This document shows positions 1-64,000 of a DNA stretch of 64,000 nucleotides, one piece after another (the stretch's first letter is position 1; each line of letters opens with the position of its first letter). The notes beneath the pieces are model-generated. The model saw only the letters and a program-made list of their open reading frames with translations. It searched no databases and was not told where the DNA came from. The DNA comes from a virus. The stretch spans positions 1 through 64,000 of IMG/VR virus record IMGVR_UViG_3300047483_000243; one strand, given 5' to 3'. The translations under genes and the position numbers were made by a program.

Positions 1-561
1 CTTGAGATTGGCGACCGTCCATTTGTTGCCATTGGTCTTACTGCGCCATCCCGTAGAGAATTTTATTACAGCAAAAATGGTGGAAAACTAATACACAACA
101 TTCCATCTCCAGAGTTTCAACATATTGATGGATTAGATGACACATCAAATTCTGAACTACATGTGTTCAACAATCTGTATATCAAATACTTGTGGAACCC
201 CGTATACGATTTTCATTTGTATATGACACATGTATTGACATTACAGAATTTTCTCAAAGCAAACGACTTGGATTATATCATATTCAACAGTTTGAATCTT
301 ACTCCAAATCTTACTGAAGAAAACAAGTTTGAAGCGTTGTGCCATCAAGCCAACATGAGTGCTGTATTCAAACAGTTTGATATGAACCGAATATATGAAG
401 ACCAGACATTTTTTACATACATGTATGACAGAGGTCTATACTTCACGGATGAAGGAACTGATGCATTTATGCATCCAAATGAACAAGCACATAAAGAATG
501 GGCAGATGTTCTAATGAGAGACATCACTGCTACTATGATAAAGGAAAGAATGAAGAGATGA
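1..561 (+). CDS. SGNH-hydrolase-like protein, 5' end outside window
   Basis: The frame is open from the first base, giving 187 residues of a protein whose start lies upstream of the window. The early segment 'VAIGLTAPSRREFY' and the C-terminal 'DAFMHPNEQAHKEWA' look like the core strand and the C-terminal Asp/His block of SGNH/GDSL hydrolases, in which the His before a Pro completes the catalytic site. The nucleophilic Ser block would lie upstream and is not visible, so activity cannot be confirmed. The stop overlaps the next start (ATGA). SGNH-type proteins often act on acyl groups of glycans, which would suit the sugar/surface-modification flavour of the neighbours, but that is inference. 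Confidence 0.5.
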   Translation, partial: LEIGDRPFVAIGLTAPSRREFYYSKNGGKLIHNIPSPEFQHIDGLDDTSNSELHVFNNLYIKYLWNPVYDFHLYMTHVLTLQNFLKANDLDYIIFNSLNLTPNLTEENKFEALCHQANMSAVFKQFDMNRIYEDQTFFTYMYDRGLYFTDEGTDAFMHPNEQAHKEWADVLMRDITATMIKERMKR

Positions 562-683
562 TAGGATATATCAAAGATTTTTGGGCGATTGTAACATATC
601 CATATAGAGATTGGAAACGCCGAAAAGAACTAAAAAAGAGAATTGAAGAACTACGCAAGCGCGATCCATTCATATACAAGTAA
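558..683 (+). CDS. Small basic protein, 41 aa
   Basis: Starts at the ATG that overlaps the stop of the previous gene (ATGA); a longer frame from 498 would lie wholly inside that gene and has no ribosome site. The product has an aromatic N-terminal stretch (IGYIKDFWAIVTYPY) followed by a highly charged Lys/Arg/Glu helix (KELKKRIEELRKRD), so it may be a short membrane-edge or helical peptide. I do not recognise a family. Confidence 0.55.
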   Translation: MIGYIKDFWAIVTYPYRDWKRRKELKKRIEELRKRDPFIYK

Positions 684-692
684 GGTTTTGAC

Positions 693-2213
693 ATGAAAGT
701 AATGGGAATATCTGGTGCATTGAATCATGATGCGGCAGTCTCTATCGTAGAAGATAGTCAAATACTATATGCATCACACAGTGAGAGATATAGTAAAATC
801 AAAAACGATTGTAACCTGAATAGTGAAATTATACAGGATGCACTGTCACACGGCAAGCCAGATGTTATAGCTTGGTATGAAAACCCATATCTCAAAAAGA
901 CCAGACAACTATGGGCTGGACAGTATGGTTATGCAACAGACATAAACGACATACCAAGACGATACATAAACCAGAATTTCCCACAGTTGAAAAACATTCC
1001 CATTGAGTATCAGTCTCATCATTACACACATGCCGCGAGTGGATATTTCACAAGCAAGTATTCCGATGCTTGCATCATCGTGCTAGACAGTATAGGCGAA
1101 TGGGAAACTTTCACCATATGGAATGGCAGCGGAACCACAATGGATAAGATATACAGTCAATCATATCCTCACTCTGTTGGGTTGTTCTATTCTGCAATGA
1201 CACAACGTCTTGGCCTAAAACCGCAGGAAGATGAATATATTCTGATGGGTATGGCGGCATATGGAGATGCATATCGTAAAGTAAATGGTGTTCCTCTTGT
1301 GTATCAGATATTCCGAGACTTTGGTATTCGGTTTCACCATGACAATAAAGTGGTTTTCTTCAAAGAGAACCTACATCGCGGATGCAAGTGGTGGATGCCA
1401 GAGTTGAATACTGAACAAGACCATTTTGATATTGCAGCGGCGACACAGCTTGTATATGAAATAATATTGCGACAGGTAGTAACCCACGCCAAGAAGTTAT
1501 GCAGTAGCAAAAATCTGGTGTTGATGGGCGGATGTGCGTTGAACTGTTCAGCAAATTCGACTATCACCGAAGAATACGACAGTGTGTGGATAATGCCAAA
1601 TCCAGGTGATGCTGGTTCGTGCATCGGTGCAACTCAAAAGTTTTTCAACCAGCGTATCAACTGGAGCACTCCGTATCTTGGATATGATATAAAAGGTGAA
1701 TATCCTATTGAGAATGTGCTTGATGATTTGCTAAAGGGAAATATATGCGGCATTGCATCGGGTCGTGCTGAATTTGGTCCAAGAGCATTAGGAAATAGAA
1801 CGCTAACTGCTGACCCACGTGGTGATGAAATCAAAGACAGAATGAACGAAATAAAGAAACGACAAAAGTTTCGTCCATTTGCTCCTATGATTTTAGAAGA
1901 AGATGCCAGCGACTATTTTGCATTGCCAACAAACATAGTTCAGTCTCCTTATATGCAGTATGTTGCAACATGTAAGTATCCAAAAGATTTTCCAGCTATC
2001 ATACACGCTGATGGAACATCTCGTGTTCAGACAGTCAATTCAACTCAGCATCCTCAGTTGTATGAGTTGCTGAAATCATTCAAGGACAAGACTGGATGCC
2101 CTATGTTGGTGAATACTTCTCTGAACATAAAGGGTATGCCAATCGTCAACGACGAAGAAGACGCCAAAAAATTTCAAGCGTATTATGGCATAAACGTCTT
2201 TACATCTGTGTAA
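693..2213 (+). CDS. Carbamoyltransferase, NodU/CmcH family
   Basis: A 506-aa protein with the two-part NodU/CmcH architecture: an N-terminal ASKHA-type domain ('GISGALNHDAAVSI' near residue 5, 'HHYTHAASGYF' near 108, 'MGGCALNCSAN' near 277) and a C-terminal YrdC-like domain ('AEFGPRALGNRTLTADPRG' near 358, 'FRPFAPMILEE' near 392). Known members make carbamoyl-adenylate from carbamoyl phosphate and ATP and transfer the carbamoyl group to hydroxyls of sugars or antibiotics. The acceptor here is unknown. Start is the ATG behind TAAGG. The length is slightly below the usual 550-600 aa. It sits at the head of a cluster rich in radical SAM enzymes and probably acts in the same pathway. Confidence 0.88.
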   Translation: MKVMGISGALNHDAAVSIVEDSQILYASHSERYSKIKNDCNLNSEIIQDALSHGKPDVIAWYENPYLKKTRQLWAGQYGYATDINDIPRRYINQNFPQLKNIPIEYQSHHYTHAASGYFTSKYSDACIIVLDSIGEWETFTIWNGSGTTMDKIYSQSYPHSVGLFYSAMTQRLGLKPQEDEYILMGMAAYGDAYRKVNGVPLVYQIFRDFGIRFHHDNKVVFFKENLHRGCKWWMPELNTEQDHFDIAAATQLVYEIILRQVVTHAKKLCSSKNLVLMGGCALNCSANSTITEEYDSVWIMPNPGDAGSCIGATQKFFNQRINWSTPYLGYDIKGEYPIENVLDDLLKGNICGIASGRAEFGPRALGNRTLTADPRGDEIKDRMNEIKKRQKFRPFAPMILEEDASDYFALPTNIVQSPYMQYVATCKYPKDFPAIIHADGTSRVQTVNSTQHPQLYELLKSFKDKTGCPMLVNTSLNIKGMPIVNDEEDAKKFQAYYGINVFTSV

Positions 2214-2227
2214 ATTTTTGATATAAT
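2199..2227 (+). promoter_or_regulatory. sigma70-type promoter
   Basis: TTTACA (2199-2204), 17-nt spacer, TATAAT (2222-2227), about 30 nt before the ATG of the 813-aa gene. The -35 overlaps the end of the carbamoyltransferase gene. It is the best promoter seen in the plus-strand cluster and could drive everything down to the terminator at 19548. Confidence 0.7.
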
Positions 2228-2256
2228 ATTACAGATATTAGACTATAGGAGAAACT

Positions 2257-4698
2257 ATGGCGTTTGATGGATTTTTTCTCACCACTAAACAAGATGTGGA
2301 TGCCAGATCAAGATTTGAAAAAATAAAATCGCAGCTTCCAAATATAAAGATGCTTCATATTCCAAAGGATACGTGGGAAGACAATACCATGGTATCTGCG
2401 GTTGTTGAAGCAGTCCAAGAAGTCAACACTAGGTATTTTTGGGTTATAGACCCAGATGTTTTAGTTGATGACGAATTTGATTTTTCTTTTGAGCCTGATG
2501 AATGGAATAAAGATGTTCTTCATTATTGGAACTGCGAAACTAGAAACGACACCAACCGAGTAGTTGGAATAAAACTGTATAAGACAAAAGATGTTTTTAT
2601 TGGAGTTGACGAATATGTTAATAAGTCTTATTACTTAGATGTCCCTCATTTAAATCATACAACAACTCTTCCATCTTATTCACCAACAAAAGAAATATAC
2701 GATGTTTTTCGTGTGAATAACATATATGACATTGAGCCATACGCAAATCAATCATACACTACTATGTTTTGGATGATTGATAACGCTGTGTCTCCATATA
2801 TGAAAGATATTGACACATTTGAGATTTCTCCATACGATCAGGGGCTTATTCATAATTTCTCTGTGAAATTACCAAATGGGTCGGTTGTTATAAATGGGAT
2901 TCGACTGGTTCCAAAACGTTATGACTTGACTATGCAAAAGGACATGTATGACGTATTGGGCGATGTGGACAATGTAGAAATCGTATATGCCAGAACACCA
3001 GAAGATGCAATTGAACTAGCTAATTCATACTCATTTTGGATGGTAAATCCAGATTTAGAATTGATAGAGCCATCTGTAATAGATGAGTTCTATCCAAACA
3101 TTCATGACCCCATATCCGCGCATGTGTATAAAATTCAATCCAAGTCAGGGAACGATTTTGGATACGGCGGTATAATGTTTTTGAATAAAAAATATAGTGC
3201 GGGTTCTATTAGTCATCTTGACCGTTTTGCAATGACAACTCCATCCGTATGCAGGGTTCCAATATATAATAGCAGGGACCACCATGATGTCTTCGTGAAT
3301 AAGTCAAAAGATGATTACCTTTATTGGTATGTGGATTCAGCAATATCAACTCTTGACGAGTTCAAATACGATTTTTATCCTGATATATATAGCATGAATA
3401 ATGTCTTCACTTTCAATGGTGGCGGCGGTGGGACAGGGGTTTATTTTGTAAATCGTAAGTTCTTGTCTCAGTTTGAATTGACAGAAGAAGATTTTCTTTA
3501 TGACCGTTTTCAGAATCTAAAACATATTGACCAAGTGGTAAGCAAGTCTGCGTCACATCCAGTGTTTTATTTTGACGAAGGATTGTATCCAGAAAATACT
3601 AAAAAAATCAAATCTATATCTGATATTCAGGTAATAGACTCAACTGATTTAGAAGCTGCATATGTGCAAGCTGCTACTCTTACGACCACAGGATATTTCT
3701 GGGCAATTGATAATGATGTTGAACTGAAAGATTTCAATTTTCCAAGATCGTATTATGTTGACCGAGCAAACAAATCACACTATGTTGTGTGGCCCAAAGA
3801 GAACCCATACACGGGTCTTGTTTACCAATATGGCGGCGTAAAGTTGTGTCCATCTGAAGCAACCCTGCATCTAAAACCAGATGCCGACAAAATTCGTAGA
3901 ACCAACTTTGCCAATAAAATTCACGTCAAAACGCCAACGGCAAGGTCGCGTGATATACCATATGATACCATATTTCTAAGTTACAATGAACCATTTGCCG
4001 ATGAGAACTACGAAAAACTATTGAAAAGAGTTCCAAATGCAAAACGTGTTCATGGCGTTAAGGGTATCTTTAATGCACACAAGAAGGCAGCGGAACTGGC
4101 AGAAACAAAAATGTTTTATGTAGTGGACGCTGATGCCATTCTACTTGACGAGTTTGAATTTGAATACTTTCCTAACTATTGGGATGAAGACACCGTTCAC
4201 ACTTGGCGTTCAAAGAACCCAGTGAATGGATTGGTATATGGATATGGAGGTCTGAAACTATTTCCTACTAAACTATTGAGAAATGCAACCGATTGGAAAA
4301 TTGACTTCACCACATCGGTGACCGATAAATTCAAACCCATGCAAGTGGTTGCAAACTACACTGCATTTAATACCGACCCATTCAACACTTGGAAATCCGC
4401 ATTTCGTGAATGCACTAAACTAGCAGCAAACATCATTCAACGTGGTGACTCTACAGTAAACAATGAAAGACTTACTACATGGTGTGAAGTTGGTGCAGAC
4501 AAACCTTTTGGCGAATACGCCATTGCGGGTGCCAAAATGGGAAAGGCACATGGAACTAAATATTCAACAAATGAAGTTGAAATTTCTAAGATAAACGATT
4601 TTGAATGGCTAAAAGCCAAATTTGAGGAAACATACAATGACAACAGCAACAAGAGAACGCAGAGCAAGAAGAAACTCCAAAATAAAAAAGCACGATGA
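2257..4698 (+). CDS. Six-repeat glycosyltransferase-like protein, 813 aa
   Basis: The protein is built from about six diverged copies of one unit. The core of each is an aromatic-rich strand ending in an acidic motif: 'YFWVIDPDVLVDDEF' (~62), 'MFWMIDNAVSPY' (~170), 'SFWMVNPDLELIEP' (~259), 'LYWYVDSAISTLDEF' (~355), 'YFWAIDNDVELKDF' (~479) and 'MFYVVDADAILLDEF' (~618). This is usually followed by 'W' and a 'YGYGGLKLFPT'-type segment. The strand plus D-x-D resembles the metal/nucleotide-sugar site of GT-A glycosyltransferases; copies 1 and 6 keep DxD best, others have lost it. Start is ATG behind AGGAGA. The C-terminus is Lys-rich. A sugar transferase role is inference; the repeat structure is directly visible. 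Confidence 0.6.
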   Translation: MAFDGFFLTTKQDVDARSRFEKIKSQLPNIKMLHIPKDTWEDNTMVSAVVEAVQEVNTRYFWVIDPDVLVDDEFDFSFEPDEWNKDVLHYWNCETRNDTNRVVGIKLYKTKDVFIGVDEYVNKSYYLDVPHLNHTTTLPSYSPTKEIYDVFRVNNIYDIEPYANQSYTTMFWMIDNAVSPYMKDIDTFEISPYDQGLIHNFSVKLPNGSVVINGIRLVPKRYDLTMQKDMYDVLGDVDNVEIVYARTPEDAIELANSYSFWMVNPDLELIEPSVIDEFYPNIHDPISAHVYKIQSKSGNDFGYGGIMFLNKKYSAGSISHLDRFAMTTPSVCRVPIYNSRDHHDVFVNKSKDDYLYWYVDSAISTLDEFKYDFYPDIYSMNNVFTFNGGGGGTGVYFVNRKFLSQFELTEEDFLYDRFQNLKHIDQVVSKSASHPVFYFDEGLYPENTKKIKSISDIQVIDSTDLEAAYVQAATLTTTGYFWAIDNDVELKDFNFPRSYYVDRANKSHYVVWPKENPYTGLVYQYGGVKLCPSEATLHLKPDADKIRRTNFANKIHVKTPTARSRDIPYDTIFLSYNEPFADENYEKLLKRVPNAKRVHGVKGIFNAHKKAAELAETKMFYVVDADAILLDEFEFEYFPNYWDEDTVHTWRSKNPVNGLVYGYGGLKLFPTKLLRNATDWKIDFTTSVTDKFKPMQVVANYTAFNTDPFNTWKSAFRECTKLAANIIQRGDSTVNNERLTTWCEVGADKPFGEYAIAGAKMGKAHGTKYSTNEVEISKINDFEWLKAKFEETYNDNSNKRTQSKKKLQNKKAR

Positions 4699-5584
4699 GT
4701 TATACGATACTCTAGGCGTTGACCCTTCTCTTACTGTGGACCAGAATGTCGTTATGGACGTTGGAGTGGAAATTGAAGAGATAATTTCCAACGAGAGCCG
4801 TAACCGAAGAAAGAAGCGCCCGCTGGCGATGGTCGACTACGACTATCAAGCGATGGCGATTGAATATTCAATGGAAAATGTTCCACAGCAACTTGGAAAC
4901 TACCGTAATTCCATGGACTTTTTGGCTCATATTAACTTGATTGGCAACGACAAAATTGTTGATAGGTTGAAGTCTGTGATATATAATTTCCCAAATATAG
5001 ACATGAGTAGCTTTCTTAATAAAGAGAACGCAAAACTTTATTCTTGGATTTGTCAGCATCTAAGTTATACACTGGGGGAAAAGTATATCGGGTCGGTCTA
5101 TGTTCTTGGTGGTGGCATGGGTCTGCTAGGAGCAATGTTACTAGATACAAAACTGCGTTTCGAGAACATCCGTAGTTTTGATATCAACGGCGCTGGCCAA
5201 TTTTTGGCAGACGAGATGATGGCGGCAGAACTTCTAATGGATTGGCGGTTCAAGGCAACTACAAAAGACCTATTTGATATTGACTACGCTCGTAATCTAT
5301 TCTCGTGCCGCCTACAAAATGGTTCTTTGAGTGACCCATTCAAAGAAATACCAGGAACCGTTATTAACACGAACATGAGTTACTTGAAGAACAACAAAGA
5401 CTGGTATGAAATGATTCCAGATTTGCGCCGTGTGGTTATTGTTGGGGAAACTGGTGATGATGTTCCATATCCATTCCCAAGTTCACAGGCGTTTAACAAG
5501 AAGTTTCCGATGAGCTATGAACTCTATACTGGTGTTCTCAATGTAGGCAAAAAACAGTTCTTTATGAAAATAGGACACAGATGA
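4637..5584 (+). CDS. Class I SAM methyltransferase-like protein
   Basis: About 315 aa. I start it at the ATG with GAGGA eight bases upstream, not at an earlier in-frame start inside the preceding gene. The N-terminus is very basic (TATRERRARRNSKIKK). A Rossmann-type motif 'VLGGGMGLLGAMLL' (~156) is followed by 'IRSFDIN' (acidic residue ending strand 2) and later 'VINTNMSYLKNN', consistent with a class I S-adenosylmethionine-dependent methyltransferase. The substrate is unknown. It overlaps the upstream gene by 62 nt and the downstream radical SAM gene by ATGA, so it is translated as part of the operon. Confidence 0.55.
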   Translation: MTTATRERRARRNSKIKKHDELYDTLGVDPSLTVDQNVVMDVGVEIEEIISNESRNRRKKRPLAMVDYDYQAMAIEYSMENVPQQLGNYRNSMDFLAHINLIGNDKIVDRLKSVIYNFPNIDMSSFLNKENAKLYSWICQHLSYTLGEKYIGSVYVLGGGMGLLGAMLLDTKLRFENIRSFDINGAGQFLADEMMAAELLMDWRFKATTKDLFDIDYARNLFSCRLQNGSLSDPFKEIPGTVINTNMSYLKNNKDWYEMIPDLRRVVIVGETGDDVPYPFPSSQAFNKKFPMSYELYTGVLNVGKKQFFMKIGHR

Positions 5585-6669
5585 TATATCGCTACGAAGA
5601 TGTTAGGGTTGTCCATTTAGAACTTACTGAACGGTGCCAAGCATCTTGCCCAATGTGTGATAGAAATATGAGGGGCGGCAAGTTAAATCCTAACTTGTCG
5701 CTCAACGAACTATCATTGTCAGACATCAAAAATATGTTTTTGCCAGATTTTGTAAAGCAACTGCAACGTCTGTATATGTGTGGTAACTTTGGTGATCCAA
5801 TTGTTGCAGATGATACATTAGAAATTTTTGAATATTTTCGTAGTCAAAACCAAAATGTGACGCTTGGGATGAATACAAACGCTGGTGCAAAGAAACCAGA
5901 ATGGTGGAGAGAACTAGCTAAGGTGTTGGGTCCAAACTCATACGTGAATTTTTCATTTGATGGATTGAAAGACACCAACCACCTTTATCGTCAAGGCGTC
6001 AACTGGGATATCGCAATCACAAATGCAGAGGCGTTCATAGAGGCTGGCGGAAAGGCACATTGGGATTTCCTCATATTTGAACATAATGAACACCAAGTGG
6101 AGCAAGCTCGTGAACTAAGTCAGCGTATGGGATTTCATAAGTTCACACCAAAAAAAACTGCACGTTTTTATTCGACTGCCCGCGCTGATGGCAAAGAAGA
6201 GCACCAAGCGGTAAACCGTAAAGGCGAAGAACAACAGCTATTGCAAAAGCCAAAAGAAGTCAAGTATCAAAACAAAGAGATTTCCCGCATCAACGAGTTA
6301 AAAGAAAAATACGGCTCGTTGGAATCATATTTCGATAATGTTCAAATCAAGTGTAAAGTGGCAGAAGAAAAAAACCTTTTTGTGTCGGCTGAAGGATTGG
6401 TTCTTCCTTGCTGTTGGGTTGCTGGTAACATGTATAAGTGGTGGCAAGTTCCTGGCGAAAACCAAGTATGGGAACTCATTCAGCAGTCTGGCGGCAAGGA
6501 TAAATTTGACGCAAAAGTTCATGGCATAGCTGGTGTTCTCAACAATGAATACTTTTCACATCGGTTAGTTGACAGTTGGGGCAAACCAAATATACACTCT
6601 GGAAAATCTAAAGTATGTTCTGAAAAATGCGGAATAGAGTTCGATCCATTTAGTGCGCAGTTCAAATGA
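5581..6669 (+). CDS. Radical SAM protein 1
   Basis: A 362-aa radical SAM enzyme: CxxxCxxC at 'CQASCPMC' (~18-25), a glycine-containing second-strand segment 'YMCGNFGDP', and later 'NFSFDG'. Two C-terminal cysteine groups ('GLVLPCCWVAG' and 'KVCSEKCGIEF') look like ligands for an auxiliary Fe-S cluster of the SPASM/twitch type. Such enzymes cleave S-adenosylmethionine to a 5'-deoxyadenosyl radical. Sequence does not reveal the substrate. It differs from the other eight copies in lacking the N-terminal Cys block and in its C-terminal layout. ATGA overlap upstream; 4-nt overlap with the oxygenase gene downstream. Confidence 0.85.
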   Translation: MIYRYEDVRVVHLELTERCQASCPMCDRNMRGGKLNPNLSLNELSLSDIKNMFLPDFVKQLQRLYMCGNFGDPIVADDTLEIFEYFRSQNQNVTLGMNTNAGAKKPEWWRELAKVLGPNSYVNFSFDGLKDTNHLYRQGVNWDIAITNAEAFIEAGGKAHWDFLIFEHNEHQVEQARELSQRMGFHKFTPKKTARFYSTARADGKEEHQAVNRKGEEQQLLQKPKEVKYQNKEISRINELKEKYGSLESYFDNVQIKCKVAEEKNLFVSAEGLVLPCCWVAGNMYKWWQVPGENQVWELIQQSGGKDKFDAKVHGIAGVLNNEYFSHRLVDSWGKPNIHSGKSKVCSEKCGIEFDPFSAQFK

Positions 6670-7214
6670 AATTTGTGAACCTACAAGAGAAATTCAGCAC
6701 CTTCAAATACTATCAGTTTGATAGTCTTTTGCCGTTGAATATAGTTCAACAAGCGGCAGAAGAAAGCAAGAGGTTCACTCCATTCCTTGTAGAAAAGACA
6801 AGGACTAGCAACACGCAACGAATATGGATGAACCAATTATGGATGACTGTGTTCAGTGAAATTGCTGAACAATTCGATTCCGATGAAGCAAAAGAAATGT
6901 TTAGCGATATAACGGGAACTGACTATAGAAAGATGAGAACTCGTCCCGAACTGTGTATTGACAAACAAGGGTCATGGCTTGAACCCCATGTGGATGACCC
7001 CGCAAAAGAACTTACGCTTCAACTATATCTGAGTGGACATGGGCGAAGCACTACCATAGGAACCACTTCGACTGAAATAAGTATAGGTAGCGGATGGTTC
7101 TTTGTAAACACTGCAACCGAGTGGCATCGTCTTCCGCCATTGGAAAACGATAGGACTAGTATCATTATTAATTATGTCAATGAAAAGTGGAATGATAAAA
7201 CTGTGCTTGTATGA
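6666..7214 (+). CDS. 2-oxoglutarate/Fe(II)-dependent oxygenase
   Basis: A 182-aa double-stranded beta-helix oxygenase. The metal triad is visible: H-x-D in 'WLEPHVDDPAKELT' and a distal His in 'TATEWHRLPPLEND', with the nearby Arg in 'DRTSIIINYV' placed to bind 2-oxoglutarate. Family members hydroxylate or desaturate peptides, nucleic acids or small molecules; T4-like phages often carry several. Here it is locked between two radical SAM genes by 4-nt overlaps, so it probably acts in the same modification pathway. Substrate unknown. Confidence 0.8.
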   Translation: MKFVNLQEKFSTFKYYQFDSLLPLNIVQQAAEESKRFTPFLVEKTRTSNTQRIWMNQLWMTVFSEIAEQFDSDEAKEMFSDITGTDYRKMRTRPELCIDKQGSWLEPHVDDPAKELTLQLYLSGHGRSTTIGTTSTEISIGSGWFFVNTATEWHRLPPLENDRTSIIINYVNEKWNDKTVLV

Positions 7215-8170
7215 TTGATCGTATATTCTTTGAACATTCAAATCTGTATATTGACTGGCAACTGAGTGACATTTGTAATTACAAATGTCACTATTGTAAT
7301 TTTGAGAGTAAAGGGGGAATGAACCCTTGGCCAGAATTAGAAGCCGCTAAACAGTTAGTAGATGAAATAGTTCGTAATAGCAACCATGGGTATAGAACGT
7401 ATAACCTTCTTGGTGGAGAGCCAACACTATGGAAATACTACGGTGAACTTTGCCAATATATAAAGTCAGTTGATGACAATTGTGTCATACAGACATTGAC
7501 CAACGGTTCAAGAACTCTACGATGGTGGCAGAAGTTTGCTCCGTATATGGACAAGGTTGTTATAAGCCATCACAGTGCATCGTCGTCGGCTGAACATACA
7601 TCGGATGTAACAAAGATATGCTCATCGCATTGCAGTGTGAGTGTTCAAGTATTGATGGATGCTACTAACTTTGACGAGTGTGTTGAGCACTTTGATTATC
7701 TTATCACAAATAATATAGGTTCAAGGATAGTAGCAAAGAAGGCTGAAACTACGCTAGGAAGCGGTAAATGGATGGAATACACTCCATCTCAACAGGAATG
7801 GCTTATTCATAGCTTTCAAAGAACAAGAGATAATGAGTATCAACCCAGTCCATATATCAGAACTAAGTCGGTCATTGACCGAAAGGTAATGGCGGGAAAT
7901 GGAGAAAAACGCTGGTTATCCAGTAATAAAGAGATTATACTAAATGGCTGGAACCATTTCAAAGGTTGGCGTTGTAATATTGGAATTGATATGCTTTCAA
8001 TTCGTCCTAACGGAGATATAAAACCGAGTAGTGCTTGTTTCAATGAGGTAATACTTGGTAATTATAAGAATGATGATTTTGTTCTAATTCTTCCGTTAGC
8101 AGGGTATGAGTGTAAATATGATAGTTGTTTTTGTGGGGCGGATATAGAAATTGAAAAATACAAACAGTGA
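7211..8170 (+). CDS. Radical SAM protein 2 (C-terminal SPASM-like)
   Basis: 319 aa. The radical SAM cluster motif is 'CNYKCHYC' (~18-25), followed by 'NLLGGEPTLWKYY', the GGEP motif that contacts the SAM methionyl group. The C-terminal third has 'WRCNIGIDMLSIRPNGDI', 'SACFNE' and 'CKYDSCFCGAD', a SPASM-like set of cysteines for extra Fe-S clusters. The closest architecture in this window is that of the genes at 14560 and 18380. The start overlaps the preceding stop (ATGA). Confidence 0.87.
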   Translation: MIDRIFFEHSNLYIDWQLSDICNYKCHYCNFESKGGMNPWPELEAAKQLVDEIVRNSNHGYRTYNLLGGEPTLWKYYGELCQYIKSVDDNCVIQTLTNGSRTLRWWQKFAPYMDKVVISHHSASSSAEHTSDVTKICSSHCSVSVQVLMDATNFDECVEHFDYLITNNIGSRIVAKKAETTLGSGKWMEYTPSQQEWLIHSFQRTRDNEYQPSPYIRTKSVIDRKVMAGNGEKRWLSSNKEIILNGWNHFKGWRCNIGIDMLSIRPNGDIKPSSACFNEVILGNYKNDDFVLILPLAGYECKYDSCFCGADIEIEKYKQ

Positions 8171-9323
8171 TACTTTCTGTGCATTACCTTGGATGCACAT
8201 TGCAACCAGCCCCGGCGGAACCTTTCGTGTGTGCTGTAATAGCGACAACAAGAATAATAAAATATTGAAAGAGGATGGAACTCCATTCAAGATATACAAA
8301 GATTCGATTGCAGATGCAAAGAACTCTCCTACCTATAAACTGATAAAAGAACAGATGTTGAATGGCGTTCAACCACCAACATGCAAAAGGTGCTTCAAGC
8401 AAGAAGAAGCTGGATTTGAAAGTAGTCGCCAAGTTTATAACCACGTTTGGGCAAATCGGGTAAAACTGAATGAAGATACGGAGACATTGTATCTTGACTT
8501 GCGATTGGGAAATCAATGCAATTTGAAATGCAGAATGTGTAACCCATATTCAAGTAACCAGTGGGTGAATGAGTGGGAACAATTGTATGGTAAGTTTTCT
8601 GAGAATGAAAGAACTTGGCTAACTGACATGGGATGGCAGAAATCAGATAGAATAAACAAAAATCTATTTGAACTTGCACATACTGTTGAAGAAATATATC
8701 TAACGGGCGGCGAACCCACGCTTATCAAAGAGCAAGACTTATTACTTGATTACTGTATTGAAAATGATTTAGCCAAAAATATAAATCTCAAATACAATAC
8801 AAATCTCACACATGTTCCAAAAACTCTAATTGACAAATGGGTAAAGTTTAAAGGAGTGTTGTTGAATTGTAGTATTGATGCGTATGGCGATTTGAATACG
8901 TATATACGTAATCCTATCAAATGGTCAAAGATTGCCAGAAACTTTGAAAAGGTAAAAAGAATACCAAATGTCAAGTTGGATGTATGTATCACTGTTCAAA
9001 TATACAATATTCTTTACATGAATGATTTGCTTGATTGGGTAATAAATCAAGACCTTCCAAACACCATGATATTTTTCAACATTCTAGAAGAACCTGACCA
9101 ATTGAATATAAAATCTTTACCACTAGAGTTAAAAAAAATGGCAGCATCAAGATTGAAGCCATACTTTCATTTGCCAAAGCTATCGGGTGTTATTGACTAT
9201 ATGATGATTGAGCAGCGCAACGATTGGAGTAAGTTTATTGAGTTCACAAAGACAGTTGACGCAATGCGAAATGAAAGTATAGTTTCTGTTGTCCCAGAGT
9301 TCAAGGAATACTTCAGTGATTGA
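8151..9323 (+). CDS. Twitch-type radical SAM protein 3
   Basis: 390 aa starting at TTG, the only start upstream of the conserved 'FCALPWMHI'; it overlaps the previous gene by 20 nt. An N-terminal cysteine block ('FCALPW', 'FRVCCNS', 'CKRCFKQEE') precedes the radical SAM motif 'CNLKCRMC' (~126) and the 'LTGGEPTL' motif. This order, with auxiliary-cluster Cys before the SAM domain, is typical of phage proteins called twitch domain-containing radical SAM proteins. The ending 'FKEYFSD' recurs in the 11848 copy ('EMKDIFKYD'), showing paralogy. Substrate unknown. Confidence 0.85.
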   Translation: MKNTNSDTFCALPWMHIATSPGGTFRVCCNSDNKNNKILKEDGTPFKIYKDSIADAKNSPTYKLIKEQMLNGVQPPTCKRCFKQEEAGFESSRQVYNHVWANRVKLNEDTETLYLDLRLGNQCNLKCRMCNPYSSNQWVNEWEQLYGKFSENERTWLTDMGWQKSDRINKNLFELAHTVEEIYLTGGEPTLIKEQDLLLDYCIENDLAKNINLKYNTNLTHVPKTLIDKWVKFKGVLLNCSIDAYGDLNTYIRNPIKWSKIARNFEKVKRIPNVKLDVCITVQIYNILYMNDLLDWVINQDLPNTMIFFNILEEPDQLNIKSLPLELKKMAASRLKPYFHLPKLSGVIDYMMIEQRNDWSKFIEFTKTVDAMRNESIVSVVPEFKEYFSD

Positions 9324-10422
9324 TTGCTTTGCTACCCGAAATAGCTTTCAAGTGGACGCCCAAGGCAAAGTGTCTCCTTGTTGCAAGTTCAAGGGTAATT
9401 ATTCGCATATTGATGAATACCAAACTGTTGGGGATATTTTTTCTGACCCTCGCCTTTCCGCATTGCGAGAAAATCATCGGCAGGATATTTGGACAAAATC
9501 TTGTGTCAGATGCGAGCAAGATGAGGCGTCACAGAAGCAAAGTCGTAAGCAGATGTATGAAGTCATTGGACTTAGCAACGACGATTTTTTTGTTGATGTG
9601 AGCCTTGGAAACTACTGCAACTTGAAGTGCAGAATGTGTAGCCCAGAAAATAGTTCTCAATGGGTATCAGATTACAACGCACTGATTGCCGAAGGTTTAG
9701 TATCGGCAGTAAAATATACGAACTATCTTATGAGTGAGCATACAATAGAAATGATTGCATCTTTCATTGACACTGTGAAAGGTAGAATTGTCATAGAAGT
9801 AAAAGGTGGTGAGCCTCTATTGATGCCAAACAGCCAATCATTTTTTGTGCGATTGAGTGAGTGTGTTAATTCAAAAAACATAGAGATATGGATTGCAAGT
9901 AACGGGACAAAAATACCAGATTGGTTTTCTGACTGTATTAACCGATTCAAAAAAGTTGAATTGAGTATAAGCGTCGATGGCAGCGGAAAGGTTTATAATT
10001 ATATTCGCGGGTCAAAACATTCGTATGAGGATATACTATTAAATTCAGCTAATCTTTCTAATATAGAAAACGTTGTTCTTCGTTTTAATGTTGTTGTTCA
10101 AAATTTAAATATAAAAAACGTTGCTGACTTGTATGATGATTTATTTTCGATAGTAAAATCCCATAATAGAATAACTCTCATTGTATTACGATTTCCTGAG
10201 TATTATCAATCAAACATATATCCAGACAGAGAGAAGCAGCCCATATATATCAGTTGGGCTGGTAGAACAATAAAATACAATCCGAGCTATAATGCGATGG
10301 CAAACGTATTTCTTATGCCAAACGATGAGGTTCAATGGAAAGCCTTTCAAAAAATAACAGAGGTTCTTGATAGTCGCAGACATCAAGACATTTCGGAGAT
10401 AGACAAATGTTTGAAGATATAA
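9316..10422 (+). CDS. Twitch-type radical SAM protein 4
   Basis: 368 aa. I use the GTG at 9316, which has AAGGA about 9 nt upstream and overlaps the preceding stop, rather than a TTG at 9289. It has an N-terminal Cys block ('IDCFATRNSF', 'VSPCCKF', 'SCVRCEQDE') and then the radical SAM motif 'CNLKCRMC' and 'VKGGEPLLMP'. Paralogous to the previous gene (both have G-N-x-CNLKCRMC followed by a W-V stretch), suggesting local duplication followed by divergence. Confidence 0.85.
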   Translation: MIDCFATRNSFQVDAQGKVSPCCKFKGNYSHIDEYQTVGDIFSDPRLSALRENHRQDIWTKSCVRCEQDEASQKQSRKQMYEVIGLSNDDFFVDVSLGNYCNLKCRMCSPENSSQWVSDYNALIAEGLVSAVKYTNYLMSEHTIEMIASFIDTVKGRIVIEVKGGEPLLMPNSQSFFVRLSECVNSKNIEIWIASNGTKIPDWFSDCINRFKKVELSISVDGSGKVYNYIRGSKHSYEDILLNSANLSNIENVVLRFNVVVQNLNIKNVADLYDDLFSIVKSHNRITLIVLRFPEYYQSNIYPDREKQPIYISWAGRTIKYNPSYNAMANVFLMPNDEVQWKAFQKITEVLDSRRHQDISEIDKCLKI

Positions 10423-11228
10423 GCAACCGACCAAGAATAGACCCACTCACCGAACAAGTGTTGAATGAGTATAACCTTTACTACTACGAATGTCCGTTGA
10501 ATGAAATCCCGTTTCAGTCATGTGGCAGCAAAGAGTATATTCCAGATGATACCATACTGTTTCATTATCGCAATCTGAACTATCACTTGTTGTCATACAC
10601 AAACTATTTCAAGCCAATCATTGGAAATATAGTGAGAACTGGATGCTGGTTGGTGACGGATATGACAAGAAATGGAATACAGAGTCCACTCAGTATGTTT
10701 GAAACACATGTCCATCCTGGAAAAAAAAGATATATGGTTGCAAACTATTTACAGGTTGACAGAGTTCCAATATTGTGGCAAACTAAACAGTCGCATCCTA
10801 CCTATCAAAAAGTATCAAACATGTCAGACCTTTCGGATGTATACAAAAACAACTTTAGCACTCGTGTTGAAGTGTATGAAAATGAAATGAAGTTAGAATG
10901 TAGCTGGCATGGCGCTACCAACAGCCGCGATGCCAAGGGGTATGACAACTGGTGGAAGATAAGCAATGAATCTATAGGTTCAAACGTTATACTTGACTAC
11001 ATCACTCGCTACGGTGTTCGCATCAATGACACCAGTGTTCCATTTTATATATTGGTGGATGATGACCTTCATTTTGATTGGTGGCAGTTGTATTTTCATT
11101 TTGACCCAACTGTATATCGCAAAGTGTGTAAGACTGGTAAAATAGAAATCATAAATACCTTTGCAAATAACAAAGAAACTATTTACGATTGTAACCTTAT
11201 GAAAACTCTATTGCGGCCAAATTTATGA
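10407..11228 (+). CDS. Unknown protein of the radical SAM cluster, 273 aa
   Basis: No family recognised. The protein is rich in aromatic residues and His ('FHYRNLNYHLLSYTNYF', 'ILVDDDLHFDWWQLYFHF'), has an acidic 'VDDD' segment that could bind metal, and lacks cysteine clusters. It overlaps the upstream gene by 16 nt and the downstream one by ATGA, so it is co-translated with the modification enzymes and may be a substrate-handling or transferase partner. No signal peptide or membrane helix. Confidence 0.6.
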   Translation: MFEDISNRPRIDPLTEQVLNEYNLYYYECPLNEIPFQSCGSKEYIPDDTILFHYRNLNYHLLSYTNYFKPIIGNIVRTGCWLVTDMTRNGIQSPLSMFETHVHPGKKRYMVANYLQVDRVPILWQTKQSHPTYQKVSNMSDLSDVYKNNFSTRVEVYENEMKLECSWHGATNSRDAKGYDNWWKISNESIGSNVILDYITRYGVRINDTSVPFYILVDDDLHFDWWQLYFHFDPTVYRKVCKTGKIEIINTFANNKETIYDCNLMKTLLRPNL

Positions 11229-11851
11229 ATAAATCAAACTCATTAGAACATTTGTTTCCACTTCACCTTTTAATGAAACGAAAGTCCGAGTTTAGGACAG
11301 TAATTGATGTTGGCGTGAATAAGATTCGATACTTGGAGTTTTATAGCCAATATTTTGACAACGTAATAGGAGTGGAGCCAAATCCTATTACATATAGTGA
11401 AATGTCAAACTGGTTACCAAGTAATGTTAGATTGGATGGCATATGTCTATCTAATATTTCTAACGTTACTACCTTTTATGGATGCATGTTGGATTCTGGT
11501 TATAGCACGATGATACGAGATAGATATAATCAACTCATTGAAGACGGCGAGTTTTCTAAAGACGATTTTATTGAATATCATATTCCAACCGATAAGATTG
11601 ATAATATTTACAAGAATGAAAATTCAGTTGACCTTATTAAAATTGATGCAGAATATGAAGATATAAACATATTTCTAGGTGCGATTGACTTGGTGAATAG
11701 GAATAGACCTATAATTCAAATTGAACACATAGAACATCATATTAACACTGATGTGTTTTTTGATACGATTAAAGAAATTAACTATGTTGAGATAAAACCA
11801 TACTTTGAAAGTAGAAATTATTTTTTCATACCGAAAGAAGATATTATATGA
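11225..11851 (+). CDS. FkbM-like methyltransferase
   Basis: 208 aa with the FkbM pattern: 'VIDVGVNKIRYLEFYS' near residue 20 (motif I, with the usual glycines partly replaced), 'VIGVEPNPITY' (motif II, acidic E) and 'VDLIKIDAEYEDINIFLGA' near 140, the hallmark 'KID(A)E' helix. FkbM enzymes O-methylate sugars or polyketides. Motif I here is weaker than usual, so activity is uncertain. A second FkbM-like gene lies in the tRNA region at 49820. Confidence 0.7.
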   Translation: MNKSNSLEHLFPLHLLMKRKSEFRTVIDVGVNKIRYLEFYSQYFDNVIGVEPNPITYSEMSNWLPSNVRLDGICLSNISNVTTFYGCMLDSGYSTMIRDRYNQLIEDGEFSKDDFIEYHIPTDKIDNIYKNENSVDLIKIDAEYEDINIFLGAIDLVNRNRPIIQIEHIEHHINTDVFFDTIKEINYVEIKPYFESRNYFFIPKEDII

Positions 11852-13254
11852 GCAATGAATATCCCAGTAAAACATTTTGTGCCTTGCCGTGGGTTCACCT
11901 AAGCACCAGACCTGATGGTTCAATGCGAGTGTGTTGCACCGCAAACGCATCAAGTGTTGGCCCAACGAATGACAAAGAACATGGTGGTATGGTTGGTGTC
12001 CTCAAAGATGATATGGGAAAGCCAAGTAACCTCAACGTAACCGATTTCCTTACCAGTTGGAACAGCACGTATATGAAGAACGTGCGAAGACAAATGATGA
12101 ATGGTGAAATACCGCCATCTTGCACCAAATGCTTCAAGGAAGAAGCCGCTGGCCACAATTCAAAAAGAATGTGGGAAACCAATTATTGGTCACAACGTGT
12201 TGACATAAAACAACTGGTTGCCGATACAACTCCAGATGGTGAAGTTCCGCCGAAACTATCCTATATTGATTTAAGATTTGGAACAAAGTGCCAACTTGCT
12301 TGTGTCATGTGCAGTCCACATGATAGTAGCAGTTGGATCAAAGACTGGATGGTGATACACCCACAAATTCAGAACCCATCCCTAAAAGAAAACACTCAGT
12401 GGGCAGACAAAGGTTCCATCAACGGCAGTAGCTACAACTGGCACAGAAACAATCCTGTGTTCTGGCAGCAGTTTTATGAACAAATTCCAAATATGCAGCA
12501 AATTTATTTCGCTGGTGGAGAAAGTCTTATCATTGATGAGCACTATGAGATATTGGAAGAATGTATTCGTCAGGGTCATGCCAAGAACTTAGAGCTACGA
12601 TATAACTCAAACGGCGTTGAATGGAGAGAAGACCTCTTTGACCTGTGGAAAGAGTTCAAACTGGTTCGCTTTCATTATTCCGTTGATAGTATTGGCGACA
12701 TGAATAGTTATATTCGTTACCCAAGTGAATGGAAACGAACAGAAGAAGTATTTCATATCCTTGATAACGAAACCCCAGACCATGTAGAAATAACTGTAGC
12801 TTGTGCTGTGCAAGCACTCAACATATACTATCTGCCAGACTTTATCAAGTGGAAATTAGAACAAAACTTTAAGAAAATCAACATGTGGCCATTCGGCGCT
12901 GGCGGCATAAACTATCACTTTGTGTATCATCCGCCTCACCTGAACGTCAAAGTGTTGCCAGCTTGGTTCAAAGCAGAGTGCCGTAAAAAATATGAAGAGT
13001 TTTATCCTTGGTGGGAAGAAAACTGGGAAAAAGGTATACCAGAATGGCATCGCGGTAAAGTCACGTTTGACATGTGGAAGAACGCTGGATATGGATTGAA
13101 GCGGTTAGAAGGAATGCTTCAATTTATGGAGAGTGAGGATTGGAGCAATCGCCTACCAGAGATGGAAGAATTTTTGAAGTTGTGTGACCGTCAACGCAAT
13201 CAATCTTTTTCTGCTACATTCCCAGAAATGAAGGATATATTCAAATATGACTGA
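11848..13254 (+). CDS. Twitch-type radical SAM protein 5
   Basis: 468 aa, the longest of the nine. N-terminal block 'TFCALPWVHLSTRPDG', 'RVCCTAN' and 'CTKCFKEEAAGHNS' closely matches the 8151 gene. The radical SAM motif is 'CQLACVMC' (~150) and is followed by 'YFAGGESLIID' in the GGEP position, where Pro is replaced by Ser. A Trp/aromatic-rich C-terminal part ('FYPWWEENWEKG') is unique to this copy. ATGA overlap upstream, 8-nt overlap downstream. Confidence 0.86.
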   Translation: MSNEYPSKTFCALPWVHLSTRPDGSMRVCCTANASSVGPTNDKEHGGMVGVLKDDMGKPSNLNVTDFLTSWNSTYMKNVRRQMMNGEIPPSCTKCFKEEAAGHNSKRMWETNYWSQRVDIKQLVADTTPDGEVPPKLSYIDLRFGTKCQLACVMCSPHDSSSWIKDWMVIHPQIQNPSLKENTQWADKGSINGSSYNWHRNNPVFWQQFYEQIPNMQQIYFAGGESLIIDEHYEILEECIRQGHAKNLELRYNSNGVEWREDLFDLWKEFKLVRFHYSVDSIGDMNSYIRYPSEWKRTEEVFHILDNETPDHVEITVACAVQALNIYYLPDFIKWKLEQNFKKINMWPFGAGGINYHFVYHPPHLNVKVLPAWFKAECRKKYEEFYPWWEENWEKGIPEWHRGKVTFDMWKNAGYGLKRLEGMLQFMESEDWSNRLPEMEEFLKLCDRQRNQSFSATFPEMKDIFKYD

Positions 13255-14563
13255 TAGATTGCATTGCCCAATGAGTTATGCGGTGTATAAGTTCCAACCA
13301 GAAATTGGAGAATTTTCCGCTTGCTGTGACGCAGTTGTGTATAAATTCAATAAAGACTGGTTTGAAGAATTGGGGCCAGATTATTTTGAAAAGTTTCCAA
13401 CTCTTATCGACCGTAAAAAAGCATTATACAATGACGAGCGGCACATTGACTGCAAGCAATGTTGGGAAAAAGAAGACATCGGACTTCGTAGTATGCGTCA
13501 AATATTTGGACCACGGTATACGAGTTTACATAATAACCGAAATTTGTTAGTTGACAAGGCATACGTGTCGCGTGTGGAATTATGGATGAACTCTACTTGT
13601 AATGTCGGATGCTTTATGTGCAACTTGGGTAACAGTAACACTCTTCGAAAAATATGGAGTGACACGTTTGATTCAAATGGTCACGATGGAAAAGGGTATG
13701 ATAGTTGGATAAACCAAAACAACTACCAAACGGACTATAGAGAAACGTTCACTGGATACATGATAGACTTTGCAGTCAATGCATTAAAAAATGCAGAGCA
13801 TGGAATGAATATCGCTTATTTGGGTGGAGAGCCGACACTTCACAATGAAATGTATGACCATGCTGACATTTTTATTGAGGCAGCAAAAGAAAATGTGAAA
13901 CTAGGAAAAGATTTCATAATACAGATTGTGACAAATGGAACTAGTAAACCAAAATTGAACGAACGGTTCATGGGGATGTTTCAGAAGTATAAAGAAGCTG
14001 GTTGGAATACATCCATAATGTTGAGCCAAGATGCGGCAGACAAATATGTTGATGTGCGACATGGTTCAGACTTCAACGCAATAAAAAACAATTTTTCATC
14101 TTGGATATCTGCCAATAGCCTTATTGACAGCATAAAAAGTCATACGGTAATTAGTAATTTGAACCTTCCGTATATGGACAACATGGCAAGATACTTGCAT
14201 GATACCATTTTAAATAATTACATTGGCGATAGAGAATTAGAAATAAACTTTAATACATTGACACATCCTAAATGGATGCATTTAAAATATCTTCCACGAA
14301 AATATGCTGAAACTCAGATACTAAATGCAAAAGATATTCTGACAACGGTAAAATCTGAATTTGGTATAAGGATTAACACAGAAGTATTTGATGAGATATT
14401 AAGAGTATTGCCCGAACAAATATCCCAAGACGATGCAGAAATGATTTTTTCTAAATACAAATATGTTGCAGCACAATACAAAAAAGTGTATAATGGTTGG
14501 GATTTCTTTGAAACATTTGAACACTTAAAACCATTTGCAGAAGAGTATGGAATAGATATATGA
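13247..14563 (+). CDS. Twitch-type radical SAM protein 6
   Basis: 438 aa. N-terminal cysteines ('LHCPMSYAVYKF', 'FSACCDAVVY', 'DCKQCWEKED'), radical SAM motif 'CNVGCFMC' (~119) and 'YLGGEPTLHNE'. The C-terminal half is helical and lacks SPASM cysteines. Same architecture as the 8151, 9316, 11848 and 17197 proteins. Confidence 0.85.
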   Translation: MTDRLHCPMSYAVYKFQPEIGEFSACCDAVVYKFNKDWFEELGPDYFEKFPTLIDRKKALYNDERHIDCKQCWEKEDIGLRSMRQIFGPRYTSLHNNRNLLVDKAYVSRVELWMNSTCNVGCFMCNLGNSNTLRKIWSDTFDSNGHDGKGYDSWINQNNYQTDYRETFTGYMIDFAVNALKNAEHGMNIAYLGGEPTLHNEMYDHADIFIEAAKENVKLGKDFIIQIVTNGTSKPKLNERFMGMFQKYKEAGWNTSIMLSQDAADKYVDVRHGSDFNAIKNNFSSWISANSLIDSIKSHTVISNLNLPYMDNMARYLHDTILNNYIGDRELEINFNTLTHPKWMHLKYLPRKYAETQILNAKDILTTVKSEFGIRINTEVFDEILRVLPEQISQDDAEMIFSKYKYVAAQYKKVYNGWDFFETFEHLKPFAEEYGIDI

Positions 14564-15771
14564 GTTTTTGCGCTATAAACGACAAAACCGAAAAGAAACT
14601 GATGGTGATATGGGACTTAGGCAGAAAATGCACATATGCCTGTAGCTATTGCCCGCCACATAGAAAGAATAGTTGGAGTGCGGTTGCAAGTTTTGAAGAA
14701 CTGAAAAAGACCGCTGATGACTTGGAGCGATACAGCGAGTTGTTGAATGAGTATCGAGACACTCCGTTTCGAGTCTCTGCCAGCTTCACTGGCGGCGAAC
14801 CAACAGTAAACCCTGCGTTCTTTGATTTCTTGGTATACCTTCAGGAAAAATACCCACACTGGAACCGAACACTGACCACCAACGGATTTTACTCAGAGAG
14901 AAAACTTCGTTTGGTTATGAAGAACACTAACTTCACAACCCTAAGTTACCACTGTGAAGGCTCACCCGAACAAAAGAAGCGTGTCCGAGAAAACATCAAG
15001 ATTATGGTGGAAGAAGGATACGGCTTCAAGGTAAACGTTATGTTTCATGAGCGCCAAGATTATTTTGATGAGTGCGTTGAACTCTGTAAATGGTTTGACG
15101 AAATGGGTGTGAAGTATATCCCGCGTATTATTGGTGACCAAGGCGACATCAAACAAGGTCTAAAAGACAAGACAGTTCATACATATACCGCCGACCAAAT
15201 GAAATGGTTTACTGACTATTGGAATGCCAAAAATGGCAAGAAGGTGGAAAGTAAAATCGGCATACCAAACGAAAAGGTAGTGGGACAGACTATCGGACGC
15301 CCATGCTGCGGCGATAGGAAGATGGAAATTCTTGACAACGATGAATGGGTCCAAACTAAGTTTATCACCAACAACAACTTCCAAGGATGGAGTTGTATGA
15401 TTAACTGGTATTTCCTGTATATTCACCAAGAGATCGACAAGATTTGGTTTCACCAGACTTGTCAAGTGAATCTTAATGGCGAAGTGAACCCCATATGCAA
15501 CGTGAGTAATTTTGGGACTTTTATTGATGGCATGGAAACTCAAATGAAATCTGGTAGCATACCTTACATACGATGCCCAAAGACACACTGTGGTTGCGGT
15601 CTATGCGTTCCGAAAGCAAAAACAAATGATGTTGCGTTGGCACTATTCAAGTCTCATACAAAGAATATACAGCCTGAACTTATGGAAACAAAAGACCATC
15701 AAAATGATTTGGGTTCGCTGAAGCACATGGTTGAATTGTATGACAAATCAAATGGCAACGAGACAATATAA
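14560..15771 (+). CDS. Radical SAM protein 7 (C-terminal SPASM-like)
   Basis: 403 aa. Radical SAM motif 'CTYACSYC' (~24-31), 'FTGGEPTVNPAFF' and a C-terminal cysteine array ('WSCMINWYF', 'VNPICNVSNFG', 'RCPKTHCGCGLC'). The last looks able to hold one or two auxiliary clusters. No N-terminal Cys block. Stop TAA is followed by AATAGGAGATAGG, a strong ribosome site for the PP-loop gene. Confidence 0.87.
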   Translation: MSFCAINDKTEKKLMVIWDLGRKCTYACSYCPPHRKNSWSAVASFEELKKTADDLERYSELLNEYRDTPFRVSASFTGGEPTVNPAFFDFLVYLQEKYPHWNRTLTTNGFYSERKLRLVMKNTNFTTLSYHCEGSPEQKKRVRENIKIMVEEGYGFKVNVMFHERQDYFDECVELCKWFDEMGVKYIPRIIGDQGDIKQGLKDKTVHTYTADQMKWFTDYWNAKNGKKVESKIGIPNEKVVGQTIGRPCCGDRKMEILDNDEWVQTKFITNNNFQGWSCMINWYFLYIHQEIDKIWFHQTCQVNLNGEVNPICNVSNFGTFIDGMETQMKSGSIPYIRCPKTHCGCGLCVPKAKTNDVALALFKSHTKNIQPELMETKDHQNDLGSLKHMVELYDKSNGNETI

Positions 15772-15782
15772 TAGGAGATAGG

Positions 15783-16484
15783 ATGATACTTGAATGCGAA
15801 ATATCTGGGCAAAAGATTGACTTTGATATACCAGAAAAATATAAGAAGATAGGCGTAAATTGTAGTGGCGGCGCAGACAGTAGTATTCTCCTGTTGATGG
15901 TAATTCAATACCTTGTTGATAACAACCGAACTGATACTACGGTATCCGTTACAACTTGTTCTAATGACAAGAAGGGTAGATGGAACGGTAGACGTGCTGC
16001 TGATGTAATTGAATACGCAATGAACAAGACCAAGTTTCAAAACTTCGATTTGCATTATACATATTATCGTGACGTTCAAGACGAGAAATACTTTCATGAG
16101 GTAGAAAACAAGCTATTTTCTGATGGCAGAGTAGATATGTTCGTTAGTGGAATAACGAGTAACCCACCTATCGGGGAAACGGTTGAAAACATCAAAGGTC
16201 AGACGATTGTGTTGTCTGATGATATGCTTCCGTCTAGGAATGGCACTAACCACCAACTATGGTATTACGATAATGCAAAAGCATTTTACACTCCATATGC
16301 CAACGTTGATAAAAGATTTGTCGCGTCTATGTATAATAAATATGACGCAAATGATTTGTTTGATTTGACTCGTAGTTGTGAGTCAATCCCCGACGAAGGG
16401 GAAGACATATCAGTTTTTGAAAAGACACCATGTGGTAAGTGCTGGTGGTGTTTAGAACGTAAATGGGCATTTGGGAGATTCTAA
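15783..16484 (+). CDS. PP-loop ATPase, QueC-like, copy A
   Basis: 233 aa. The PP-loop 'NCSGGADSSILL' (~24) binds ATP and activates substrates as adenylates. The C-terminal 'TPCGKCWWCLERKWAFG' gives closely spaced cysteines like the zinc site of QueC (7-cyano-7-deazaguanine synthase), and the central 'FVSGITSNPP' segment is also PP-loop-like. QueC turns a carboxylate into a nitrile via an amide; other family members make amides or thiolated products. The tandem partner starts within its stop codon (TAATG). Confidence 0.75.
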   Translation: MILECEISGQKIDFDIPEKYKKIGVNCSGGADSSILLLMVIQYLVDNNRTDTTVSVTTCSNDKKGRWNGRRAADVIEYAMNKTKFQNFDLHYTYYRDVQDEKYFHEVENKLFSDGRVDMFVSGITSNPPIGETVENIKGQTIVLSDDMLPSRNGTNHQLWYYDNAKAFYTPYANVDKRFVASMYNKYDANDLFDLTRSCESIPDEGEDISVFEKTPCGKCWWCLERKWAFGRF

Positions 16485-17197
16485 TGAGTTTGGTTCTTAC
16501 AGGAAAAAGTGGAGAGACCGTAGAAATCGTTCTACTTCCGAAATACAAAAAGGTTGCAGTAAATTGTAGCGGCGGTGCAGATAGTAGTATACTCCTATAT
16601 ATTCTTGCCAAATACATAAAGGATAACAATCTTGATGTCAAGTTGAGTGTGTTGACATGCAGCACCGATGTAAAAGATCGTTGGACTGGCAGAAAAGCAG
16701 AACTTGTTACCAATTACATAATTGAAAATGTTGGTTCTGGAATAATAGATATGCATTATATCTATTTCAGAGAACGACCAAAACTTGAAGATTTCCATGA
16801 AATAGAAAATTCGTTGTTTTCTGATGGTAGAGCGCACCTAATCGTAAGTGGTATAACATCGAACCCGCCAGATGGGGCATCGGTAGAAGATATTGACGGC
16901 AACACAATAGACTTGTCTTTGGGAGCGCAAGCAAACAGAAATGGGTCGGACCATGACATATGGCATATTTCTACCGATGGCAAAGGAGACTTTTGGAGTC
17001 CATTTGCGAATGTGGATAAGAAGTTCATAGCAGACCAGTATGATGCGTATGGAGTGAGAGACACGCTTCTTCCTCTCACACGAAGCTGCGAAAAGAAAAC
17101 TCCATTGGATGCAAAGTTTGACCCAATGTTTGAGGAAACTCCTTGTGGCATTTGTTGGTGGTGCTTAGAACGAAAGTGGGCATTCGGGTATTTCTGA
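16484..17197 (+). CDS. PP-loop ATPase, QueC-like, copy B
   Basis: 237 aa, starting at the ATG overlapping the preceding TAA, with GGGAGA upstream. It is a clear paralogue of copy A: PP-loop 'NCSGGADSSILLY', 'IVSGITSNPP', and an almost identical tail 'TPCGICWWCLERKWAFG'. The retention of both copies with intact PP-loops and Cys sites argues for two functional proteins (hetero-oligomer or two substrates) rather than a decaying duplicate. No queC partners (queD, queE, folE) are visible. Confidence 0.75.
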   Translation: MSLVLTGKSGETVEIVLLPKYKKVAVNCSGGADSSILLYILAKYIKDNNLDVKLSVLTCSTDVKDRWTGRKAELVTNYIIENVGSGIIDMHYIYFRERPKLEDFHEIENSLFSDGRAHLIVSGITSNPPDGASVEDIDGNTIDLSLGAQANRNGSDHDIWHISTDGKGDFWSPFANVDKKFIADQYDAYGVRDTLLPLTRSCEKKTPLDAKFDPMFEETPCGICWWCLERKWAFGYF

Positions 17198-18402
17198 TGA
17201 CTGATAAGCGTTATGTATGCAGCAAAATGTTCACAGATATGAACATAAAATTTCCATATAACTGTGTGAAAAATTGCTGCAAATCCAACGATTATGTATC
17301 TTCGGTAGAAGATTTGAAGTCTGATGATTTTTTTATTTTCAACACCGAATATATGCGCCGTAAAAAAGACATGGTTCTGAATAACCAACTTCCAACTGGT
17401 GGATGTGATACATGTATAAAAATGGGAGACCACAGTTTATTTGAAGAATGGAACGTGTGGGGACGTGATATGCAAGATGATCACGACATACTAGTAGATG
17501 ATATGTTCAATACATACGAAATGGTGTTATCTAGTGCATGTGATTTGAAATGCATTTATTGTTCACCTAAAGATAGTTCAAGTTGGGCGAAAGAAAAGGG
17601 TGTTCCGCAAAACAAAGGAAATGATGAATGGAAACACCTAGTTATTTCTAAATTAATCTCATCATTGAAAACAAAAGTATTCAGAGACGATAACATATAT
17701 ACATTTTTTTTCAGTGGCGGCGAACCAACATATAACCCAGAAACATTGGATTTTGTGAATGAAATATTAAAATATGTTCCAACCGACCGAACACGAATTT
17801 GTATAAGCACCAATGCAAATACCAAACCTAAAGTATTCAAAAAATACTTGGATGCTATACAATCCGACTTGAGCGTGAATTGGATATTTGATTGCAGTAT
17901 AGATGGAATCAAAGAAGTATGCGAGGCAATAAGATACGGTATTTCTTGGAACACAGCAATTAAAAACATAGAAGTATTACTTCAACAGCCAAACGTAACG
18001 GTCAGAATATCTCCGACCGTAAATCTATACAGTGTTCCAACTATGAATGAATATATCAAATATTTTATTGAATTATTTGACAAATATGGTAAAATACATC
18101 ACGAGATGTTTAATTACAATATGGCACAAGAGTCGGGAATGTCTCCTGCTAACTTACCATCAGGGTATAAAAAATGTCTTGATGAACCAATTGAACAATT
18201 GAAAGAATTGGGCATATCTTATTATGAACATTTAGAAAATGTAAGAAATATAATAGGAACTGACCACAACGAATATAAAACACAATGTATGAAAACTACA
18301 TTTGAATATTTCAAAACAAAACGCCCAACCACTAATTGGGAGGAATTATTTCCTCACATAGTAGATATAATAGGAAAAAATGACGGAAATAAACAAAGAT
18401 AG
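17197..18402 (+). CDS. Twitch-type radical SAM protein 8
   Basis: 401 aa, starting at the ATG that overlaps the PP-loop stop (TGATGA region). N-terminal Cys block 'YVCSKMF', 'VKNCCKS' and 'GCDTCIKMGD'; radical SAM motif 'CDLKCIYC' (~118); 'FFSGGEPTYNPE'. It ends in TAG, one of few genes here to do so; readthrough would add 15 residues. Overlaps the next gene by 23 nt. Confidence 0.86.
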   Translation: MTDKRYVCSKMFTDMNIKFPYNCVKNCCKSNDYVSSVEDLKSDDFFIFNTEYMRRKKDMVLNNQLPTGGCDTCIKMGDHSLFEEWNVWGRDMQDDHDILVDDMFNTYEMVLSSACDLKCIYCSPKDSSSWAKEKGVPQNKGNDEWKHLVISKLISSLKTKVFRDDNIYTFFFSGGEPTYNPETLDFVNEILKYVPTDRTRICISTNANTKPKVFKKYLDAIQSDLSVNWIFDCSIDGIKEVCEAIRYGISWNTAIKNIEVLLQQPNVTVRISPTVNLYSVPTMNEYIKYFIELFDKYGKIHHEMFNYNMAQESGMSPANLPSGYKKCLDEPIEQLKELGISYYEHLENVRNIIGTDHNEYKTQCMKTTFEYFKTKRPTTNWEELFPHIVDIIGKNDGNKQR

Positions 18403-19549
18403 TCTGTATTGGTCGCAATACGATTTTACAAAAATACCATTTGACGACTTAGTTTCAGTGGGACAGAGAACCCTTCTCTATCGTGATTTGTTTTCGGTGA
18501 GTTGGCTACTTGGTAGGTTCTGTAACTACAAGTGTTCATATTGCTGGCCATATGCCAGAAGTGACAAAAAGGACCATCGCCCCACTGCCCTCTGTCTAGC
18601 TACTATAGACGAAATAAAAAGACAGGCCAGAGATAACGGATTCAACAGCTTTCATTTCAGTCTATCGGGTGGCGAACCAACATTCCATCCTGGTTATTTA
18701 GATATGTTGGGTCACCTAGCAAATGATGTAGAAAATACAAACTTTACCAGTATTCATATGACTACAAACATGGCACGTAAGATGGATTGGCATCAAAAAT
18801 ATTGTGATATTGCGGCTAAATTCAATCGTGCATCAATCACTGCGAGTTACCATAGTGAGTTCGCAGATAAAGACGAGTTCGTAGATAAACTGCATTTGTG
18901 TATGGAGCACGATGTTCAGGTAACAATCAATATGGTGTTGGTGCCTGAATGGTTTGATAGAGACTGGCAGAACGCACTGTATTTTCATGAGCGTGGAATA
19001 AACGTCACGTTGAAACCACAAAGTGATACATCGGCCAGTAGGGTAGTAGATGGATACACGCCAGAACAACTTGCTATCATGCGCAATGGAATGCCCCAGA
19101 GAGACTATACGAAGGCCATACAAGAGCAACGTGGCATCAAGGTAGTCAGACCCACACCGAAGCTAGGAAGCCTCTGGAAAGCCGATATGGAAGCAGGAGA
19201 CGATAAGTCAGTTCCAGCTATGATGCAAGTTGAGTTTCAAGATAGCACTGGACAGAAGTGGTATATGGACCAAGCAGAACGATTCAATGCTTTTGGCTTC
19301 AACAAATTCAAAGGATGGGAATGTTCTAGTGGATTTCGTGGCATCATCATCCGTGAGCCTGATGGGTCAATAAAGCGTTCATATAGCTGTTCTGACGAAC
19401 CCCTTGGGTATATTGAAAGCGGGTTCAAGTTATTTGATTCCCCGAAACCTTGCATAAGTGAAAGCTGTGTATCAAGTGCAGATAGTAAAATACCGAAACG
19501 AAAGCCGGGAGCGAAAATTCCACTGTATCCAAAAGACCCTATAAAGTAA
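18380..19549 (+). CDS. Radical SAM protein 9 (C-terminal SPASM-like)
   Basis: 389 aa. Radical SAM motif 'CNYKCSYC' (~49-56), 'LSGGEPTFHPGYL', and C-terminal 'WECSSGFRGIIIREPDG', 'SYSCSDE' and 'CISESCVSSAD'. Closest in layout to the 7211 and 14560 proteins, with 'CNYKC' shared with 7211. Last gene of the plus-strand cluster; a strong terminator follows at once. Confidence 0.87.
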   Translation: MTEINKDSLYWSQYDFTKIPFDDLVSVGQRTLLYRDLFSVSWLLGRFCNYKCSYCWPYARSDKKDHRPTALCLATIDEIKRQARDNGFNSFHFSLSGGEPTFHPGYLDMLGHLANDVENTNFTSIHMTTNMARKMDWHQKYCDIAAKFNRASITASYHSEFADKDEFVDKLHLCMEHDVQVTINMVLVPEWFDRDWQNALYFHERGINVTLKPQSDTSASRVVDGYTPEQLAIMRNGMPQRDYTKAIQEQRGIKVVRPTPKLGSLWKADMEAGDDKSVPAMMQVEFQDSTGQKWYMDQAERFNAFGFNKFKGWECSSGFRGIIIREPDGSIKRSYSCSDEPLGYIESGFKLFDSPKPCISESCVSSADSKIPKRKPGAKIPLYPKDPIK

Positions 19550-19576
19550 AAAGACCCCCAATTGGGGGTCTTTTTT
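19548..19576. terminator. Bidirectional terminator between convergent operons
   Basis: Near-perfect palindrome AAAAAGACCCCC-AATT-GGGGGTCTTTTTT. It has an A-tract on one side and a T-tract on the other, so it can end both the plus-strand radical SAM operon and the minus-strand thyA operon, whose stop codon lies inside it. Confidence 0.9.
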
Positions 19577-20450
19577 ATACTGCCATTTCTGCTTTGATGA
19601 ATGGATGTGGGTCATATCCTTCTATAGAGAAATGTTCCATTTTGAAATCATCGATATTCTTGATTGATGGGTCGATGATAAGTTTTGGAAATGGCATAGA
19701 TTCTCTATCAAGTTGGGTATTTACTGCATCAATATGATTTTCATATATATGCCCATCCCCAATGACGTGAACAAACTCACCAACTTTCAAATCACAAACC
19801 TGTGCAATCATATGTGTCAACAATGAGTATGAAGCAATGTTGAACGGAACGCCAAGAAACAAATCAGCACTTCTTTGATACAGGCTACACGACAATTCCC
19901 CAAAGTTTGATACATAAAACTGAGAAAAGGTGTGGCATGGTGGTAGTGCCATCTTACCGATATCGGATACATTCCATGCGGATAGAAGATGTCGGCGGGA
20001 TTGTGGATTTTTTTTGATACCATCAATCAACATAGCAAGTTGGTCAATACCATTCCAATTACGCCATTGGACACCATATACAGGACCAAGTTTCTTTACT
20101 GTGTCCGTGTTTTCGTATCCCAGTGCTTTGCCCTGTTCATCGGCATTTGCAGTCCATATGGTGGTTTTACCTATTAGATTTTCTCTTGGTTCTCCATAAT
20201 GGATTTCTGCCAGTCTGCGTTCATCATCGGACCCTTCAATGAACCACAGAAGTTCACTCAAAACGCTTTTGAAATTTACTTTTTTTGTAGTAAGTAAGGG
20301 GAAACCTCGGCGTAAGTCAAAGTTCATGGTTGTCATAAATCTTGAAATGGTGCCAACCCCAGTTCTTTCTTTGTCTCTGGTTTCCCCCGTATGGAGTGTA
20401 GTATGAAGAAGATCAAGATACATATCTTCTTCCCAGTTTGTATTTGACAT
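19575..20450 (-). CDS. thyA: Thymidylate synthase
   Basis: 291 aa, full-length ThyA. It converts dUMP to dTMP using methylene-tetrahydrofolate. Visible landmarks: 'DKERTGVGTISRF' (phosphate-binding loop Arg), 'LSELLWFIEGS', the catalytic 'LPPCHTFSQFYV' (Cys near 168), 'RSADLFLGVPFNIASY' and the terminal 'FIKAEMAV'. Ribosome site AGAGGAATAT. It supplies dTMP for phage DNA synthesis. Confidence 0.97.
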   Translation of the reverse strand: MSNTNWEEDMYLDLLHTTLHTGETRDKERTGVGTISRFMTTMNFDLRRGFPLLTTKKVNFKSVLSELLWFIEGSDDERRLAEIHYGEPRENLIGKTTIWTANADEQGKALGYENTDTVKKLGPVYGVQWRNWNGIDQLAMLIDGIKKNPQSRRHLLSAWNVSDIGKMALPPCHTFSQFYVSNFGELSCSLYQRSADLFLGVPFNIASYSLLTHMIAQVCDLKVGEFVHVIGDGHIYENHIDAVNTQLDRESMPFPKLIIDPSIKNIDDFKMEHFSIEGYDPHPFIKAEMAV

Positions 20451-20459
20451 ATATTCCTC

Positions 20460-20783
20460 TTATTCTTTTGGTAGTTTACCTTGGTCATTATCTCCAAAGT
20501 GTGCGGATAACAACCGCTTCACATTGAATATAACACTGTCTTGGATTAGTGGAACGTTCACCAATACTTCAATATCTTCAATTTGGTCATGTTGATGTGC
20601 CACTTTTTCCCAATTTAGATTTCCAGTCATTGGCAATGGTTTTAGTAGTTCTTCGCCAGATAACGATATTTCGCCGCCATTTTTTAGTTTTACAACGATT
20701 TCTCTGACAAACGAATTAGGAATGCTCAGTGGCATGATTTCTTCCATAATACGTTCAAATTCGGACTCTCTATCGAATTCCAT
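20460..20783 (-). CDS. Unknown phage protein, 107 aa
   Basis: Acidic N-terminus ('EFDRESEFERIMEEIM'), then a mixed alpha/beta stretch including 'VVKLKNGGEISLSGEELL'. No family recognised. It lies directly upstream of thyA with a 9-nt gap and the same AAGAGGAATAT ribosome site, so it is co-transcribed. Confidence 0.6.
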   Translation of the reverse strand: MEFDRESEFERIMEEIMPLSIPNSFVREIVVKLKNGGEISLSGEELLKPLPMTGNLNWEKVAHQHDQIEDIEVLVNVPLIQDSVIFNVKRLLSAHFGDNDQGKLPKE

Positions 20784-20795
20784 GTAGTGTCTCCT

Positions 20796-20830
20796 AATAA
20801 TAAGGGGCGAGAGTTTCGCCCCTTATTATT
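20796..20830 (-). terminator. Hairpin between two small genes
   Basis: 15-bp stem AATAATAAGGGGCGA with a GAGTT loop, located just after the stop of the 20833 gene. The lower stem is A/T rich and can form the U-tract on either strand, so it fits a rho-independent terminator or attenuator between the 208-aa gene and the 107-aa gene. Confidence 0.75.
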
Positions 20831-20832
20831 AC

Positions 20833-21459
20833 TTATGCACTTTCGGTAGTCTCTGTTTTTGGTTTTGACGCCTTGCTTCGTTTTGGTTTTTCTGCTGGTT
20901 TTAGTTCAAACGATGCTGGCCTTAGACTTGGGTCATACTTGTATGCTTCTTCTCGTTTACGCTGTGCATCTGCTTCTAGTAGCTGTGCCTGAACGAGTAA
21001 GTTCTGTGCGATTTGACGAGATTCTTCTGATTTGCTTTCTGCAACATTCATATCAATGCGAGATTCAGTTTGAACAGGAGCAGTATTTTCGGTTAGAAGT
21101 CCAGCTTCAATCTTGTGCATCTGTTCAAGGATTTCGTTTAGGGAAACATTAGTCGACGTGTTTGGCGTCATGATGATGTTCTTGGTAGGAATCTTTGATA
21201 GTAGACCTTCTGTGTGAAGGGTAGTGAGCATCTGCCCGCCATGCCAAAATACTTTGCGCGAAAGGACTTCATACATTTGCTTTGCTGATTGACCCTCATT
21301 GGATTCTACAGCATCCATAAGTGCTTGATGATAACGGTCTGGCAGTGAATCGCTGAATACAACAAGTGCGTTTTCAGGTTCGTCTGGTAGTTCCATGAAC
21401 ACGACTACAAGTCGTTGTCCAGTTGCTGCGTGTCTTCCCACGTGTTTCATAAAAGCCAT
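20833..21459 (-). CDS. Unknown phage protein, 208 aa
   Basis: The N-terminal half is compact ('HVGRHAATGQRLVVVFMELP', later 'VLSRKVFWHGGQML'). The C-terminal half is a charged helix ('AQLLEADAQRKREEAYKY') ending in a Lys/Pro-rich tail. No enzyme motif seen. Starts by TAATG overlap with the 78-aa gene, so the pair is translationally coupled. Confidence 0.6.
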   Translation of the reverse strand: MAFMKHVGRHAATGQRLVVVFMELPDEPENALVVFSDSLPDRYHQALMDAVESNEGQSAKQMYEVLSRKVFWHGGQMLTTLHTEGLLSKIPTKNIIMTPNTSTNVSLNEILEQMHKIEAGLLTENTAPVQTESRIDMNVAESKSEESRQIAQNLLVQAQLLEADAQRKREEAYKYDPSLRPASFELKPAEKPKRSKASKPKTETTESA

Positions 21460-21695
21460 TACTCAGTGGTTCCCTCTGCTGGTGCGGACACTTCCTGTGT
21501 TTCTGCATTGGCAGAACGTGCTGCTTGAATAGCATCAAGAAAAGCCCTTAGTTTGTTTACAACTGTGCCAACGGCCTGAAGTTCAGTTGCTTGAAATGCG
21601 CCACGTTTTGCGGCCAAATCAATGATAGCATACGCATTTGCAACATCAGTAATTGTGATGTTGGTATCTGCGGTTTGATTGGTTTCTTCCGACAT
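21459..21695 (-). CDS. Unknown small protein, 78 aa
   Basis: Ala/Thr/Glu-rich, mainly helical ('IDLAAKRGAFQATELQAVGT'), with a disordered acidic tail. Ribosome site AAGGAGT. No family recognised; coupled to the following 208-aa gene. Confidence 0.6.
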   Translation of the reverse strand: MSEETNQTADTNITITDVANAYAIIDLAAKRGAFQATELQAVGTVVNKLRAFLDAIQAARSANAETQEVSAPAEGTTE

Positions 21696-21714
21696 TTTAT
21701 ACTCCTTAGTAATA

Positions 21715-21752
21715 ATTATGGTAATATGAAAACATATTCATATTACCATAAT
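21715..21752. repeat. 16-bp AT-rich inverted repeat
   Basis: Perfect inverted repeat ATTATGGTAATATGAA / TTCATATTACCATAAT with a 6-nt spacer, between the HNH gene and the 78-aa gene. No U-tract follows on the minus strand, so it may be a protein-binding operator or a weak terminator. Confidence 0.6.
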
Positions 21753-21780
21753 ATAAAATTTATGATTGTTTGTCAAGCAA

Positions 21781-22326
21781 TTATGCAACCATATTTACTT
21801 TTTCTTCTGGCCAATTCAAATAGATTAGCCATTCTTTATAACGAACGTTCAGAATTACTGATTTGCTATTCGCAATTTGGAAAAAGTCTGGTTTGGTTGG
21901 TTTCTTTTTAGGAACAATTCTTTCATTGTTACCTTTTTCATGGTTACACCATTTACATGCAGTGACAATGTTTTCCCAGTTGGTTCTTCCGCCCTTGGAC
22001 TTTGGCAGAACATGGTCTAACGTCAAATCTTTTGGTTGAAATATGTCACCGCAATATTGGCATATATGCTTGTCTCGTGCAAACACATTACTTCTGTTGA
22101 AGTTGATTCCTTGCTTTGAACGAGAGATATACTCTCTTGTTGAGACTACACTTGGAACGCGCATGGTTATAGATTGGCTGTGAACTTCCCAATCTGGGTG
22201 CCATTCCAAAACGTTGATGCGGTCAAGAACAAGAAGTTTTATACTTTCTTGCCAAGTCAACGTTGATAAAGGAAGAATGCTTAGTGGTCTTCCATCTGAG
22301 TTTAGTAGTAGTGTATCATTGCTCAT
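21781..22326 (-). CDS. HNH endonuclease
   Basis: 181 aa. I choose the ATG at 22326 ('MSNDTLLLNSDGRPL') because the upstream in-frame codons lie in a terminator hairpin. The HNH/zinc core is visible: 'ICQYCGDIF', 'LTLDHVLPKSKGGRTNWEN' (catalytic D-H) and 'CKWCNHEKGN'. It belongs to the stand-alone HNH family that is common in bacteria and phages and may be a homing enzyme or a DNA-processing nuclease. Neighbours give no further hint. Confidence 0.85.
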   Translation of the reverse strand: MSNDTLLLNSDGRPLSILPLSTLTWQESIKLLVLDRINVLEWHPDWEVHSQSITMRVPSVVSTREYISRSKQGINFNRSNVFARDKHICQYCGDIFQPKDLTLDHVLPKSKGGRTNWENIVTACKWCNHEKGNNERIVPKKKPTKPDFFQIANSKSVILNVRYKEWLIYLNWPEEKVNMVA

Positions 22327-22331
22327 AGTAA

Positions 22332-22339
22332 TATTTATC
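22332..22339 (-). promoter_or_regulatory. Late-promoter-like GATAAATA
   Basis: GATAAATA on the minus strand, 5 nt before the HNH start and overlapping the terminator hairpin. Similar to the T4 late -10 TATAAATA. The closeness to the ATG makes its role uncertain. Confidence 0.35.
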
Positions 22340-22364
22340 CCTGATTGCCAAGGCAATCAGGGAT
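22337..22364 (-). terminator. Terminator after the vWA gene
   Basis: Hairpin TCCCTGATTGCC-AA-GGCAATCAGGGA, followed on the minus strand by an A/T stretch. It lies just past the vWA-protein stop. Confidence 0.6.
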
Positions 22365-22376
22365 TGCCTTGGGCTT

Positions 22377-23702
22377 CTATTTCGCGTAGTAAGCGTGTTC
22401 GCCAAACGGCGGAACGATACGGTCATTGCCATGGATGACAAAGAGAGTGTCGCAGTAGTGTTCGTCACCCCAAGACCCGTAAGGATATCCATCGGTGAAC
22501 ATGACAAACTTTTGAGGTTGGATGTCATTTTCTTCCATGAACGTCCAGTTGCACACGAAGTCAGTGCCGCCGCAACCAATAATCTGGTAGTCATTGATTT
22601 CATCGGCATTCATTGGGGTAAACTCTTTGAACGATTCTTCGTATACACGAGTGTCAAAGGTCCATACCCGAAGACGGAAATCTTGGAACTGGGTCATAAT
22701 TCCTTGAATTTCGCCCATGAAATCTTGCAGCATATCATGCGAGATAGAACCAGAAACGTCCAGACCAATGCAAACATCGACCATTTGGTCAGGGTCTTGT
22801 GCAGGAAGATAGATTCCCATGGAACGAGACTTTTTGGATTGGCGCATCCAAGTGTAGTCATTTTTGAGGCAGCTTTGAACACTCAGGTTCAGAAGCTCCC
22901 GCCAATCCATCTTGGGTTCAGTCATGGACTGAATCAGACGACGAATTTCACCGGGGGTATTGCCAGCACCAGCCGATTGAGCGGCTTGCAGAACCGCTTG
23001 CCGCATCTGGTCTTTGATAGCCTTGGCTTCTTCTTTGGTGACCTTGATTGGACCCTTGCGACCAGTCGGATCGTTTTGCATCTTGCCATCTTGGCCATCG
23101 CCATCCGTGCCTTCGTTGCCGAACAGGTGCATATCAAGAGTCTGCTTGCCTTTGCCTTCACCAGATTCTTTCAGTTTCTGGTAAATTTCTTCGGTATACA
23201 TACCGTGATATTTACGGTCATACAGCGCAGATTTCGGCATCTTACCGATGTTGCTTTCAACGCAACCTTGGTTGACTTTGTAGTCAGCAGCAACGTTCCA
23301 GAGTTGTGGGTCACGGTCGGATTCAGCATAGTCAAACAGACGACCACCCTCGCCGCAGTGCGAGTAGACACAGTGAAGAACTTCGTGACCAACCACAAAG
23401 TCAATTTCTTCTGGCGTCAACGTGCGGAAGAAGTTGGGGTTGTAATAGAAATGCTTGCCATCCACCGCAGCCGTAGGACACCAGCCCTCGGTTTCAACCA
23501 GTTTCAGACGAGTTGCCAAGGTGCCGAAGAACGGATGCTTGATAAGCATACGAACACGACCAGAAACGATCATTTCTTTGACCGCAGCATCGGTATATTC
23601 AAATACTACGGGTTCAGGAGAGTCTTTGTCAATCTCAATGCCGTTCTGTTCAAGAACATCATCAAGAAGATCGTCAAGCGACTTGGCGGGTTGATTCGAC
23701 AT
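22377..23702 (-). CDS. vWA domain/metallopeptidase-like protein (CoxE/DUF2201 type)
   Basis: 441 aa from the ATG at 23702 (AAAGG upstream). An N-terminal zincin-like segment has 'VVGHEVLHCVYSHCG' (HExxH, ~114) and a C-terminal von Willebrand A domain has the MIDAS start 'GLDVSGSISHDML' (~314) plus 'GCGGTDFV'. Proteins of this type pair with MoxR AAA+ ATPases, as here: the ATPase gene is adjacent upstream. MoxR-vWA pairs act as chaperones that insert metals or remodel complexes. The gene has its own sigma70 promoter and ends in TAG. Confidence 0.85.
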   Translation of the reverse strand: MSNQPAKSLDDLLDDVLEQNGIEIDKDSPEPVVFEYTDAAVKEMIVSGRVRMLIKHPFFGTLATRLKLVETEGWCPTAAVDGKHFYYNPNFFRTLTPEEIDFVVGHEVLHCVYSHCGEGGRLFDYAESDRDPQLWNVAADYKVNQGCVESNIGKMPKSALYDRKYHGMYTEEIYQKLKESGEGKGKQTLDMHLFGNEGTDGDGQDGKMQNDPTGRKGPIKVTKEEAKAIKDQMRQAVLQAAQSAGAGNTPGEIRRLIQSMTEPKMDWRELLNLSVQSCLKNDYTWMRQSKKSRSMGIYLPAQDPDQMVDVCIGLDVSGSISHDMLQDFMGEIQGIMTQFQDFRLRVWTFDTRVYEESFKEFTPMNADEINDYQIIGCGGTDFVCNWTFMEENDIQPQKFVMFTDGYPYGSWGDEHYCDTLFVIHGNDRIVPPFGEHAYYAK

Positions 23703-23732
23703 GGGTATAACCTTTCTTGTTTCTACTCTAAC

Positions 23733-23762
23733 ACTATACCCCATATGGGCACGAAGAGTCAA
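23733..23762 (-). promoter_or_regulatory. sigma70-type promoter for vWA gene
   Basis: Minus-strand TTGACT (23762-23757), 18-nt spacer, TATAGT (23738-23733), about 30 nt before the start codon. Confidence 0.8.
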
Positions 23763-23803
23763 GTTTTATTTGTAAGTTACTAAGTAAAGTAACTTAGAAA
23801 AGA

Positions 23804-23827
23804 TTAGAGGGGCCGAAGCCCCTCTAA
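23804..23827 (-). terminator. Strong terminator after MoxR gene
   Basis: Stem TTAGAGGGGC / GCCCCTCTAA with a TTCG loop on the minus strand, followed by ATCTTTTCT. A second small hairpin lies just downstream. It separates the MoxR and vWA transcripts. Confidence 0.85.
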
Positions 23828-23831
23828 GTTA

Positions 23832-24959
23832 TCAGGCATTGTGGGCTTCAATGATCAGCTTGCCATACTTCTTGAAGAAGTCACCGATGCAAGGAACCTT
23901 GCGGGGTTCAAGCGGCAGCTTGTAGACCTTGAGTGCCGTGCGACCGCCAAGGACAGTCATTTCGGTATCAAAGTTGTCCATCATGAAGCGGAAGAAGTTT
24001 TCTGCCATTTCATAGAGTTTGTCCATGTCGTTCTTGCCGTTCTTGTCAACGAACTCTTTCAGTTCGTAGCAGAGCGAAGCAGTCAGCGAGAACATCGCGG
24101 AGATTTCGTTGCTACCCTTGGGCAGATGCTTCACACGACCTTCGAGAATGTCGGTCGGGTTGGGCATAGCCTGTGCCATCTGGCGGTGAGCCATGAACTT
24201 GGTTGCAACACCATCGCCAACCGTGCCAGCAAGAAGATCGTGCAGACGATGGTTGCTGATGTTTTCGTTTTCTTTGGGCAGAAGGTCCGAAACGAAGGTC
24301 CAAGAACGGGGGGTCGAGAACGACCGCGATGCCGTGCGAGGGTCAAAGTTGAACAGGTCCATCTTGTTGGAAGTCAGGTAGCCGATGACTTCAGGGTGGA
24401 TGCGATGTTCCATCGCCCAAGTCTGCCAGTCTTCAAAGTCCACAGTGATTTCAAGGTGGACGAAACGGTTGGCGAGAGGCGAAGGCATACGATATGCAAC
24501 ACCACGGTCGCTTTCACGGTTACCAGCAGCAACGATAAGAACGTTGTCAGGCAGCTTATACGAACCAAGGCGGCGGTTCAGAATAAGTTGGTAGGCAGCA
24601 GCTTGCACCGACTGAGGCGCTTGGTTCATTTCGTCAAGGAACAGAACCACATTTTCATACTGGGATGCCAGTTCTTCATCGGGAAGGTCGGAAGGTTCCG
24701 CCCATTCCATCTTGCCCGTCACTTCATTGAAGTGAGGAATACCGCGAAGGTCGGTCGGCTCCATCAGAGCCAGACGCAAGTCGATCATGTAACCGTTGAT
24801 TTCTTGCGTGATGCTTTCAACGATTTCGGACTTGCCGACACCGGGCGGACCCCAGATGAACACGGGGCGCTTGCGGCGGAACGCATACGCGATTTCAGCT
24901 TTCAGATCGCTCGGCTTGGTGAGACGAACTTCCATATCTGCGGTAGAAACTTTAGCCAT
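23832..24959 (-). CDS. MoxR-type AAA+ ATPase
   Basis: 375 aa. Walker A 'IWGPPGVGKSEIV' (~37), Walker B 'VVLFLDEMNQAP' (~103), sensor-1-like 'VLIVAAGNRESD' and an Arg-rich 'YRMPSPLANRF'. MoxR ATPases work with vWA-domain proteins; the partner gene lies downstream under a separate promoter. The target in the phage cycle is unknown. Confidence 0.9.
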   Translation of the reverse strand: MAKVSTADMEVRLTKPSDLKAEIAYAFRRKRPVFIWGPPGVGKSEIVESITQEINGYMIDLRLALMEPTDLRGIPHFNEVTGKMEWAEPSDLPDEELASQYENVVLFLDEMNQAPQSVQAAAYQLILNRRLGSYKLPDNVLIVAAGNRESDRGVAYRMPSPLANRFVHLEITVDFEDWQTWAMEHRIHPEVIGYLTSNKMDLFNFDPRTASRSFSTPRSWTFVSDLLPKENENISNHRLHDLLAGTVGDGVATKFMAHRQMAQAMPNPTDILEGRVKHLPKGSNEISAMFSLTASLCYELKEFVDKNGKNDMDKLYEMAENFFRFMMDNFDTEMTVLGGRTALKVYKLPLEPRKVPCIGDFFKKYGKLIIEAHNA

Positions 24960-25000
24960 TGGTGAGAACCTTTCTGTTTTGTCTCGGTGATTACTGTTTG

Positions 25001-25029
25001 ATATTAGCTGATTCTGTTGAAGAAGTCAA
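25001..25029 (-). promoter_or_regulatory. sigma70-type promoter for MoxR gene
   Basis: TTGACT, 17-nt spacer, TAATAT on the minus strand, upstream of AGAAAGG and the MoxR ATG. Confidence 0.8.
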
Positions 25030-25101
25030 GAGGCTTTTTGCTGTCGGCTTCTTCTTTTTTCGTCGCTACAGGATTGTTTATATCCTGATTCGCGTCCCTT
25101 G

Positions 25102-25518
25102 TCAAACACTTTCTTCAAGGGAAGCGAGAACTTCGTTGATGGCTTCCTGAATGGGAAACTCATCTTTTGCAGCATAGGGCAGACCAAGGTTGAAGCAGAA
25201 GTAATCTGCGCCATACATCAGGTCAAACTTGTCAAACCATTCGCCCTGAATAATCCATTTCAGAGCCTGAATTTCGTCCTTCGCGCCAGTGACCATAAGA
25301 CCCTGAACTCGCTGATGGAACTCGATAATTGCCATAGAGTCAGCATGACGCTGACGTTCCATTTCGGCGTTCAACTCTGCAATCAAGTTGTCCCAAATGG
25401 TTTGTTTGATTTCGTCGCACGAACTGTGCCAGTCTTCCAACCAGTAGGAAGAAGGACGATACCCACGGGCATCTTTGTGGAGGTCGGAGACAATCTTTTC
25501 ATCAAACGTGTAAGTCAT
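25102..25518 (-). CDS. Unknown phage protein, 138 aa
   Basis: Acidic, Trp/Tyr-rich ('YRPSSYWLEDWHSS', 'LMYGADYFCFNLGLPY'). No family recognised. It carries its own near-consensus promoter and AGAGGAAAG ribosome site, which marks it as an early, probably well-expressed gene. Confidence 0.65.
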   Translation of the reverse strand: MTYTFDEKIVSDLHKDARGYRPSSYWLEDWHSSCDEIKQTIWDNLIAELNAEMERQRHADSMAIIEFHQRVQGLMVTGAKDEIQALKWIIQGEWFDKFDLMYGADYFCFNLGLPYAAKDEFPIQEAINEVLASLEESV

Positions 25519-25546
25519 CTTGCTTTCCTCTCTTGGATACAGGATG

Positions 25547-25575
25547 ACTATAGAGTGATTCTACGATGTTGTCAA
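25547..25575 (-). promoter_or_regulatory. sigma70-type promoter
   Basis: TTGACA, exactly 17 nt, TATAGT on the minus strand, before the 138-aa gene. Confidence 0.88.
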
Positions 25576-25578
25576 CAT

Positions 25579-25953
25579 CTATTTTTCATAAAATGATTTT
25601 ATTTCTACCCAGTCATCAAAGTTGGCATCAAGCATAAGAAACTCGCTGGCAACTATTTCTTCAAACACAATGAGTTTGTTTACTGGACTGAGAAAGTATG
25701 GGCTGACCATATACTTGTCAAGCATTAGTATTTGTTTGCCTGATGTTCTTGGTAGTCTTGTGCTTAGTTGTATGGTGTAGGATTGAAAGACTTTTGATAA
25801 GGCGTCCCTGCCAAGTGTAGTCAGACGAAAATGTTTTGTGTCATCATATGAGTATATAAAAATGTCACTGATATCAAACTTATTTTTTCCTGTCTTTTTT
25901 CCGACAAGCGTTGAGTTCAACACATTCAGAACATTTGACTTACTCAAAATCAT
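25579..25953 (-). CDS. Unknown phage protein, 124 aa
   Basis: Mixed beta-rich protein ('FDISDIFIYSYDDTKHFRLT', 'LPRTSGKQILMLDKYMVSP'). No recognised domain. Overlaps the preceding 99-aa gene by 14 nt, indicating co-translation. Confidence 0.6.
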   Translation of the reverse strand: MILSKSNVLNVLNSTLVGKKTGKNKFDISDIFIYSYDDTKHFRLTTLGRDALSKVFQSYTIQLSTRLPRTSGKQILMLDKYMVSPYFLSPVNKLIVFEEIVASEFLMLDANFDDWVEIKSFYEK

Positions 25954-26239
25954 CTAAGTTCAACTTAGTTCCTTGAGTGAGAACATAGACTTCAAACCCA
26001 TCTGTCTTGAATAACTTATTCAATCTTTGTGCCAAGTTTATAGCATGTCCAGAGTTTGAAAAAGATACCTTTTTGTATTTTGGACCTGGAATGTTCACAA
26101 GAGAATTTAGACTACGAATGTTTATTGGTTCGCCATTGAAAAATACAGCGTATATTGCATCTGCCTGTAATACTTGTTCACTGCGATATGAACGTGAGTC
26201 TGTATGCTCAAGAATTATCGTTGGTTTTGGTCGCGCCAT
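25940..26239 (-). CDS. Unknown phage protein, 99 aa
   Basis: Starts 'MARPKPTIILEH'. The body is alpha/beta with 'YAVFFNGEPINIRSLNS' and a C-terminal 'FEVYVLTQG'. Similar small proteins are common in marine T4-like phages, but no function is known to me. Ribosome site AAAGGGA. Confidence 0.65.
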   Translation of the reverse strand: MARPKPTIILEHTDSRSYRSEQVLQADAIYAVFFNGEPINIRSLNSLVNIPGPKYKKVSFSNSGHAINLAQRLNKLFKTDGFEVYVLTQGTKLNLDDFE

Positions 26240-26299
26240 TGTTACATCCCTTTGGTCATTATTATATATGTATTTATTATTTTTTTGGAATAATAGCAG

Positions 26300-26488
26300 T
26301 TATTTGAACCTTCCGCCATCAATTATTCTTGGACCTTTCGGCGTATGGCAGTCTTTTAGTTCAAGTAATAGCATTCCAATAGCAGCATTAAGTTTATTCG
26401 CATCATCTATAGACATGCGAATATCTTTATCTTTTTTTAGATTAGATCGTTGAACTAGGGTAATAAAGTCTTGTATGGGCTTACTCAT
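26300..26488 (-). CDS. Unknown small protein, 62 aa
   Basis: Helical, charged ('DFITLVQRSNLKKDKDIRMS', 'DANKLNAAIGMLLLELK'). The minus strand carries CATAAATA 7 nt before the ATG and no clear Shine-Dalgarno, so the mRNA could be nearly leaderless. Confidence 0.55.
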   Translation of the reverse strand: MSKPIQDFITLVQRSNLKKDKDIRMSIDDANKLNAAIGMLLLELKDCHTPKGPRIIDGGRFK

Positions 26489-26504
26489 ACATTTATTTAT
26501 GAAA

Positions 26505-26524
26505 AAACCCGCCGAAGCGGGTTT
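26505..26524 (-). terminator. Terminator after RNase H gene
   Basis: Stem AAACCCGC / GCGGGTTT with TTCG loop on the minus strand, followed by TTTT. It directly follows the RNase H stop. Confidence 0.88.
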
Positions 26525-26527
26525 AGT

Positions 26528-27529
26528 TTACCGAACTGGATATGGCTTACTTAGGATTCTCGCCATTTCATCAGGGGCTTTGGCGAGGTTTTGCAAATCC
26601 CATTCACCACACCATTTCAAGAAATGAATGCCAACACTCTTGTTTTCCTTGACTACGGACAGTTGGTTGATTGTGTTGATGAACTCATTACGAAGGTCTT
26701 CAGGCTGACTGGTCAAATCAATAAGAGTTTTGTTACGCTCGTAATCTGCTTTGACAGTATGCTCAACTCCGTTATGGTCAGTCCAACGTTGAAGCATAAA
26801 GTTGTTCCAGTTGAAACCGCCAGTGTCACGGTCAGAGAACGCTTCTTGAATACCAATCTTGTTCTTGCTTCCCTTTAGACGTGCGCCTGGGTATGCAGAG
26901 AAAATGTTGTCACTTGTATCGCCACGAATACATTTCTCAAACAGTAGCCATTCTGGGTCGGGTGCAACCAGTTTCTCCTTTGTCTTTTTATCAACAATCG
27001 GAGTCATGTTTTTATCATCTTTGAAGAAACCTTCTGTAGTGATAATACGATTTTGCACACCATCATAGATTTTTACATTCGGGGCAAGCAACTGCATATA
27101 GTCGCTATCGCTTGAAATAATGATATGGTTGTCGGTTGGATGGCTTTCAATGAACAACGCAATCATGTCATCTGCTTCTGCATTTTGATGGCGAAGCAAG
27201 GTTACGTTTGTTTTTTGGTCAAGAAACTGAATGAGGCTGTCGTATGCCTCAAACATAATCTTATCTTCTTCTTGCTCACGAAGGCTTTTTGCTTCTTGGG
27301 CTACTTTGCGATGTGCTTTGTATGGGGTATAAAACTGTTTGCGCCAGCTTTTCCCCTCCAAGCAAAACACTGCGTGGTCTGCGTTGAACTTGTTATAGCA
27401 CATCTTCACACTATTCATCATAATGTGAAATGCCATACCAATTTTCATATCAATGTCGGCATTTCTCATCGCAACATGTTTTGCACGATGATACATGTTG
27501 AAGCTATCAACCAAGATAAAAGTAGTCAT
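26528..27529 (-). CDS. RNase H / 5'-3' exonuclease (T4 Rnh, FEN family)
   Basis: 333 aa. FEN-type acidic metal-site motifs in order: 'ILVDSFNMYHRA' (~5), 'NAEADDMIALF' (~131), 'IISSDSDYMQLL' (~151) and 'CIRGDTSDNIF' (~206). In T4 this enzyme removes RNA primers from Okazaki fragments. The usual helix-hairpin-helix follows. Ribosome site AAGAGGAATAT, the same as for thyA. Confidence 0.9.
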   Translation of the reverse strand: MTTFILVDSFNMYHRAKHVAMRNADIDMKIGMAFHIMMNSVKMCYNKFNADHAVFCLEGKSWRKQFYTPYKAHRKVAQEAKSLREQEEDKIMFEAYDSLIQFLDQKTNVTLLRHQNAEADDMIALFIESHPTDNHIIISSDSDYMQLLAPNVKIYDGVQNRIITTEGFFKDDKNMTPIVDKKTKEKLVAPDPEWLLFEKCIRGDTSDNIFSAYPGARLKGSKNKIGIQEAFSDRDTGGFNWNNFMLQRWTDHNGVEHTVKADYERNKTLIDLTSQPEDLRNEFINTINQLSVVKENKSVGIHFLKWCGEWDLQNLAKAPDEMARILSKPYPVR

Positions 27530-27538
27530 ATATTCCTC

Positions 27539-28153
27539 TTATGAGTATTCTGAAAAGTTGTCATTAACTTTCAGACGTTGAACCAGTTGGCCTTCTTTGC
27601 TGTCTGTTAGGAAACTTTTTGGGTTTCCCTTTTCGTCGATCATATCTTCAAGCACGATATTCTTGCATAGGTCACTGAACCATTCGTTTACAATTTCTTC
27701 TGGTTCGATTCCGTTGTAGCCATTGTTCGCTAAGTATTCCACGAAATGCTCATTGAAGTCAAGCTCAAAATAGCCATTACTTGGATTTTTCGTATCAAAA
27801 TCTATGTTAAGAACTGCAACATACGGCTCGTTGTTTAAGTCAGCAAGTTTATGGTCATATTGTTGCTTTGTGATAACTTTATGGTATAGGTCGGCACTTA
27901 ACTTTGCACGTGCAAGTTCATCTTCGTCCTTGATTAGCAACTCTGCTTCTTTAATTGCAAACTCGTATGGACTAATCTTTCCATACTGAAGGTCAATATT
28001 AAGATGGCGAAACTTGCGATCTTCTTCATTGGGCATCATATCTGCCAATGCCCTATCTTTCGTTTCACCAGAAAGCGTTGCTTCAATCAGTTTTATTTTC
28101 TTTTCTCGTTCTGGCAGTAGCCAGTTCTTTGGATTTAGATATATTCCTAACAT
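27539..28153 (-). CDS. Unknown phage protein, 204 aa
   Basis: I start at 28153 ('MLGIYLNPKNWLLPE'), 3 nt after the metK stop; earlier in-frame codons lie in metK. Charged helical N-terminal part, then 'YVAVLNIDFDTKNPSNGYFE', and an acidic C-terminal part. Such proteins are common next to replication genes in marine T4-like phages; function unknown. Confidence 0.65.
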   Translation of the reverse strand: MLGIYLNPKNWLLPEREKKIKLIEATLSGETKDRALADMMPNEEDRKFRHLNIDLQYGKISPYEFAIKEAELLIKDEDELARAKLSADLYHKVITKQQYDHKLADLNNEPYVAVLNIDFDTKNPSNGYFELDFNEHFVEYLANNGYNGIEPEEIVNEWFSDLCKNIVLEDMIDEKGNPKSFLTDSKEGQLVQRLKVNDNFSEYS

Positions 28154-28155
28154 GA

Positions 28156-29244
28156 TTACCACCCTATGCGTTCCCAAGGAACGTCTTTGTCACCGAAATG
28201 CCCATATATACAATTCTTGCTGTATTCAGTGAAGTTGAACAAATCAAACCTATCAATAATTCCTTTTGGTGATAGGTCAATCTCTTTGCGAATGAACCTT
28301 TCAATAGATGCGTTGTGACCATTACTGCTTACATAAATGGATGTTGGCTGTTTTACACCAATTGCATACGACAACTGAATTTGGCACCAATCAGCCATGT
28401 CATCTGCCACAACGTTCTTTGCCAACCACCGCGCCATATATGCTGCTGAACGGTCTACCTTTGTCGGGTCTTTGCCTGAAAACGCACCGCCACCATGTGG
28501 AGCAAATCCACCATATGTGTCCACGATAATCTTGCGCCCAGTCACACCAGCATCACCGTCTGGACCGCCGATAACGAAGTTACCAGTTGGGTTCAAGTGC
28601 CATACGGTTTTGTCATCAATAAGGTCTGCGCCCAATGCTCTCATGGCTGCAAGTTTAGCCATGTTTCTTGCCAACTCTACATTCCCTTCGGTATGTTGAG
28701 TGCTGATAACTATTTGGTCAATTCTTTTGACCAATCCACCTTCATATTGAACACTTACTTGCGACTTTGCATCTGGACCAAGAGCATTTCCTTGTAGGCG
28801 AAGTTCTTTTAGTTCTTTTAGAATTTGGTGTGAATAGTAGATGGGTGCTGGAAGATACGATGAGTTATGGTTGGATGCGTAACCGAACATAATGCCTTGG
28901 TCGCCCGCACCGAAGTCATCAGTTCCAAGGGCGATATCTGCGCTTTGATTGTGAATACGGTTTATGATTTCAAGGTTTTTCCAGTTGAACCCATCTTGCT
29001 CATACCCGATTTCTTTTACTTTGTTTCTTACGATTTCGTTAATTTCATCGTTTGACACGTTGAAGTTTTTTACTTCACCAGCCAATGCAACGAAGTTTGT
29101 TGTAACCATAGTTTCGATGGCGACACGTGTAGATGAATCGCCCACCTTTAATCCAGCGTCAACAAGTGCATCACTAATTTGGTCTGCTACTTTATCTGGA
29201 TGACCATCGCTTACACTTTCACTCGTAAAGATGTAGTTATTCAT
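28156..29244 (-). CDS. metK: S-adenosylmethionine synthetase
   Basis: 362 aa, slightly shorter than the usual ~385. It makes S-adenosylmethionine from methionine and ATP. Signatures: 'FTSESVSDGHPDKVADQ' near the N-terminus, 'GAGDQGIMFGYAS' (~116) and 'GGPDGDAGVTGRKIIVDTYG' (~220), including the GAGDQG and P-loop-like blocks. Metal and phosphate ligands appear intact. In a phage with nine radical SAM genes and several methyltransferases, a private SAM supply makes sense (inference). SAM lyases are the more usual phage strategy, so the opposite choice here is notable. Confidence 0.95.
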   Translation of the reverse strand: MNNYIFTSESVSDGHPDKVADQISDALVDAGLKVGDSSTRVAIETMVTTNFVALAGEVKNFNVSNDEINEIVRNKVKEIGYEQDGFNWKNLEIINRIHNQSADIALGTDDFGAGDQGIMFGYASNHNSSYLPAPIYYSHQILKELKELRLQGNALGPDAKSQVSVQYEGGLVKRIDQIVISTQHTEGNVELARNMAKLAAMRALGADLIDDKTVWHLNPTGNFVIGGPDGDAGVTGRKIIVDTYGGFAPHGGGAFSGKDPTKVDRSAAYMARWLAKNVVADDMADWCQIQLSYAIGVKQPTSIYVSSNGHNASIERFIRKEIDLSPKGIIDRFDLFNFTEYSKNCIYGHFGDKDVPWERIGW

Positions 29245-29410
29245 AGTTAATCCTTTGTGTTATATCTTCAATGATGAAATCTGCATCCCTTGAAGTTTGT
29301 CTTATTACAAATGTAGTTCCTGTTTTGTTCAAAATGGATTGAATACGGTTGAGACGGTCAACCGTATTTTTCAATTCGTTCACTAATCTTTCTACTCTGG
29401 GTTCTTTCAT
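29237..29410 (-). CDS. Unknown small protein, 57 aa
   Basis: Helical ('VERLVNELKNTVDRLNRIQS') with a beta C-terminal part ('TTFVIRQTSRDADFIIED'). I prefer the ATG at 29410, 12 nt after the preceding stop; a TTG at 29449 would add 13 residues. Overlaps metK by 8 nt. Confidence 0.5.
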   Translation of the reverse strand: MKEPRVERLVNELKNTVDRLNRIQSILNKTGTTFVIRQTSRDADFIIEDITQRINYE

Positions 29411-29421
29411 CAACGATGCTC

Positions 29422-29745
29422 TCACAGAGTTAAAAATTCTCTTTGACAAATCATCGTGATGGATTCTGTCAATTCTTCCGAACTTGATATGACATAAAGT
29501 TGTGATGCAGTTTCATCTTTTTTATAGTCATACTTGTAGAACTCTAATATATATCCGCCATTTGCAGCAAATATCTTAAAGTTTAGTTTCGGGGAAGTAT
29601 GCAATTCATTATTTGATGGCTGTGGGAATGAACTCGCATCAATTCCAATCACATGATTATTGGCGTATTTATTGTATAGCCGTGTTATTAGTTTTTGAAA
29701 CATTGTCTGATTCGACTTTCTTTTTTTTAAGTATGCCTTGCGCAT
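29422..29745 (-). CDS. Unknown phage protein, 107 aa
   Basis: Start at 29745 ('MRKAYLKKRKSNQTMFQK') behind AGGAGATTAT. Very basic N-terminus followed by a small alpha/beta body with 'GGYILEFYKYDYKK'. Homologues occur in marine T4-like phages as far as I recall; function unknown. A TATAAT-like -10 lies upstream near 29840. Confidence 0.6.
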   Translation of the reverse strand: MRKAYLKKRKSNQTMFQKLITRLYNKYANNHVIGIDASSFPQPSNNELHTSPKLNFKIFAANGGYILEFYKYDYKKDETASQLYVISSSEELTESITMICQREFLTL

Positions 29746-29754
29746 ATAATCTCC

Positions 29755-29955
29755 TATGAGGAAACGAGGGTAATTCCAGCCAACCACCCTCGTTATTGCT
29801 CTCACTCTATTTGACAGGGCTGGCAATAGTAGAGCATTATAGACGCACACTGCGCCACTTATCTAACACGCTCACGGCGATACATCCAGTGTATAGCGGG
29901 GGAATTACCATACATCATACATTTAGAGGATTGTATAGGCTTCCTATTAGATAAG
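29755..29955 (-). other. Non-coding gap with strong hairpin, possible small RNA
   Basis: About 200 nt without a gene. On the minus strand it contains 'TCTATAATGC' (a good -10) and then AACGAGGGT...ACCCTCGTT, a 9-bp hairpin at 29762-29793 next to the ribosome site of the 107-aa gene. It could be a leader with attenuation or a small RNA. Nothing else is recognisable. Confidence 0.35.
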
Positions 29956-29957
29956 AT

Positions 29958-30152
29958 TTACTCAACAAGTAGTTCTCGTTCCAGTTTTTCAATTTCTTCT
30001 TTCAGATGCAACTTCTCTTGTTTCATCTGAACAATCTTATTGTCAGGAACACGTTCATCATAGCATATTTTGATACGAGAATCAAGATCATTGTGTCTTT
30101 CTCGTAGCACTTTTAGATGGGACATTTTTTTGTCACGCTTATGGTCAGTCAT
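29958..30152 (-). CDS. DUF465/YdcH-like small helical protein
   Basis: 64 aa with the DUF465 pattern 'LRERHNDLDSRI' followed by 'MKQEKLHLKEEIEKLERE', a short antiparallel helical hairpin rich in Lys/Glu. Function of the family is not established. It starts by TAATG overlap with the preceding stop. Confidence 0.7.
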   Translation of the reverse strand: MTDHKRDKKMSHLKVLRERHNDLDSRIKICYDERVPDNKIVQMKQEKLHLKEEIEKLERELLVE

Positions 30153-30496
30153 TATGCTTTCTCCTTGGTTGTAGGGTCTTTTATCAACGCCACCATTGCC
30201 TCAAAGTATAATTTTGCTTCTAGCAATTCTGGATATTCTTGTATCAGCCGATGTATCTGCTGTTCTTCTTCCATCTTCCGTTTGGCCCAAGCTATTACCT
30301 GTTCCGTTTCTGGAGACAACGACATGTATGTATACGAGTTATATACTTCCCAATAACTACCGCTAAACACCAATAGCTTTCCTTGGTCCATTCTGACATC
30401 GCCAACTTGATTGTGTTCTGAAACACTTCTATCTGCTGACGTGCCAGAATAGGATGTAGATACTATTAGATGTTTATCGGTAGATACGTTATTCAC
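30152..30496 (-). CDS. Unknown protein, 114 aa
   Basis: Probably starts at the GTG right after the clamp gene. Ser-rich N-terminus ('STSYSGTSADRSVSEHNQ') and a helical C-terminal part ('VIAWAKRKMEEEQQIHRLIQ'). Sits between the sliding clamp and the DUF465 gene in one operon. No family recognised. Confidence 0.55.
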   Translation of the reverse strand: MNNVSTDKHLIVSTSYSGTSADRSVSEHNQVGDVRMDQGKLLVFSGSYWEVYNSYTYMSLSPETEQVIAWAKRKMEEEQQIHRLIQEYPELLEAKLYFEAMVALIKDPTTKEKA

Positions 30497-30498
30497 AA

Positions 30499-31266
30499 TC
30501 AGTTACCTGTTTTTGCGGGAAGAATGTAATCGTATACGCCAAGTCCAGAGTCAACTTGAATCATCATCGCCCCTTGGTCGGAGAACTTGATGGTCATGTT
30601 GCTGGTATCGGCAAGACGAAGAATAGTGTTTACTGTGCGCAATGGGTATGACCAAGCAGATTTCAACTCACCGGACACGTTGAGTGCAAATGGCAAGTCA
30701 ACCTTGTCTGTTCCGTTGCTACCGATAGAGAAGATAAGATTTCCATTTACTTTCTTGACCGTAAATAGAGAGTCATTTCCACCCAGAACACCATCAAAAT
30801 AGCGAAGGTCAGTTACAGCTTTTTGAGTTGGCATAAACTCAATGTCCCACTTCGCGCCCTTGAAGTTCGCTGTTTTGATTTGGTCATCAACCACTTCACT
30901 GCGAATGAGACGATAGTTTGATTCAAACCCACCGTTCATTTTGAAAGAAATGCTTGCTGGTGATGCTTCGCCATTTCTTTCTTCTTTGTTGACAACAATA
31001 TCTGCGTCAACTTTCTTACCCTCAGTGTCTTCGCCCGAATAGTTCAGGTAGCCCTGAAGGACAGAAAGACGCCCGAATCCAACCTTACCAGTGAGTGCAT
31101 CCACCTTGTTGTGTAGTTTGCCTTTGAGAACCACTGAACGATTGTCGTCAAGTGCGTCAATCTTTGTTTCGTCACCTTCTGTGGTGACTTTCACCGCTTG
31201 GATAATACCAAGTGAATGAGTGTGTTTTACTATGTCTTTTAGAATATCACGCATATTGTGCTCCAT
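30499..31266 (-). CDS. DNA polymerase sliding clamp (gp45-like)
   Basis: 255 aa. Overall position next to DNA polymerase, the length and segments such as 'GRLSVLQGYLNYSGEDT', 'LRYFDGVLGGN' and the terminal 'GLGVYDYILPAKTGN' fit gp45-type clamps of T4-like phages. The trimeric ring tethers gp43 to DNA and, in T4, also activates late transcription, which suits the late promoter motifs seen here. ATG 31266 has GAGGAAATATAA upstream; ATG 31254 (behind GGAG) is an alternative start. Confidence 0.82.
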   Translation of the reverse strand: MEHNMRDILKDIVKHTHSLGIIQAVKVTTEGDETKIDALDDNRSVVLKGKLHNKVDALTGKVGFGRLSVLQGYLNYSGEDTEGKKVDADIVVNKEERNGEASPASISFKMNGGFESNYRLIRSEVVDDQIKTANFKGAKWDIEFMPTQKAVTDLRYFDGVLGGNDSLFTVKKVNGNLIFSIGSNGTDKVDLPFALNVSGELKSAWSYPLRTVNTILRLADTSNMTIKFSDQGAMMIQVDSGLGVYDYILPAKTGN

Positions 31267-31284
31267 TTATATTTCCTCAGTATA

Positions 31285-32712
31285 TCAAAATTCAAACAGG
31301 TTGTCAACTTCTTTGACTTCGGTTTTTACAACTTCATCAAACATTTCATCTTCTGGATTTGCAAATTCAATTCGTGCCTTTGCAATCTCCATATAATCAG
31401 GATCAAGTTCAATGCCAACGAACTTGAAACCTTCTAACATCGCACCCTTGCCAGTTGAACCAGAACCCATAAATGGGTCAAGAACAGTCCCGCCTTTTGG
31501 AGTAACCATGCGAACCAAATAACGCATCAAATCAGTTGGTTTTACGGTTGGGTGATTGTTTTTCTTTGTTGGTGGATTGACCCAATCCTTTTCTTCGCAT
31601 AGACAAGTGTGTGCTTCAAGAGAAGAAGCCCCGCACTTGGAACATATGCGGCGAATACCATTGCCTTTACCACCAATGGATTTAGCTTCAAAATCTTCTA
31701 AACCTTCATTTCGGTCTTTCTTAGATGTTTTGGCGCAATAAAAGAACCGTGCCGCAGAAGCATCGTCATTGTAACTATCCCACGAAACGCGATTGTATTC
31801 TCCATAGCAGTTTGTGTTTTCATCGCCAGTTTTGCTTGGTTCTTTTCCTGATACGCTACCGCCAGCTTTTGTATTTGGGAATAGAGAAACGACTTCCTCG
31901 CTACCATCATGAATAAAGTTGGCGGGAAACCTTCCTTTCGGTGATGATGTATTTGGTGTTCCTTCAAACTTTCCATACGCATTGACTGCCATTCCATCAG
32001 TTTTCCAAGAACCATTTCCGCCGAGACGAGGATCATCAACTTCTGGATTCGTTGGAATGCGACTTTCATCAATGTTGATACCACCAGTTCCATACTTCAA
32101 CACATTTGCAGCAACTGTATTTTCTTCCAATGGTTTTCTTGCAACAGTGATTGGTTCTAATGCGGGCTTTAGCGCAGTCCCCCAACCTTCCCATTGCTTT
32201 GCTTCGTCGGTAGCAGGAGCGGTAATACGAATAACATTCTTTGCACTCTTGTCTTCTGAGTTACCAGTATCTGCATTTGGCCTGAAACCGTGCTCTGCAT
32301 TCGTCTTGGAAATGTGTGCCATTCCACCAGAGTTTGTTTTCGTCTCTGAAATAACTTCACGCTCTGCACCAGCCGATTTGTCAATGGCTTTACTAATATC
32401 CAATGACTTTGGAAATCCACTTCCGTAAACCCATGCAATCATATCGCGGATTTCAAATCCCGCATCCTCAATACGAACTGCCATACGATGTTGAGTCCGA
32501 GTGCCAGCAAACGCAAGTAGATACCCACCCGGTTTCAATACCCGTAGAGCTTCTTCCCATATCTCTTGGGATGGAACGTCATAGTCCCACTTCTTTCCCA
32601 TGAAAGAAAGCCCATATGGCGGGTCAGTTACAATGCTGTCCACGCTATTATCTGGAAGTGTTTTTAGCACTTCCAGACAATTTCCATTATATAATGTATA
32701 GTTTTTTTCCAT
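31285..32712 (-). CDS. DNA methyltransferase (N6/N4, DPPY type) with clamp-binding tail
   Basis: 475 aa from ATG 32712, just after the polymerase stop. Motif IV 'SIVTDPPYGLSFMGKKWD' (~29) precedes motif I 'VLDPFMGSGSTGKG' near the C-terminus, the beta-class order. A CxxC...CxC zinc-ribbon-like insert ('ICSKCGASSLEAHTCLC') lies in between. The target sequence cannot be read. The C-terminus is '...KEVDNLFEF', almost the same as the polymerase end '...TFDNLFEF', which suggests it binds the sliding clamp and methylates DNA behind the fork. It may protect phage DNA from restriction. Confidence 0.88.
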   Translation of the reverse strand: MEKNYTLYNGNCLEVLKTLPDNSVDSIVTDPPYGLSFMGKKWDYDVPSQEIWEEALRVLKPGGYLLAFAGTRTQHRMAVRIEDAGFEIRDMIAWVYGSGFPKSLDISKAIDKSAGAEREVISETKTNSGGMAHISKTNAEHGFRPNADTGNSEDKSAKNVIRITAPATDEAKQWEGWGTALKPALEPITVARKPLEENTVAANVLKYGTGGINIDESRIPTNPEVDDPRLGGNGSWKTDGMAVNAYGKFEGTPNTSSPKGRFPANFIHDGSEEVVSLFPNTKAGGSVSGKEPSKTGDENTNCYGEYNRVSWDSYNDDASAARFFYCAKTSKKDRNEGLEDFEAKSIGGKGNGIRRICSKCGASSLEAHTCLCEEKDWVNPPTKKNNHPTVKPTDLMRYLVRMVTPKGGTVLDPFMGSGSTGKGAMLEGFKFVGIELDPDYMEIAKARIEFANPEDEMFDEVVKTEVKEVDNLFEF

Positions 32713-32713
32713 A

Positions 32714-35455
32714 TTAGAACTCGAATAGATTGTCAAATGTTTCGGAGTTGTTGGTGTCGTTCAAATCCCAGTTTAGAACGCCAATCAGGTTGTTTATTTT
32801 CTTAGTAATAATTGTAAATTCCATTTCGTTGTTGTCAAATGGTAATTCCTGAAACCACATTGGCAACTTCAACTCATCAATGGGATACGCGATACTTGTA
32901 ATCCCCATAGGATTAGACTTCAACTTACAAACGATAGTTTTCATGCCATCAGTGATCTCCATACTATAGTTGTCACTGTTCATTCTACGAAGTCGGTTCC
33001 AGTTGATTGCTGCAAGAGCATGACCTACTGCACACTTTCCTGTTTTCTCAAACACTTTTGTGTGATGAGTTAGGTTGTTTACTCGTTTCGGAGTTCCCTT
33101 TTGCCAAGCTGGCATCTTGCGAAACTCTTTTTTGAACTGCTTGATCATATCAATAACTTCTTTCTGTTCTGCGTCAGTTAGAAGTTTCATCAGAACGTCC
33201 TTCAAGAACTCCTGCATGTAGTCTGGGGTGTCAGAACGCTTTAGGTCAAGGCCCATCGCTTTTACTTTGCCAGGAAGCCCATCAATGTCCCTGCGCTTTC
33301 CATCGTCATCAAAAATAAGCATAGCATATCGCTTCTTCTTGATGAATAGCCCAGTTGTAGCGGCGTTTTCACGTCCTGCTTTGATGATTTCGCCCTGTTT
33401 CCTTGGCACATGGAAGAATAACTTCATAAAGTCGGGGAAACTTTCGTTCACCTGTTTTGCGATTTCGTCATACAACTCCATCACAATCTCTTTACTCCAA
33501 GCGATTTCTCCACTATCAATTCTATCTTTGTATACTGGATACATAGAGAAGTAGATAGAGTCGGTATCGCCATAGATAATAGAATCACCCTTGTAATCAT
33601 ATGTTCCCGCAATAACTTCGTTGGTTTTGCTACCCATATGGCGAGTGATACAACGTCCAGTGAGAGTAGTAGATTGACCAATCCGTTTATCATAGAAGCG
33701 GCAACCTGGGTTTAGAATAGCACCATACAGTGAGTTCAAGTTGATCTTCTTCACCAACTGACGTTTGTCCCAGAAAGCAACTTCTTTGCCTTCTCCAGCA
33801 TCACGTGCATCTTTCATCTTGGCTTGAAGTTGCTTACGTTCACTATACCATCTTTCCAATAGACTTGGAATAATTCCTTGAACGTCTTGTCTGAAAACTG
33901 TCCCGTTTGCTGATAGCGCCCAGTTCAATTCGCTAGTATTGAAAATCAAATCATATACTTCTGCCCCAGTAAGATTGGAACTACTTCCATCTTCCATATC
34001 AAGGAACAACGGAACCACCTTATCTCTTTCGTTTACATAACGAAATTCTTCTGATGAGAATGTATCTTCCCATGCCTGTGGAGCACCAAAACTTTTTCCG
34101 ACAGTTCTTTTACCTTCAATAATACGGCTAGTAATCATTTCTTCGGTGTAGTTCTGACGAAGTTGAGCAACAATCGTTTCTGGCGACATATTCAATGACC
34201 GTAGAACCGATGGATACAGAGAGTTCAAGTCAATACCAGAAATCCATCGCTGAATACCTGTCTTGGGCTGCGCCACAAACGCACCAGCAGCTTTTTCTTT
34301 TGCAAGAAACTCTGCAAGTTCGTCGTCATCCATGTCCGCTGGGTCGTCAGCATCTTCTTCGTTCCAGTCTCTTGCTTTGCGGTCAGGAACATGCATATCG
34401 CGGCGATGTGCTTCATTGATGATTGCCTGTTCAGTAACGGCAACCGCACCCATTGTAGTTTTGATAAGAACTGTATTATCGTGGGCAATTTCATTCGCCA
34501 AGTCAATAAACCGAAGTTTCTTATCTAAGTCTGCAATAAGCATAACGTCTTCTCTGTTATACTCAATGAACTTGTAGAAATCTTCGTTATATAATTGGTC
34601 TAGTGTTCCTTCATATGCAACCTTTTTACGCCCAAGTTCATATTCTGAAATAGCATCCAACGAGTATGAGTGCATTTCATGATATGTATACTTACGGTAA
34701 AGTTCAAGATAGTCCAAGTGAACCCGCCCCACCAGTTCATAGGTGAGTTGGTCTTTGCCATACTTCTTGACATATTTTTCTTTTGGCTGCACATCCCATA
34801 GACATAGACGTTTGATGTATTCTTTGCCGAGAACTTGAATAATTCTACGGACAGTATAAGGAATATCGTAACCTTCTGAGTTCCATCCGCTGATGATATC
34901 TGCATCATCTACAAGAGATAGAAAATCTTTGAGCATTTCCTTTTCACTGCGATACCACTTTGTATTGTCAAACCGTGTGCAGATTTGTTCTGCTTCTTCA
35001 TCTGACATACCTTTTGGTGGAATGGCCAATGTAATTAGTTCGCCTATCCAGTCAAGGTAAACTGTGATGGCGGTAATTGGCATAAATGCTTCTTCGGTTG
35101 ACGAGAACCCACGTTCCTTGTCAAAGTCAACTTCAATGTCGCAAAATGCAGTATGCAGAACGGGAGAATCTACCCCGTTGTAATTTAGAGATAGGCATTG
35201 GTTCTCTGGCTTGATATCGCTTTCAAACAGCTTTTTTCCAGAGTTAATCTTTAGTTCTTTATGGAAATCTTTAGTTGTCTTGCATCGGATTTGGCGAATT
35301 TTATCACCAAAGATACTACGATGCTGGCCGTTTTGGTCCTTTACATAGAATGTTCTAATAGCGGGATAGTCTTTGAATACCCGCTTTCCGTTTAACCGTT
35401 CAACAACACGAACCAAGTCGTGTTTTTTATCGTAATATGCATCAACGTATGACAA
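32714..35455 (-). CDS. Family B DNA polymerase (gp43-like)
   Basis: 913 aa. Proofreading exonuclease motif 'TAFCDIEVDFD' (~105), then Exo II 'IISGWNSEGYDIPY', polymerase motif A 'GIDLNSLYPSVLRSLN' (~410), motif B 'KKINLNSLYGAI' and motif C 'IIYGDTDSIYFS' (~628). Start is TTG at 35455 behind an ideal AAGGAGACGTT. The C-terminal 'SETFDNLFEF' resembles the clamp-binding tail of RB69 gp43. Core replicase of the phage. Confidence 0.97.
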   Translation of the reverse strand: MSYVDAYYDKKHDLVRVVERLNGKRVFKDYPAIRTFYVKDQNGQHRSIFGDKIRQIRCKTTKDFHKELKINSGKKLFESDIKPENQCLSLNYNGVDSPVLHTAFCDIEVDFDKERGFSSTEEAFMPITAITVYLDWIGELITLAIPPKGMSDEEAEQICTRFDNTKWYRSEKEMLKDFLSLVDDADIISGWNSEGYDIPYTVRRIIQVLGKEYIKRLCLWDVQPKEKYVKKYGKDQLTYELVGRVHLDYLELYRKYTYHEMHSYSLDAISEYELGRKKVAYEGTLDQLYNEDFYKFIEYNREDVMLIADLDKKLRFIDLANEIAHDNTVLIKTTMGAVAVTEQAIINEAHRRDMHVPDRKARDWNEEDADDPADMDDDELAEFLAKEKAAGAFVAQPKTGIQRWISGIDLNSLYPSVLRSLNMSPETIVAQLRQNYTEEMITSRIIEGKRTVGKSFGAPQAWEDTFSSEEFRYVNERDKVVPLFLDMEDGSSSNLTGAEVYDLIFNTSELNWALSANGTVFRQDVQGIIPSLLERWYSERKQLQAKMKDARDAGEGKEVAFWDKRQLVKKINLNSLYGAILNPGCRFYDKRIGQSTTLTGRCITRHMGSKTNEVIAGTYDYKGDSIIYGDTDSIYFSMYPVYKDRIDSGEIAWSKEIVMELYDEIAKQVNESFPDFMKLFFHVPRKQGEIIKAGRENAATTGLFIKKKRYAMLIFDDDGKRRDIDGLPGKVKAMGLDLKRSDTPDYMQEFLKDVLMKLLTDAEQKEVIDMIKQFKKEFRKMPAWQKGTPKRVNNLTHHTKVFEKTGKCAVGHALAAINWNRLRRMNSDNYSMEITDGMKTIVCKLKSNPMGITSIAYPIDELKLPMWFQELPFDNNEMEFTIITKKINNLIGVLNWDLNDTNNSETFDNLFEF

Positions 35456-35464
35456 AACGTCTCC

Positions 35465-36052
35465 TTATTTTATTCCTGAAATGGTAAATCTGGTAAGCAC
35501 ATTCAACTTCATTGCGCTTTCATATGATATTGAAGATAATGGGTATTTATTTTTAATCTCATCAACACTATAGCATACATTGGTATGATCTTCAATAGAC
35601 AAGTTATTGGATTGTATCAGGCATTGTTTTCCCGCTGGTATTCTTTCAAACCATTCTGAAGTCATATGCTCACTGCTTAGATTTATGATAGTATCATAGT
35701 GTTCCAACCCATCAAACGTCAATACATCTTCTGTAAAATGTGTTCCATAGTTATGGAACTTTGAGTTGAGCCGCTTGCTTATAACATTACATCTTGGATC
35801 AATGTCTATTTCATCTATGATGAAAGTAGGATAACGGTGACATATATAGTGTGTTAGAAATCCAAACCATGAGCCGATATATAGAACTTTTCCTCCATGG
35901 TTTGGAAGATGCGATAATGCAGTGATTGCTTGATTTTTGCTATGAATTTGATTTGTATGAAATGCATCTCTGACTTCTTCCATAGTTGTCAGAGATGCAA
36001 TGTTTTCTTCATACAATATATCAAAGAATGCTGATATGTATGTTTCTATCAT
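35465..36052 (-). CDS. Class I methyltransferase-like protein
   Basis: 195 aa. 'GKVLYIGSWFGFLTHYICHRYP' and 'IIDEIDIDPRC' form a Rossmann motif I/II pair, in line with a SAM-dependent methyltransferase; 'DTIINLSSEHMTSEWF' could be motif IV. No target known. Lies directly upstream of the DNA polymerase gene, overlapping the 78-aa gene by ATGA. Confidence 0.6.
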   Translation of the reverse strand: MIETYISAFFDILYEENIASLTTMEEVRDAFHTNQIHSKNQAITALSHLPNHGGKVLYIGSWFGFLTHYICHRYPTFIIDEIDIDPRCNVISKRLNSKFHNYGTHFTEDVLTFDGLEHYDTIINLSSEHMTSEWFERIPAGKQCLIQSNNLSIEDHTNVCYSVDEIKNKYPLSSISYESAMKLNVLTRFTISGIK

Positions 36053-36285
36053 GCTTTGAGTAGATACATCATTGTTTCTGGTATATCGTTGATAACGATA
36101 AGTTCATTTGGATAGCGAAGGTAGTCCGTTTTTCTACCGATTGGTTGAACTCTGACCATTTTCTCGCCTTGCGATACTATGGTGCAAACGTCTATTTCTC
36201 GTGTGCCTGTGGCGGCAAGGACAACAGTGTCCTTGCCGAGTTCTCTGCCAAATCTATCCTTATGAATGATTGGCTGTTTCGCCAT
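36049..36285 (-). CDS. Unknown small protein, 78 aa
   Basis: Beta-rich ('KDTVVLAATGTREIDVCTIV', 'MVRVQPIG'), possibly an SH3-like barrel. Shares its start with the dsbA stop (TGATG). No family recognised. Confidence 0.6.
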   Translation of the reverse strand: MAKQPIIHKDRFGRELGKDTVVLAATGTREIDVCTIVSQGEKMVRVQPIGRKTDYLRYPNELIVINDIPETMMYLLKA

Positions 36286-36542
36286 CAGCCACGTCCAACA
36301 GTTTTGAGAATTGTTTCAACATCTTCAAAGTCTTGCTTTGCTTCGGTTAGCCGTGCCTTGTGAGCAATGCTAATTGCTTTATTGATGAGAGAAGGCTTGA
36401 TGTCAAGTTCTTCTGCAATTGCCTTGACCGTATCTTTTAGACCACCCTTGAGGTCTTCAATCTCTTGAAGGACTGAACATCCTTCATCTACGAGTTGAGT
36501 TAGTTTTGCTTTTTCTTCGGATGTGATTGTATCTAGTGACAT
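36285..36542 (-). CDS. dsbA: DsbA-like dsDNA-binding protein
   Basis: 85 aa from ATG 36542 behind AGAGGAAAAAC. An all-helical small protein whose layout ('LTQLVDEGCSVLQEIEDLKGG', 'AIAEELDIKPSLINKAISIA', 'DFEDVETILKTV') matches the DsbA proteins of T4-like phages, which bind double-stranded DNA and stimulate late transcription in T4. It heads the replication operon behind a sigma70-type promoter. Confidence 0.75.
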   Translation of the reverse strand: MSLDTITSEEKAKLTQLVDEGCSVLQEIEDLKGGLKDTVKAIAEELDIKPSLINKAISIAHKARLTEAKQDFEDVETILKTVGRG

Positions 36543-36563
36543 GTTTTTCCTCTGTGAATAAAA

Positions 36564-36591
36564 AAGGGAACCTCTGAATAGAAGTTCCCTT
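36564..36591 (-). terminator. Terminator at late/early boundary
   Basis: Stem AAGGGAAC / GTTCCCTT followed by TTTTTT on the minus strand. It can end the virion-gene transcript from upstream. It also falls at the predicted start of the dsbA transcript, so the same hairpin would form the 5' end of that mRNA. Confidence 0.75.
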
Positions 36592-36592
36592 G

Positions 36593-36621
36593 AATATAAC
36601 ACACCGAAGTGGCAGAGTCAA
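36593..36621 (-). promoter_or_regulatory. sigma70-type promoter for replication operon
   Basis: TTGACT, 17 nt, TATATT on the minus strand. It drives dsbA and probably the polymerase operon. Confidence 0.85.
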
Positions 36622-36629
36622 TCGTTATT

Positions 36630-38021
36630 TTACCATTTTCTGCATGACCAGTAACGTGCTTTTGTTCGTGGGCCTGGGTTGTCGCAATTGTGTCTTGCTC
36701 TGAACGACTTTCTGCGTTCTGGGTTTGACTTCTTGATTTTCATGTCTGGGTCACCGAAGTTTACCTTTTTTACATTTCCAGTGCTTGGGTCTTTGACATA
36801 GACCTTGAATTTTTTTACATCGCCGCGCATTGGCTTACCGAGTGGGACGTTTCTGCCTTGATACTCTGCTTCATCCAACTTTTCATCTTCGTTGAACCAC
36901 ATAACACCATATGCTTCAAAGAAATCGTTGCCTTCATATGTTTCTTCATACATAGATTCTTTTGCCGCGCCACCTGATGGGAATCGGGTTTGTATCCCTT
37001 GGTTTGAACTTGTTTGCTTGTCCATGTATGATTTGGCTTTTTGCATACCAGTGTTTAGACCTTTCGCGCCCATGACCGCAGCATTTCCTATATCTTTTGC
37101 CAATGGCGAAGTTAGTGCTCTTCCTGCCCCACTTGCCGCTCTTGCTATTGCTGGCCCTGCTGCTGCTGCCCCTGCTCTTACTGCTCCCGCAATGGCACCT
37201 CCTGCGGCTCCAAGTGCTGGCAGAAACTCTTTTAGATTTTCGTGCTTTGACTTTATGGAATCGAGCATTTCTTGGTATTGGTCGGCCATCATTCGGTGAT
37301 GACGCTGTGTGATGGGGTCTTTCACCATCTTTGCTTTTTTGAGTCTATCATCAATCATCATCTGTAAACGGCTGATACGATGTGAAGTATTTCCTTCGTC
37401 TATTTTACTTTCTGGAACGCAGTTGGGGACTTCTTTACTGCCTTTTTTTTTAGTTCCGACCATTTTGTAACCTGACCAGCATGGGTCTTTGGCACCGCCC
37501 TTCATTTTTCCAGCTTCTTTTATCTTAGACTCACCAATAGTATCTTCGTCGGCCATTGGACTGTTCATGACGGCATTATAGTCATCCATTTCATTATCTG
37601 ACGGCATTTCGTCACCCATTGGTAGGTCCATTTGCATACCGCCACCCATTGGGTCATTTAGTTGTTCAACATCGCCACCAAGTTCATCGCCCATGCCACC
37701 CATGCCACCCATGTCACCGCCCATGTCTGGACCTTCAAAATCGTCAAATCCGCCCATTTCGTCGCCCATAGCTGGTTCGCTTGATTGTGCGTTTAGGTCA
37801 AGAACATACATACGTGAGGTTAGTGCATCTGACATGCGCTGATATGCTGCATATGCGCTGTTATGCATTTTAGAGAACTGTAGCGACAAATCATGAATGG
37901 CGTCTCTGGCGTTCTTGCCGCTTTGAATTTCAGATGCAAGTTGTTCAGTTGTGCGATTTAGATAATCTTCAAACTCATCATTGGAGATTACAAAATTTTC
38001 AAAAAGTTGTCTAAGTTTCAT
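36630..38021 (-). CDS. Virion-associated protein with capsid-targeting-like N-terminus
   Basis: 463 aa, low complexity. N-terminus 'MKLRQLFENF' carries an L-x-E site at residues 6-8. Then come helices, a Met/Gly/Asp-rich linker (~85-155), a 'CWSGYKMVGTKKKGSKEVP' module, an Ala/Gly-rich segment (~265-315) and a basic Cys/Arg C-terminal module ('SNPERRKSFRARHNCDN'). These short modules recur in virion and prohead proteins of marine T4-like phages (recollection). It is followed by a terminator and is the last gene of the late block. Confidence 0.6.
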   Translation of the reverse strand: MKLRQLFENFVISNDEFEDYLNRTTEQLASEIQSGKNARDAIHDLSLQFSKMHNSAYAAYQRMSDALTSRMYVLDLNAQSSEPAMGDEMGGFDDFEGPDMGGDMGGMGGMGDELGGDVEQLNDPMGGGMQMDLPMGDEMPSDNEMDDYNAVMNSPMADEDTIGESKIKEAGKMKGGAKDPCWSGYKMVGTKKKGSKEVPNCVPESKIDEGNTSHRISRLQMMIDDRLKKAKMVKDPITQRHHRMMADQYQEMLDSIKSKHENLKEFLPALGAAGGAIAGAVRAGAAAAGPAIARAASGAGRALTSPLAKDIGNAAVMGAKGLNTGMQKAKSYMDKQTSSNQGIQTRFPSGGAAKESMYEETYEGNDFFEAYGVMWFNEDEKLDEAEYQGRNVPLGKPMRGDVKKFKVYVKDPSTGNVKKVNFGDPDMKIKKSNPERRKSFRARHNCDNPGPRTKARYWSCRKW

Positions 38022-38027
38022 TTTACA

Positions 38028-38243
38028 TTACCTTCTTATCATTGTTGTTGTAACAGGGTTAGTATAACTCAGATTACCTACATCGGCACTGTAACCCATC
38101 TTATGTTTCTTTTTAGATTCAGTTTTAGCTTTTCCATAAACAGAACGCTTCGCATCGGCCTTCTTGGTTCCAGGCGTCATAGGCATCGCAACTGATGCAA
38201 ATGCCCCTGAAAAATTCTCGCTTATGATCTCATTTATTTTCAT
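38028..38243 (-). CDS. Small basic protein with capsid-targeting-like N-terminus, 71 aa
   Basis: 'MKINEIISENFSG' has the I-x-E site at residues 7-9; the rest is Lys-rich and probably disordered ('KKADAKRSVYGKAKTESKKK'), like internal proteins packaged with phage DNA. The region before the ATG, AAAGGATAAATACTATT, combines a Shine-Dalgarno and a GATAAATA motif. Confidence 0.6.
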   Translation of the reverse strand: MKINEIISENFSGAFASVAMPMTPGTKKADAKRSVYGKAKTESKKKHKMGYSADVGNLSYTNPVTTTMIRR

Positions 38244-38248
38244 AATAG

Positions 38249-38256
38249 TATTTATC
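38249..38256 (-). promoter_or_regulatory. GATAAATA motif before 71-aa gene
   Basis: Late-promoter-like octamer only 5 nt from the start codon. It overlaps AAAGGA, so it may just be part of the ribosome site. Confidence 0.3.
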
Positions 38257-38259
38257 CTT

Positions 38260-41200
38260 TTATGCAGCTTTGGTATTTAGGTTTCTACCAAACTCAAGTT
38301 TGCGTTTGATACTACTCAATACTTCAAAGAATAGTTCTTTTACCGCATTTAGATTTTCAAAGAAACTAAAGAAGGTAAGACCTGGAACTTTTTCAGTAGC
38401 AACATTCATCACTGTTGAAATGAAAGTTCCGAATTGGTCGGCAAAGTTTGATTTGACCACGTTTGCCAATATTGTTTTTACACTAGATAGATTCTGGACC
38501 ATGTATTTGGCAAACGCATATACGCCAAGACTTCCCAAGAAGCCGATAATGCCGCCACGCTTGAATATTGCAGATGCGAATGTAATGATATTCTGCACCA
38601 TATCCCTCAGTGTGGTAGCGACTGTTTCGTTATTGACAAGGCCAATCGCAGTGTTCAGAACCGATGATAGTTGCTTCAACATTCCTCTTGACGATTTCAC
38701 CATTTGGGTGTATGATTTCTCAAAATATGTTTCATCCATAAGAATATCTTTGATAAGAACAGCGGCGTCTTTCATGGTAAGAATGGTAGCCGATAGGTCA
38801 TCAATCGTATTTTGTGCTTTACTTCCCAACCATTTTGTGACGGAAACCAACATTGCTTCATGTAGTTGTGCTTCTGTAAGCATCTTGCGACCTGTATCGC
38901 CATACATTTCTCTCAAATTGAATGCTGGCTTTCCATCTTTTGAAACTTTGTTTCCAAACTTTGCGGCTTGTTTTTTGATTTCGTTTGGGCCAACATCAAT
39001 CGTAGTGTTGACGCCTTTTACGATTTTACCAACCCCGCCAGTTTCATGAATATCCTTGAATGTAGTTTGAGGGAAGTTGATAAGCATACTCAATCCCTCC
39101 TTGGCTGGAAGGCTCATACGGAATGCAGTGATTTTGTGTATCTTTGCATTTTTAGCAGCAAGCCAACGATGATGCCCATCCAACACATAGTTGTCAGAAC
39201 TGATTATGATTGGCTTGTTCATCTTTCCGTTTGTCATTGCAGCTTCTACGCCCTTGTCGCTGAACTCTGACTGAGTTGACATTAGGTCTGCTGGATCAAC
39301 TATTTCTTTTTTTATTTTGCCACCATTATCGTAGATATAACGAAACAAATCTTCATAATGCTTTTCGTCAATTTGCGGCATATGGCGTCTTGGAACACCA
39401 AGTGTGTCGGCAGGATGAGGTTTTACGATTTTTAGTTCATTTAGTTCGCCCTCACTATGAACTTCTGGGTGCTCTGGTGAACCACCAATCTCTTTGTATT
39501 CCGCACCGAACTTATCAAGAATTCTTTTCAAACGAGCAACTTGTTCTTGATTGGCAAGGGTGACTACCATATCTGAGTCACTTTGCCCGAACTCATGTGG
39601 GTCTTGCTGGTTCAATCTTGCAAAATGCTGACCTAGCTTATACCAATCAAAATCACCTTTTGTATCAATCACCAATGTATTTTGTGGCATAGTAAGCAAG
39701 TCGTGTTGGTATCCAGTGGGGTCATCTTCAACTGCGTCTTCATTGAATGCAACATCGGTTGCCTTCTTTGCGATTTCACCTTGAGGATGTTTTGGGTTGA
39801 TAGTTACAACTTCTCCGTTCATCAACTCTGAGATATTTGCAGTTTTACCAATTGTATCTAACAGTTGATGCAGCTTGTCATTTGCATCATACCCATTAGT
39901 TTCATAGTTTGCCTTGCCTCTGACTTCGGTTCTCTTTCCAGAATCGGTATTCAGAATATGTAACACATACAGGTCATCATCACGTTCAAGTTGTAGCTTG
40001 TATGATTCATTCATATGCTTGAAATACTGAACCTGACGCTCTCTTTTTAGAGCGCCAGCTTTAGTTGGGTAAGTTCCAAGGTTCTTTTTGCCATCTTTAG
40101 AGCGAAGTTGAAATCCGCCCTTCACTTTTTTTATAGTTTCATTTACTGATTCTGGCGTTGGTGTTTTTGCTGGAACTGCCAGTAGCTTGCTGAATGTTTT
40201 CTTTGGCTTTTTTGGTAACACTGCCAGATATTCTTTTCTCAACTCTTCTTTTTTAGGAGTAAGTTCGCGAATGTGGGATTGAAGTTCTTTTATTTTTTCT
40301 TCATTTGGGTCTGCACGATTGACTTCTGCACGAAGTTTTGTAGTATAGTCATCAATCATGTTTTGAATGCTGTTTATTTCATTCTTGATTTCTGCAACGT
40401 TTTCGTCTCTTTCGTCATCATATATTGGAGCATCACTATAAAGTAGGTTATCGCCTTCGACATGACTATACTTCTCTACACCATTTTCTTTGTATGCTGC
40501 AAATACCGTTACGCTTGGGTCTTTTGATAACGCAACCCATATTTTTCTTCCGCCCGCTGATTGCATAGAGTCTGCCTGAAGGAATAGACCCACCTTTGTA
40601 ACCAAGTGGGCATAGAATTTTGGCATCAATCCTTTTCCTTGAAGTGCAGGATCAAGTGCTGCGGCATGAATAACGCAAGGCGATTTTGATGAACTACGAG
40701 TCATATGGACCAAGGCATGCATATTGGTTTCTTTGTCGCATAATAGCGCGTTTAGTTCACGTCCTTCTTTTGCTATAAAGACACGAAACTTACCCATTGG
40801 TTCTACTTCGGTAAATCTACTGTAATATTTTTTGATTGGAAAGCCCCACATATAGGATTTCCAATCTTTGGAAACTTTCACAGTTTCTATTTCTTCGCCT
40901 AACTTTTTCTGTATCTCGCCAGTTTCATCATCAACCGAATATTGACTACGGAAGAACGCACTTCCGTCATCAGTCATATTTGACACTGAAATCTTTTTAC
41001 TAGGAAACTCTTTGAATAGGTCATCAACCAACATTTTGGCATAACCTTTTCTGCGGCTATCATCTGCGGTAATAACATGAGAGATATAAACCTCGTCATC
41101 TACGATGCTTACATCAACGCCAGCTTTGACTACGCCATCAACCATCAGATACTTGGTTCCGAATGTTTCGCCTTTGTAGTGGTCAGAAACGGACACTGGG

Positions 41201-43848
41201 TTTATTTTTATATTCCCAGTGTTCTCTGTCATTTTTTCATTTTTTTTTACTGACTCTGTTTTTGTTACCTTTGGTTTATCATACATTGGGTCATGAGCGG
41301 CATGAGCAAATAGATACACATCCTCGTGTTCTTCATCCCAAGTTTGTTTGCTTTGAGCGTCCATCTTTTCGTCTCTTAGCTTTTTCTCCATTGTTCGCAA
41401 GTCAGCATATTCTTTTTTGAGACGAGCAAGATTGGCAGTGTCCGTTTTATCCATGGAACTATAATCATCCCATACTTCACGTATCTTATCTTCTACAAAC
41501 GCAAGTTCTCTTTCAATCTCTTTGACTTCGTTTTTCAACTCAGTGTCATAGGTATGGAAACCACTACGCAGGAAGTCATCTACATCGTTGTCAATATCCG
41601 ATAGCTCCCAGTTTCCGCCATCATTTTTTGCTGCGTATACGGTAATTCCTGGGATTTTTGACAGAGCAATCCATATCTTCTTTCCGCCTTGCGATTGAAG
41701 ATCATCACTGCGAATAACCCAACCCTTCTTACATAGGAACGCATATAGCTTAGGCGCAATGCCTTTTCCTTGCCAAGATGGGTGAATGATAGTTGCCTTT
41801 GCAATCCAGTATTCCATGCCTTCTCTGTTACCATAGTCGCGCTCAAATTCAATCAGTGATATTGGTTTGCGATCCAGTGCAGAGTTTTCATTCTTGTCAG
41901 TAACCAAAAATACTTTGCGAGAGTTGGCTCCGTATTGTTCTAATACTACATCATATCCACCAAGTCTGCCTATCTTTCTTACATACTTTGTGTTCTTGCC
42001 TTCCCAATCAGTATTGCCAATCCATCCCCAACTTTTTGGTAGGTCAACGGAAGAAACCTCATTGATAGATTCGTTTTTTGGTTTCTTGTCAGTGGTAGCA
42101 AGAAGATATATCAGTTCATTCTTTTGGCGACTTAGGCGGTCATCATTGTAAATTTCGTCACGTTCTTTTGTAAGTTTGCGAATATGGTTATCCAAGAAAT
42201 CCAAGTCAGATTGCATCTTTTCCAACTGCTTTGGGTCGGATACTTTTTCTGATTGTGCTAGTAACACGTTATATTGAGAACGTGCAGCTTTGATTTCGTT
42301 AGTATACTCATCTACGCCTTCATTGCGATAAATTGGGAAATCACCAGCCAAGACTTCATCGCCATCAACTGCGGTATAATCCATGTTGCCATGTGCATCT
42401 TCTTTTGCTGCATACACAGTTATGCCAGGAATTTTTGCCAACTCTGCCCAAATCTTCATGCCGCCTTTTGATTGGTCGGTATCTGAACGAAGGAAGAAAC
42501 CTTTCTTTACAAGGTATGCATAAATTTTTGGCATAAGTTTTTTGCCTCTTAGCGCCTTGCCAAGAGCCGCACCTTTTACTTGCCATAGTGTTACTGAATC
42601 TTCGGTGTAGTTTTGAGTAAGTAGTAGTTCACCTTCAATAATAACTGGGTCACTGCTTTCTTTTGATAGTTGTTCGGTGGTTATGAATATTGAACGATTC
42701 ATAACGCCTATTTTCTTTTGATATAGATTGATTGGTCCAAGAGTTCCGATAAGAGATACGCCAGAATACATAAGCAAGTCTTTGCCTATGTTTCCTGGGT
42801 TCCAATCACTTTCAACACCAACCTGTGTAATACGGTCTTCTTTTATGCCATAACGTTCTTTATACATTCTTTCAAGTTGACGCCCATTCAATCCTTGAAA
42901 CGCACGAGCAATATCAAATGCGTATCCACCAATACTTTGCTTTCTTGGGTCACTTGTTACCAATCTGTGCAATGCTTGTAGAGCAGAATCATAAAAGTTT
43001 TGACTTGCTTTTGCTGCAAGTTTCGCCTGAAGTTCGTCTCTACTTATGGCTTCATTTGTAATTGCCTCTTCTTCGTCACTAGTATCGCCAGTAATAGAAT
43101 ATGTTTTTCCTTTTACTGTGAACTCTTTTTTTCCAGCTTTTATTGCATTCATTCTTGCATCAGTGAACGGATTGGACTCGCCCATCATTTTATCGGCAAG
43201 TTTTACACCCGCACGGTCTGCCAACTTTTTCAACTTGAATAGATTTTTACCAGTCTTGAACGCAGCTTTCAACGTTGCAACGGTTGTTTGCCCTACCACT
43301 GCCATTACAATCAAATCAGTTAGAGGTGGGATTGAACCCAAGTCTTCGCTTAGTTCTGCCTCTCCAACCAATCTTCCTTTATATGGATGTGGTTGTGATC
43401 CAGTTCTTGATGGTTTTGAGTTCTTTGGTAATGGTTCTGAACCACGAACCTGATCTACGCTTTCAACTGGAAACTCTCTGTCTGGTGACTTGAAGTTCTT
43501 TTTTCTCATAACAGTTTTTGCAACCAAATCTAACTGATTAGTTTTTCTGTTCCAATTCAACACAAATGGAATGTTTACATCAGATTCCAAATCCTTCATA
43601 ATGGCTTCTTTGTCTGGTCCCATTTGCGCGATTGGTTTGCCCCAACGCTTATATTCCTTGGCAAACAAACGCCCTAGTTCTCGTATTGTGATCTGCTTTC
43701 CATTTCTTTCGTCGTTTACGCGGTCAAGAAAGTGATGAGTAAACCCGACATCAATGCCAAGTTTGTTGAATACATTATCAATATGAACTTCAAGTGCATC
43801 CAGTGCAGATTTTGTTACTTTACCATCGATATCTGTTATGTTTACCAT
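38260..43848 (-). CDS. Giant multidomain virion-associated protein, 1862 aa
   Basis: One unbroken frame. In order: an N-terminal module ('FTHHFLDRVNDERNGK' ~36); a GNAT-like unit ('GKKLMPKIYAYLVKKGFFLRSD' core ~436); a second ('WQGKGIAPKLYAFLC' ~703); a canonical GNAT domain ('DDSRRKGYAKMLVDDLF' ~936); a fourth GNAT-like unit ('LQGKGLMPKFYAHLV' ~1076); coiled coils between them; a short 'GGFQLRSKDGKKNLG' module (~1215); a ParB-like domain ('NYVLDGHHRWLAAKN' ~1559); and a hydrophobic helical C-terminus ('GFLGSLGVYAFAKYMV' ~1773). Linkers are rich in (N)E-S/(L/I)-x-E sites, suggesting cleavage by a prohead protease into several injected or internal proteins. Function is inferred only. Confidence 0.75.
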   Translation of the reverse strand: MVNITDIDGKVTKSALDALEVHIDNVFNKLGIDVGFTHHFLDRVNDERNGKQITIRELGRLFAKEYKRWGKPIAQMGPDKEAIMKDLESDVNIPFVLNWNRKTNQLDLVAKTVMRKKNFKSPDREFPVESVDQVRGSEPLPKNSKPSRTGSQPHPYKGRLVGEAELSEDLGSIPPLTDLIVMAVVGQTTVATLKAAFKTGKNLFKLKKLADRAGVKLADKMMGESNPFTDARMNAIKAGKKEFTVKGKTYSITGDTSDEEEAITNEAISRDELQAKLAAKASQNFYDSALQALHRLVTSDPRKQSIGGYAFDIARAFQGLNGRQLERMYKERYGIKEDRITQVGVESDWNPGNIGKDLLMYSGVSLIGTLGPINLYQKKIGVMNRSIFITTEQLSKESSDPVIIEGELLLTQNYTEDSVTLWQVKGAALGKALRGKKLMPKIYAYLVKKGFFLRSDTDQSKGGMKIWAELAKIPGITVYAAKEDAHGNMDYTAVDGDEVLAGDFPIYRNEGVDEYTNEIKAARSQYNVLLAQSEKVSDPKQLEKMQSDLDFLDNHIRKLTKERDEIYNDDRLSRQKNELIYLLATTDKKPKNESINEVSSVDLPKSWGWIGNTDWEGKNTKYVRKIGRLGGYDVVLEQYGANSRKVFLVTDKNENSALDRKPISLIEFERDYGNREGMEYWIAKATIIHPSWQGKGIAPKLYAFLCKKGWVIRSDDLQSQGGKKIWIALSKIPGITVYAAKNDGGNWELSDIDNDVDDFLRSGFHTYDTELKNEVKEIERELAFVEDKIREVWDDYSSMDKTDTANLARLKKEYADLRTMEKKLRDEKMDAQSKQTWDEEHEDVYLFAHAAHDPMYDKPKVTKTESVKKNEKMTENTGNIKINPVSVSDHYKGETFGTKYLMVDGVVKAGVDVSIVDDEVYISHVITADDSRRKGYAKMLVDDLFKEFPSKKISVSNMTDDGSAFFRSQYSVDDETGEIQKKLGEEIETVKVSKDWKSYMWGFPIKKYYSRFTEVEPMGKFRVFIAKEGRELNALLCDKETNMHALVHMTRSSSKSPCVIHAAALDPALQGKGLMPKFYAHLVTKVGLFLQADSMQSAGGRKIWVALSKDPSVTVFAAYKENGVEKYSHVEGDNLLYSDAPIYDDERDENVAEIKNEINSIQNMIDDYTTKLRAEVNRADPNEEKIKELQSHIRELTPKKEELRKEYLAVLPKKPKKTFSKLLAVPAKTPTPESVNETIKKVKGGFQLRSKDGKKNLGTYPTKAGALKRERQVQYFKHMNESYKLQLERDDDLYVLHILNTDSGKRTEVRGKANYETNGYDANDKLHQLLDTIGKTANISELMNGEVVTINPKHPQGEIAKKATDVAFNEDAVEDDPTGYQHDLLTMPQNTLVIDTKGDFDWYKLGQHFARLNQQDPHEFGQSDSDMVVTLANQEQVARLKRILDKFGAEYKEIGGSPEHPEVHSEGELNELKIVKPHPADTLGVPRRHMPQIDEKHYEDLFRYIYDNGGKIKKEIVDPADLMSTQSEFSDKGVEAAMTNGKMNKPIIISSDNYVLDGHHRWLAAKNAKIHKITAFRMSLPAKEGLSMLINFPQTTFKDIHETGGVGKIVKGVNTTIDVGPNEIKKQAAKFGNKVSKDGKPAFNLREMYGDTGRKMLTEAQLHEAMLVSVTKWLGSKAQNTIDDLSATILTMKDAAVLIKDILMDETYFEKSYTQMVKSSRGMLKQLSSVLNTAIGLVNNETVATTLRDMVQNIITFASAIFKRGGIIGFLGSLGVYAFAKYMVQNLSSVKTILANVVKSNFADQFGTFISTVMNVATEKVPGLTFFSFFENLNAVKELFFEVLSSIKRKLEFGRNLNTKAA

Positions 43849-43861
43849 TTTTTATTATTCC

Positions 43862-45151
43862 TTAGATTTCGAACCATTTTAGTAGTCCAGCAGCGTTCTT
43901 ACTTGAGGTTGCAGAACGTATCGCCAGAGTTAGTGTTTGTTGTGTGGTTGCATTTTTTGCTCCCAACTGATTGTCCCAACTCAATTGGCCATTGCCAATC
44001 GTCGCTGGTGAAGTTTTGCCACCCATGTATCCACCATATATGCGTTCCCCCAAGCTACTAAATGTAACAGTGTTAGTCGCTATATCAACGTTACTTGATG
44101 ATGGATTGAAAGTGAACGCACTTGACGGCGTTGCATCCACAAACAGACCCCATTCAAAGTCTGTATTAGATATATTTAGTATATCAATTCCAGCAGGAAC
44201 TACGATTGCATTTGTATTACCAAGACGAATAGTTGCCAAGTTTACCCAGTCAGTTCCTACTGATACTCCAGACAGACTTGCAGTTCCATCTACTTTTCCA
44301 ATCGCTCTTGCCTCATATCCACTTTCTGAAATGACACTTGAACATATGGTCTGCATGGTAGCTGATGGGCCATTAGATTCAATTTGAAAACGTATAGGTA
44401 GGTTTACAGTTCTTGTGTATACTGCATCGTTTATATTCGCATTATGGAATATATGAGCAATCACGTATTGACCGTTGATTACGAACCCAGTTCTAACCGA
44501 ACCAACTCCAAGCCATTCAACATCAATAAACAAAATTTGAGACTTGGTAACATCAAGAATAAGACCACTTGGGCCAGTTCCATCTAGCTTGTCAACGTTC
44601 CAGTCAGATTGCATGACTTTATTTACAACGCCTTCATTACGAATTGACATCACCAAATCTTCATCTTCGCTAGAGAATGTGATACCATTTGAAGTATCCC
44701 ATAAACCAACCACTTGAGTAAGGCCAGACTGTGGAGTATCCATAACAAATGTGTTTAGAACCAAGAAACTTTTTCCCGGTTGATAACTCATTCGGCGCTT
44801 ACTCTGACGATACGCAATCCCAACGCCAGATACCGCAATATCTGCACTACTGCGACTATTCGTATGAGACACTGACGCACTGCCGTTTGTATAGTTGAAA
44901 AACTTGTTACTAATCACGTTTACGTTTGTAGCGTCAAATAGTGTAACAGGGTTTGAAACACGAAGTCTCCCAAATGCATCAACACCAGCATTCAAGTTGC
45001 CAAATGGATTATATACGGTATTTGAAAGACCAGAGTTTACTTCTACGTTTTCAATACTTACGCGAAGTGATGGTTCGCCATCATCATCATAGCGCATTGC
45101 GTTTTGTAAGCCTGAAAGATTTCTATCTGCGTTGTCATGTTGATATGTCAT
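43862..45151 (-). CDS. Putative virion structural protein, 429 aa
   Basis: Beta-rich, Asn/Ser/Thr/Gly-rich and cysteine-poor, without enzyme motifs. Segments such as 'GVDAFGRLRVSNPVTLFDAT' and 'YQPGKSFLVLNTFVMDTPQS' resemble neck/decoration or fibre-like virion proteins of T4-like marine phages. Ribosome site GGAAAATAAGAT. Located among other virion-type genes. Exact role unknown. Confidence 0.6.
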   Translation of the reverse strand: MTYQHDNADRNLSGLQNAMRYDDDGEPSLRVSIENVEVNSGLSNTVYNPFGNLNAGVDAFGRLRVSNPVTLFDATNVNVISNKFFNYTNGSASVSHTNSRSSADIAVSGVGIAYRQSKRRMSYQPGKSFLVLNTFVMDTPQSGLTQVVGLWDTSNGITFSSEDEDLVMSIRNEGVVNKVMQSDWNVDKLDGTGPSGLILDVTKSQILFIDVEWLGVGSVRTGFVINGQYVIAHIFHNANINDAVYTRTVNLPIRFQIESNGPSATMQTICSSVISESGYEARAIGKVDGTASLSGVSVGTDWVNLATIRLGNTNAIVVPAGIDILNISNTDFEWGLFVDATPSSAFTFNPSSSNVDIATNTVTFSSLGERIYGGYMGGKTSPATIGNGQLSWDNQLGAKNATTQQTLTLAIRSATSSKNAAGLLKWFEI

Positions 45152-45154
45152 ATC

Positions 45155-45745
45155 TTATTTTCCTTTTTTCGCTGCGGCAGCTTTTATCTTATCTGCATAT
45201 GGAAGCAAGTAATCTGCCACCAAATCAAAGAATGAACGACCATCTATTCTTGTGTCTTCTGAAACGCCAGCCGCATCTGCAAATGCTTTGCGATCCCCAT
45301 CCAATACTGCTTGTCGTAGAGCGGTAGCAGAACTCAATCGTGGAGTTGCAACTTGAACGATGTTTGGAAAGTTATAGTAACCATGGCGACCTTCCTCGCC
45401 ATTGTATTGTTGTATTGTTTTTGTAACCCAATCTTCGTCTGTATACACCATGAGAGTTACATTGCCATGTTCTTTATACACTTTTGACGCCAATGTTAGC
45501 CAAGAGGTTTCGGCAACAATATGACCTTTGATTTCTGGCATAATGGCTTCCATCACTTTGACTTTCACGTCAAATGGCAACGGGTCTTTTGGCCCAACGG
45601 TTGATTCATTTGTTCCGACATACCATACTGGGTTCTTACTTGCCATTTCCCATGCTGCACGGTGTCCTTTATGTGCTGGATTGAAACGACCAAAGATTAT
45701 GCCGACTGTGTTTTCTTTTGCTTCGTATAGTTGAAATATTCTCAT
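45155..45745 (-). CDS. Nucleotidyltransferase, NMNAT/cytidylyltransferase-like
   Basis: 196 aa from ATG 45745 ('MRIFQLYEAKENT', with L-x-E at residues 5-7) behind GGAG. The HIGH-superfamily motif 'GRFNPAHKGHRAAW' (~18) and the second motif 'SSATALRQAV' (~145, like the ISSTxxR of NMN adenylyltransferases) are both present. Such enzymes join nucleotides to NMN, phosphopantetheine or sugar phosphates. It is coupled by TAATG to the K-x-D-G protein upstream, so the two probably act on one pathway, perhaps inside the virion. Confidence 0.75.
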   Translation of the reverse strand: MRIFQLYEAKENTVGIIFGRFNPAHKGHRAAWEMASKNPVWYVGTNESTVGPKDPLPFDVKVKVMEAIMPEIKGHIVAETSWLTLASKVYKEHGNVTLMVYTDEDWVTKTIQQYNGEEGRHGYYNFPNIVQVATPRLSSATALRQAVLDGDRKAFADAAGVSEDTRIDGRSFFDLVADYLLPYADKIKAAAAKKGK

Positions 45746-46908
45746 TATCTTGCTCCTGGTGTCCAACGATGTCTTGGAACAAACTTCACGTTGCCAAACT
45801 CTTTTTTGTCATCGCCATAGCGAACACGACCTTCGCCATTTGTATCCCAAATCTCGCCCTGTTCGCCTTCTACTTGGTCAATCACTTCATTCTTCATATT
45901 CTGAATCATCTTGACCAATGTGAATATTTTGTCCAACGCATTGTTGTTTGCATCATTCAGTTGTATGATTTTTTCTTGCTTAGAAGGCGATACCTTGCTG
46001 GATTTCAACCAATCAAAGAATAATGGTTCACCGAGTTGGTCAAGTTTTTTAGCACCAGCGGTTTGATTTACAAAACGATAGATAATATCTTTCAGATCGC
46101 TCAAGCCTTTGACACTTTCTAAGAACGCATCAATAGGCTTAGAGTTCTGTGCAACGTATTTTTCAACATCACTGATTGCTGATGTGTCTACTTTTACTGG
46201 TTTTGTATTATATATTGGACCCAACACGATTAGTTTTGTTGAGCCGTTGAACATGGAGAAATCAGAGATTGGTTCTTGTGAATGGTCTGGCATACCAAAC
46301 TCTGGGAAGTATGCATGTCCAACAACCATTACATTCGCAGCAGAAATACGGCGACCAAGTTCACTATCTTGTCTCACATGGTAACAAGTATTTGATTTTG
46401 GATTTGGACAGAACGTATAGATTCCATCTTTGAGTTCTGGGCGGTCAAGAAATAGAGAATCTGCATACACAAAGCCAACAAAGTCTTTCGGTGTGGCAGC
46501 ATCAAACAACGGATAGAGTCCTGCAAACTTTTTTGCAAAAGCATCACGTTGTTGCTTTTCCTCATCTGATGCAGGAGAACCAGATTTGTTTGCAATGAAG
46601 TCGATCAAATCTTCTGGGTTGTCTGTTTTTGCACCACGTGACCAGCCGTTGTGACCAGCTAATATAAGTGGACCGCCTTTGGTTTCACGTCCCCAATACA
46701 CTTGTGGATTACCATCCCACTTCATACGAATAGATTTTGAACCTTCGTCAGTGGCAACATCTTTCAAATGTTCCAATGCTTCAATGGTTCCTTTACTTCC
46801 GTAAAAGAATACCAAATCTTCTAAGTGGTTGAACGCACGACCAAGTTGCTTGTTTTCCGCAACATACCGTCTGGTATACGTTTCTGCGATTATTTCTGAA
46901 AATCTCAT
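45745..46908 (-). CDS. Ligase-like KxDG protein with capsid-targeting-like N-terminus
   Basis: 387 aa from ATG 46908 behind AAGGACAG. N-terminus 'MRFSEIIAETY' has I-x-E at residues 7-9. 'SIRMKWDGNPQVYWGR' (~70) has the K-x-D-G of the covalent nucleotidyltransferase superfamily (ATP-dependent DNA/RNA ligases), and 'DFVGFVYADSLFLD' and 'KFVPRHRW' could be later motifs. A ligase or end-joining role is therefore possible but unproven; related phage proteins are usually left as unknown. A late promoter motif precedes it. Confidence 0.55.
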   Translation of the reverse strand: MRFSEIIAETYTRRYVAENKQLGRAFNHLEDLVFFYGSKGTIEALEHLKDVATDEGSKSIRMKWDGNPQVYWGRETKGGPLILAGHNGWSRGAKTDNPEDLIDFIANKSGSPASDEEKQQRDAFAKKFAGLYPLFDAATPKDFVGFVYADSLFLDRPELKDGIYTFCPNPKSNTCYHVRQDSELGRRISAANVMVVGHAYFPEFGMPDHSQEPISDFSMFNGSTKLIVLGPIYNTKPVKVDTSAISDVEKYVAQNSKPIDAFLESVKGLSDLKDIIYRFVNQTAGAKKLDQLGEPLFFDWLKSSKVSPSKQEKIIQLNDANNNALDKIFTLVKMIQNMKNEVIDQVEGEQGEIWDTNGEGRVRYGDDKKEFGNVKFVPRHRWTPGAR

Positions 46909-46934
46909 TTCTGTCCTTCCATAAACTATTACAG

Positions 46935-46942
46935 TATTTATC
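46935..46942 (-). promoter_or_regulatory. Late promoter motif GATAAATA
   Basis: 26 nt before the ATG of the KxDG protein, with the ribosome site in between; directly follows a terminator. One of the best-placed late promoter candidates. Confidence 0.6.
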
Positions 46943-46960
46943 ATTCTGTCCATATAAAAA

Positions 46961-46980
46961 AACCCCGCCGAAGCGAGGTT
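46961..46980 (-). terminator. Terminator after 160-aa gene
   Basis: AACCTCGC-TTCG-GCGGGGTT followed by TTTTT on the minus strand. Confidence 0.82.
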
Positions 46981-46999
46981 GTTTTTGGTTTAGATTTTT

Positions 47000-47482
47000 T
47001 TAGGACACTTTGACGAGAGTGCGATTATGAAGCCGTTGAATGTTGTATCCACCAGCAAGGATAGTTTTGATAGTGACGATGTGACCAGCAACATTGAAGT
47101 AGCCTTCAACACCATCACTGCACTCAACCAGTTCAAAGTCGGGGATTTCAGTGATGCCTTTTTTATTCAGGGCGGCGATGATATTGGCGTCACGCTTTGC
47201 AATCAGAGCATTGGTGTTTTTAGCCATATTGGCAAGACCACCTTCGCGACCATGACCAACCAGAAGGTTCCACATTGCTTTGGAACCAAAGTGGGCGATA
47301 GCAGCCATGCCACTATCAAACCGACCGAAGCCAGAATCAAACGGGCCACCAGCTTTGTGGTTGGCGCGGGATTTCTCAATAAACTCTTTCAGGGTGTCAA
47401 GTTTATGAGCCGCCCATTCTTGGTCTGCGGCATGGAGACGAGCGTTGACTTCGGCAAAGGCGGCTGCAAGTTTCTCTTTCAT
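47000..47482 (-). CDS. Unknown early protein, 160 aa
   Basis: Start ATG 47482 behind GGAGCGAAGA. Helical N-terminus ('MKEKLAAAFAEVNARLHAAD'), a Gly/Phe-rich middle ('GGPFDSGFGRFDSG'), and a beta-rich end. Own promoter and terminator make it a monocistronic, probably early gene. No family recognised. Confidence 0.65.
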   Translation of the reverse strand: MKEKLAAAFAEVNARLHAADQEWAAHKLDTLKEFIEKSRANHKAGGPFDSGFGRFDSGMAAIAHFGSKAMWNLLVGHGREGGLANMAKNTNALIAKRDANIIAALNKKGITEIPDFELVECSDGVEGYFNVAGHIVTIKTILAGGYNIQRLHNRTLVKVS

Positions 47483-47515
47483 TCTTCGCTCCTGATTCGT
47501 CGTCCCTACAAAGAT

Positions 47516-47544
47516 AATATACGACAATCAGCGAGTGAGGTCAA
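47516..47544 (-). promoter_or_regulatory. sigma70-type promoter
   Basis: TTGACC, 17 nt, TATATT on the minus strand, before the 160-aa gene. Confidence 0.82.
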
Positions 47545-47837
47545 TCGTTATTTTGCAGATTTTTCCATTTTTCTGCTTCTTGAAGATGATTGGAAATGAC
47601 AGAAACAATTTCTTGCTTGAACTGGTCATCGTCATCATCGCTATCAACAGTAATCGTGATTATGTTAGAGTAATGCCCATCGTAGTCCGATATCACTCCC
47701 ATGTTTGCCAGCTTTGTATACAACGTATCACTAGCATTACAGGCATCATTCCACGCACTTTCGTAGTCAAGCAATGCTTCAAACTGTGGCATCGTTACAG
47801 TCAATGCATAGGTGGTTGACATTTTTTCAAATACCAT
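47541..47837 (-). CDS. Unknown early protein, 98 aa
   Basis: 'MVFEKMSTTYALTVTMPQFE' start, with a ferredoxin-like alpha/beta pattern and an acidic run (DSDDDDDQ). The end of the gene overlaps the promoter of the next gene downstream. No family recognised. Confidence 0.6.
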   Translation of the reverse strand: MVFEKMSTTYALTVTMPQFEALLDYESAWNDACNASDTLYTKLANMGVISDYDGHYSNIITITVDSDDDDDQFKQEIVSVISNHLQEAEKWKNLQNND

Positions 47838-47869
47838 GATGGCGTTCCCTTATTTGTGGCTATGAGTTC

Positions 47870-47898
47870 AATATAACTGAATGATGGATGGTTGTCAA
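47870..47898 (-). promoter_or_regulatory. sigma70-type promoter
   Basis: TTGACA, 17 nt, TATATT on the minus strand, before the 98-aa gene. Confidence 0.87.
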
Positions 47899-47902
47899 AT
47901 GA

Positions 47903-47926
47903 AAAAAGACCCCGAAGGGTCTTTTT
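47903..47926. terminator. Terminator after 69-aa gene
   Basis: AAAAAGACCC-(4 nt)-GGGTCTTTTT, symmetric A/T tracts; overlaps the stop of the 69-aa gene on the minus strand. Confidence 0.88.
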
Positions 47927-48134
47927 ACCAGAACTTCCACCAAGGAGAGGGCTGTTCCTGAATTACTTCCAATGCTTCTTGGCATTCTACGACTGCATCC
48001 CAGTCACCAATCTGCTTATAGTTTTTTATTCTCTTTTTTATCTGTTTAGTTGTCCAGTAAAACATTTTGCCTTGTTCGTTTTCAAATACGCCAACGACAT
48101 TTAGCTTTCGGACATCAACGTAACGAAATCTCAT
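47925..48134 (-). CDS. Unknown small protein, 69 aa
   Basis: Start 48134 ('MRFRYVDVRKLNVVGVF') behind GGAGACAAAAA. Basic, with Trp-rich ends ('PSPWWKFW'), perhaps a membrane- or partner-binding tail. No family recognised. Confidence 0.55.
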   Translation of the reverse strand: MRFRYVDVRKLNVVGVFENEQGKMFYWTTKQIKKRIKNYKQIGDWDAVVECQEALEVIQEQPSPWWKFW

Positions 48135-48185
48135 TTTTTGTCTCCAACTCACTATATATTTAGTATAATGAGAGGAAGAAATATA

Positions 48186-48464
48186 CTATGAGGTTATTTC
48201 TTTGATCCATTCTTCGTATCCGATTTCAAACGGGCGAATAGGAAATGATAGTGTCCAAGTTGATTGAGCATCAATTGTTTCCCCGCCAAACTGCATATGA
48301 AGATATACGATGCCTTTTTTGGGAATCCATTCAAACTCTACAGGGTCAATGGTTGATTTGTAAAACTCATTGCTGCATATTTTACGAGCGATGGATATCA
48401 ACTCTTTTGGTTTGAACTTTGGCTGATATGATTGTTTGGGAAATTTTGGTTTGTATGGTAACAT
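48186..48464 (-). CDS. Unknown small protein, 92 aa
   Basis: Lys/Pro-rich N-terminus ('LPYKPKFPKQSYQPKFKPKE') followed by a compact beta-rich body ('FEWIPKKGIVYLHMQFGG'). Weak ribosome site. No family recognised. Confidence 0.5.
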   Translation of the reverse strand: MLPYKPKFPKQSYQPKFKPKELISIARKICSNEFYKSTIDPVEFEWIPKKGIVYLHMQFGGETIDAQSTWTLSFPIRPFEIGYEEWIKEITS

Positions 48465-48488
48465 ATTACACTTTTGTGATTATGGCGG

Positions 48489-48517
48489 ATGAGGTGAGAT
48501 TCTAAATCTCACCTCAT
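48489..48517 (-). terminator. Hairpin after tRNA-Ser
   Basis: 13-bp stem ATGAGGTGAGATT / AATCTCACCTCAT with a 3-nt loop, 7 nt past the tRNA-Ser CCA end. No U-run, so it may define the RNA 3' end for processing instead. Confidence 0.6.
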
Positions 48518-48523
48518 TATAAA

Positions 48524-48615
48524 TGGCGGAAGTGGTAGGATTTGAACCCACGGAACGCTCTCACGTTCGTCCGCTTTCAAGGCGGATGCAATCAGCCAGA
48601 CTCTGCCACACTTCC
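48524..48615 (-). tRNA. tRNA-Ser (TGA)
   Basis: Class II cloverleaf with acceptor GGAAGTG/CACTTCC, discriminator G and encoded CCA; loop CTTGAAA gives anticodon TGA; long variable arm. Its first 24 nt are also the last codons and stop of the HNH gene at 48592. Confidence 0.92.
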
Positions 48616-49071
48616 GTTATTCTTATTCTTGGCTTTATAGGTAGGCAATTGACTATCGCAATTACTACACACAAACCTCAAATTTTCTAACCTATTATCA
48701 TTATTTATCCCATTTATATGATCTAGGATAAGTGGCATTGGCTTTCCATTCCATAGTGGACCAATGCCACAACAATCACACATATAAGGAATCATTTTTT
48801 GATCAATAATTCTTTTTTTCAGTCTATGCCTTGCATACGTAGATTTTTCTACAAATACGTCTTCGTCGCATCGGCGTATGGATTGTTGATAGTCAGTTAG
48901 TTCTATATTCTTTCCCTTGTTCCAAGGGATATTGCCTTTTTTTACCCCTGCATTTGGGCTTCTCACTGCCTTGACACGATCTGGATTATCTTGGCAGTGT
49001 TTTTCGTGTCTTGCGTTTGCACCAATGTTACTTGTTTTTCTGGAACAATATCTACAAATATAAATATTCAT
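48592..49071 (-). CDS. HNH homing endonuclease-like protein 1
   Basis: 159 aa from ATG 49071 ('MNIYICRYCSRKTSN') behind AAAGGGAG. An N-terminal zinc finger (CRYCSRK...H..HC) is followed by a linker and an HNH core: 'YMCDCCGIGPLWNG', 'LILDHINGINNDNRLEN' and 'LRFVCSNCDSQ'. It lies between tRNA genes and its last eight codons lie inside tRNA-Ser. This is the layout of a free-standing homing endonuclease. Own late-type promoter at 49135. Confidence 0.85.
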   Translation of the reverse strand: MNIYICRYCSRKTSNIGANARHEKHCQDNPDRVKAVRSPNAGVKKGNIPWNKGKNIELTDYQQSIRRCDEDVFVEKSTYARHRLKKRIIDQKMIPYMCDCCGIGPLWNGKPMPLILDHINGINNDNRLENLRFVCSNCDSQLPTYKAKNKNNGSVAESG

Positions 49072-49134
49072 ACTGGAAATCTCCCTTTGAATTTCTAGAG
49101 TAGATGGGAACGGCAATTCCGCGATCTACACTAT

Positions 49135-49142
49135 TATTTATC
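49135..49142 (-). promoter_or_regulatory. Late promoter motif GATAAATA
   Basis: TTTGATAAATAATAG on the minus strand, 64 nt before the HNH-1 start. Confidence 0.5.
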
Positions 49143-49192
49143 AAAGTAGTAACAAACCAACGCGATAAACCCAATAGGGTAAAATGCATATT

Positions 49193-49200
49193 TATTTATC
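49193..49200 (-). promoter_or_regulatory. Late promoter motif GATAAATA
   Basis: GATAAATAAATATGC on the minus strand, in the non-coding stretch upstream of HNH-1. Confidence 0.4.
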
Positions 49201-49419
49201 TTTGTTACAAGACTGATGGGTATAAACATGCAAAAACCCGATTATGTTATACGCATATTATAGAGGCCATCAGCGTAATCTGCATTCGAAGTGCAGCACG
49301 ACTTACGGGCATAGAAGCGATTCATATAACCCTCTAATTTATATCAGTATCAACGAGGATTGATACCAGTGATACTGCCACTCCTAACTCCAAAATGTTA
49401 GGCGGCAGTCACATATAGT

Positions 49420-49496
49420 TGGTAGCGCATACGGGTTTCGAACCCGTTTCTCCGCCTTGAAAGGGCAGCGACCTTCGCCAAGAAGTCCAATGCGCC
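49420..49496 (-). tRNA. tRNA-Glu (TTC)
   Basis: Loop CTTTCAA on a CTGCC/GGCGG stem gives anticodon TTC. Acceptor GGCGCAT/ATGCGCT has a G-U first pair, discriminator A and encoded CCA. Confidence 0.9.
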
Positions 49497-49513
49497 AAAA
49501 AATTTACGATGCT

Positions 49514-49717
49514 TTACTTATCAAGATACTTAGAAATCATTTCAAGAATGTCGTCATATTCGGCAACGATTTTGATTTCTTTTTCAATCGTGTCAATGAT
49601 ATCTGAATGTTCACCAACGCCGACTGGGTTATTTAGATAGACTTCAATGTTCGCCAAGTGTTTGTCAATATGACCTTGGGCATGACTTTTGAGTGCCTTT
49701 AGAAGTGCTTCTTTCAT
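49514..49717 (-). CDS. Small conserved phage protein, 67 aa
   Basis: Start ATG 49717 behind AAGGAAATACG; a longer frame would start inside tRNA-Val. 'KALKSHAQGHIDKHLANIEV', 'NNPVGVGEHSDIIDTIEKEI'. I recall near-identical small proteins in many marine T4-like phages, always of unknown function. Confidence 0.75.
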   Translation of the reverse strand: MKEALLKALKSHAQGHIDKHLANIEVYLNNPVGVGEHSDIIDTIEKEIKIVAEYDDILEMISKYLDK

Positions 49718-49740
49718 CGTATTTCCTTTTTGAAGATTTT

Positions 49741-49815
49741 TGGTGCGGGATGAGAGGGTCGAACTCCCGACATCCTCGGTGTAAACGAGGCGCTCTACCA
49801 CTGAGCTAATCCCGC
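49741..49815 (-). tRNA. tRNA-Val (TAC)
   Basis: GCGGGAT acceptor, loop TTTACAC giving TAC, canonical T-arm and encoded CCA. A GATAAATA motif lies 10 nt upstream. Confidence 0.93.
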
Positions 49816-49819
49816 ACTA

Positions 49820-50518
49820 TTAGTTATTTATCAAGAACGCAATGGTGTCGTAATTAAAACCAATATGGTTGTTTATGACGTGATAATTGTTATTTTTCAA
49901 TAATTCCAATGCTTCTAAATTATGAGTTTGATTTCCCGACGAACCTGTCTCAAATCTAATAAACTTTGGGTAAACACCGCCTCGCTTATTACATTCTTTC
50001 ATCAAATCTACAATGAGTTCTGAATCAGCGCCTTCTGCATCAATTTTTACATAGTCTACAGAGGTCACGTCATATGTGTCAAACAATACTTTCCATGATA
50101 TGCATTTAACATCCTCACATGTAACCAATCCTTCTTTAAGAAGATTTCTACCATATACTGGTATTAGCTTTTTTTTGTTAGCTTTCGTTTGATTGTTTAA
50201 ATGTGTTTGGAAATCATCAGTATAGAAATAATGAAAGTCGTGAGGGCTTCCAATTTTGTTACATCCTTTTAAAAAAAGACGCAACTTTTCTTTTTCTATA
50301 ACTTCTGACTTGACATAGTAAATTTTTACATTATTTTCTGTTTTTAAGAGTTCATTTGGGACCATTGCCGCATGAACTTTTTTGACATTTTTTTTGTTTG
50401 GAAGAACGTCTACATATTCACCAACTGCTTCTATGGATATTCCATAAATTTCATCGCTGCTTATTTCGCACAACGTGTCAAAGTCTGATGTTCCTACTTC
50501 TATAAAATCATAATGCAA
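49820..50518 (-). CDS. FkbM-like methyltransferase in the tRNA region
   Basis: 232 aa starting at TTG (GGAATAATAA upstream). 'VDYVKIDAEGADSELIVDLM' (~148) is the FkbM hallmark; 'YDFIEVGTSDFDTLCEIS' is a divergent motif I and 'YGISIEAVGEY' motif II. An insert with 'FYTDDFQTHL' separates them. Likely O-methylation of a sugar or lipid; substrate unknown. Its position among tRNAs suggests acquisition as a moron gene. Its last codons include the GATAAATA motif. Confidence 0.75.
   Translation of the reverse strand: MHYDFIEVGTSDFDTLCEISSDEIYGISIEAVGEYVDVLPNKKNVKKVHAAMVPNELLKTENNVKIYYVKSEVIEKEKLRLFLKGCNKIGSPHDFHYFYTDDFQTHLNNQTKANKKKLIPVYGRNLLKEGLVTCEDVKCISWKVLFDTYDVTSVDYVKIDAEGADSELIVDLMKECNKRGGVYPKFIRFETGSSGNQTHNLEALELLKNNNYHVINNHIGFNYDTIAFLINN
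49825..49832 (-). promoter_or_regulatory. GATAAATA before tRNA-Val
   Basis: CTTGATAAATAACTAATAG on the minus strand, 10 nt before tRNA-Val and overlapping the end of the FkbM-like gene. Confidence 0.5.
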
Positions 50519-50600
50519 TTATTATTCCAGTGACTTTTGTGTTTTTTTCAACGGGAAGTATGTTACCCGAATGGCATATTCAAATCATATGCTAGGATTT

Positions 50601-50675
50601 TGGAGCGGGCGATGAGATTCGAACTCACGACATTTTCGTTGGCAACGAAAGGCTCTACCACTGAGCTACACCCGC
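50601..50675 (-). tRNA. tRNA-Gly (GCC)
   Basis: GCGGGTG/CGCCCGC acceptor, discriminator T as in Gly tRNAs, loop TTGCCAA giving GCC, encoded CCA. Confidence 0.93.
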
Positions 50676-50731
50676 ATAGATTTGCATACTGGCATATACA
50701 AATTCGAAGTCCATAAAGGACACTTTGATAT

Positions 50732-50806
50732 TGGTGGAGAATAGGGGGTTCGAACCCCTGATTCAAGAGTGCAAATCTTGCGTGATCCCGATTTCACCAA
50801 TTCCCC
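50732..50806 (-). tRNA. tRNA-Ala (TGC)
   Basis: Loop TTTGCAC on CAAGA/TCTTG gives TGC. The acceptor GGGGAAT/ATTCTCC contains the G3-U70 pair that marks alanine tRNAs, discriminator A, CCA encoded. The D-arm is unusual. Its 5' 44 nt also encode the end of HNH protein 2. Confidence 0.87.
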
Positions 50807-51239
50807 ATTTATTTTTTACCAACTCTGCTATTGTCGGTATAACCTCGTTTTTCCATTTACTGTGAACCATTTCATGATGATTTGGACACAATGGTATTAG
50901 ATTTGTTGGATTGTTATTTTCGTGATTTTCATCTATGTGATGAATAGACACTATTTTATCAAATCCACATATAGCACATTCTTGCTTCCAGTGATTGAAT
51001 GCGATAGTTCTGTAACTCACCGCGTTGTCAACCCACCAAGTTTTACGATTGTTCGCGCAACTGCGAGAACAAAAACGTGCATTTTTATATGCTTTTGTCT
51101 TTTCTCTACCATTCCAAATATATGAGTTGTTACAGCATTCACATATTTTTATGTGGTCTATAATGGGACCAAAGCGTTTATCGTTTTTAGCTTCTTGTAA
51201 AGCCTTGTATTGTTCAGTATGATATTTTCCGTTGTTCAT
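50763..51239 (-). CDS. HNH homing endonuclease-like protein 2
   Basis: 158 aa from ATG 51239 ('MNNGKYHTEQYKALQE'). It has a zinc-finger-like 'CECCNNSYIWNG...FCSRSCANN' and an HNH core 'CAICGFDKIVSIHHIDENHENN' plus 'LIPLCPNHHEMVHS'. As with HNH-1, the C-terminus (about 14 codons) is encoded by the 5' half of the adjacent tRNA. TTTGATAAATAATAGT precedes the ATG directly and there is no clear Shine-Dalgarno. Confidence 0.85.
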   Translation of the reverse strand: MNNGKYHTEQYKALQEAKNDKRFGPIIDHIKICECCNNSYIWNGREKTKAYKNARFCSRSCANNRKTWWVDNAVSYRTIAFNHWKQECAICGFDKIVSIHHIDENHENNNPTNLIPLCPNHHEMVHSKWKNEVIPTIAELVKNKWGIGEIGITQDLHS

Positions 51240-51244
51240 ACTAT

Positions 51245-51252
51245 TATTTATC
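51245..51252 (-). promoter_or_regulatory. GATAAATA immediately before HNH-2
   Basis: Same 14-nt context (TTGATAAATAATAG) as upstream of HNH-1. Only 5 nt separate it from the start codon, so a transcript would be leaderless. Confidence 0.45.
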
Positions 51253-51289
51253 AAAAAAGCGATATTCAATCGCTCTTTCCTCTATATTT

Positions 51290-51374
51290 TGGTGCGGGTA
51301 GAGGGACTTGAACCCCCACACCTTACGGTGCCAGAACCTAAATCTGGTGCGTCTACCAATTTCGCCATACCCGC
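51290..51374 (-). tRNA. tRNA-Leu (TAG)
   Basis: Class II, 85 nt, loop TTTAGGT giving TAG, acceptor GCGGGTA, long variable arm CACCGTAAGGTG, encoded CCA. Confidence 0.93.
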
Positions 51375-51387
51375 ATTGTGAAGTTGA

Positions 51388-51463
<76 letters not shown>

Positions 51464-51482
51464 ACAATGAACTTCACATACT

Positions 51483-51490
51483 TATTTATC
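51483..51490 (-). promoter_or_regulatory. GATAAATA before tRNA-Thr
   Basis: GATAAATAAGTATG on the minus strand, 20 nt upstream of tRNA-Thr. Confidence 0.5.
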
Positions 51491-51497
51491 TTTTATA

Positions 51498-51764
51498 TCA
51501 AGAATCGGTAATTTTGTCAACAACTTTTTTCAAGTATTCGTAAGTTTCTTCGTAAGTCTTGAAAACTTTTGTTCCACTCTTACTTATCACTCTTACCGAT
51601 GAACCAAAACATTGAACTAATCCAAAGTTTGGAAATCTACCATTGCCATTGAATCTGGCGTTCCATCTTGTTCTTCTTCTTACTGGTTCATGAAACTCAT
51701 GTGGAATGTTTAGTATCTCACTGCATTTCATGTAGAACTCTTCTTTTTCTGATAGTGTTTTCAT
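51498..51764 (-). CDS. Unknown small protein, 88 aa
   Basis: Starts behind GAGAGGATAAT. 'FHEPVRRRTRWNARFNGNGR' is strongly basic, and 'TYEETYEYLKKVVDK' resembles the helix of AP2/WHH-type DNA-binding modules that accompany phage HNH nucleases. This family guess is weak. Confidence 0.5.
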   Translation of the reverse strand: MKTLSEKEEFYMKCSEILNIPHEFHEPVRRRTRWNARFNGNGRFPNFGLVQCFGSSVRVISKSGTKVFKTYEETYEYLKKVVDKITDS

Positions 51765-51857
51765 ATTATCCTCTCACATCAAACACGGTTTAGGCTCTAC
51801 CGAAAACCATAACAAGAGGTTACTTCGCAATCTAAATGCTACTAACATTGTCTATAT

Positions 51858-51931
51858 TGGAGCGGGTGACGGGAATCGAACCCGTGTCATTAGCTTGGAA
51901 GGCTAAGGTCTTACCATTACACAACACCCGC
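51858..51931 (-). tRNA. tRNA-Gly (TCC), copy 1
   Basis: Loop CTTCCAA on TTAGC/GCTAA gives TCC; discriminator T; acceptor GCGGGTG; CCA encoded. Confidence 0.93.
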
Positions 51932-52092
51932 ATAAAACTTATATCTAGACCCGATCTTTTCACCCCCAGAGCAAACAGAAGATTGACTGCATATATTTAG
52001 CGGCAACCAGCGTCTATTATCTTTCCAAGTTAGCCCAACGGCAAGTCTCGCCCATGTCTCTTATGTGTTTCATCAGCAAGAATCTAGATTAT

Positions 52093-52166
52093 TGGAGCGG
52101 ATAGTCGGGATCGAACCGACGACAAGAGATTGGAAATCTCGCATGTTACCCCTACACCATACCCGC
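52093..52166 (-). tRNA. tRNA-Gly (TCC), copy 2
   Basis: Loop TTTCCAA gives TCC; acceptor GCGGGTA/TATCCGC with a G-U pair; discriminator T; CCA. The anticodon stem is one mismatch weaker than copy 1. The reason for two isoacceptors is unclear. Confidence 0.87.
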
Positions 52167-52214
52167 AGTGTTTTGACGGTGTTTGGTGACGCAGACCGAC
52201 AACTGCTCCATAAA

Positions 52215-52291
52215 TGGTCGGGGTAAAAGGATTCGAACCCTTGACCTCTCGGACCCAAACCGAGCGCACTACCAGACTGTGCTACACCCCG
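52215..52291 (-). tRNA. tRNA-Pro (TGG), copy 1
   Basis: Acceptor CGGGGTG with C1-G72 as in proline tRNAs; loop TTTGGGT with anticodon TGG and the usual G37; CCA encoded. It follows a consensus sigma70 promoter. Confidence 0.93.
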
Positions 52292-52305
52292 TTGATTATT
52301 GTAGT

Positions 52306-52334
52306 AATATACTACAATAAATGTTCTCTGTCAA
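52306..52334 (-). promoter_or_regulatory. sigma70-type promoter inside the tRNA cluster
   Basis: TTGACA, 17 nt, TATATT on the minus strand, directly upstream of tRNA-Pro copy 1. Confidence 0.85.
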
Positions 52335-52344
52335 GAACTAAATC

Positions 52345-52421
52345 TGGTCTGGGTAGTAGGATTTGAACCTACGGCCTCCGCAGTCCAAGTGCGGCACTCT
52401 ACCAGACTGAGCCATACCCAG
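52345..52421 (-). tRNA. tRNA-Pro (TGG)-like, copy 2
   Basis: Acceptor CTGGGTA/TACCCAG, loop CTTGGAC on CCGCA/TGCGG giving TGG, discriminator A, CCA. Unlike copy 1 it has A37 rather than the G37 expected in Pro tRNAs, so its charging or decoding may differ. Confidence 0.85.
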
Positions 52422-52440
52422 ATAAAAAGTTATTTTTTGT

Positions 52441-52516
52441 TGGCTGGGAAGGGTGGGTTCGAACCACCAACCAACGGATTCAAAGTCCGCTACTCTACCA
52501 ATTGAGCTACTTCCCA
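52441..52516 (-). tRNA. tRNA-Gln (TTG)
   Basis: Loop CTTTGAA gives TTG; the first pair is U1-A72 as in glutamine tRNAs, discriminator G, CCA encoded. Confidence 0.93.
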
Positions 52517-52611
52517 ACAATACTACAGTGACATGCAGCTACTATTTCCCTCGGAAACGTTTGACTGTGTATGAAGTGTTGTTATAGACAGGGCTGTTTG
52601 CAGCTTTAACG

Positions 52612-52682
52612 TAAATCATACACAAGTGCAGAGGATCGCACGGTCTTCCCTCACAAGGGGAGATTATATCACTGTCTAATCT
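52612..52682 (-). pseudogene. Decayed tRNA-His-like remnant
   Basis: Minus strand GACAGTGATATAATCTCCCC followed by TTGTGAGGGAAGACCGTG looks like the middle of a tRNA-His(GTG), with a shortened D-arm, a T-arm reduced to 'GTGCGATCC' and no CCA. Acceptor halves pair only in part. Probably a dead tRNA. Confidence 0.45.
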
Positions 52683-52765
52683 AAATAGGTGTCCATTTAG
52701 AGTTTGGACAAACTTGGGGCTTCAAAAGCCACTCCACCACTTGCTTTTACAAAAGCAAGAAAATA

Positions 52766-52839
52766 TGGCGACCGATACGGGACTCGAACCCGTTTTACCT
52801 GGTAGACAGCCAAGTGTAATACCCATATACCAATCGGCC
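52766..52839 (-). tRNA. tRNA-Asp (GTC)
   Basis: Loop CTGTCTA on CTTGG/CCAGG gives GTC; acceptor GGCCGAT/ATCGGTC; discriminator G; CCA. Confidence 0.92.
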
Positions 52840-52846
52840 AAACGGT

Positions 52847-53023
52847 TTAGCGTTTGTTGGTTGCTACGTCACGAATGACTTCAAGTGCTTCTTCAAGTGA
52901 AAGAACAACTACCTTAGCAGATGCCCATTCTTCATTGTCATCGTATCCACGATATTCAATGATATATCCATTGTCTGCGAAGGCAATAGACATATCTTCT
53001 ACTTTGTTTGTTACTTCTGCCAT
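52847..53023 (-). CDS. Unknown small acidic protein, 58 aa
   Basis: Start 53023 behind AGAGGAAACA. 'YIIEYRGYDDNEEWASAKVV' and a helical end 'LEEALEVIRDVATN'. No family recognised. Lies between tRNA-Asp and the 231-aa gene; the 110 nt upstream hold only small hairpins. Confidence 0.6.
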   Translation of the reverse strand: MAEVTNKVEDMSIAFADNGYIIEYRGYDDNEEWASAKVVVLSLEEALEVIRDVATNKR

Positions 53024-53133
53024 TGTTTCCTCTAAAGTTAATATGAGTGGCATTCCACCACTCCGTCAGGTTTGAGCACACGAGTCTCGGCTTCAGACTT
53101 CCCGAATCCTTACGGCAAAAATACAGTTCACAG

Positions 53134-53829
53134 TTACGGGCTTTCACTCCCTGTATTCTTTTCTTTGGTCCACTGAACTATTGGATTTAAGTCTTTACCA
53201 GCCAGGGAATCTCTATTCAACTTATTTTCATAAGTGAGGGAAATCGGGCTTAAATCCTCATTAAAAAAGTGTTTACTCGTTACTTTAATCCACTCATTGA
53301 ACTCTTCATCGTTTTCATACACAATCTTGTTGTGCGAAAACTTGTTACTAAACATACTCTGAACTGGTTCGTATCTAAACATACCCAACAAGAACTTTGC
53401 TTGATTGATTGCGTGTTCTTGTCTTCCGTATCTTTCGCCGTATACGGAATAGTAAGACTTTCCGCAGTCGGAACAAGTTACATATTTCTTTCTGAGTAAG
53501 TCTGATATTGACAGATTATACCAAAACTTTTCAATCTTGTCAAATCTTTTTCCTTGTAGAAATGCTAACGCAATCGTCAACGATCTATATTCTTGTGCAA
53601 GATAGTGATGTTTATTATTCAGGCAAGCAGCTACACCTTCGTGTCTTATACCTAACTTAGCAAGGTAATGGCCACCTTTGTTATCACTTCCAAGTTTGTG
53701 TCCATGTTCGCGTTGGTATTTGTGACCAGTTTTGTAATAGCCGCTTCTATCTTTTTTGAGTTCTTTGATTGATTTTTCCAAGAACTCTTTTCTATGTTGC
53801 AGTTTGATTTTGGTTTCGTCAATATTCAT
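53134..53829 (-). CDS. Unknown protein with zinc-finger-like pair, 231 aa
   Basis: Charged helical N-terminus ('KIKLQHRKEFLEKSIKELKK'), a His/Gly-rich stretch ('GHKYQREHGHKLGSDNKGGH') and a CxxC near the middle ('KYVTCSDCGKSYYSVYG'). Overlaps the upstream gene by ATGA. It could be an RNA- or DNA-binding protein of the tRNA region. Function unknown. Confidence 0.55.
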   Translation of the reverse strand: MNIDETKIKLQHRKEFLEKSIKELKKDRSGYYKTGHKYQREHGHKLGSDNKGGHYLAKLGIRHEGVAACLNNKHHYLAQEYRSLTIALAFLQGKRFDKIEKFWYNLSISDLLRKKYVTCSDCGKSYYSVYGERYGRQEHAINQAKFLLGMFRYEPVQSMFSNKFSHNKIVYENDEEFNEWIKVTSKHFFNEDLSPISLTYENKLNRDSLAGKDLNPIVQWTKEKNTGSESP

Positions 53830-54086
53830 TTGTCTTCTCCATTTTGAATCAAAGCCTCATTGGACTCTGTAATACTAAGGTAACAGTTCTTGATTTTAAT
53901 CGCACCTTTTGTGTGCGGGTTGTCAGGTGTTTCCTTAGTAGACCACCCTACTTCTGATATGACATGATTAACATAAAAGGTTTGACCTTTTGCTTTAACC
54001 ACCCACATTGGAATAGTCGGGTCTTCAAGATGTTTTTTGTTGAAGTGAAATACTAACTCGTTGACTTTTGTTTTTTCAATCTACAT
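53826..54086 (-). CDS. Conserved small protein with TAG as second codon
   Basis: From ATG 54086 the frame reads ATG-TAG-ATT-GAA... and is then open for 84 codons ('IEKTKVNELVFHFNKKHLED', 'WVVKAKGQTFYVNHV', 'TPDNPHTKGAIKIKNCYLS'). An ideal ribosome site AAAGGATAAACT stands before this ATG, while the next ATG (54008) has none. The part before 54008 looks coding and, as I recall, marine-phage homologues include it ('FNKKHL..PSIPMWV'). So translation probably begins at 54086 with amber readthrough, or at the ATT codon; otherwise only 60 aa are made from 54008. A CTA-anticodon tRNA lies 110 nt upstream. Confidence 0.6.
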
Positions 54087-54195
54087 AGTTTATCCTTTCT
54101 GATTGAGTAGGTTACTGACGATCTAAATGGGTATTGGCGTTAGCCGCAGGGTTTCAGGTTCCTACTCGCTACTACAAACCCTTTTTCGCTTTATT

Positions 54196-54272
54196 TGGTG
54201 GCCCTAGTGGGACTCGAACCCACGACCAATAGTTTTAGGGACTGCCGCTCTAACCAACTGAGCTACAGGGCC
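54196..54272 (-). tRNA. Putative amber-suppressor tRNA (CTA)
   Basis: Full cloverleaf: acceptor GGCCCTG/TAGGGCC, D-arm GCTC/GAGC, T-arm GTGGG/CCCAC with TTCGAGT loop, discriminator A, CCA encoded. The 7-nt anticodon loop is CCCTAAA, so positions 34-36 read CTA, which pairs with UAG. Two oddities: C instead of U at position 33 and a C-A mismatch at 28-42. It may be a true suppressor or a decayed tRNA; the amino acid cannot be told. Confidence 0.6.
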
Positions 54273-54289
54273 AATATGAATGAGTGTTT

Positions 54290-55425
54290 ACCCTATCGTT
54301 GCTCGGTATTCATTATGGTAAGTAATGAAATCCCAAGCTATTGTCGGAAGCGTTTGACCTCCACGGTTCATTTGGATACCACCTCGCATTACTTCGCGGT
54401 GTTACTGCCACACTCAGAGGATACATTGATTTCAAGTCCTATACGACCACAATAGAGGCTCTTGCGAGTAGTCTACCGTCTAACCATATAGTGTTCTGCG
54501 CGTCTTTCCAATCCAACCAAGATAAACCCCGTTGGCGGTAGGAACTCAATGTATCGTCAAAATGTGATTTCATTTTGTCAAGGCTGAGATTATACCTTGA
54601 GGTGAGTGCCTTCGGTCATTACCCAATCCCTTGCGAGGATGGTTCTACCTTTATCCACAAGAGTCGTTTCCGATCATCTTGTATCACTCAATGCGGCCTT
54701 TGTTAGAGAGTGGCATTTCTCTCGTCGCATACTGCTATTCATCCTTCCATCTTCCGCCAGCCTTGCGGGCTGTTCAAGGTCGCTAAACCCTTACGTCTTC
54801 TGTCCGAATAATCACGTCCACCTTGCGAGTTTCAGTGAACCATATTCTCTTGCGAGTATGGTATTACGCATCTTTCACAGTATACCGAGGTAGTCTTTCG
54901 CTTTTGTTTCAATAATAGGAGTTGAACCTACAATCGTTCTCTTAGAAGGAGACTGCATTACCATTATGCAATATTGCGAACCTATTTCGATGTGCTACCT
55001 CAGTTGCACCATACCTTGTTAGATACAGTATACAACACACCGACTGTCTTTTGCCTTGCGGGCTACTCAACGTCTTTTCAAGTATCCGGGGCCTAACCCT
55101 TCCACTCTCAAGATGCTACTACGCCTTTCCTTGCAGGGTCAGACAGTGTAGCTACCTGTTAACCTTCAGTATTCGTTAGTTTGGCTGAAAACTGTTCGGA
55201 CGCCAATCCTCTTACCACTCACCGACTGGCTCTGTGGCTATCCTTTCAGACAGTTCTCCTAACTTACTACCTACCGCCTCTCTACAGACGGGACTTGCTT
55301 TCGGTTTAATCCGAGTCAAGTCTGGTTCAGGCTTGTATAGATGGACCATCACTGGCGCAAGTTTATAGGAAACCTTGCTTTGGGCGTATTACTACGCTTA
55401 CCCTTATGGACGCTATACCGCCCAA
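54290..55425 (-). ncRNA. Large structured RNA, GOLLD-like candidate
   Basis: Over 1.1 kb without credible genes, behind its own sigma70 promoter. The minus strand is full of helices: a 5' stem TTGGGCGGTAT / ATACGCCCAA (55415-55425 with 55380-55389), CAGCC-CGCAA-GGCTG (54758-54772), and at least six more stems capped by (Y)CGCAA(G) loops near 54459, 54630, 54822, 54850, 55055 and 55129. It contains a tRNA-Arg-like element and ends next to a tRNA. Size, phage location, tRNA neighbourhood and embedded tRNA all match GOLLD (or ROOL) class RNAs, which are large phage RNAs. I cannot run a covariance search, so the class is an inference; that it is a big structured RNA is well supported. Confidence 0.65.
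54906..54982 (-). tRNA. tRNA-Arg (TCT)-like element inside the large RNA
   Basis: D-arm GCAT...ATGC, anticodon loop CTTCTAA (TCT) on GTCTC/GAGAA, and T-arm GTAGG-TTCAACT-CCTAT are visible. The acceptor pairs at only five of seven positions and no CCA follows, unlike all other tRNAs here. Either a degenerate tRNA or one adapted as a domain of the large RNA. Confidence 0.6.
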
Positions 55426-55432
55426 TCTCTAC

Positions 55433-55461
55433 ATCCTAACTCAATTCCGAAGAAGAGTCAA
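55433..55461 (-). promoter_or_regulatory. sigma70-type promoter of the large RNA
   Basis: TTGACT, 17 nt, TAGGAT on the minus strand; predicted start lies at the first nucleotides of the 5' stem of the structured RNA. Confidence 0.75.
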
Positions 55462-55470
55462 GGACTTTTT

Positions 55471-55851
55471 TTATTTTTTTGGAACAGGACTGTCAGAAAA
55501 GACATCCGATTTTTCTTTGCTCTTGCCGTTTGTAAGTTTAGTAACTTCAACATTCAATAGCTTTGCAGCCATTGTAATGATTTCCATTTCGGCATCAGTA
55601 TACGCAACAGCTAACATGTTTTCGGCATACGCAGATTCTTGATCAAACTTATGCGGATTAGATTTATCTTTGGATGCAGCAGCCGCAGCAAATGCAACAC
55701 CCATTCTATATTGAACATATGGGTCAGTGCTACGGAGTTGCTTGAAGGCAACCATATCAGGTAACGCATCTTTCATTTGGTCAGATACATCCCCTGCTTT
55801 GAAGTATTCTTTGTTTGCCAAAGATTCAGATATTATGTCACGTATTTTCAT
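55471..55851 (-). CDS. Protein with capsid-targeting-like N-terminus, 126 aa
   Basis: Start ATG 55851 ('MKIRDIISESLANKEYF') behind GGAG. I-x-E sits at residues 7-9, as in the 71-aa gene at 38028 ('MKINEIISEN'). The body is helical and Ala-rich ('YRMGVAFAAAAASKDK', 'MEIITMAAKLLNVEV') with a Lys-rich tail. Probably a virion internal protein. Preceded by a late promoter motif. Confidence 0.65.
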   Translation of the reverse strand: MKIRDIISESLANKEYFKAGDVSDQMKDALPDMVAFKQLRSTDPYVQYRMGVAFAAAAASKDKSNPHKFDQESAYAENMLAVAYTDAEMEIITMAAKLLNVEVTKLTNGKSKEKSDVFSDSPVPKK

Positions 55852-55875
55852 CAATCAAGTCTCCGCTGATAATAG

Positions 55876-55883
55876 TATTTATC
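55876..55883 (-). promoter_or_regulatory. Late promoter motif GATAAATA
   Basis: GATAAATACTATT on the minus strand, 24 nt before the 126-aa gene and upstream of its ribosome site. Confidence 0.6.
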
Positions 55884-56134
55884 ATTCAGAGACGACTGTA
55901 TTGGCTTTCCAGCTACCTTAGAAGCAAGCCATATTGGACATTGCTTTACATCACAACAGCTTTGAACTGAGAGATTGTGGCAACTAAGACTGGAAACTTG
56001 TGGTTGGCTCTACACGCATCGCCCCGTGCGATTTAACTGACTAGGGTTATTGTCAGGACCGAAATAGGGTGGAAACGTCATTACAAGTAACGCTTCCGTT
56101 ACTATCTATTATCATCCCCGATAGTGGGGGTATT
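55884..56134 (-). other. Non-coding RNA leader/spacer after tRNA-Asn
   Basis: About 250 nt without a gene. Minus-strand hairpins include GTAACG-GAAG-CGTTAC near 56090 and ATCG-containing stems near 56030. No family recognised; likely tRNA trailer or structured spacer RNA. Confidence 0.35.
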
Positions 56135-56210
56135 TGGCTCCCAGTGCAGGGCTCGAACCTGCGACATTCTGATTAACAGTCAGACGCTCTACCAACTGAG
56201 CTAACTGGAA
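56135..56210 (-). tRNA. tRNA-Asn (GTT)
   Basis: Loop CTGTTAA on TCTGA/TCAGA gives GTT; U1-A72 first pair, discriminator G, CCA encoded. Confidence 0.92.
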
Positions 56211-56294
56211 ACATAGTTTTTGGCTCTATCCCAACGCAGGAGGACGATTTAACTGCTATATGCCGTAGCAGGACCGAGATTCTTGCGTCTTACG

Positions 56295-56302
56295 TATTTA
56301 TC
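56295..56302 (-). promoter_or_regulatory. Late promoter motif GATAAATA between tRNAs
   Basis: GATAAATACGTAAGACGC on the minus strand, between tRNA-Met and tRNA-Asn. Confidence 0.5.
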
Positions 56303-56319
56303 ATACTGCGCTAGTATTT

Positions 56320-56396
56320 TGGTAGGGGATGAGGGACTTGAACCCCCAACCGACCCGTTATGAGCGGGCAACTCTGACCAATTGAGCTAATCCCCC
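56320..56396 (-). tRNA. tRNA-Met (CAT)
   Basis: Loop CTCATAA on GCCCG/CGGGT gives CAT. No initiator features (no C1-A72 mismatch, no three G-C pairs in the stem), so it is elongator Met or an Ile2 tRNA needing lysidine. CCA encoded. Confidence 0.9.
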
Positions 56397-56398
56397 AT

Positions 56399-56472
56399 AT
56401 CTGTTTTCAGCTACACACAACACTTTCCAACCCGTAAAGGCTAGTGTGCCAAGTGTGTATGTGAAAACAGAT
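56399..56472 (-). repeat. Long hairpin upstream of tRNA-Met
   Basis: Inverted repeat ATCTGTTTTCA / TGAAAACAGAT (11 bp) enclosing TACACAC/GTGTGTA and a small inner stem. It starts 2 nt before tRNA-Met, so it is probably a processing signal or a small RNA made from the tandem promoters upstream. Confidence 0.55.
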
Positions 56473-56597
56473 TTTGTGCAATCAGGTCTTACAGGTTTAT
56501 CACCCCGCCTGATCTTGTTTTCAAGCCATCATCGCTTTCGCTAGGCCAGCATCGTAAATTTTCAAAGAGCGTGGAACACCGTTCCGATTACTTGTTT

Positions 56598-56626
56598 CTT
56601 ATATCACGTTCGTTTTTCGTTGTCAA
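56598..56626 (-). promoter_or_regulatory. sigma70-type promoter, array copy 1
   Basis: TTGACA, 17 nt, TATAAG on the minus strand, preceded by GTTC. It drives the RNA and tRNA-Met region. Confidence 0.82.
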
Positions 56627-56699
56627 GAACTCTTTTCAACTTTTTTCGTCCGCGTTTCAGTTCCGAGCATCGTTCCTTTGTGTCCCGCTCTATGTTCTT

Positions 56700-56728
56700 A
56701 ACTTAGCAAACTTTGTTTTCTTTGTCAA
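56700..56728 (-). promoter_or_regulatory. sigma70-type promoter, array copy 2
   Basis: GTTCTTGACA, 17 nt, TAAGTT. The spacer and -10 flank match copy 3 almost base for base. Confidence 0.75.
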
Positions 56729-56794
56729 GAACTTTTTTTCTTTTTTTTCACGGCTGCTTCTGGTTACTAGCCTTAGCCCTTCCGCGATATTCTT

Positions 56795-56823
56795 AACTTA
56801 CCAAACTCTGTTTGATTCGTCAA
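56795..56823 (-). promoter_or_regulatory. sigma70-type promoter, array copy 3
   Basis: GTTCTTGACG, 17 nt, TAAGTT, then AAGAA as in copy 2. Confidence 0.72.
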
Positions 56824-56944
56824 GAACTTTTTTCAGGTATCTGGTTCGGCCACCAGCGGGAGAGATTTTTCCCAAAATGTCAGCATACCAGTATCACAAA
56901 GAGTAACCAGATGCCGCCCGATCTTTATTGCCTTATCGGACTTC

Positions 56945-57050
56945 CTGAATGTGACTATCGGAATCGAACCGAATACTAGCGTATAAAGTATGAAACAGGG
57001 ACTCCACAGAGGCTAACTATTTGCCAAATAACTTTCATCACAGAGAAGCT
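56945..57050 (-). pseudogene. Degenerate tRNA-like element
   Basis: A good T-arm ('TCGGTTCGATTCCGA') and a partial acceptor TGTGA/TCACA about 100 nt apart on the minus strand. The anticodon region (ATACT...AGTAT, 9-nt loop) is abnormal and there is no CCA. Probably a decayed class II tRNA or one with an insertion. Confidence 0.4.
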
Positions 57051-57105
57051 AACCATGGCCTCTCACGAGTTTATTACGTAACCACCCGATGTTTCCATAT
57101 ATAGT

Positions 57106-57134
57106 AATATAGTTCATTACGTATATATTGTCAA
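57106..57134 (-). promoter_or_regulatory. sigma70-type promoter before tRNA-like element
   Basis: TTGACA, 17 nt, TATATT on the minus strand. Confidence 0.82.
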
Positions 57135-57149
57135 CATATAAAAACCAAA

Positions 57150-57176
57150 AACCCCCAACTTTTTCAGTTGAGGGTT
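57150..57176 (-). terminator. Terminator after 26-aa ORF
   Basis: ACCCTCAACT-(loop)-AGTTGGGGGT, then TTTTTGGTTTTT on the minus strand. Confidence 0.82.
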
Positions 57177-57210
57177 CTTGAAACTTCGGTCTTCCAGCCT
57201 ACTTTACGTC

Positions 57211-57291
57211 TCACATCCCCCCAAGGCACACGTTATCCTCTGGATTATTACCCAGTCCTTGTGCCTGTATTGATGTCGCGACGAAAGTCAT
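57211..57291 (-). CDS. Candidate microprotein, 26 aa
   Basis: ATG 57291 to TGA 57211, reading 'MTFVATSIQAQGLGNN' and ending 'VCLGGM'. It has AAGGA 8 nt upstream, a GATAAATA late promoter motif 29 nt upstream and a strong terminator after it, so it forms a complete small transcription unit. Could equally be a small RNA gene. Confidence 0.45.
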   Translation of the reverse strand: MTFVATSIQAQGLGNNPEDNVCLGGM

Positions 57292-57319
57292 TTTTTTATT
57301 CCTTATTATCCTATAAAGT

Positions 57320-57327
57320 TATTTATC
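57320..57327 (-). promoter_or_regulatory. Late promoter motif GATAAATA
   Basis: AAAGATAAATAACTTTATAGG on the minus strand, before the 26-aa ORF and just after the stop of the zincin-like gene. Confidence 0.55.
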
Positions 57328-57335
57328 TTTTTTCT

Positions 57336-58418
57336 TCATTTTAGTGATTTTATGGCGTTTATGAACAGTTTTTTGTCAAAACCCTGTAAATCGGTATCTT
57401 TTAGTAGGTCAATCAGTTCATCTAACGATACGTTCATATTATTTATCAATGGTTGAACTGGTATGGAAGGGTTTATCTTTTTCATGAAACCAAGAAACCC
57501 AATCCCAAGTGCCACGTTTAGCTTGTTGGAGACTTCATTGCGAATCGCACCAAGCAGAACACTTCTGAACTGGTTTGGATTTATTTGGAATCGCCCACTG
57601 TTGCTACTACCGACATTACGAAGGTCACCGAGTGGTTCGATGTCTGTATCAAGTAATGTCTGTATAGCATTGTCAAGACGTGCTTTCTTCTTTGCAGCTA
57701 ATCTATCTTTTGGAGTAGAACTTTTTGTATCAGGAGATTGCTTGGCATAGAAATATGCCGCCGCTTTTTTCTTGTAATGTTCATATTGACGTGGGGTCAG
57801 TTTTTTGTAGTTAGAGAAACGACTCATCACGCCATCAACAAAGTCTTTTACGTTTGTAGCTTCTTCATCATGAAGGTGATGAAGAAACGCCGCATCTATT
57901 TCAATGGGGTCAGTATGATAGTTGTAGTCATCGGTCTGTTGTTTTCCTACCATCTTATGATAGAATGAACCAAACTGTCTACGTTGCATCACATGGCGAA
58001 GTTCATGAACCAGCGTAGTTTCCACTGGTTTTGATTTCACTTCTGATGTAGACAAGCTACGAGGTTCAGTTTTGAGTATAGCAGGAAGATAAAGAACAAT
58101 GTCATCCAACTGCGAAGCCTCTTGCGATACAGAATGAGAATACGCACCCTTCAACGTTGCCGATGCTCTATTAGCGAATATCAACGGAACATATTGATGT
58201 AGATAATCACACAGCATATCAAATATGTCGCCATATTCTTTTAGCTGTTCTCTTACTGAATCTGAAATGTCTATTTTCATCCTTGTAACTTCATTTGCAT
58301 CAATACGATACTGAACGTTGCCAAGGATGTCTTTTGCCATCATAGTAAGTGGCGTAAGTATTTTGTAATTTGATTCAATGACCAGCATTGGATCAGATTT
58401 GAACTCATTAAGTTTCAC
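57336..58418 (-). CDS. Zincin-like metallopeptidase candidate, 360 aa
   Basis: Starts at GTG 58418 behind GGAGAAAAGAT. 'TTLVHELRHVMQRRQF' is an HExxH zinc motif, followed by a possible third ligand in 'DPIEIDAAFLHHLHDE'. The C-terminal part is helical and Lys-rich. Could be a virion or lysis-related peptidase. N-terminus 'MKLNEFKSDPMLVIES' partly resembles the capsid-targeting peptides. A 12-bp inverted repeat spans its start codon. Confidence 0.65.
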   Translation of the reverse strand: MKLNEFKSDPMLVIESNYKILTPLTMMAKDILGNVQYRIDANEVTRMKIDISDSVREQLKEYGDIFDMLCDYLHQYVPLIFANRASATLKGAYSHSVSQEASQLDDIVLYLPAILKTEPRSLSTSEVKSKPVETTLVHELRHVMQRRQFGSFYHKMVGKQQTDDYNYHTDPIEIDAAFLHHLHDEEATNVKDFVDGVMSRFSNYKKLTPRQYEHYKKKAAAYFYAKQSPDTKSSTPKDRLAAKKKARLDNAIQTLLDTDIEPLGDLRNVGSSNSGRFQINPNQFRSVLLGAIRNEVSNKLNVALGIGFLGFMKKINPSIPVQPLINNMNVSLDELIDLLKDTDLQGFDKKLFINAIKSLK

Positions 58419-58438
58419 ATCTTTTCTCCAATGCTGGT
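58381..58438 (-). promoter_or_regulatory. 12-bp inverted repeat around a start codon
   Basis: TCCAATGCTGGT at 58427-58438 and its exact complement at 58381-58392, 34 nt apart. In the mRNA the 5' arm includes the GGA of the Shine-Dalgarno of the zincin-like gene, and the loop holds the GTG start. It could block or time translation. Confidence 0.6.
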
Positions 58439-58439
58439 A

Positions 58440-59513
58440 TTATTTGTGCTTCATCCCTGCGAGGCGTTGTAGCCATCCCAAGTCGTCGCGTTCAGACTCG
58501 AAAACGAATGTATTCGCTTTCTTGTTGTTGCGTAGGCGGGTGTAGATTTCACCTACCTTTCCTGGTTTCAAAGTGCCTACGTCAAACATTACGCCGCCGT
58601 TTGTATCATAAACTTTGGCTCCGTCAGTTGTCTTTATCAAGACACCTTCCTGATTGTATTTAGCACCCAGTTGAAGCATTTTTTGTTTGAAATCTTCATC
58701 ACTGCCTTTTGGTGCTATAACAAAAATCGAATCTTCTGCTACATGAACTTCCTGTGGTGTTCCAGCATTTTCAATCCAGTATCCATCCACAAAGAAGAAC
58801 CCATAACCAAGTTTTCTTATGGTTGCAGCAAGTTCTTTGTTACGGCGCACATTTTCTTCTCTGTCATATTCACCACGAAATGCAGTCAATAGTGAAATAG
58901 GACGGTCGGATTCTGCATGTTGCCATACACGACTCAAACTTGCTTCATTTAGTTGCTTGTTACTTTCATCAATCTTGGAGACTACCATTTTGACGAAACG
59001 CTTACCATTCACATTTTTTGGTGGTTCTACTTCCTCAAACGCAAATGCTCGTCCCTTGATGCGACTTAGAAACTCACCAGCGGCACGTCCAAAACGTGCA
59101 TTACCAGTAACTATTTTTTCTCCGCGACCAGGAAAATCCGAGTTATTTGTGCCATATAAAAATGCACCTTCTCCACCCTGTGGAATAATCAGAACCGAAT
59201 CTTGGTCATAACGTTGACCCAACATAATAATGTCGTTTACGAACTGTTTTGCGTCTTTGCCATTTGGTGCAACGAAAAACGATTCTTCGCCAACTTCTTT
59301 TGCGTTGTCTGTTCCGAAATCTTCAATGTAGTTTCCTTGGATTTTGGTAACACTATACCCTTTTCCAATCATGTATTGCATCAACTCTTTGTTGCGTTCA
59401 CGGTTTCGAGCACGAGTATTTCCACCGCGAAATGCAGTGATTGCCGCAGTGGTTTCCTCTTGTGTTTTATCCCATAGCCGAGACAGGCCACTTTCATTCA
59501 TATTATTGTCCAT
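58440..59513 (-). CDS. Tandem-duplicated DUF3293-like protein
   Basis: 357 aa from ATG 59513 behind AATAAGGAA. Two copies of one domain: 'SGLSRLWDKTQEETTAAITA' (~7) and 'ASLSRVWQHAESDRPISLLT' (~190). Each is followed by 'FRG...NRERNKEL'-type helices, 'YIEDFGT'/'WIENAGT' and a Phe/Val-rich strand. The ITAFR..N..RNKEL..LxxxGY pattern resembles DUF3293. Single-domain relatives are common in phages; function unknown. The duplication is directly visible. Confidence 0.65.
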   Translation of the reverse strand: MDNNMNESGLSRLWDKTQEETTAAITAFRGGNTRARNRERNKELMQYMIGKGYSVTKIQGNYIEDFGTDNAKEVGEESFFVAPNGKDAKQFVNDIIMLGQRYDQDSVLIIPQGGEGAFLYGTNNSDFPGRGEKIVTGNARFGRAAGEFLSRIKGRAFAFEEVEPPKNVNGKRFVKMVVSKIDESNKQLNEASLSRVWQHAESDRPISLLTAFRGEYDREENVRRNKELAATIRKLGYGFFFVDGYWIENAGTPQEVHVAEDSIFVIAPKGSDEDFKQKMLQLGAKYNQEGVLIKTTDGAKVYDTNGGVMFDVGTLKPGKVGEIYTRLRNNKKANTFVFESERDDLGWLQRLAGMKHK

Positions 59514-59550
59514 GAGTGTTTTCCTTATTGACGCCATTTTATTTCATAAG

Positions 59551-59558
59551 TATTTATC
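59551..59558 (-). promoter_or_regulatory. Late promoter motif GATAAATA (divergent site)
   Basis: GATAAATACTTATG toward the DUF3293-like gene. On the other strand CATAAATAATTCT at 560-572 directly precedes the plus-strand T5orf172 gene. Confidence 0.55.
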
Positions 59559-59572
59559 ACATAAATAATTCT

Positions 59573-59857
59573 ATGTTTATATATATCATTGGATCATCTG
59601 ACAAGCAAAAAATCGGCATAAGTGCAGACGTATCACAACGTCTCAAGTCATTACAAACTGGAAACCCAGAACCACTTATCATTCATCACACTGTGGAAGT
59701 CCCCGACGATAGGGCATACATTTTAGAGCAGAAGATACACAAAGAACTTTCTTATTTGCGTATGAAAGGTGAATGGTTTCGTATGTCTCCAACTATGGCT
59801 AAATCACAACTTGATTACGCAATCATTCGTTGGCTTGACGATCCACTTTTAGATTAG
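59573..59857 (+). CDS. T5orf172/GIY-YIG-like protein, 94 aa
   Basis: 'FIYIIGSSDKQKIGISADVS' and 'RLKSLQTGNPEPLIIHHTVE' match the T5 Orf172/GIY-YIG fold; 'LEQKIHKELSYLRMKGEWF' gives the usual His/Glu helix. It is the only plus-strand gene in 44 kb of minus-strand genes, stops in TAG, and has CATAAATA right before the ATG. Probably a mobile nuclease-type insertion. Confidence 0.8.
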   Translation: MFIYIIGSSDKQKIGISADVSQRLKSLQTGNPEPLIIHHTVEVPDDRAYILEQKIHKELSYLRMKGEWFRMSPTMAKSQLDYAIIRWLDDPLLD

Positions 59858-60108
59858 CCGAAATAGAATAGTTCAACCTTAGTTTCCACACGCTGTTGAT
59901 AAACTTCAACAGGCGCACGGTCCACTACAATCAAACTTTTATCTTCTAGGTCTTTGAGATATAGTTCAATATAGTCTTTCCCGTCTTCATTTACAATGAG
60001 TAGGAATGAAGAATATCTATCTTTATGTGATTCTGTGAGTTTGTCAAGTCTGTCAAGCAACATTTTACCAAGAAAATCTGCACGGGCATCAATAACGTTG
60101 GATTTCAT
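59854..60108 (-). CDS. Unknown small protein, 84 aa
   Basis: 'ADFLGKMLLDRLDKLTESHK' helix and a beta sheet ('FLLIVNEDGKDYIELYL'). No family recognised. Stop overlaps the convergent T5orf172 gene end. Confidence 0.55.
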   Translation of the reverse strand: MKSNVIDARADFLGKMLLDRLDKLTESHKDRYSSFLLIVNEDGKDYIELYLKDLEDKSLIVVDRAPVEVYQQRVETKVELFYFG

Positions 60109-60117
60109 TTTTTCACT

Positions 60118-60654
60118 TTATTGGAAGTTGACGAATACAATGCCGTCTTTGATTTGACGTTTTTTGTCTTTGCTTTCTTGGTAGATTTCTTGTAGTTCAT
60201 AGAATCTGCATATCAATCCACTCGCTATTTCATAGTCTTTGTTTACGTCAATACTGACCTGAATGCTGTCAACGATAAAGTCAGATTGTTCTTTCAGAGT
60301 GTGTTGAAATATATCAACTTCTTCTTCGGTTGTCAACTCAGAAAGTTCATTTCTAAACTCATGCGCAACTTGCATATCTTGTGGTAGAATACTATCGTGG
60401 AAATCTGCATCAACTCCATGCATCTGAACGAGGTATCTTGCACGTTCAATAGGATTGAGCAATGTATGATACGCTCTGCCAGCAAACGAAAGCCGTTCTC
60501 TTGCAACAAATGATGTGTCATTAGACAACAATGCAACTACCTTTTTGTAGTGTGCAGTTAGGCTTCTCACGCTAATCGCAAACTTTTCTTCTATGTTGAA
60601 GAACTCAAAGTAGTTTTTTGAGTCGAAGTTGTATGTTTTTTTAGTCCCTGACAT
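60118..60654 (-). CDS. HscB-like Fe-S co-chaperone without HPD
   Basis: 178 aa with the HscB layout: J-like domain ('NYFEFFNIEEKFAISVRSLT', 'AGRAYHTLLNPIERARYLVQ', 'MHGVDAD') and C-terminal three-helix bundle. HscB brings the IscU scaffold to the Hsp70 HscA during Fe-S cluster transfer. The HPD loop needed to stimulate Hsp70 is replaced by 'HYKKVVALLS', so it may bind IscU without driving HscA, acting as adaptor or competitor. Own sigma70 promoter. Confidence 0.75.
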   Translation of the reverse strand: MSGTKKTYNFDSKNYFEFFNIEEKFAISVRSLTAHYKKVVALLSNDTSFVARERLSFAGRAYHTLLNPIERARYLVQMHGVDADFHDSILPQDMQVAHEFRNELSELTTEEEVDIFQHTLKEQSDFIVDSIQVSIDVNKDYEIASGLICRFYELQEIYQESKDKKRQIKDGIVFVNFQ

Positions 60655-60681
60655 TTCTTACCTATAATACGTATTTCATAT

Positions 60682-60710
60682 ATAATACTTGATTCTTTTT
60701 GCAGAGTCAA
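60682..60710 (-). promoter_or_regulatory. sigma70-type promoter for hscB-like gene
   Basis: TTGACT, 17 nt, TATTAT on the minus strand. The -35 lies in the end of the RyR gene. Confidence 0.8.
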
Positions 60711-61165
60711 GAGTTTTTCTGCTTTGGTGTGAGATCGTGATATGGACGAAGTTTCGGGTCAGTCTTTAGATTTTCGTTGAACACCAACCCATACCTCCAA
60801 CCATCATCAACCTGTTTCTGTATCCATCGGTTATGCTTTATCATATCCAAGTCTTGGTCGCCTTCGCAGTCTGGCAAATCAAACCGTTCAGTAGTCGTTA
60901 CTTCCATTTCGTAATCGGCATCGGTCCAGTTATTCAATATATCAAGTATTGCCTCTGCCTCTACCTCATCCACGTTACGAGTAAAGTTGAAGTCATATAC
61001 ATGTTTTCCTTCGCGAGAACGGTATATAACCGCAGTGCCTTCTTTTGTAGGAGAAAAGATATTTGGCAACGATTGCTTGAATATTCCAATCAACCCTCTG
61101 ACATCGTGTTTGTCAAGGGGTTCATCAAGTATAACTCGTAAGTAATGTTTGAATGTCGTCGCCAT
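60707..61165 (-). CDS. RyR-domain protein, 152 aa
   Basis: C-terminal 'MIKHNRWIQKQVDDGWRYGL' with 'KTDPKLRPYHDL' is the RyR repeat signature (H..W....DGW.YG....K..P.L.PY..L). N-terminal half is an alpha/beta domain ('FKHYLRVILDEPLDKHDVRG'). RyR domains bind nucleotide-like ligands and occur in phage and defence contexts; the role here is unknown. Ribosome site AAGGAATAAT. Confidence 0.7.
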   Translation of the reverse strand: MATTFKHYLRVILDEPLDKHDVRGLIGIFKQSLPNIFSPTKEGTAVIYRSREGKHVYDFNFTRNVDEVEAEAILDILNNWTDADYEMEVTTTERFDLPDCEGDQDLDMIKHNRWIQKQVDDGWRYGLVFNENLKTDPKLRPYHDLTPKQKNS

Positions 61166-61173
61166 ATTATTCC

Positions 61174-61497
61174 TTAGTTATTTCTTGTGTCGCTTACTGT
61201 TGAACTACTTCCTGTGGCAGTCGTAGTCATAGATATATTTTCAAATGTCGGCATTGCAGTAGTGTGTTGAGTTGGAGTTCCACTGATATACAGTCCGAAC
61301 CAAGCTGCCCCAACACCAACTAATACAGAAACCAACCCTGCTTGCTGCGTGTTTGGGTCAGGTAGCAACATAAACCACTGAACCACACTGTATAACAAGT
61401 AGATGTAAACTGATAGAAATATTCTTGGGAATACTCTCCACTTGTCAAAATATTCTGGTGCCAACCAAATAACCATAGCCATTTTAGACCATTTCAT
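61174..61497 (-). CDS. Small membrane protein, holin-like
   Basis: 107 aa from ATG 61497 behind AAGGAGACGCAC. Two membrane helices: 'RIFLSVYIYLLYSVVQWFML' (~25-45) and 'AGLVSVLVGVGAAWFGLYIS' (~53-72). 'WLAPEYFDKWRVFPR' before them is typical of a family found beside tail-fibre genes in marine T4-like phages, sometimes annotated as holin. Direct evidence for holin function is absent. Confidence 0.65.
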   Translation of the reverse strand: MKWSKMAMVIWLAPEYFDKWRVFPRIFLSVYIYLLYSVVQWFMLLPDPNTQQAGLVSVLVGVGAAWFGLYISGTPTQHTTAMPTFENISMTTTATGSSSTVSDTRNN

Positions 61498-61524
61498 GTG
61501 CGTCTCCTTCAATCTCTCTGAATG

Positions 61525-61532
61525 TATTTATC
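61525..61532 (-). promoter_or_regulatory. Late promoter motif GATAAATA
   Basis: AGATAAATACATTCAG on the minus strand, 28 nt before the membrane-protein start and directly after a terminator. Confidence 0.6.
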
Positions 61533-61542
61533 TAAAAAGAAA

Positions 61543-61562
61543 GGGGAGCCTTTCGGCCCCCC
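61543..61562 (-). terminator. Terminator after tail-fibre gene
   Basis: GGGGGGCC-GAAA-GGCTCCCC then TTTCTTTTT on the minus strand. Confidence 0.87.
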
Positions 61563-61589
61563 TCCCGTATTAGTCAAACTTAGCGACTA

Positions 61590-64000
61590 TTATAGCTGAA
61601 CGTATTCAACTGTAACTGTTGCTGCGCCTGCTGTTGCTGCTGAAACTAGAGAGATTGTCGCACCACCAGCGGTTGCTGTTGCGAATGGTAGTTCTGCAAC
61701 GTATGTGCCAACTACATCTTCTTCAATTTCTGCTGCTGTCATTAGAGTATTGGTGCCATCAGAAATTGACACTGTTGCGTCATATGCTGATGTAACTTTT
61801 ACTGTAATGCGTGAAACGTAGTAGGTGTGTCCTGCAACGTTTACGATTGTGCCGATTGCTTCTGATGTTCCAACTGCTTTACGAACTACGAATGAGTTCT
61901 TGTCTGCAACTGCTGCATCTGTGTATGCTTCTGTTGCGTATGCGTTGGTTGTTAGGTAAGCAGCTACACGACCGTCTGTGTAGTATAGGTTGGTTGAACC
62001 TTCTGCTAGTGCATCAGTTGTGTGGTTTGAGATGTCTGAAACTGTTCCAGTTACGTCACCAGTTAGGTTACCAGTTACGTTACCAGTTAGGTTACCGATA
62101 AATGCGCCAGCAACGAATGTATCAGTGCCAACAGTCCAACGATCTGCTGATTCATCCCATAGTAGAGACACGTTTGCGTCTGAACCGCGCTCAACCTCGA
62201 TACCAGCATTTTGTGATGCTGCACCAGTTGCGTTTGAGTTTAGAACGATTGTGTTGTCTGCTAGAGCGATAGTCTCAGTGTTTACAGTTGTGGTTGTTCC
62301 GTTGACAACTAGGTTACCAGTGATAGTAACTGTGTTTGCTGTAATGTCGTCGGAGTTTAGAACACCAGATACAGTAACATCGTTGAATGTTACGTCTGAG
62401 GTTGTTTCAACTGCTTGACCGATAGAAACAACACCAGTTGAAGAAACTGCAACGCCTGTTCCAGCGGTGATTGATAGCGCAGTGTAGTTTGTGCCATCAT
62501 TTGTTACTTCCCACTGATCAGTTGTTTCATTCCACTTGATTTCAACGTCTGCTGATGTGCCACGTTCAACGCGGATGATTGCGTTTTCGGTTGGTGCGCC
62601 AGTTACGTCTGAGTTTAGAATGATGTTTGCTTCTGCGTTGATATCGCCAGCAACGGTTAGAGAACCATTGACGTTTACGTTATCAATGTTTACCCACTTT
62701 GTGCCATCCCACGCGATGATTTGGTTTGTAGCCACACTTGTGATTTCAACATCATCTAGACCGTCTAGTGTTAGACCTGTGATGCCTGAAGTTAGGTTTA
62801 GAGTTCCAACAGTAACGGTGTCTGCGGTTACGTTTGCTGCGTAAACATTGTTCCAAGATTTAGCAGCAGTACCTAGATCGTATGTGCCTGTAACGTCTGG
62901 AATGAAGTCTGATGCTACGTCAGCATTGAACTCAACATAGTCTGTATCCGCATCACCTACGATTAGGTTGCCTGATAGTGACATGTTGTTGCCGTTGATG
63001 TTTGCTGAGAATGTTGCATCGCCAGCAACAGTTAGTGAACCACCAACTGATAGGTCGCCTGAAACAGTTGCGTTACCAGTGGTTGATAGGTTACCAGCTA
63101 GTGATGCTGAGTCGCCGTTAACTGTTAGTGAGCCACCAACAACTGCGTCACCATTTTGACGAACTTCAAATAGCTTCTGTGCGTCTGATGATACAACTTC
63201 AAATACGTTTACAATGTTTGAACCCGCTGCCTTTGTTGCGTCTGATTCTACAGTTACTAGCTGTGATAGAACTGTATTACCAGTTACACTTAGGTCGCCA
63301 GTCATTGTCATGGTGTCGCCTGAGATGTTTGCTAGGAATGTAGCATCGCCAGCAACGTTGATTGTGCCGTCGATTGAAACGTTACCAGTGAAGGTTGAAG
63401 TTCCGTTGCCTGAAACGGTTAGAACGCCACCAACTGATAGGTTTCCGCCAATTACTGCATCACCAACTGTTTCGATTGCTGATAGATCGCCACCTGAAAC
63501 ATATGCGTCAACACGTGCATCTGTGTAGTATAGGTTTGTGCCTTCTGCTAGGTCAGTAGTTGACTTTGTTGCTAGACGTGTATCGAACATTGATTCGCCA
63601 CGTGCAACTGTCCAGTATAGGTTTGTACCTTCTACAACGTCTGTTGTTGAGAACTCAGTGAAGTCTAGTGCAACTTCGCCGTTGGTTATTGAAACGCCCT
63701 TGCCACCTGTGAAGTGAGCACGAACTTCTGCTGCTGATGGACCTGTGTAAGTGATTACGCCAGTTGTTGAGTTGTATGATAGAGCACCATCACCACCATT
63801 ATCAGTCACAGAGATTGATGCACGAGCACGAGCCTGTGTGAAGAATAGGTTGGTTGTTCCTTCGGTGATTTCATCAGTGTTGTCTTTAGCTTGAACTGAT
63901 GTATCAATGTATGAACGTAGTGTTGAATCTAGTGTTGAGATTTCACCGTCAGTATAGGTGTTTGCATCTGCTAGTGCTTTTGCAATTGAACCCGCTACTT
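61590..64000 (-). CDS. Tail fibre protein, N-terminal part outside window
   Basis: The frame stays open to the window edge (beyond a GTG at 63809), so at least 803 residues. It contains repeats of '(L)AEGTNLYYTDARV' type and many 'GNLSVGG.LTV.GD.TF' beta repeats typical of long phage tail fibres, and 'VERGS.A.V...WDES.D.W' segments near the C-terminus. The last ~110 residues ('NSFVVRKAVGTSEAIGTIVN' onward) form a distinct receptor-binding-type beta domain. Base use is strikingly T/G-rich on the plus strand because of Thr/Val/Gly repeats. Confidence 0.85.
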   Translation of the reverse strand, partial: VAGSIAKALADANTYTDGEISTLDSTLRSYIDTSVQAKDNTDEITEGTTNLFFTQARARASISVTDNGGDGALSYNSTTGVITYTGPSAAEVRAHFTGGKGVSITNGEVALDFTEFSTTDVVEGTNLYWTVARGESMFDTRLATKSTTDLAEGTNLYYTDARVDAYVSGGDLSAIETVGDAVIGGNLSVGGVLTVSGNGTSTFTGNVSIDGTINVAGDATFLANISGDTMTMTGDLSVTGNTVLSQLVTVESDATKAAGSNIVNVFEVVSSDAQKLFEVRQNGDAVVGGSLTVNGDSASLAGNLSTTGNATVSGDLSVGGSLTVAGDATFSANINGNNMSLSGNLIVGDADTDYVEFNADVASDFIPDVTGTYDLGTAAKSWNNVYAANVTADTVTVGTLNLTSGITGLTLDGLDDVEITSVATNQIIAWDGTKWVNIDNVNVNGSLTVAGDINAEANIILNSDVTGAPTENAIIRVERGTSADVEIKWNETTDQWEVTNDGTNYTALSITAGTGVAVSSTGVVSIGQAVETTSDVTFNDVTVSGVLNSDDITANTVTITGNLVVNGTTTTVNTETIALADNTIVLNSNATGAASQNAGIEVERGSDANVSLLWDESADRWTVGTDTFVAGAFIGNLTGNVTGNLTGDVTGTVSDISNHTTDALAEGSTNLYYTDGRVAAYLTTNAYATEAYTDAAVADKNSFVVRKAVGTSEAIGTIVNVAGHTYYVSRITVKVTSAYDATVSISDGTNTLMTAAEIEEDVVGTYVAELPFATATAGGATISLVSAATAGAATVTVEYVQL

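Follow-up and report, generated by a model that had tools for sequence, protein, structure and literature searches.

Within the window, a 64,000-nt stretch of IMG/VR virus record IMGVR_UViG_3300047483_000243, nine radical SAM (rSAM) genes are best read as the promoter-distal part of an operon of late type, which would lie in a hypervariable island of biosynthesis genes carried by a large phage related to T4. Three products of the nine genes, rS1, rS5N, and rS9C, form a conserved core common to phages and bacterial assemblies. Recurrence in many uncultured phages, combined with the presence of the core in bacterial assemblies, makes this look like a real chemical pathway rather than an oddity. 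The reading that we tentatively favor, at slightly less than an even chance, is that the late island beside the virion genes builds and attaches an unusual sugar-like (glycan) block by means of its rSAM, decorating, and GT-like enzymes.

Organization of the operon and its surroundings

The nine rSAM genes and their neighbors form a 14-kb run of 14 genes (Table 1). An earlier, sequence-only reading of this DNA described these genes as locked by overlaps, which holds at 12 of the 13 junctions; the remaining one, ahead of the gene at 15783, is an 11-nt gap. The limits of 5581-19549 given in that reading are too narrow: the operon begins upstream of the nine genes with SGNH-like, small-peptide, carbamoyltransferase, and GT-like genes, and a fuller phage record containing the window (202.7 kb) carries 15 rSAM genes. 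For two of the starts it placed, 9316 (GTG) and 17197, the ORFs open further upstream in the same frame, at TTG codons (9289 and 17143). Comparison of each of 17 genes with its best-scoring relative revealed purifying selection, with pN (0.13-0.48) lower than pS (0.64-0.91); for rS5N the values are 0.128 and 0.864.

The island sits between virion structural genes and thyA. Its far side has PHROG virion or tail matches (in records G002 and G001), and its near side has thymidylate synthase. Further upstream in G001 are genes for an aminotransferase (113.2 bits versus a cut-off of 19.7), a RuBisCO-like protein (99.4 versus 30.1), and a MobA-like nucleotidyltransferase that includes a HAD-like region (28.7 versus 27); a second such nucleotidyltransferase scores 21.9, below the cut-off.

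In G001, CATAAATA, with a late-promoter-like ATAAATA, lies about 35 nt ahead of the first gene of the operon. ATAAATA occurs within 80 nt upstream of 29 of 67 same-strand starts in G001, as against 10 of 67 on the opposite strand and 5.7% of all positions; the motif was chosen together with its enrichment test, and one of 20 permutations (TAAATAA, 11/34) attains 32%. These counts are suggestive of a late-type operon with ATAAATA as late promoter. Another candidate, TATAAATA, was rejected as a window promoter for lack of enrichment (one match versus 3.4 expected); in G001, five of its ten occurrences lie upstream of starts, and the island has none. Scans for sigma-70 promoters and terminators gave signals close to those of shuffled sequences.

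Table 1. Genes of the rSAM operon and the SAM synthetase gene in the window.
Gene or product	Position	Strand	Evidence
SGNH/DUF6071-like, operon gene 1	1..561	+	DUF6071 23.1 bits vs cut-off 27; SGNH by eye; 5' part beyond window (full ORF 247 aa, G001 175353-176096)
41-aa peptide, C-terminus DPFIYK	558..683	+	ATGA overlap with SGNH-like gene
Carbamoyltransferase (NodU/TobZ type)	693..2213	+	PF16861 179.8 bits, PF02543 136.6 bits, both above cut-off; phrog_1601
813-aa protein, tandem GT-A-like domains (by eye)	2257..4698	+	Glycos_transf_2 19.9 bits vs 23.3, below cut-off
Rossmann methyltransferase-like (by eye)	4622..5584	+	Homologues in same place in relatives, 29-31%
rS1: rSAM, C-terminal Cys, core enzyme	5581..6669	+	PF04055 35.7 bits
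OG2: possible 2OG-Fe(II) oxygenase	6666..7214	+	HalD 18 bits vs 26; motif HxD...WH
rS2C: rSAM, C-terminal Cys	7211..8170	+	PF04055 52.3 bits; nearest NCBIfam viperin, 52.4 vs 180
rS3N: N-twitch rSAM	8151..9323	+	NF033640 376.8 bits vs 170
rS4N: N-twitch rSAM	9289..10422	+	NF033640 202.8 bits; SPASM 28.5 vs 21.5, residues 13-75
U273: unknown protein	10407..11228	+	Orthologues in L003, L005; no Pfam, NCBIfam, or PHROG match
FkbM-family methyltransferase	11225..11851	+	PF05050 41.9 vs 22.7; TIGR01444 41.3 vs 37.7
rS5N: N-twitch rSAM, core enzyme	11848..13254	+	NF033640 415.1 bits
rS6N: divergent N-twitch rSAM	13247..14563	+	PF04055 23.1 vs 29.5; NF033640 144 vs 170
rS7C: rSAM, many C-terminal Cys	14560..15771	+	PF04055 43.0 bits; alignment A3
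PP1: PP-loop, QueC-like C-terminal CGxCWWC	15783..16484	+	QueC 16.2 vs 22; alignment A4
PP2: PP1 paralogue (51%)	16463..17197	+	QueC 16.0 vs 22
rS8N: N-twitch rSAM	17143..18402	+	NF033640 171.8 vs 170
rS9C: rSAM, core enzyme, final operon gene	18380..19549	+	PF04055 47.7 bits; model pLDDT 88.7
MetK, SAM synthetase; outside operon	28156..29244	-	TIGR01034 424.5 vs 309.4

Family assignment of the encoded proteins

A PF04055 search of the window's own record (70,877 bases; E 0.001) yielded exactly the nine rSAM genes claimed earlier, all within 5581-19549 and free of inner stops. Eight of the nine pass the curated cut-off (29.5 bits); rS6N, which falls below it by hmmscan, has the CxxxCxxC motif. 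The expected pairing of CxxxCxxC with a GGEP-like motif was borne out, each protein having one CxxxCxxC and seven having GGEP, with GGES in the protein encoded at 11848 and GNFGDP in that at 5581. The proposed division into two architectures was confirmed as well, with an N-terminal cysteine block in five proteins and C-terminal cysteines in four (5581, 7211, 14560, and 18380). The block, C-x(17 or 18)-CC...CxxC, precedes the core in the proteins encoded at 8151, 9289, 11848, 13247, and 17143. Four of these five N-twitch proteins belong to NF033640 ("twitch domain-containing radical SAM protein," at least 170 bits), a family whose name states no function; rS6N fails.

Names given to the neighbors in the sequence-only reading fared unevenly: the carbamoyltransferase and FkbM exceed their cut-offs, whereas the 2OG oxygenase and the PP-loop pair score below theirs and rest on motifs (HxD...WH for the former; SGGADS and CGxCWWC for the latter). 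Membership was rejected for viperin (NF038283, at least 180 bits; best, rS2C with 52.4), QueC (PF06508, at least 22 bits; PP1 16.2 and PP2 16.0), and HalD (PF23169, 2OG-Fe(II) halogenase/oxygenase, at least 26 bits; OG2 18). The Rossmann methyltransferase-like protein has no match in Pfam, NCBIfam, or PHROG. Relatives carry single-domain homologues of the 813-aa GT-A-like protein; one such single-domain protein has no Pfam match, and the single-domain profile found no relative in the PDB at E 1.

Recurrence of the islands and the three-enzyme core

The rS9C profile matched at least 593 viral stretches. Among the 80 viral loci kept from these matches, 74 have at least four rSAM-family ORFs, as counted with HMMs of families built from these same islands; four of the other six are short stretches. 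A count of nine rSAM genes in one phage is ordinary for the group: all 21 longer records chosen from the matches (3 from a set of 12 records and 18 from the 80 rS9C-profile loci, picked for length except G012) have 5 to 23. The complete set of rS1, rS5N, and rS9C is present in 39 of the 80 viral loci and in 18 of 24 bacterial loci; in stretches longer than 20 kb, the proportions are 31/54 and 11/12. The bacterial loci all come from records labeled as MAGs, mostly of Bdellovibrionota, to which Bdellovibrio-type predators belong, and they include possible phage or mixed contigs (L128, L136, L147, and L151 look so) that were left in the counts. One bacterial sub-sample comprised 14 of the 24 bacterial loci.

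The rSAM orthologues in other phages are 38-84% identical (86% for one short piece), and the paralogues within this phage 20-30%. Alignment of rS1 with phage and bacterial orthologues (A7) gave 45-57% identity, and rS5N is 53-84% identical to 55 other alignment rows; alignments A5 and A6 were made from selections of the sequences found, 56 and 52 in number. Single, scattered, and pseudogenised homologues, the outcome that the sequence-only reading had named as contrary to a coherent pathway, were looked for and are not the rule. Its proposal of a dedicated pathway is supported in part, as regards a coherent conserved gene set, the product being perhaps a glycan, a peptide, or a nucleotide. Against coherence, six of 12 PP1-type loci (L014-L019) lack an rSAM match, and gene content differs strongly between relatives. 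In 50,697 cultured-phage records (E 1e-5), neither rS7C nor PP1 had a match, and rS5N had weak matches in three (22-25% identity).

Genes for SAM and Fe-S supply are found in some of these phages. MetK is carried by eight of the 21 chosen records, and the A-type Fe-S carrier family occurs in ten of 15 records taken from the 21. In a set of 25 records 100 kb or longer, MetK was found in 9/19 with at least eight rSAM matches and 0/6 with fewer (Fisher p 0.057), a comparison that pools searches with differing E limits and in which some long records come from 30 of 80 DPFIY-pattern loci, picked for length and not comprising every long one. These data are suggestive of a link between rSAM richness and SAM and Fe-S supply genes, and the window's MetK is a possible source of SAM for the rSAM enzymes.

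Structural and remote-homology comparisons

Aligning the rS9C model with VIA-align placed BlsE (cytosylglucuronate decarboxylase) first (Z 17.4, 271 aligned, 3.5 A, 12% identity) and EpeE second (Z 16.1). For the rS5N model (pLDDT 88.0), DesII leads (Z 11.1, 231 aligned, 4.0 A, 13% identity) in a tie within 1 Z with many others, including peptide enzymes and viperins. The likeness of the modeled rS9C and rS5N to BlsE and DesII is one of fold. Foldseek ranked viperin, a nucleotide enzyme, first for rS9C and SkfB first for rS5N, and the peptide enzymes EpeE, SkfB, and anSME follow closely in the fold lists of both, lists in which a family's absence carries no meaning.

Profile searches of PDB sequences retrieved BlsE for rS1 (E 0.0067, after NifB), viperin as the sole match for rS9C at E 0.01 (E 0.0022), and EpeE, MoaA, and viperin, all weakly, for rS7C. 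At E 0.01 the rS5N profile matched none, and the PP1/PP2 profile found nothing.

The proposed glycan product, alternative products, and the possible absence of a single pathway

Twitch/SPASM enzymes frequently act on peptides, and a RiPP-like pathway, in which the enzymes would successively modify a small peptide or a virion protein, is in our estimate rather unlikely. It is favored by the twitch/SPASM-type architecture of the rSAM proteins and by the ranks of SkfB (top of Foldseek for rS5N) and EpeE (second for rS9C); against it, no PqqD/RRE-type Pfam match was found on the nine rSAM proteins at E 0.01, and no such family is among the NCBIfam matches listed (best 25 for two proteins). RRE types outside these lists may be present. 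Our search for precursors covered 522 small ORFs from 116 sources, with the top 14 families inspected. At least two of these are other-frame shadows of F12, which is itself one of the widest real-looking families (about 74-78 aa, 13 of the 116 sources), together with the DPFIY peptide (seven sources); further families occur in five, four, and three sources, including two next to rS9C-type genes (four and three sources). Such conserved short ORFs would suit a peptide substrate, but the window island lacks F12. The DPFIY peptide, with an invariant C-terminus, is present in several islands and in the window operon (558-683), but its tail tracks the carbamoyltransferase (55 of 80 pattern loci, on the same strand in 55/55): DPFIY loci of at least 8 kb have rSAM genes in 15/50 and the carbamoyltransferase in 39/50. 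DPFIY is also found at the end of larger proteins, an rSAM-family ORF among them, and the peptide had no match in cultured phages at E 1 with the low-complexity filter on.

Nucleotide or nucleic-acid chemistry, whose product would be a modified nucleotide or base (viperin-like nucleotides directed against competing phages among them), seems decidedly improbable. Viperin recurs as the nearest NCBIfam of rS2C and as both the sole PDB profile match and first Foldseek match of rS9C, the PP-loop proteins have a QueC-like C-terminus, and thymidylate synthase adjoins the island. However, the family scores are all below cut-off, the thyA product scores as an ordinary thymidylate synthase (343.6 versus 108.35), and virion genes border the island. 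The TGT/DpdA family PF01702 was found in none of the 15 records taken from the 21, possibly fragments, whereas the control was positive in 14/14, and insertion of deazaguanine into nucleic acid was rejected on this basis. It is also quite improbable that there is no single pathway and that a hypervariable region gathers independent auxiliary genes with rSAM genes as common cargo. The strong differences in gene content, the PP1-type genes without rSAM neighbors (L014-L019), the incomplete core in 41 of 80 viral loci, and the acquisition of rSAM cassettes by a hypervariable island, as described in the available text of PMC7029224, would fit such a region, but the joint recurrence of rS1, rS5N, and rS9C in phages and bacteria, purifying selection, and the overlapping operon argue against it.

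The glycan reading draws on sugar-type neighbors (carbamoyltransferase and FkbM, both above cut-off, and the aminotransferase, nucleotidyltransferase, and RuBisCO-like genes further upstream in G001), on BlsE as the best rS9C fold and as a profile match of rS1, and on DesII at the head of the rS5N list. It also draws on the operon anatomy, the recurrence of the islands and core, the position beside virion genes, the SAM and Fe-S supply genes, and the pelagimyophage island of PMC7029224. Weighing against it are the weak GT names, GT8-like genes missed by Pfam, the frequent action of twitch/SPASM enzymes on peptides and the high rank of peptide enzymes in the fold lists, the tie behind DesII, viperin as first Foldseek match of rS9C, the merely suggestive MetK link, and the PP1-type loci L014-L019. 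We infer a sugar substrate, the order of steps, the site of attachment, and the biological role. The rSAM enzymes may remove, invert, or rearrange C-H, C-O, or C-N bonds of an activated sugar, which would then be decorated by the PP-loop, FkbM, possible oxygenase, and carbamoyltransferase enzymes. GT-like proteins could place the sugar on a surface, which might be that of the host envelope or that of the fibres of the phage itself; transfer to the envelope would mask receptors and exclude superinfection. With rS1, rS5N, and rS9C kept as the core, the remaining enzymes may be exchanged among phages, leading to differing end products.

Discussion

Our literature search for a pathway of rSAM-rich phage islands found no described one. 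The earlier claim that no phage system with this set had been described is in line with this search as regards the pathway, but rSAM-rich T4-like phages are in print: neither source, in its available text, gives a pathway (PMC5332604, PMC7029224). The host recognition cluster (HRC) of pelagimyophages resembles the island described here in being a hypervariable island of T4-like phages with tail-side genes, glycosyltransferases, and some rSAM cassettes (PMC7029224). It differs in that rSAM genes receive only a passing remark in the available text, whereas here there are 9 to 15 and a three-enzyme core common with bacteria. The HRC lies between VrlC and gp14; the present island, which may be of the same kind, is bordered by virion/tail genes and has GT names below cut-off. 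TARA_ERS488813_N000010, a T4-like genome of 183 kb with 12 rSAM genes and an A-type carrier, is likewise rSAM-rich with an Fe-S carrier, but the available description, by which alone it is set beside this phage, interprets it as Fe-S metabolism and gives no operon, core, or pathway (PMC5332604).

A wider proposal is possible but doubtful: that an undescribed system with a three-rSAM core, shared by large T4-related phages and Bdellovibrionota as two unrelated attackers of bacteria, makes a new class of radical-tailored surface glycan or another product used in cell takeover, the phages having enlarged the set to 5-23 rSAM enzymes and sometimes added a SAM synthetase and an Fe-S carrier. Radical SAM enzymes come at a high cost and are sensitive to oxygen. 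A phage that retains 5-23 of them, in some cases along with a SAM synthetase and an Fe-S carrier of its own, must benefit during infection. The core in bacterial assemblies offers a second, possibly cultivable, place to seek the product. Many of the neighboring enzymes belong to no named family, which makes the islands a source of new enzyme chemistry as well.

Nine radical SAM genes in one overlapping operon

The ORF table and a PF04055 search bore out the sequence-only reading that nine radical SAM (rSAM) genes lie within 5581-19549, and no tenth PF04055 match was found anywhere in the 70,877-base record (E 0.001). As had been read, all nine proteins (rS1 to rS9C in gene order) carry CxxxCxxC; eight exceed the Pfam PF04055 cut-off in both the genome search and hmmscan. 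The N-terminal Cys block ascribed to five of them holds as C-x(17 or 18)-CC...CxxC, and these five are members of, or similar to, NCBIfam NF033640. The second architecture, with extra Cys C-terminal to the core, is also present; it had been assigned to three proteins, with a ninth set apart as divergent, and is now counted in four. The overlaps that had been described hold at 12 of the 13 junctions in the 14-gene run beginning with rS1 and ending with rS9C. The operon starts upstream of rS1 with genes for an SGNH-like protein, a 41-aa peptide, a carbamoyltransferase (CarbT), a GT-like protein of 813 aa and a product resembling methyltransferases. The 813-aa protein resembles several tandem copies of one domain, found in relatives as single proteins of ~225-235 aa.

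Compared with its best-scoring relative, each gene gave pN 0.13-0.48 versus pS 0.64-0.91, synonymous sites being saturated in 16 of the 17 genes compared. rSAM orthologues across phages share 38-84% identity (86% for one short piece), and paralogues within the window share 20-30%; the rSAM enzymes are old, distinct families rather than recent tandem duplicates. The only closer paralogue pair in the window is that of the PP-loop proteins PP1 and PP2 (51%).

Genomic setting of the operon

A 202,706-base record, G001, represents the same phage (rS7C is 100% identical) and places base 1 of the window at ~175,913 on its reverse strand. Of its 15 PF04055 matches, nine are those of the window, five fall in the 178-195 kb interval and the remaining one is at 70 kb. 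The five lie upstream of the operon alongside an aminotransferase, a RuBisCO-like protein and two nucleotidyltransferase-like proteins, one of which exceeds the cut-off; virion genes (phrog_10938) follow beyond these enzyme genes. Neighbours of the phage RuBisCO-like gene are nucleotidyltransferase-like, kinase-like and cupin-like.

The sequence CATAAATA lies ~35 nt ahead of the operon's first start, and ATAAATA is enriched ahead of same-strand genes in G001 (29 of 67 sites; opposite-strand count, 10 of 67). Since T4-type late promoters read TATAAATA, we infer that the operon would be expressed late. The DNA polymerase (phrog_262, 649.6 bits) matches 2,379 of 50,697 phage records, many from Escherichia and Synechococcus phages. 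The nearest come from jumbo phages, among them Sinorhizobium phage Phosso and Agrobacterium phage Atu_ph07 (46-49% identity); these matches suggest a T4-related phage. Among 17 tRNA genes, one with anticodon CTA, labelled Pyl by ARAGORN, is a possible amber suppressor.

MetK is encoded in the window and in 8 of the 21 rSAM-rich records selected; across 50,697 records of cultured phages it occurs in 130, of which 90 bear the name Streptococcus. Among records of at least 100 kb, the association of MetK with rSAM was borderline (p 0.057). PF01521 Fe-S carriers occur in 10 of 15 records. One T4-like genome combines a carrier with 12 rSAM genes, according to PMC5332604.

Features located in the window, in fuller viral records (G) and in retrieved loci (L)
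Feature	Record	Position	Remark
41-aa DPFIY peptide	window	558-683	ATGA overlap with SGNH-like gene
DPFIY peptide	G002	16392-16496	
DPFIY peptide	G004	128564-128677	
DPFIY peptide	G008	29667-29786	
DPFIY peptide	L095	11325-11462	
813-aa GT-like protein	window	2257-4698	
tRNA, anticodon CTA	window	54196-54272	
RuBisCO-like protein	L029	15269-16309	G001 185269-186309; PF00016 99.4 bits (cut-off 30.1)
F12 family protein, 74-78 aa, conserved	L003	2027-2254	also in 5 other records

Recurrence in viruses and associated small peptides

A look for the gene order in other phages had been proposed as a check: scanning with rS7C alone gave seven viral loci, the phage itself included, that share many of the genes in a comparable arrangement and differ in what else they carry. 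PP1 alone gave 12, again including the phage, six of which (L014-L019) have no rSAM match inside the stretch; CarbT adjoins the PP-loop gene in four of these six. With an rS9C profile, a relative was encoded in at least 593 viral stretches among the 600 matches listed. Of 80 viral loci kept from these matches for rSAM counts, 74 hold at least four rSAM-family ORFs (median 7, range 1-12); a member of the N-twitch family F0 other than rS5N is present in 78, rS1 in 60 and rS5N in 46.

The peptide from the operon start is mostly 33-65 aa long, with a variable, basic N-terminus and an invariant C-terminal DPFIY plus one residue. CarbT lies in the stretch in 55 of 80 loci from a DNA-pattern search for DPFIY, always on the peptide gene's strand (55 of 55) and within 10 nt of it in 20. 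Thirty records chosen by DPFIY pattern and length, independently of rSAM, had 0 to 18 PF04055 matches (E 1e-5), with at least one in 27; the record with 18 is the only one of the 30 encoding MetK. The tail, which may be a docking tag, also terminates six Cys-rich 89-90-aa proteins and a 420-aa rSAM-family ORF in L219. Another small-protein gene, F12, lies between the genes for family F7 and rS1 in several islands and was not found in the window's island.

A three-enzyme core in phages and bacteria

In genome contigs the rS9C profile found 24 bacterial loci, all from MAGs; the titles of 18 name Bdellovibrionota groups. The core of rS1, rS5N and rS9C is complete in 18 of the 24 (11 of 12 where the stretch exceeds 20 kb) and in 39 of the 80 viral loci (31 of 54 above 20 kb). 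The order rS9C-rS1-rS5N-F7 occurs in L142, L143 and L146; compact core loci such as L145 (GT-like, rS5N, rS9C, rS1) look as if they sit amid chromosomal genes. Within the class to which one of the bacterial loci belongs, 15 of 143 genomes have rS9C (E 1e-60). L136, a Bdellovibrionales MAG contig, may be phage or prophage, because a virion-like gene (F34) and GT-like genes adjoin its core.

The rS5N tree places 15 bacterial rows in a single supported clade (100/94), to which phage L008 is adjacent; 35 other phage rows lie apart, and two more bacterial rows group with three phages. Both lineages are well separated. For 14 loci in the set L128-L151, the rS5N profile has 3 to 13 matches per genome (E 1e-20); these genomes, too, therefore have large sets of N-twitch rSAM proteins.

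Possible chemistry and role of the island

AlphaFold models were built for rS5N (56 sequences, pLDDT 88.0) and rS9C (52 sequences, pLDDT 88.7). For rS9C, VIA-align ranked BlsE top (Z 17.4, 271 aligned, 3.5 A), followed by EpeE and SkfB and, lower, anSME, MoaA and viperin; Foldseek ranked viperin top. For rS5N, VIA-align placed DesII top (Z 11.1); sactipeptide enzymes, viperins and BlsE trail it by at most 1 Z, and Foldseek placed SkfB top. The fold by itself is indecisive as to the chemistry of either enzyme. We tentatively favour sugar-type chemistry, at somewhat under even chances, because of the genome context: genes for CarbT, FkbM, a nucleotidyltransferase and an aminotransferase, SGNH-like and GT-like genes whose assignments fall under cut-offs, and a site beside virion genes like that of the pelagimyophage host-recognition cluster described in PMC7029224.

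Searches of the openly accessible literature yielded no description of such an rSAM pathway; rSAM remarks appear in PMC5332604, PMC7029224, PMC7150976 and PMC10783043. We tentatively class the island with phage host-recognition/auxiliary islands.
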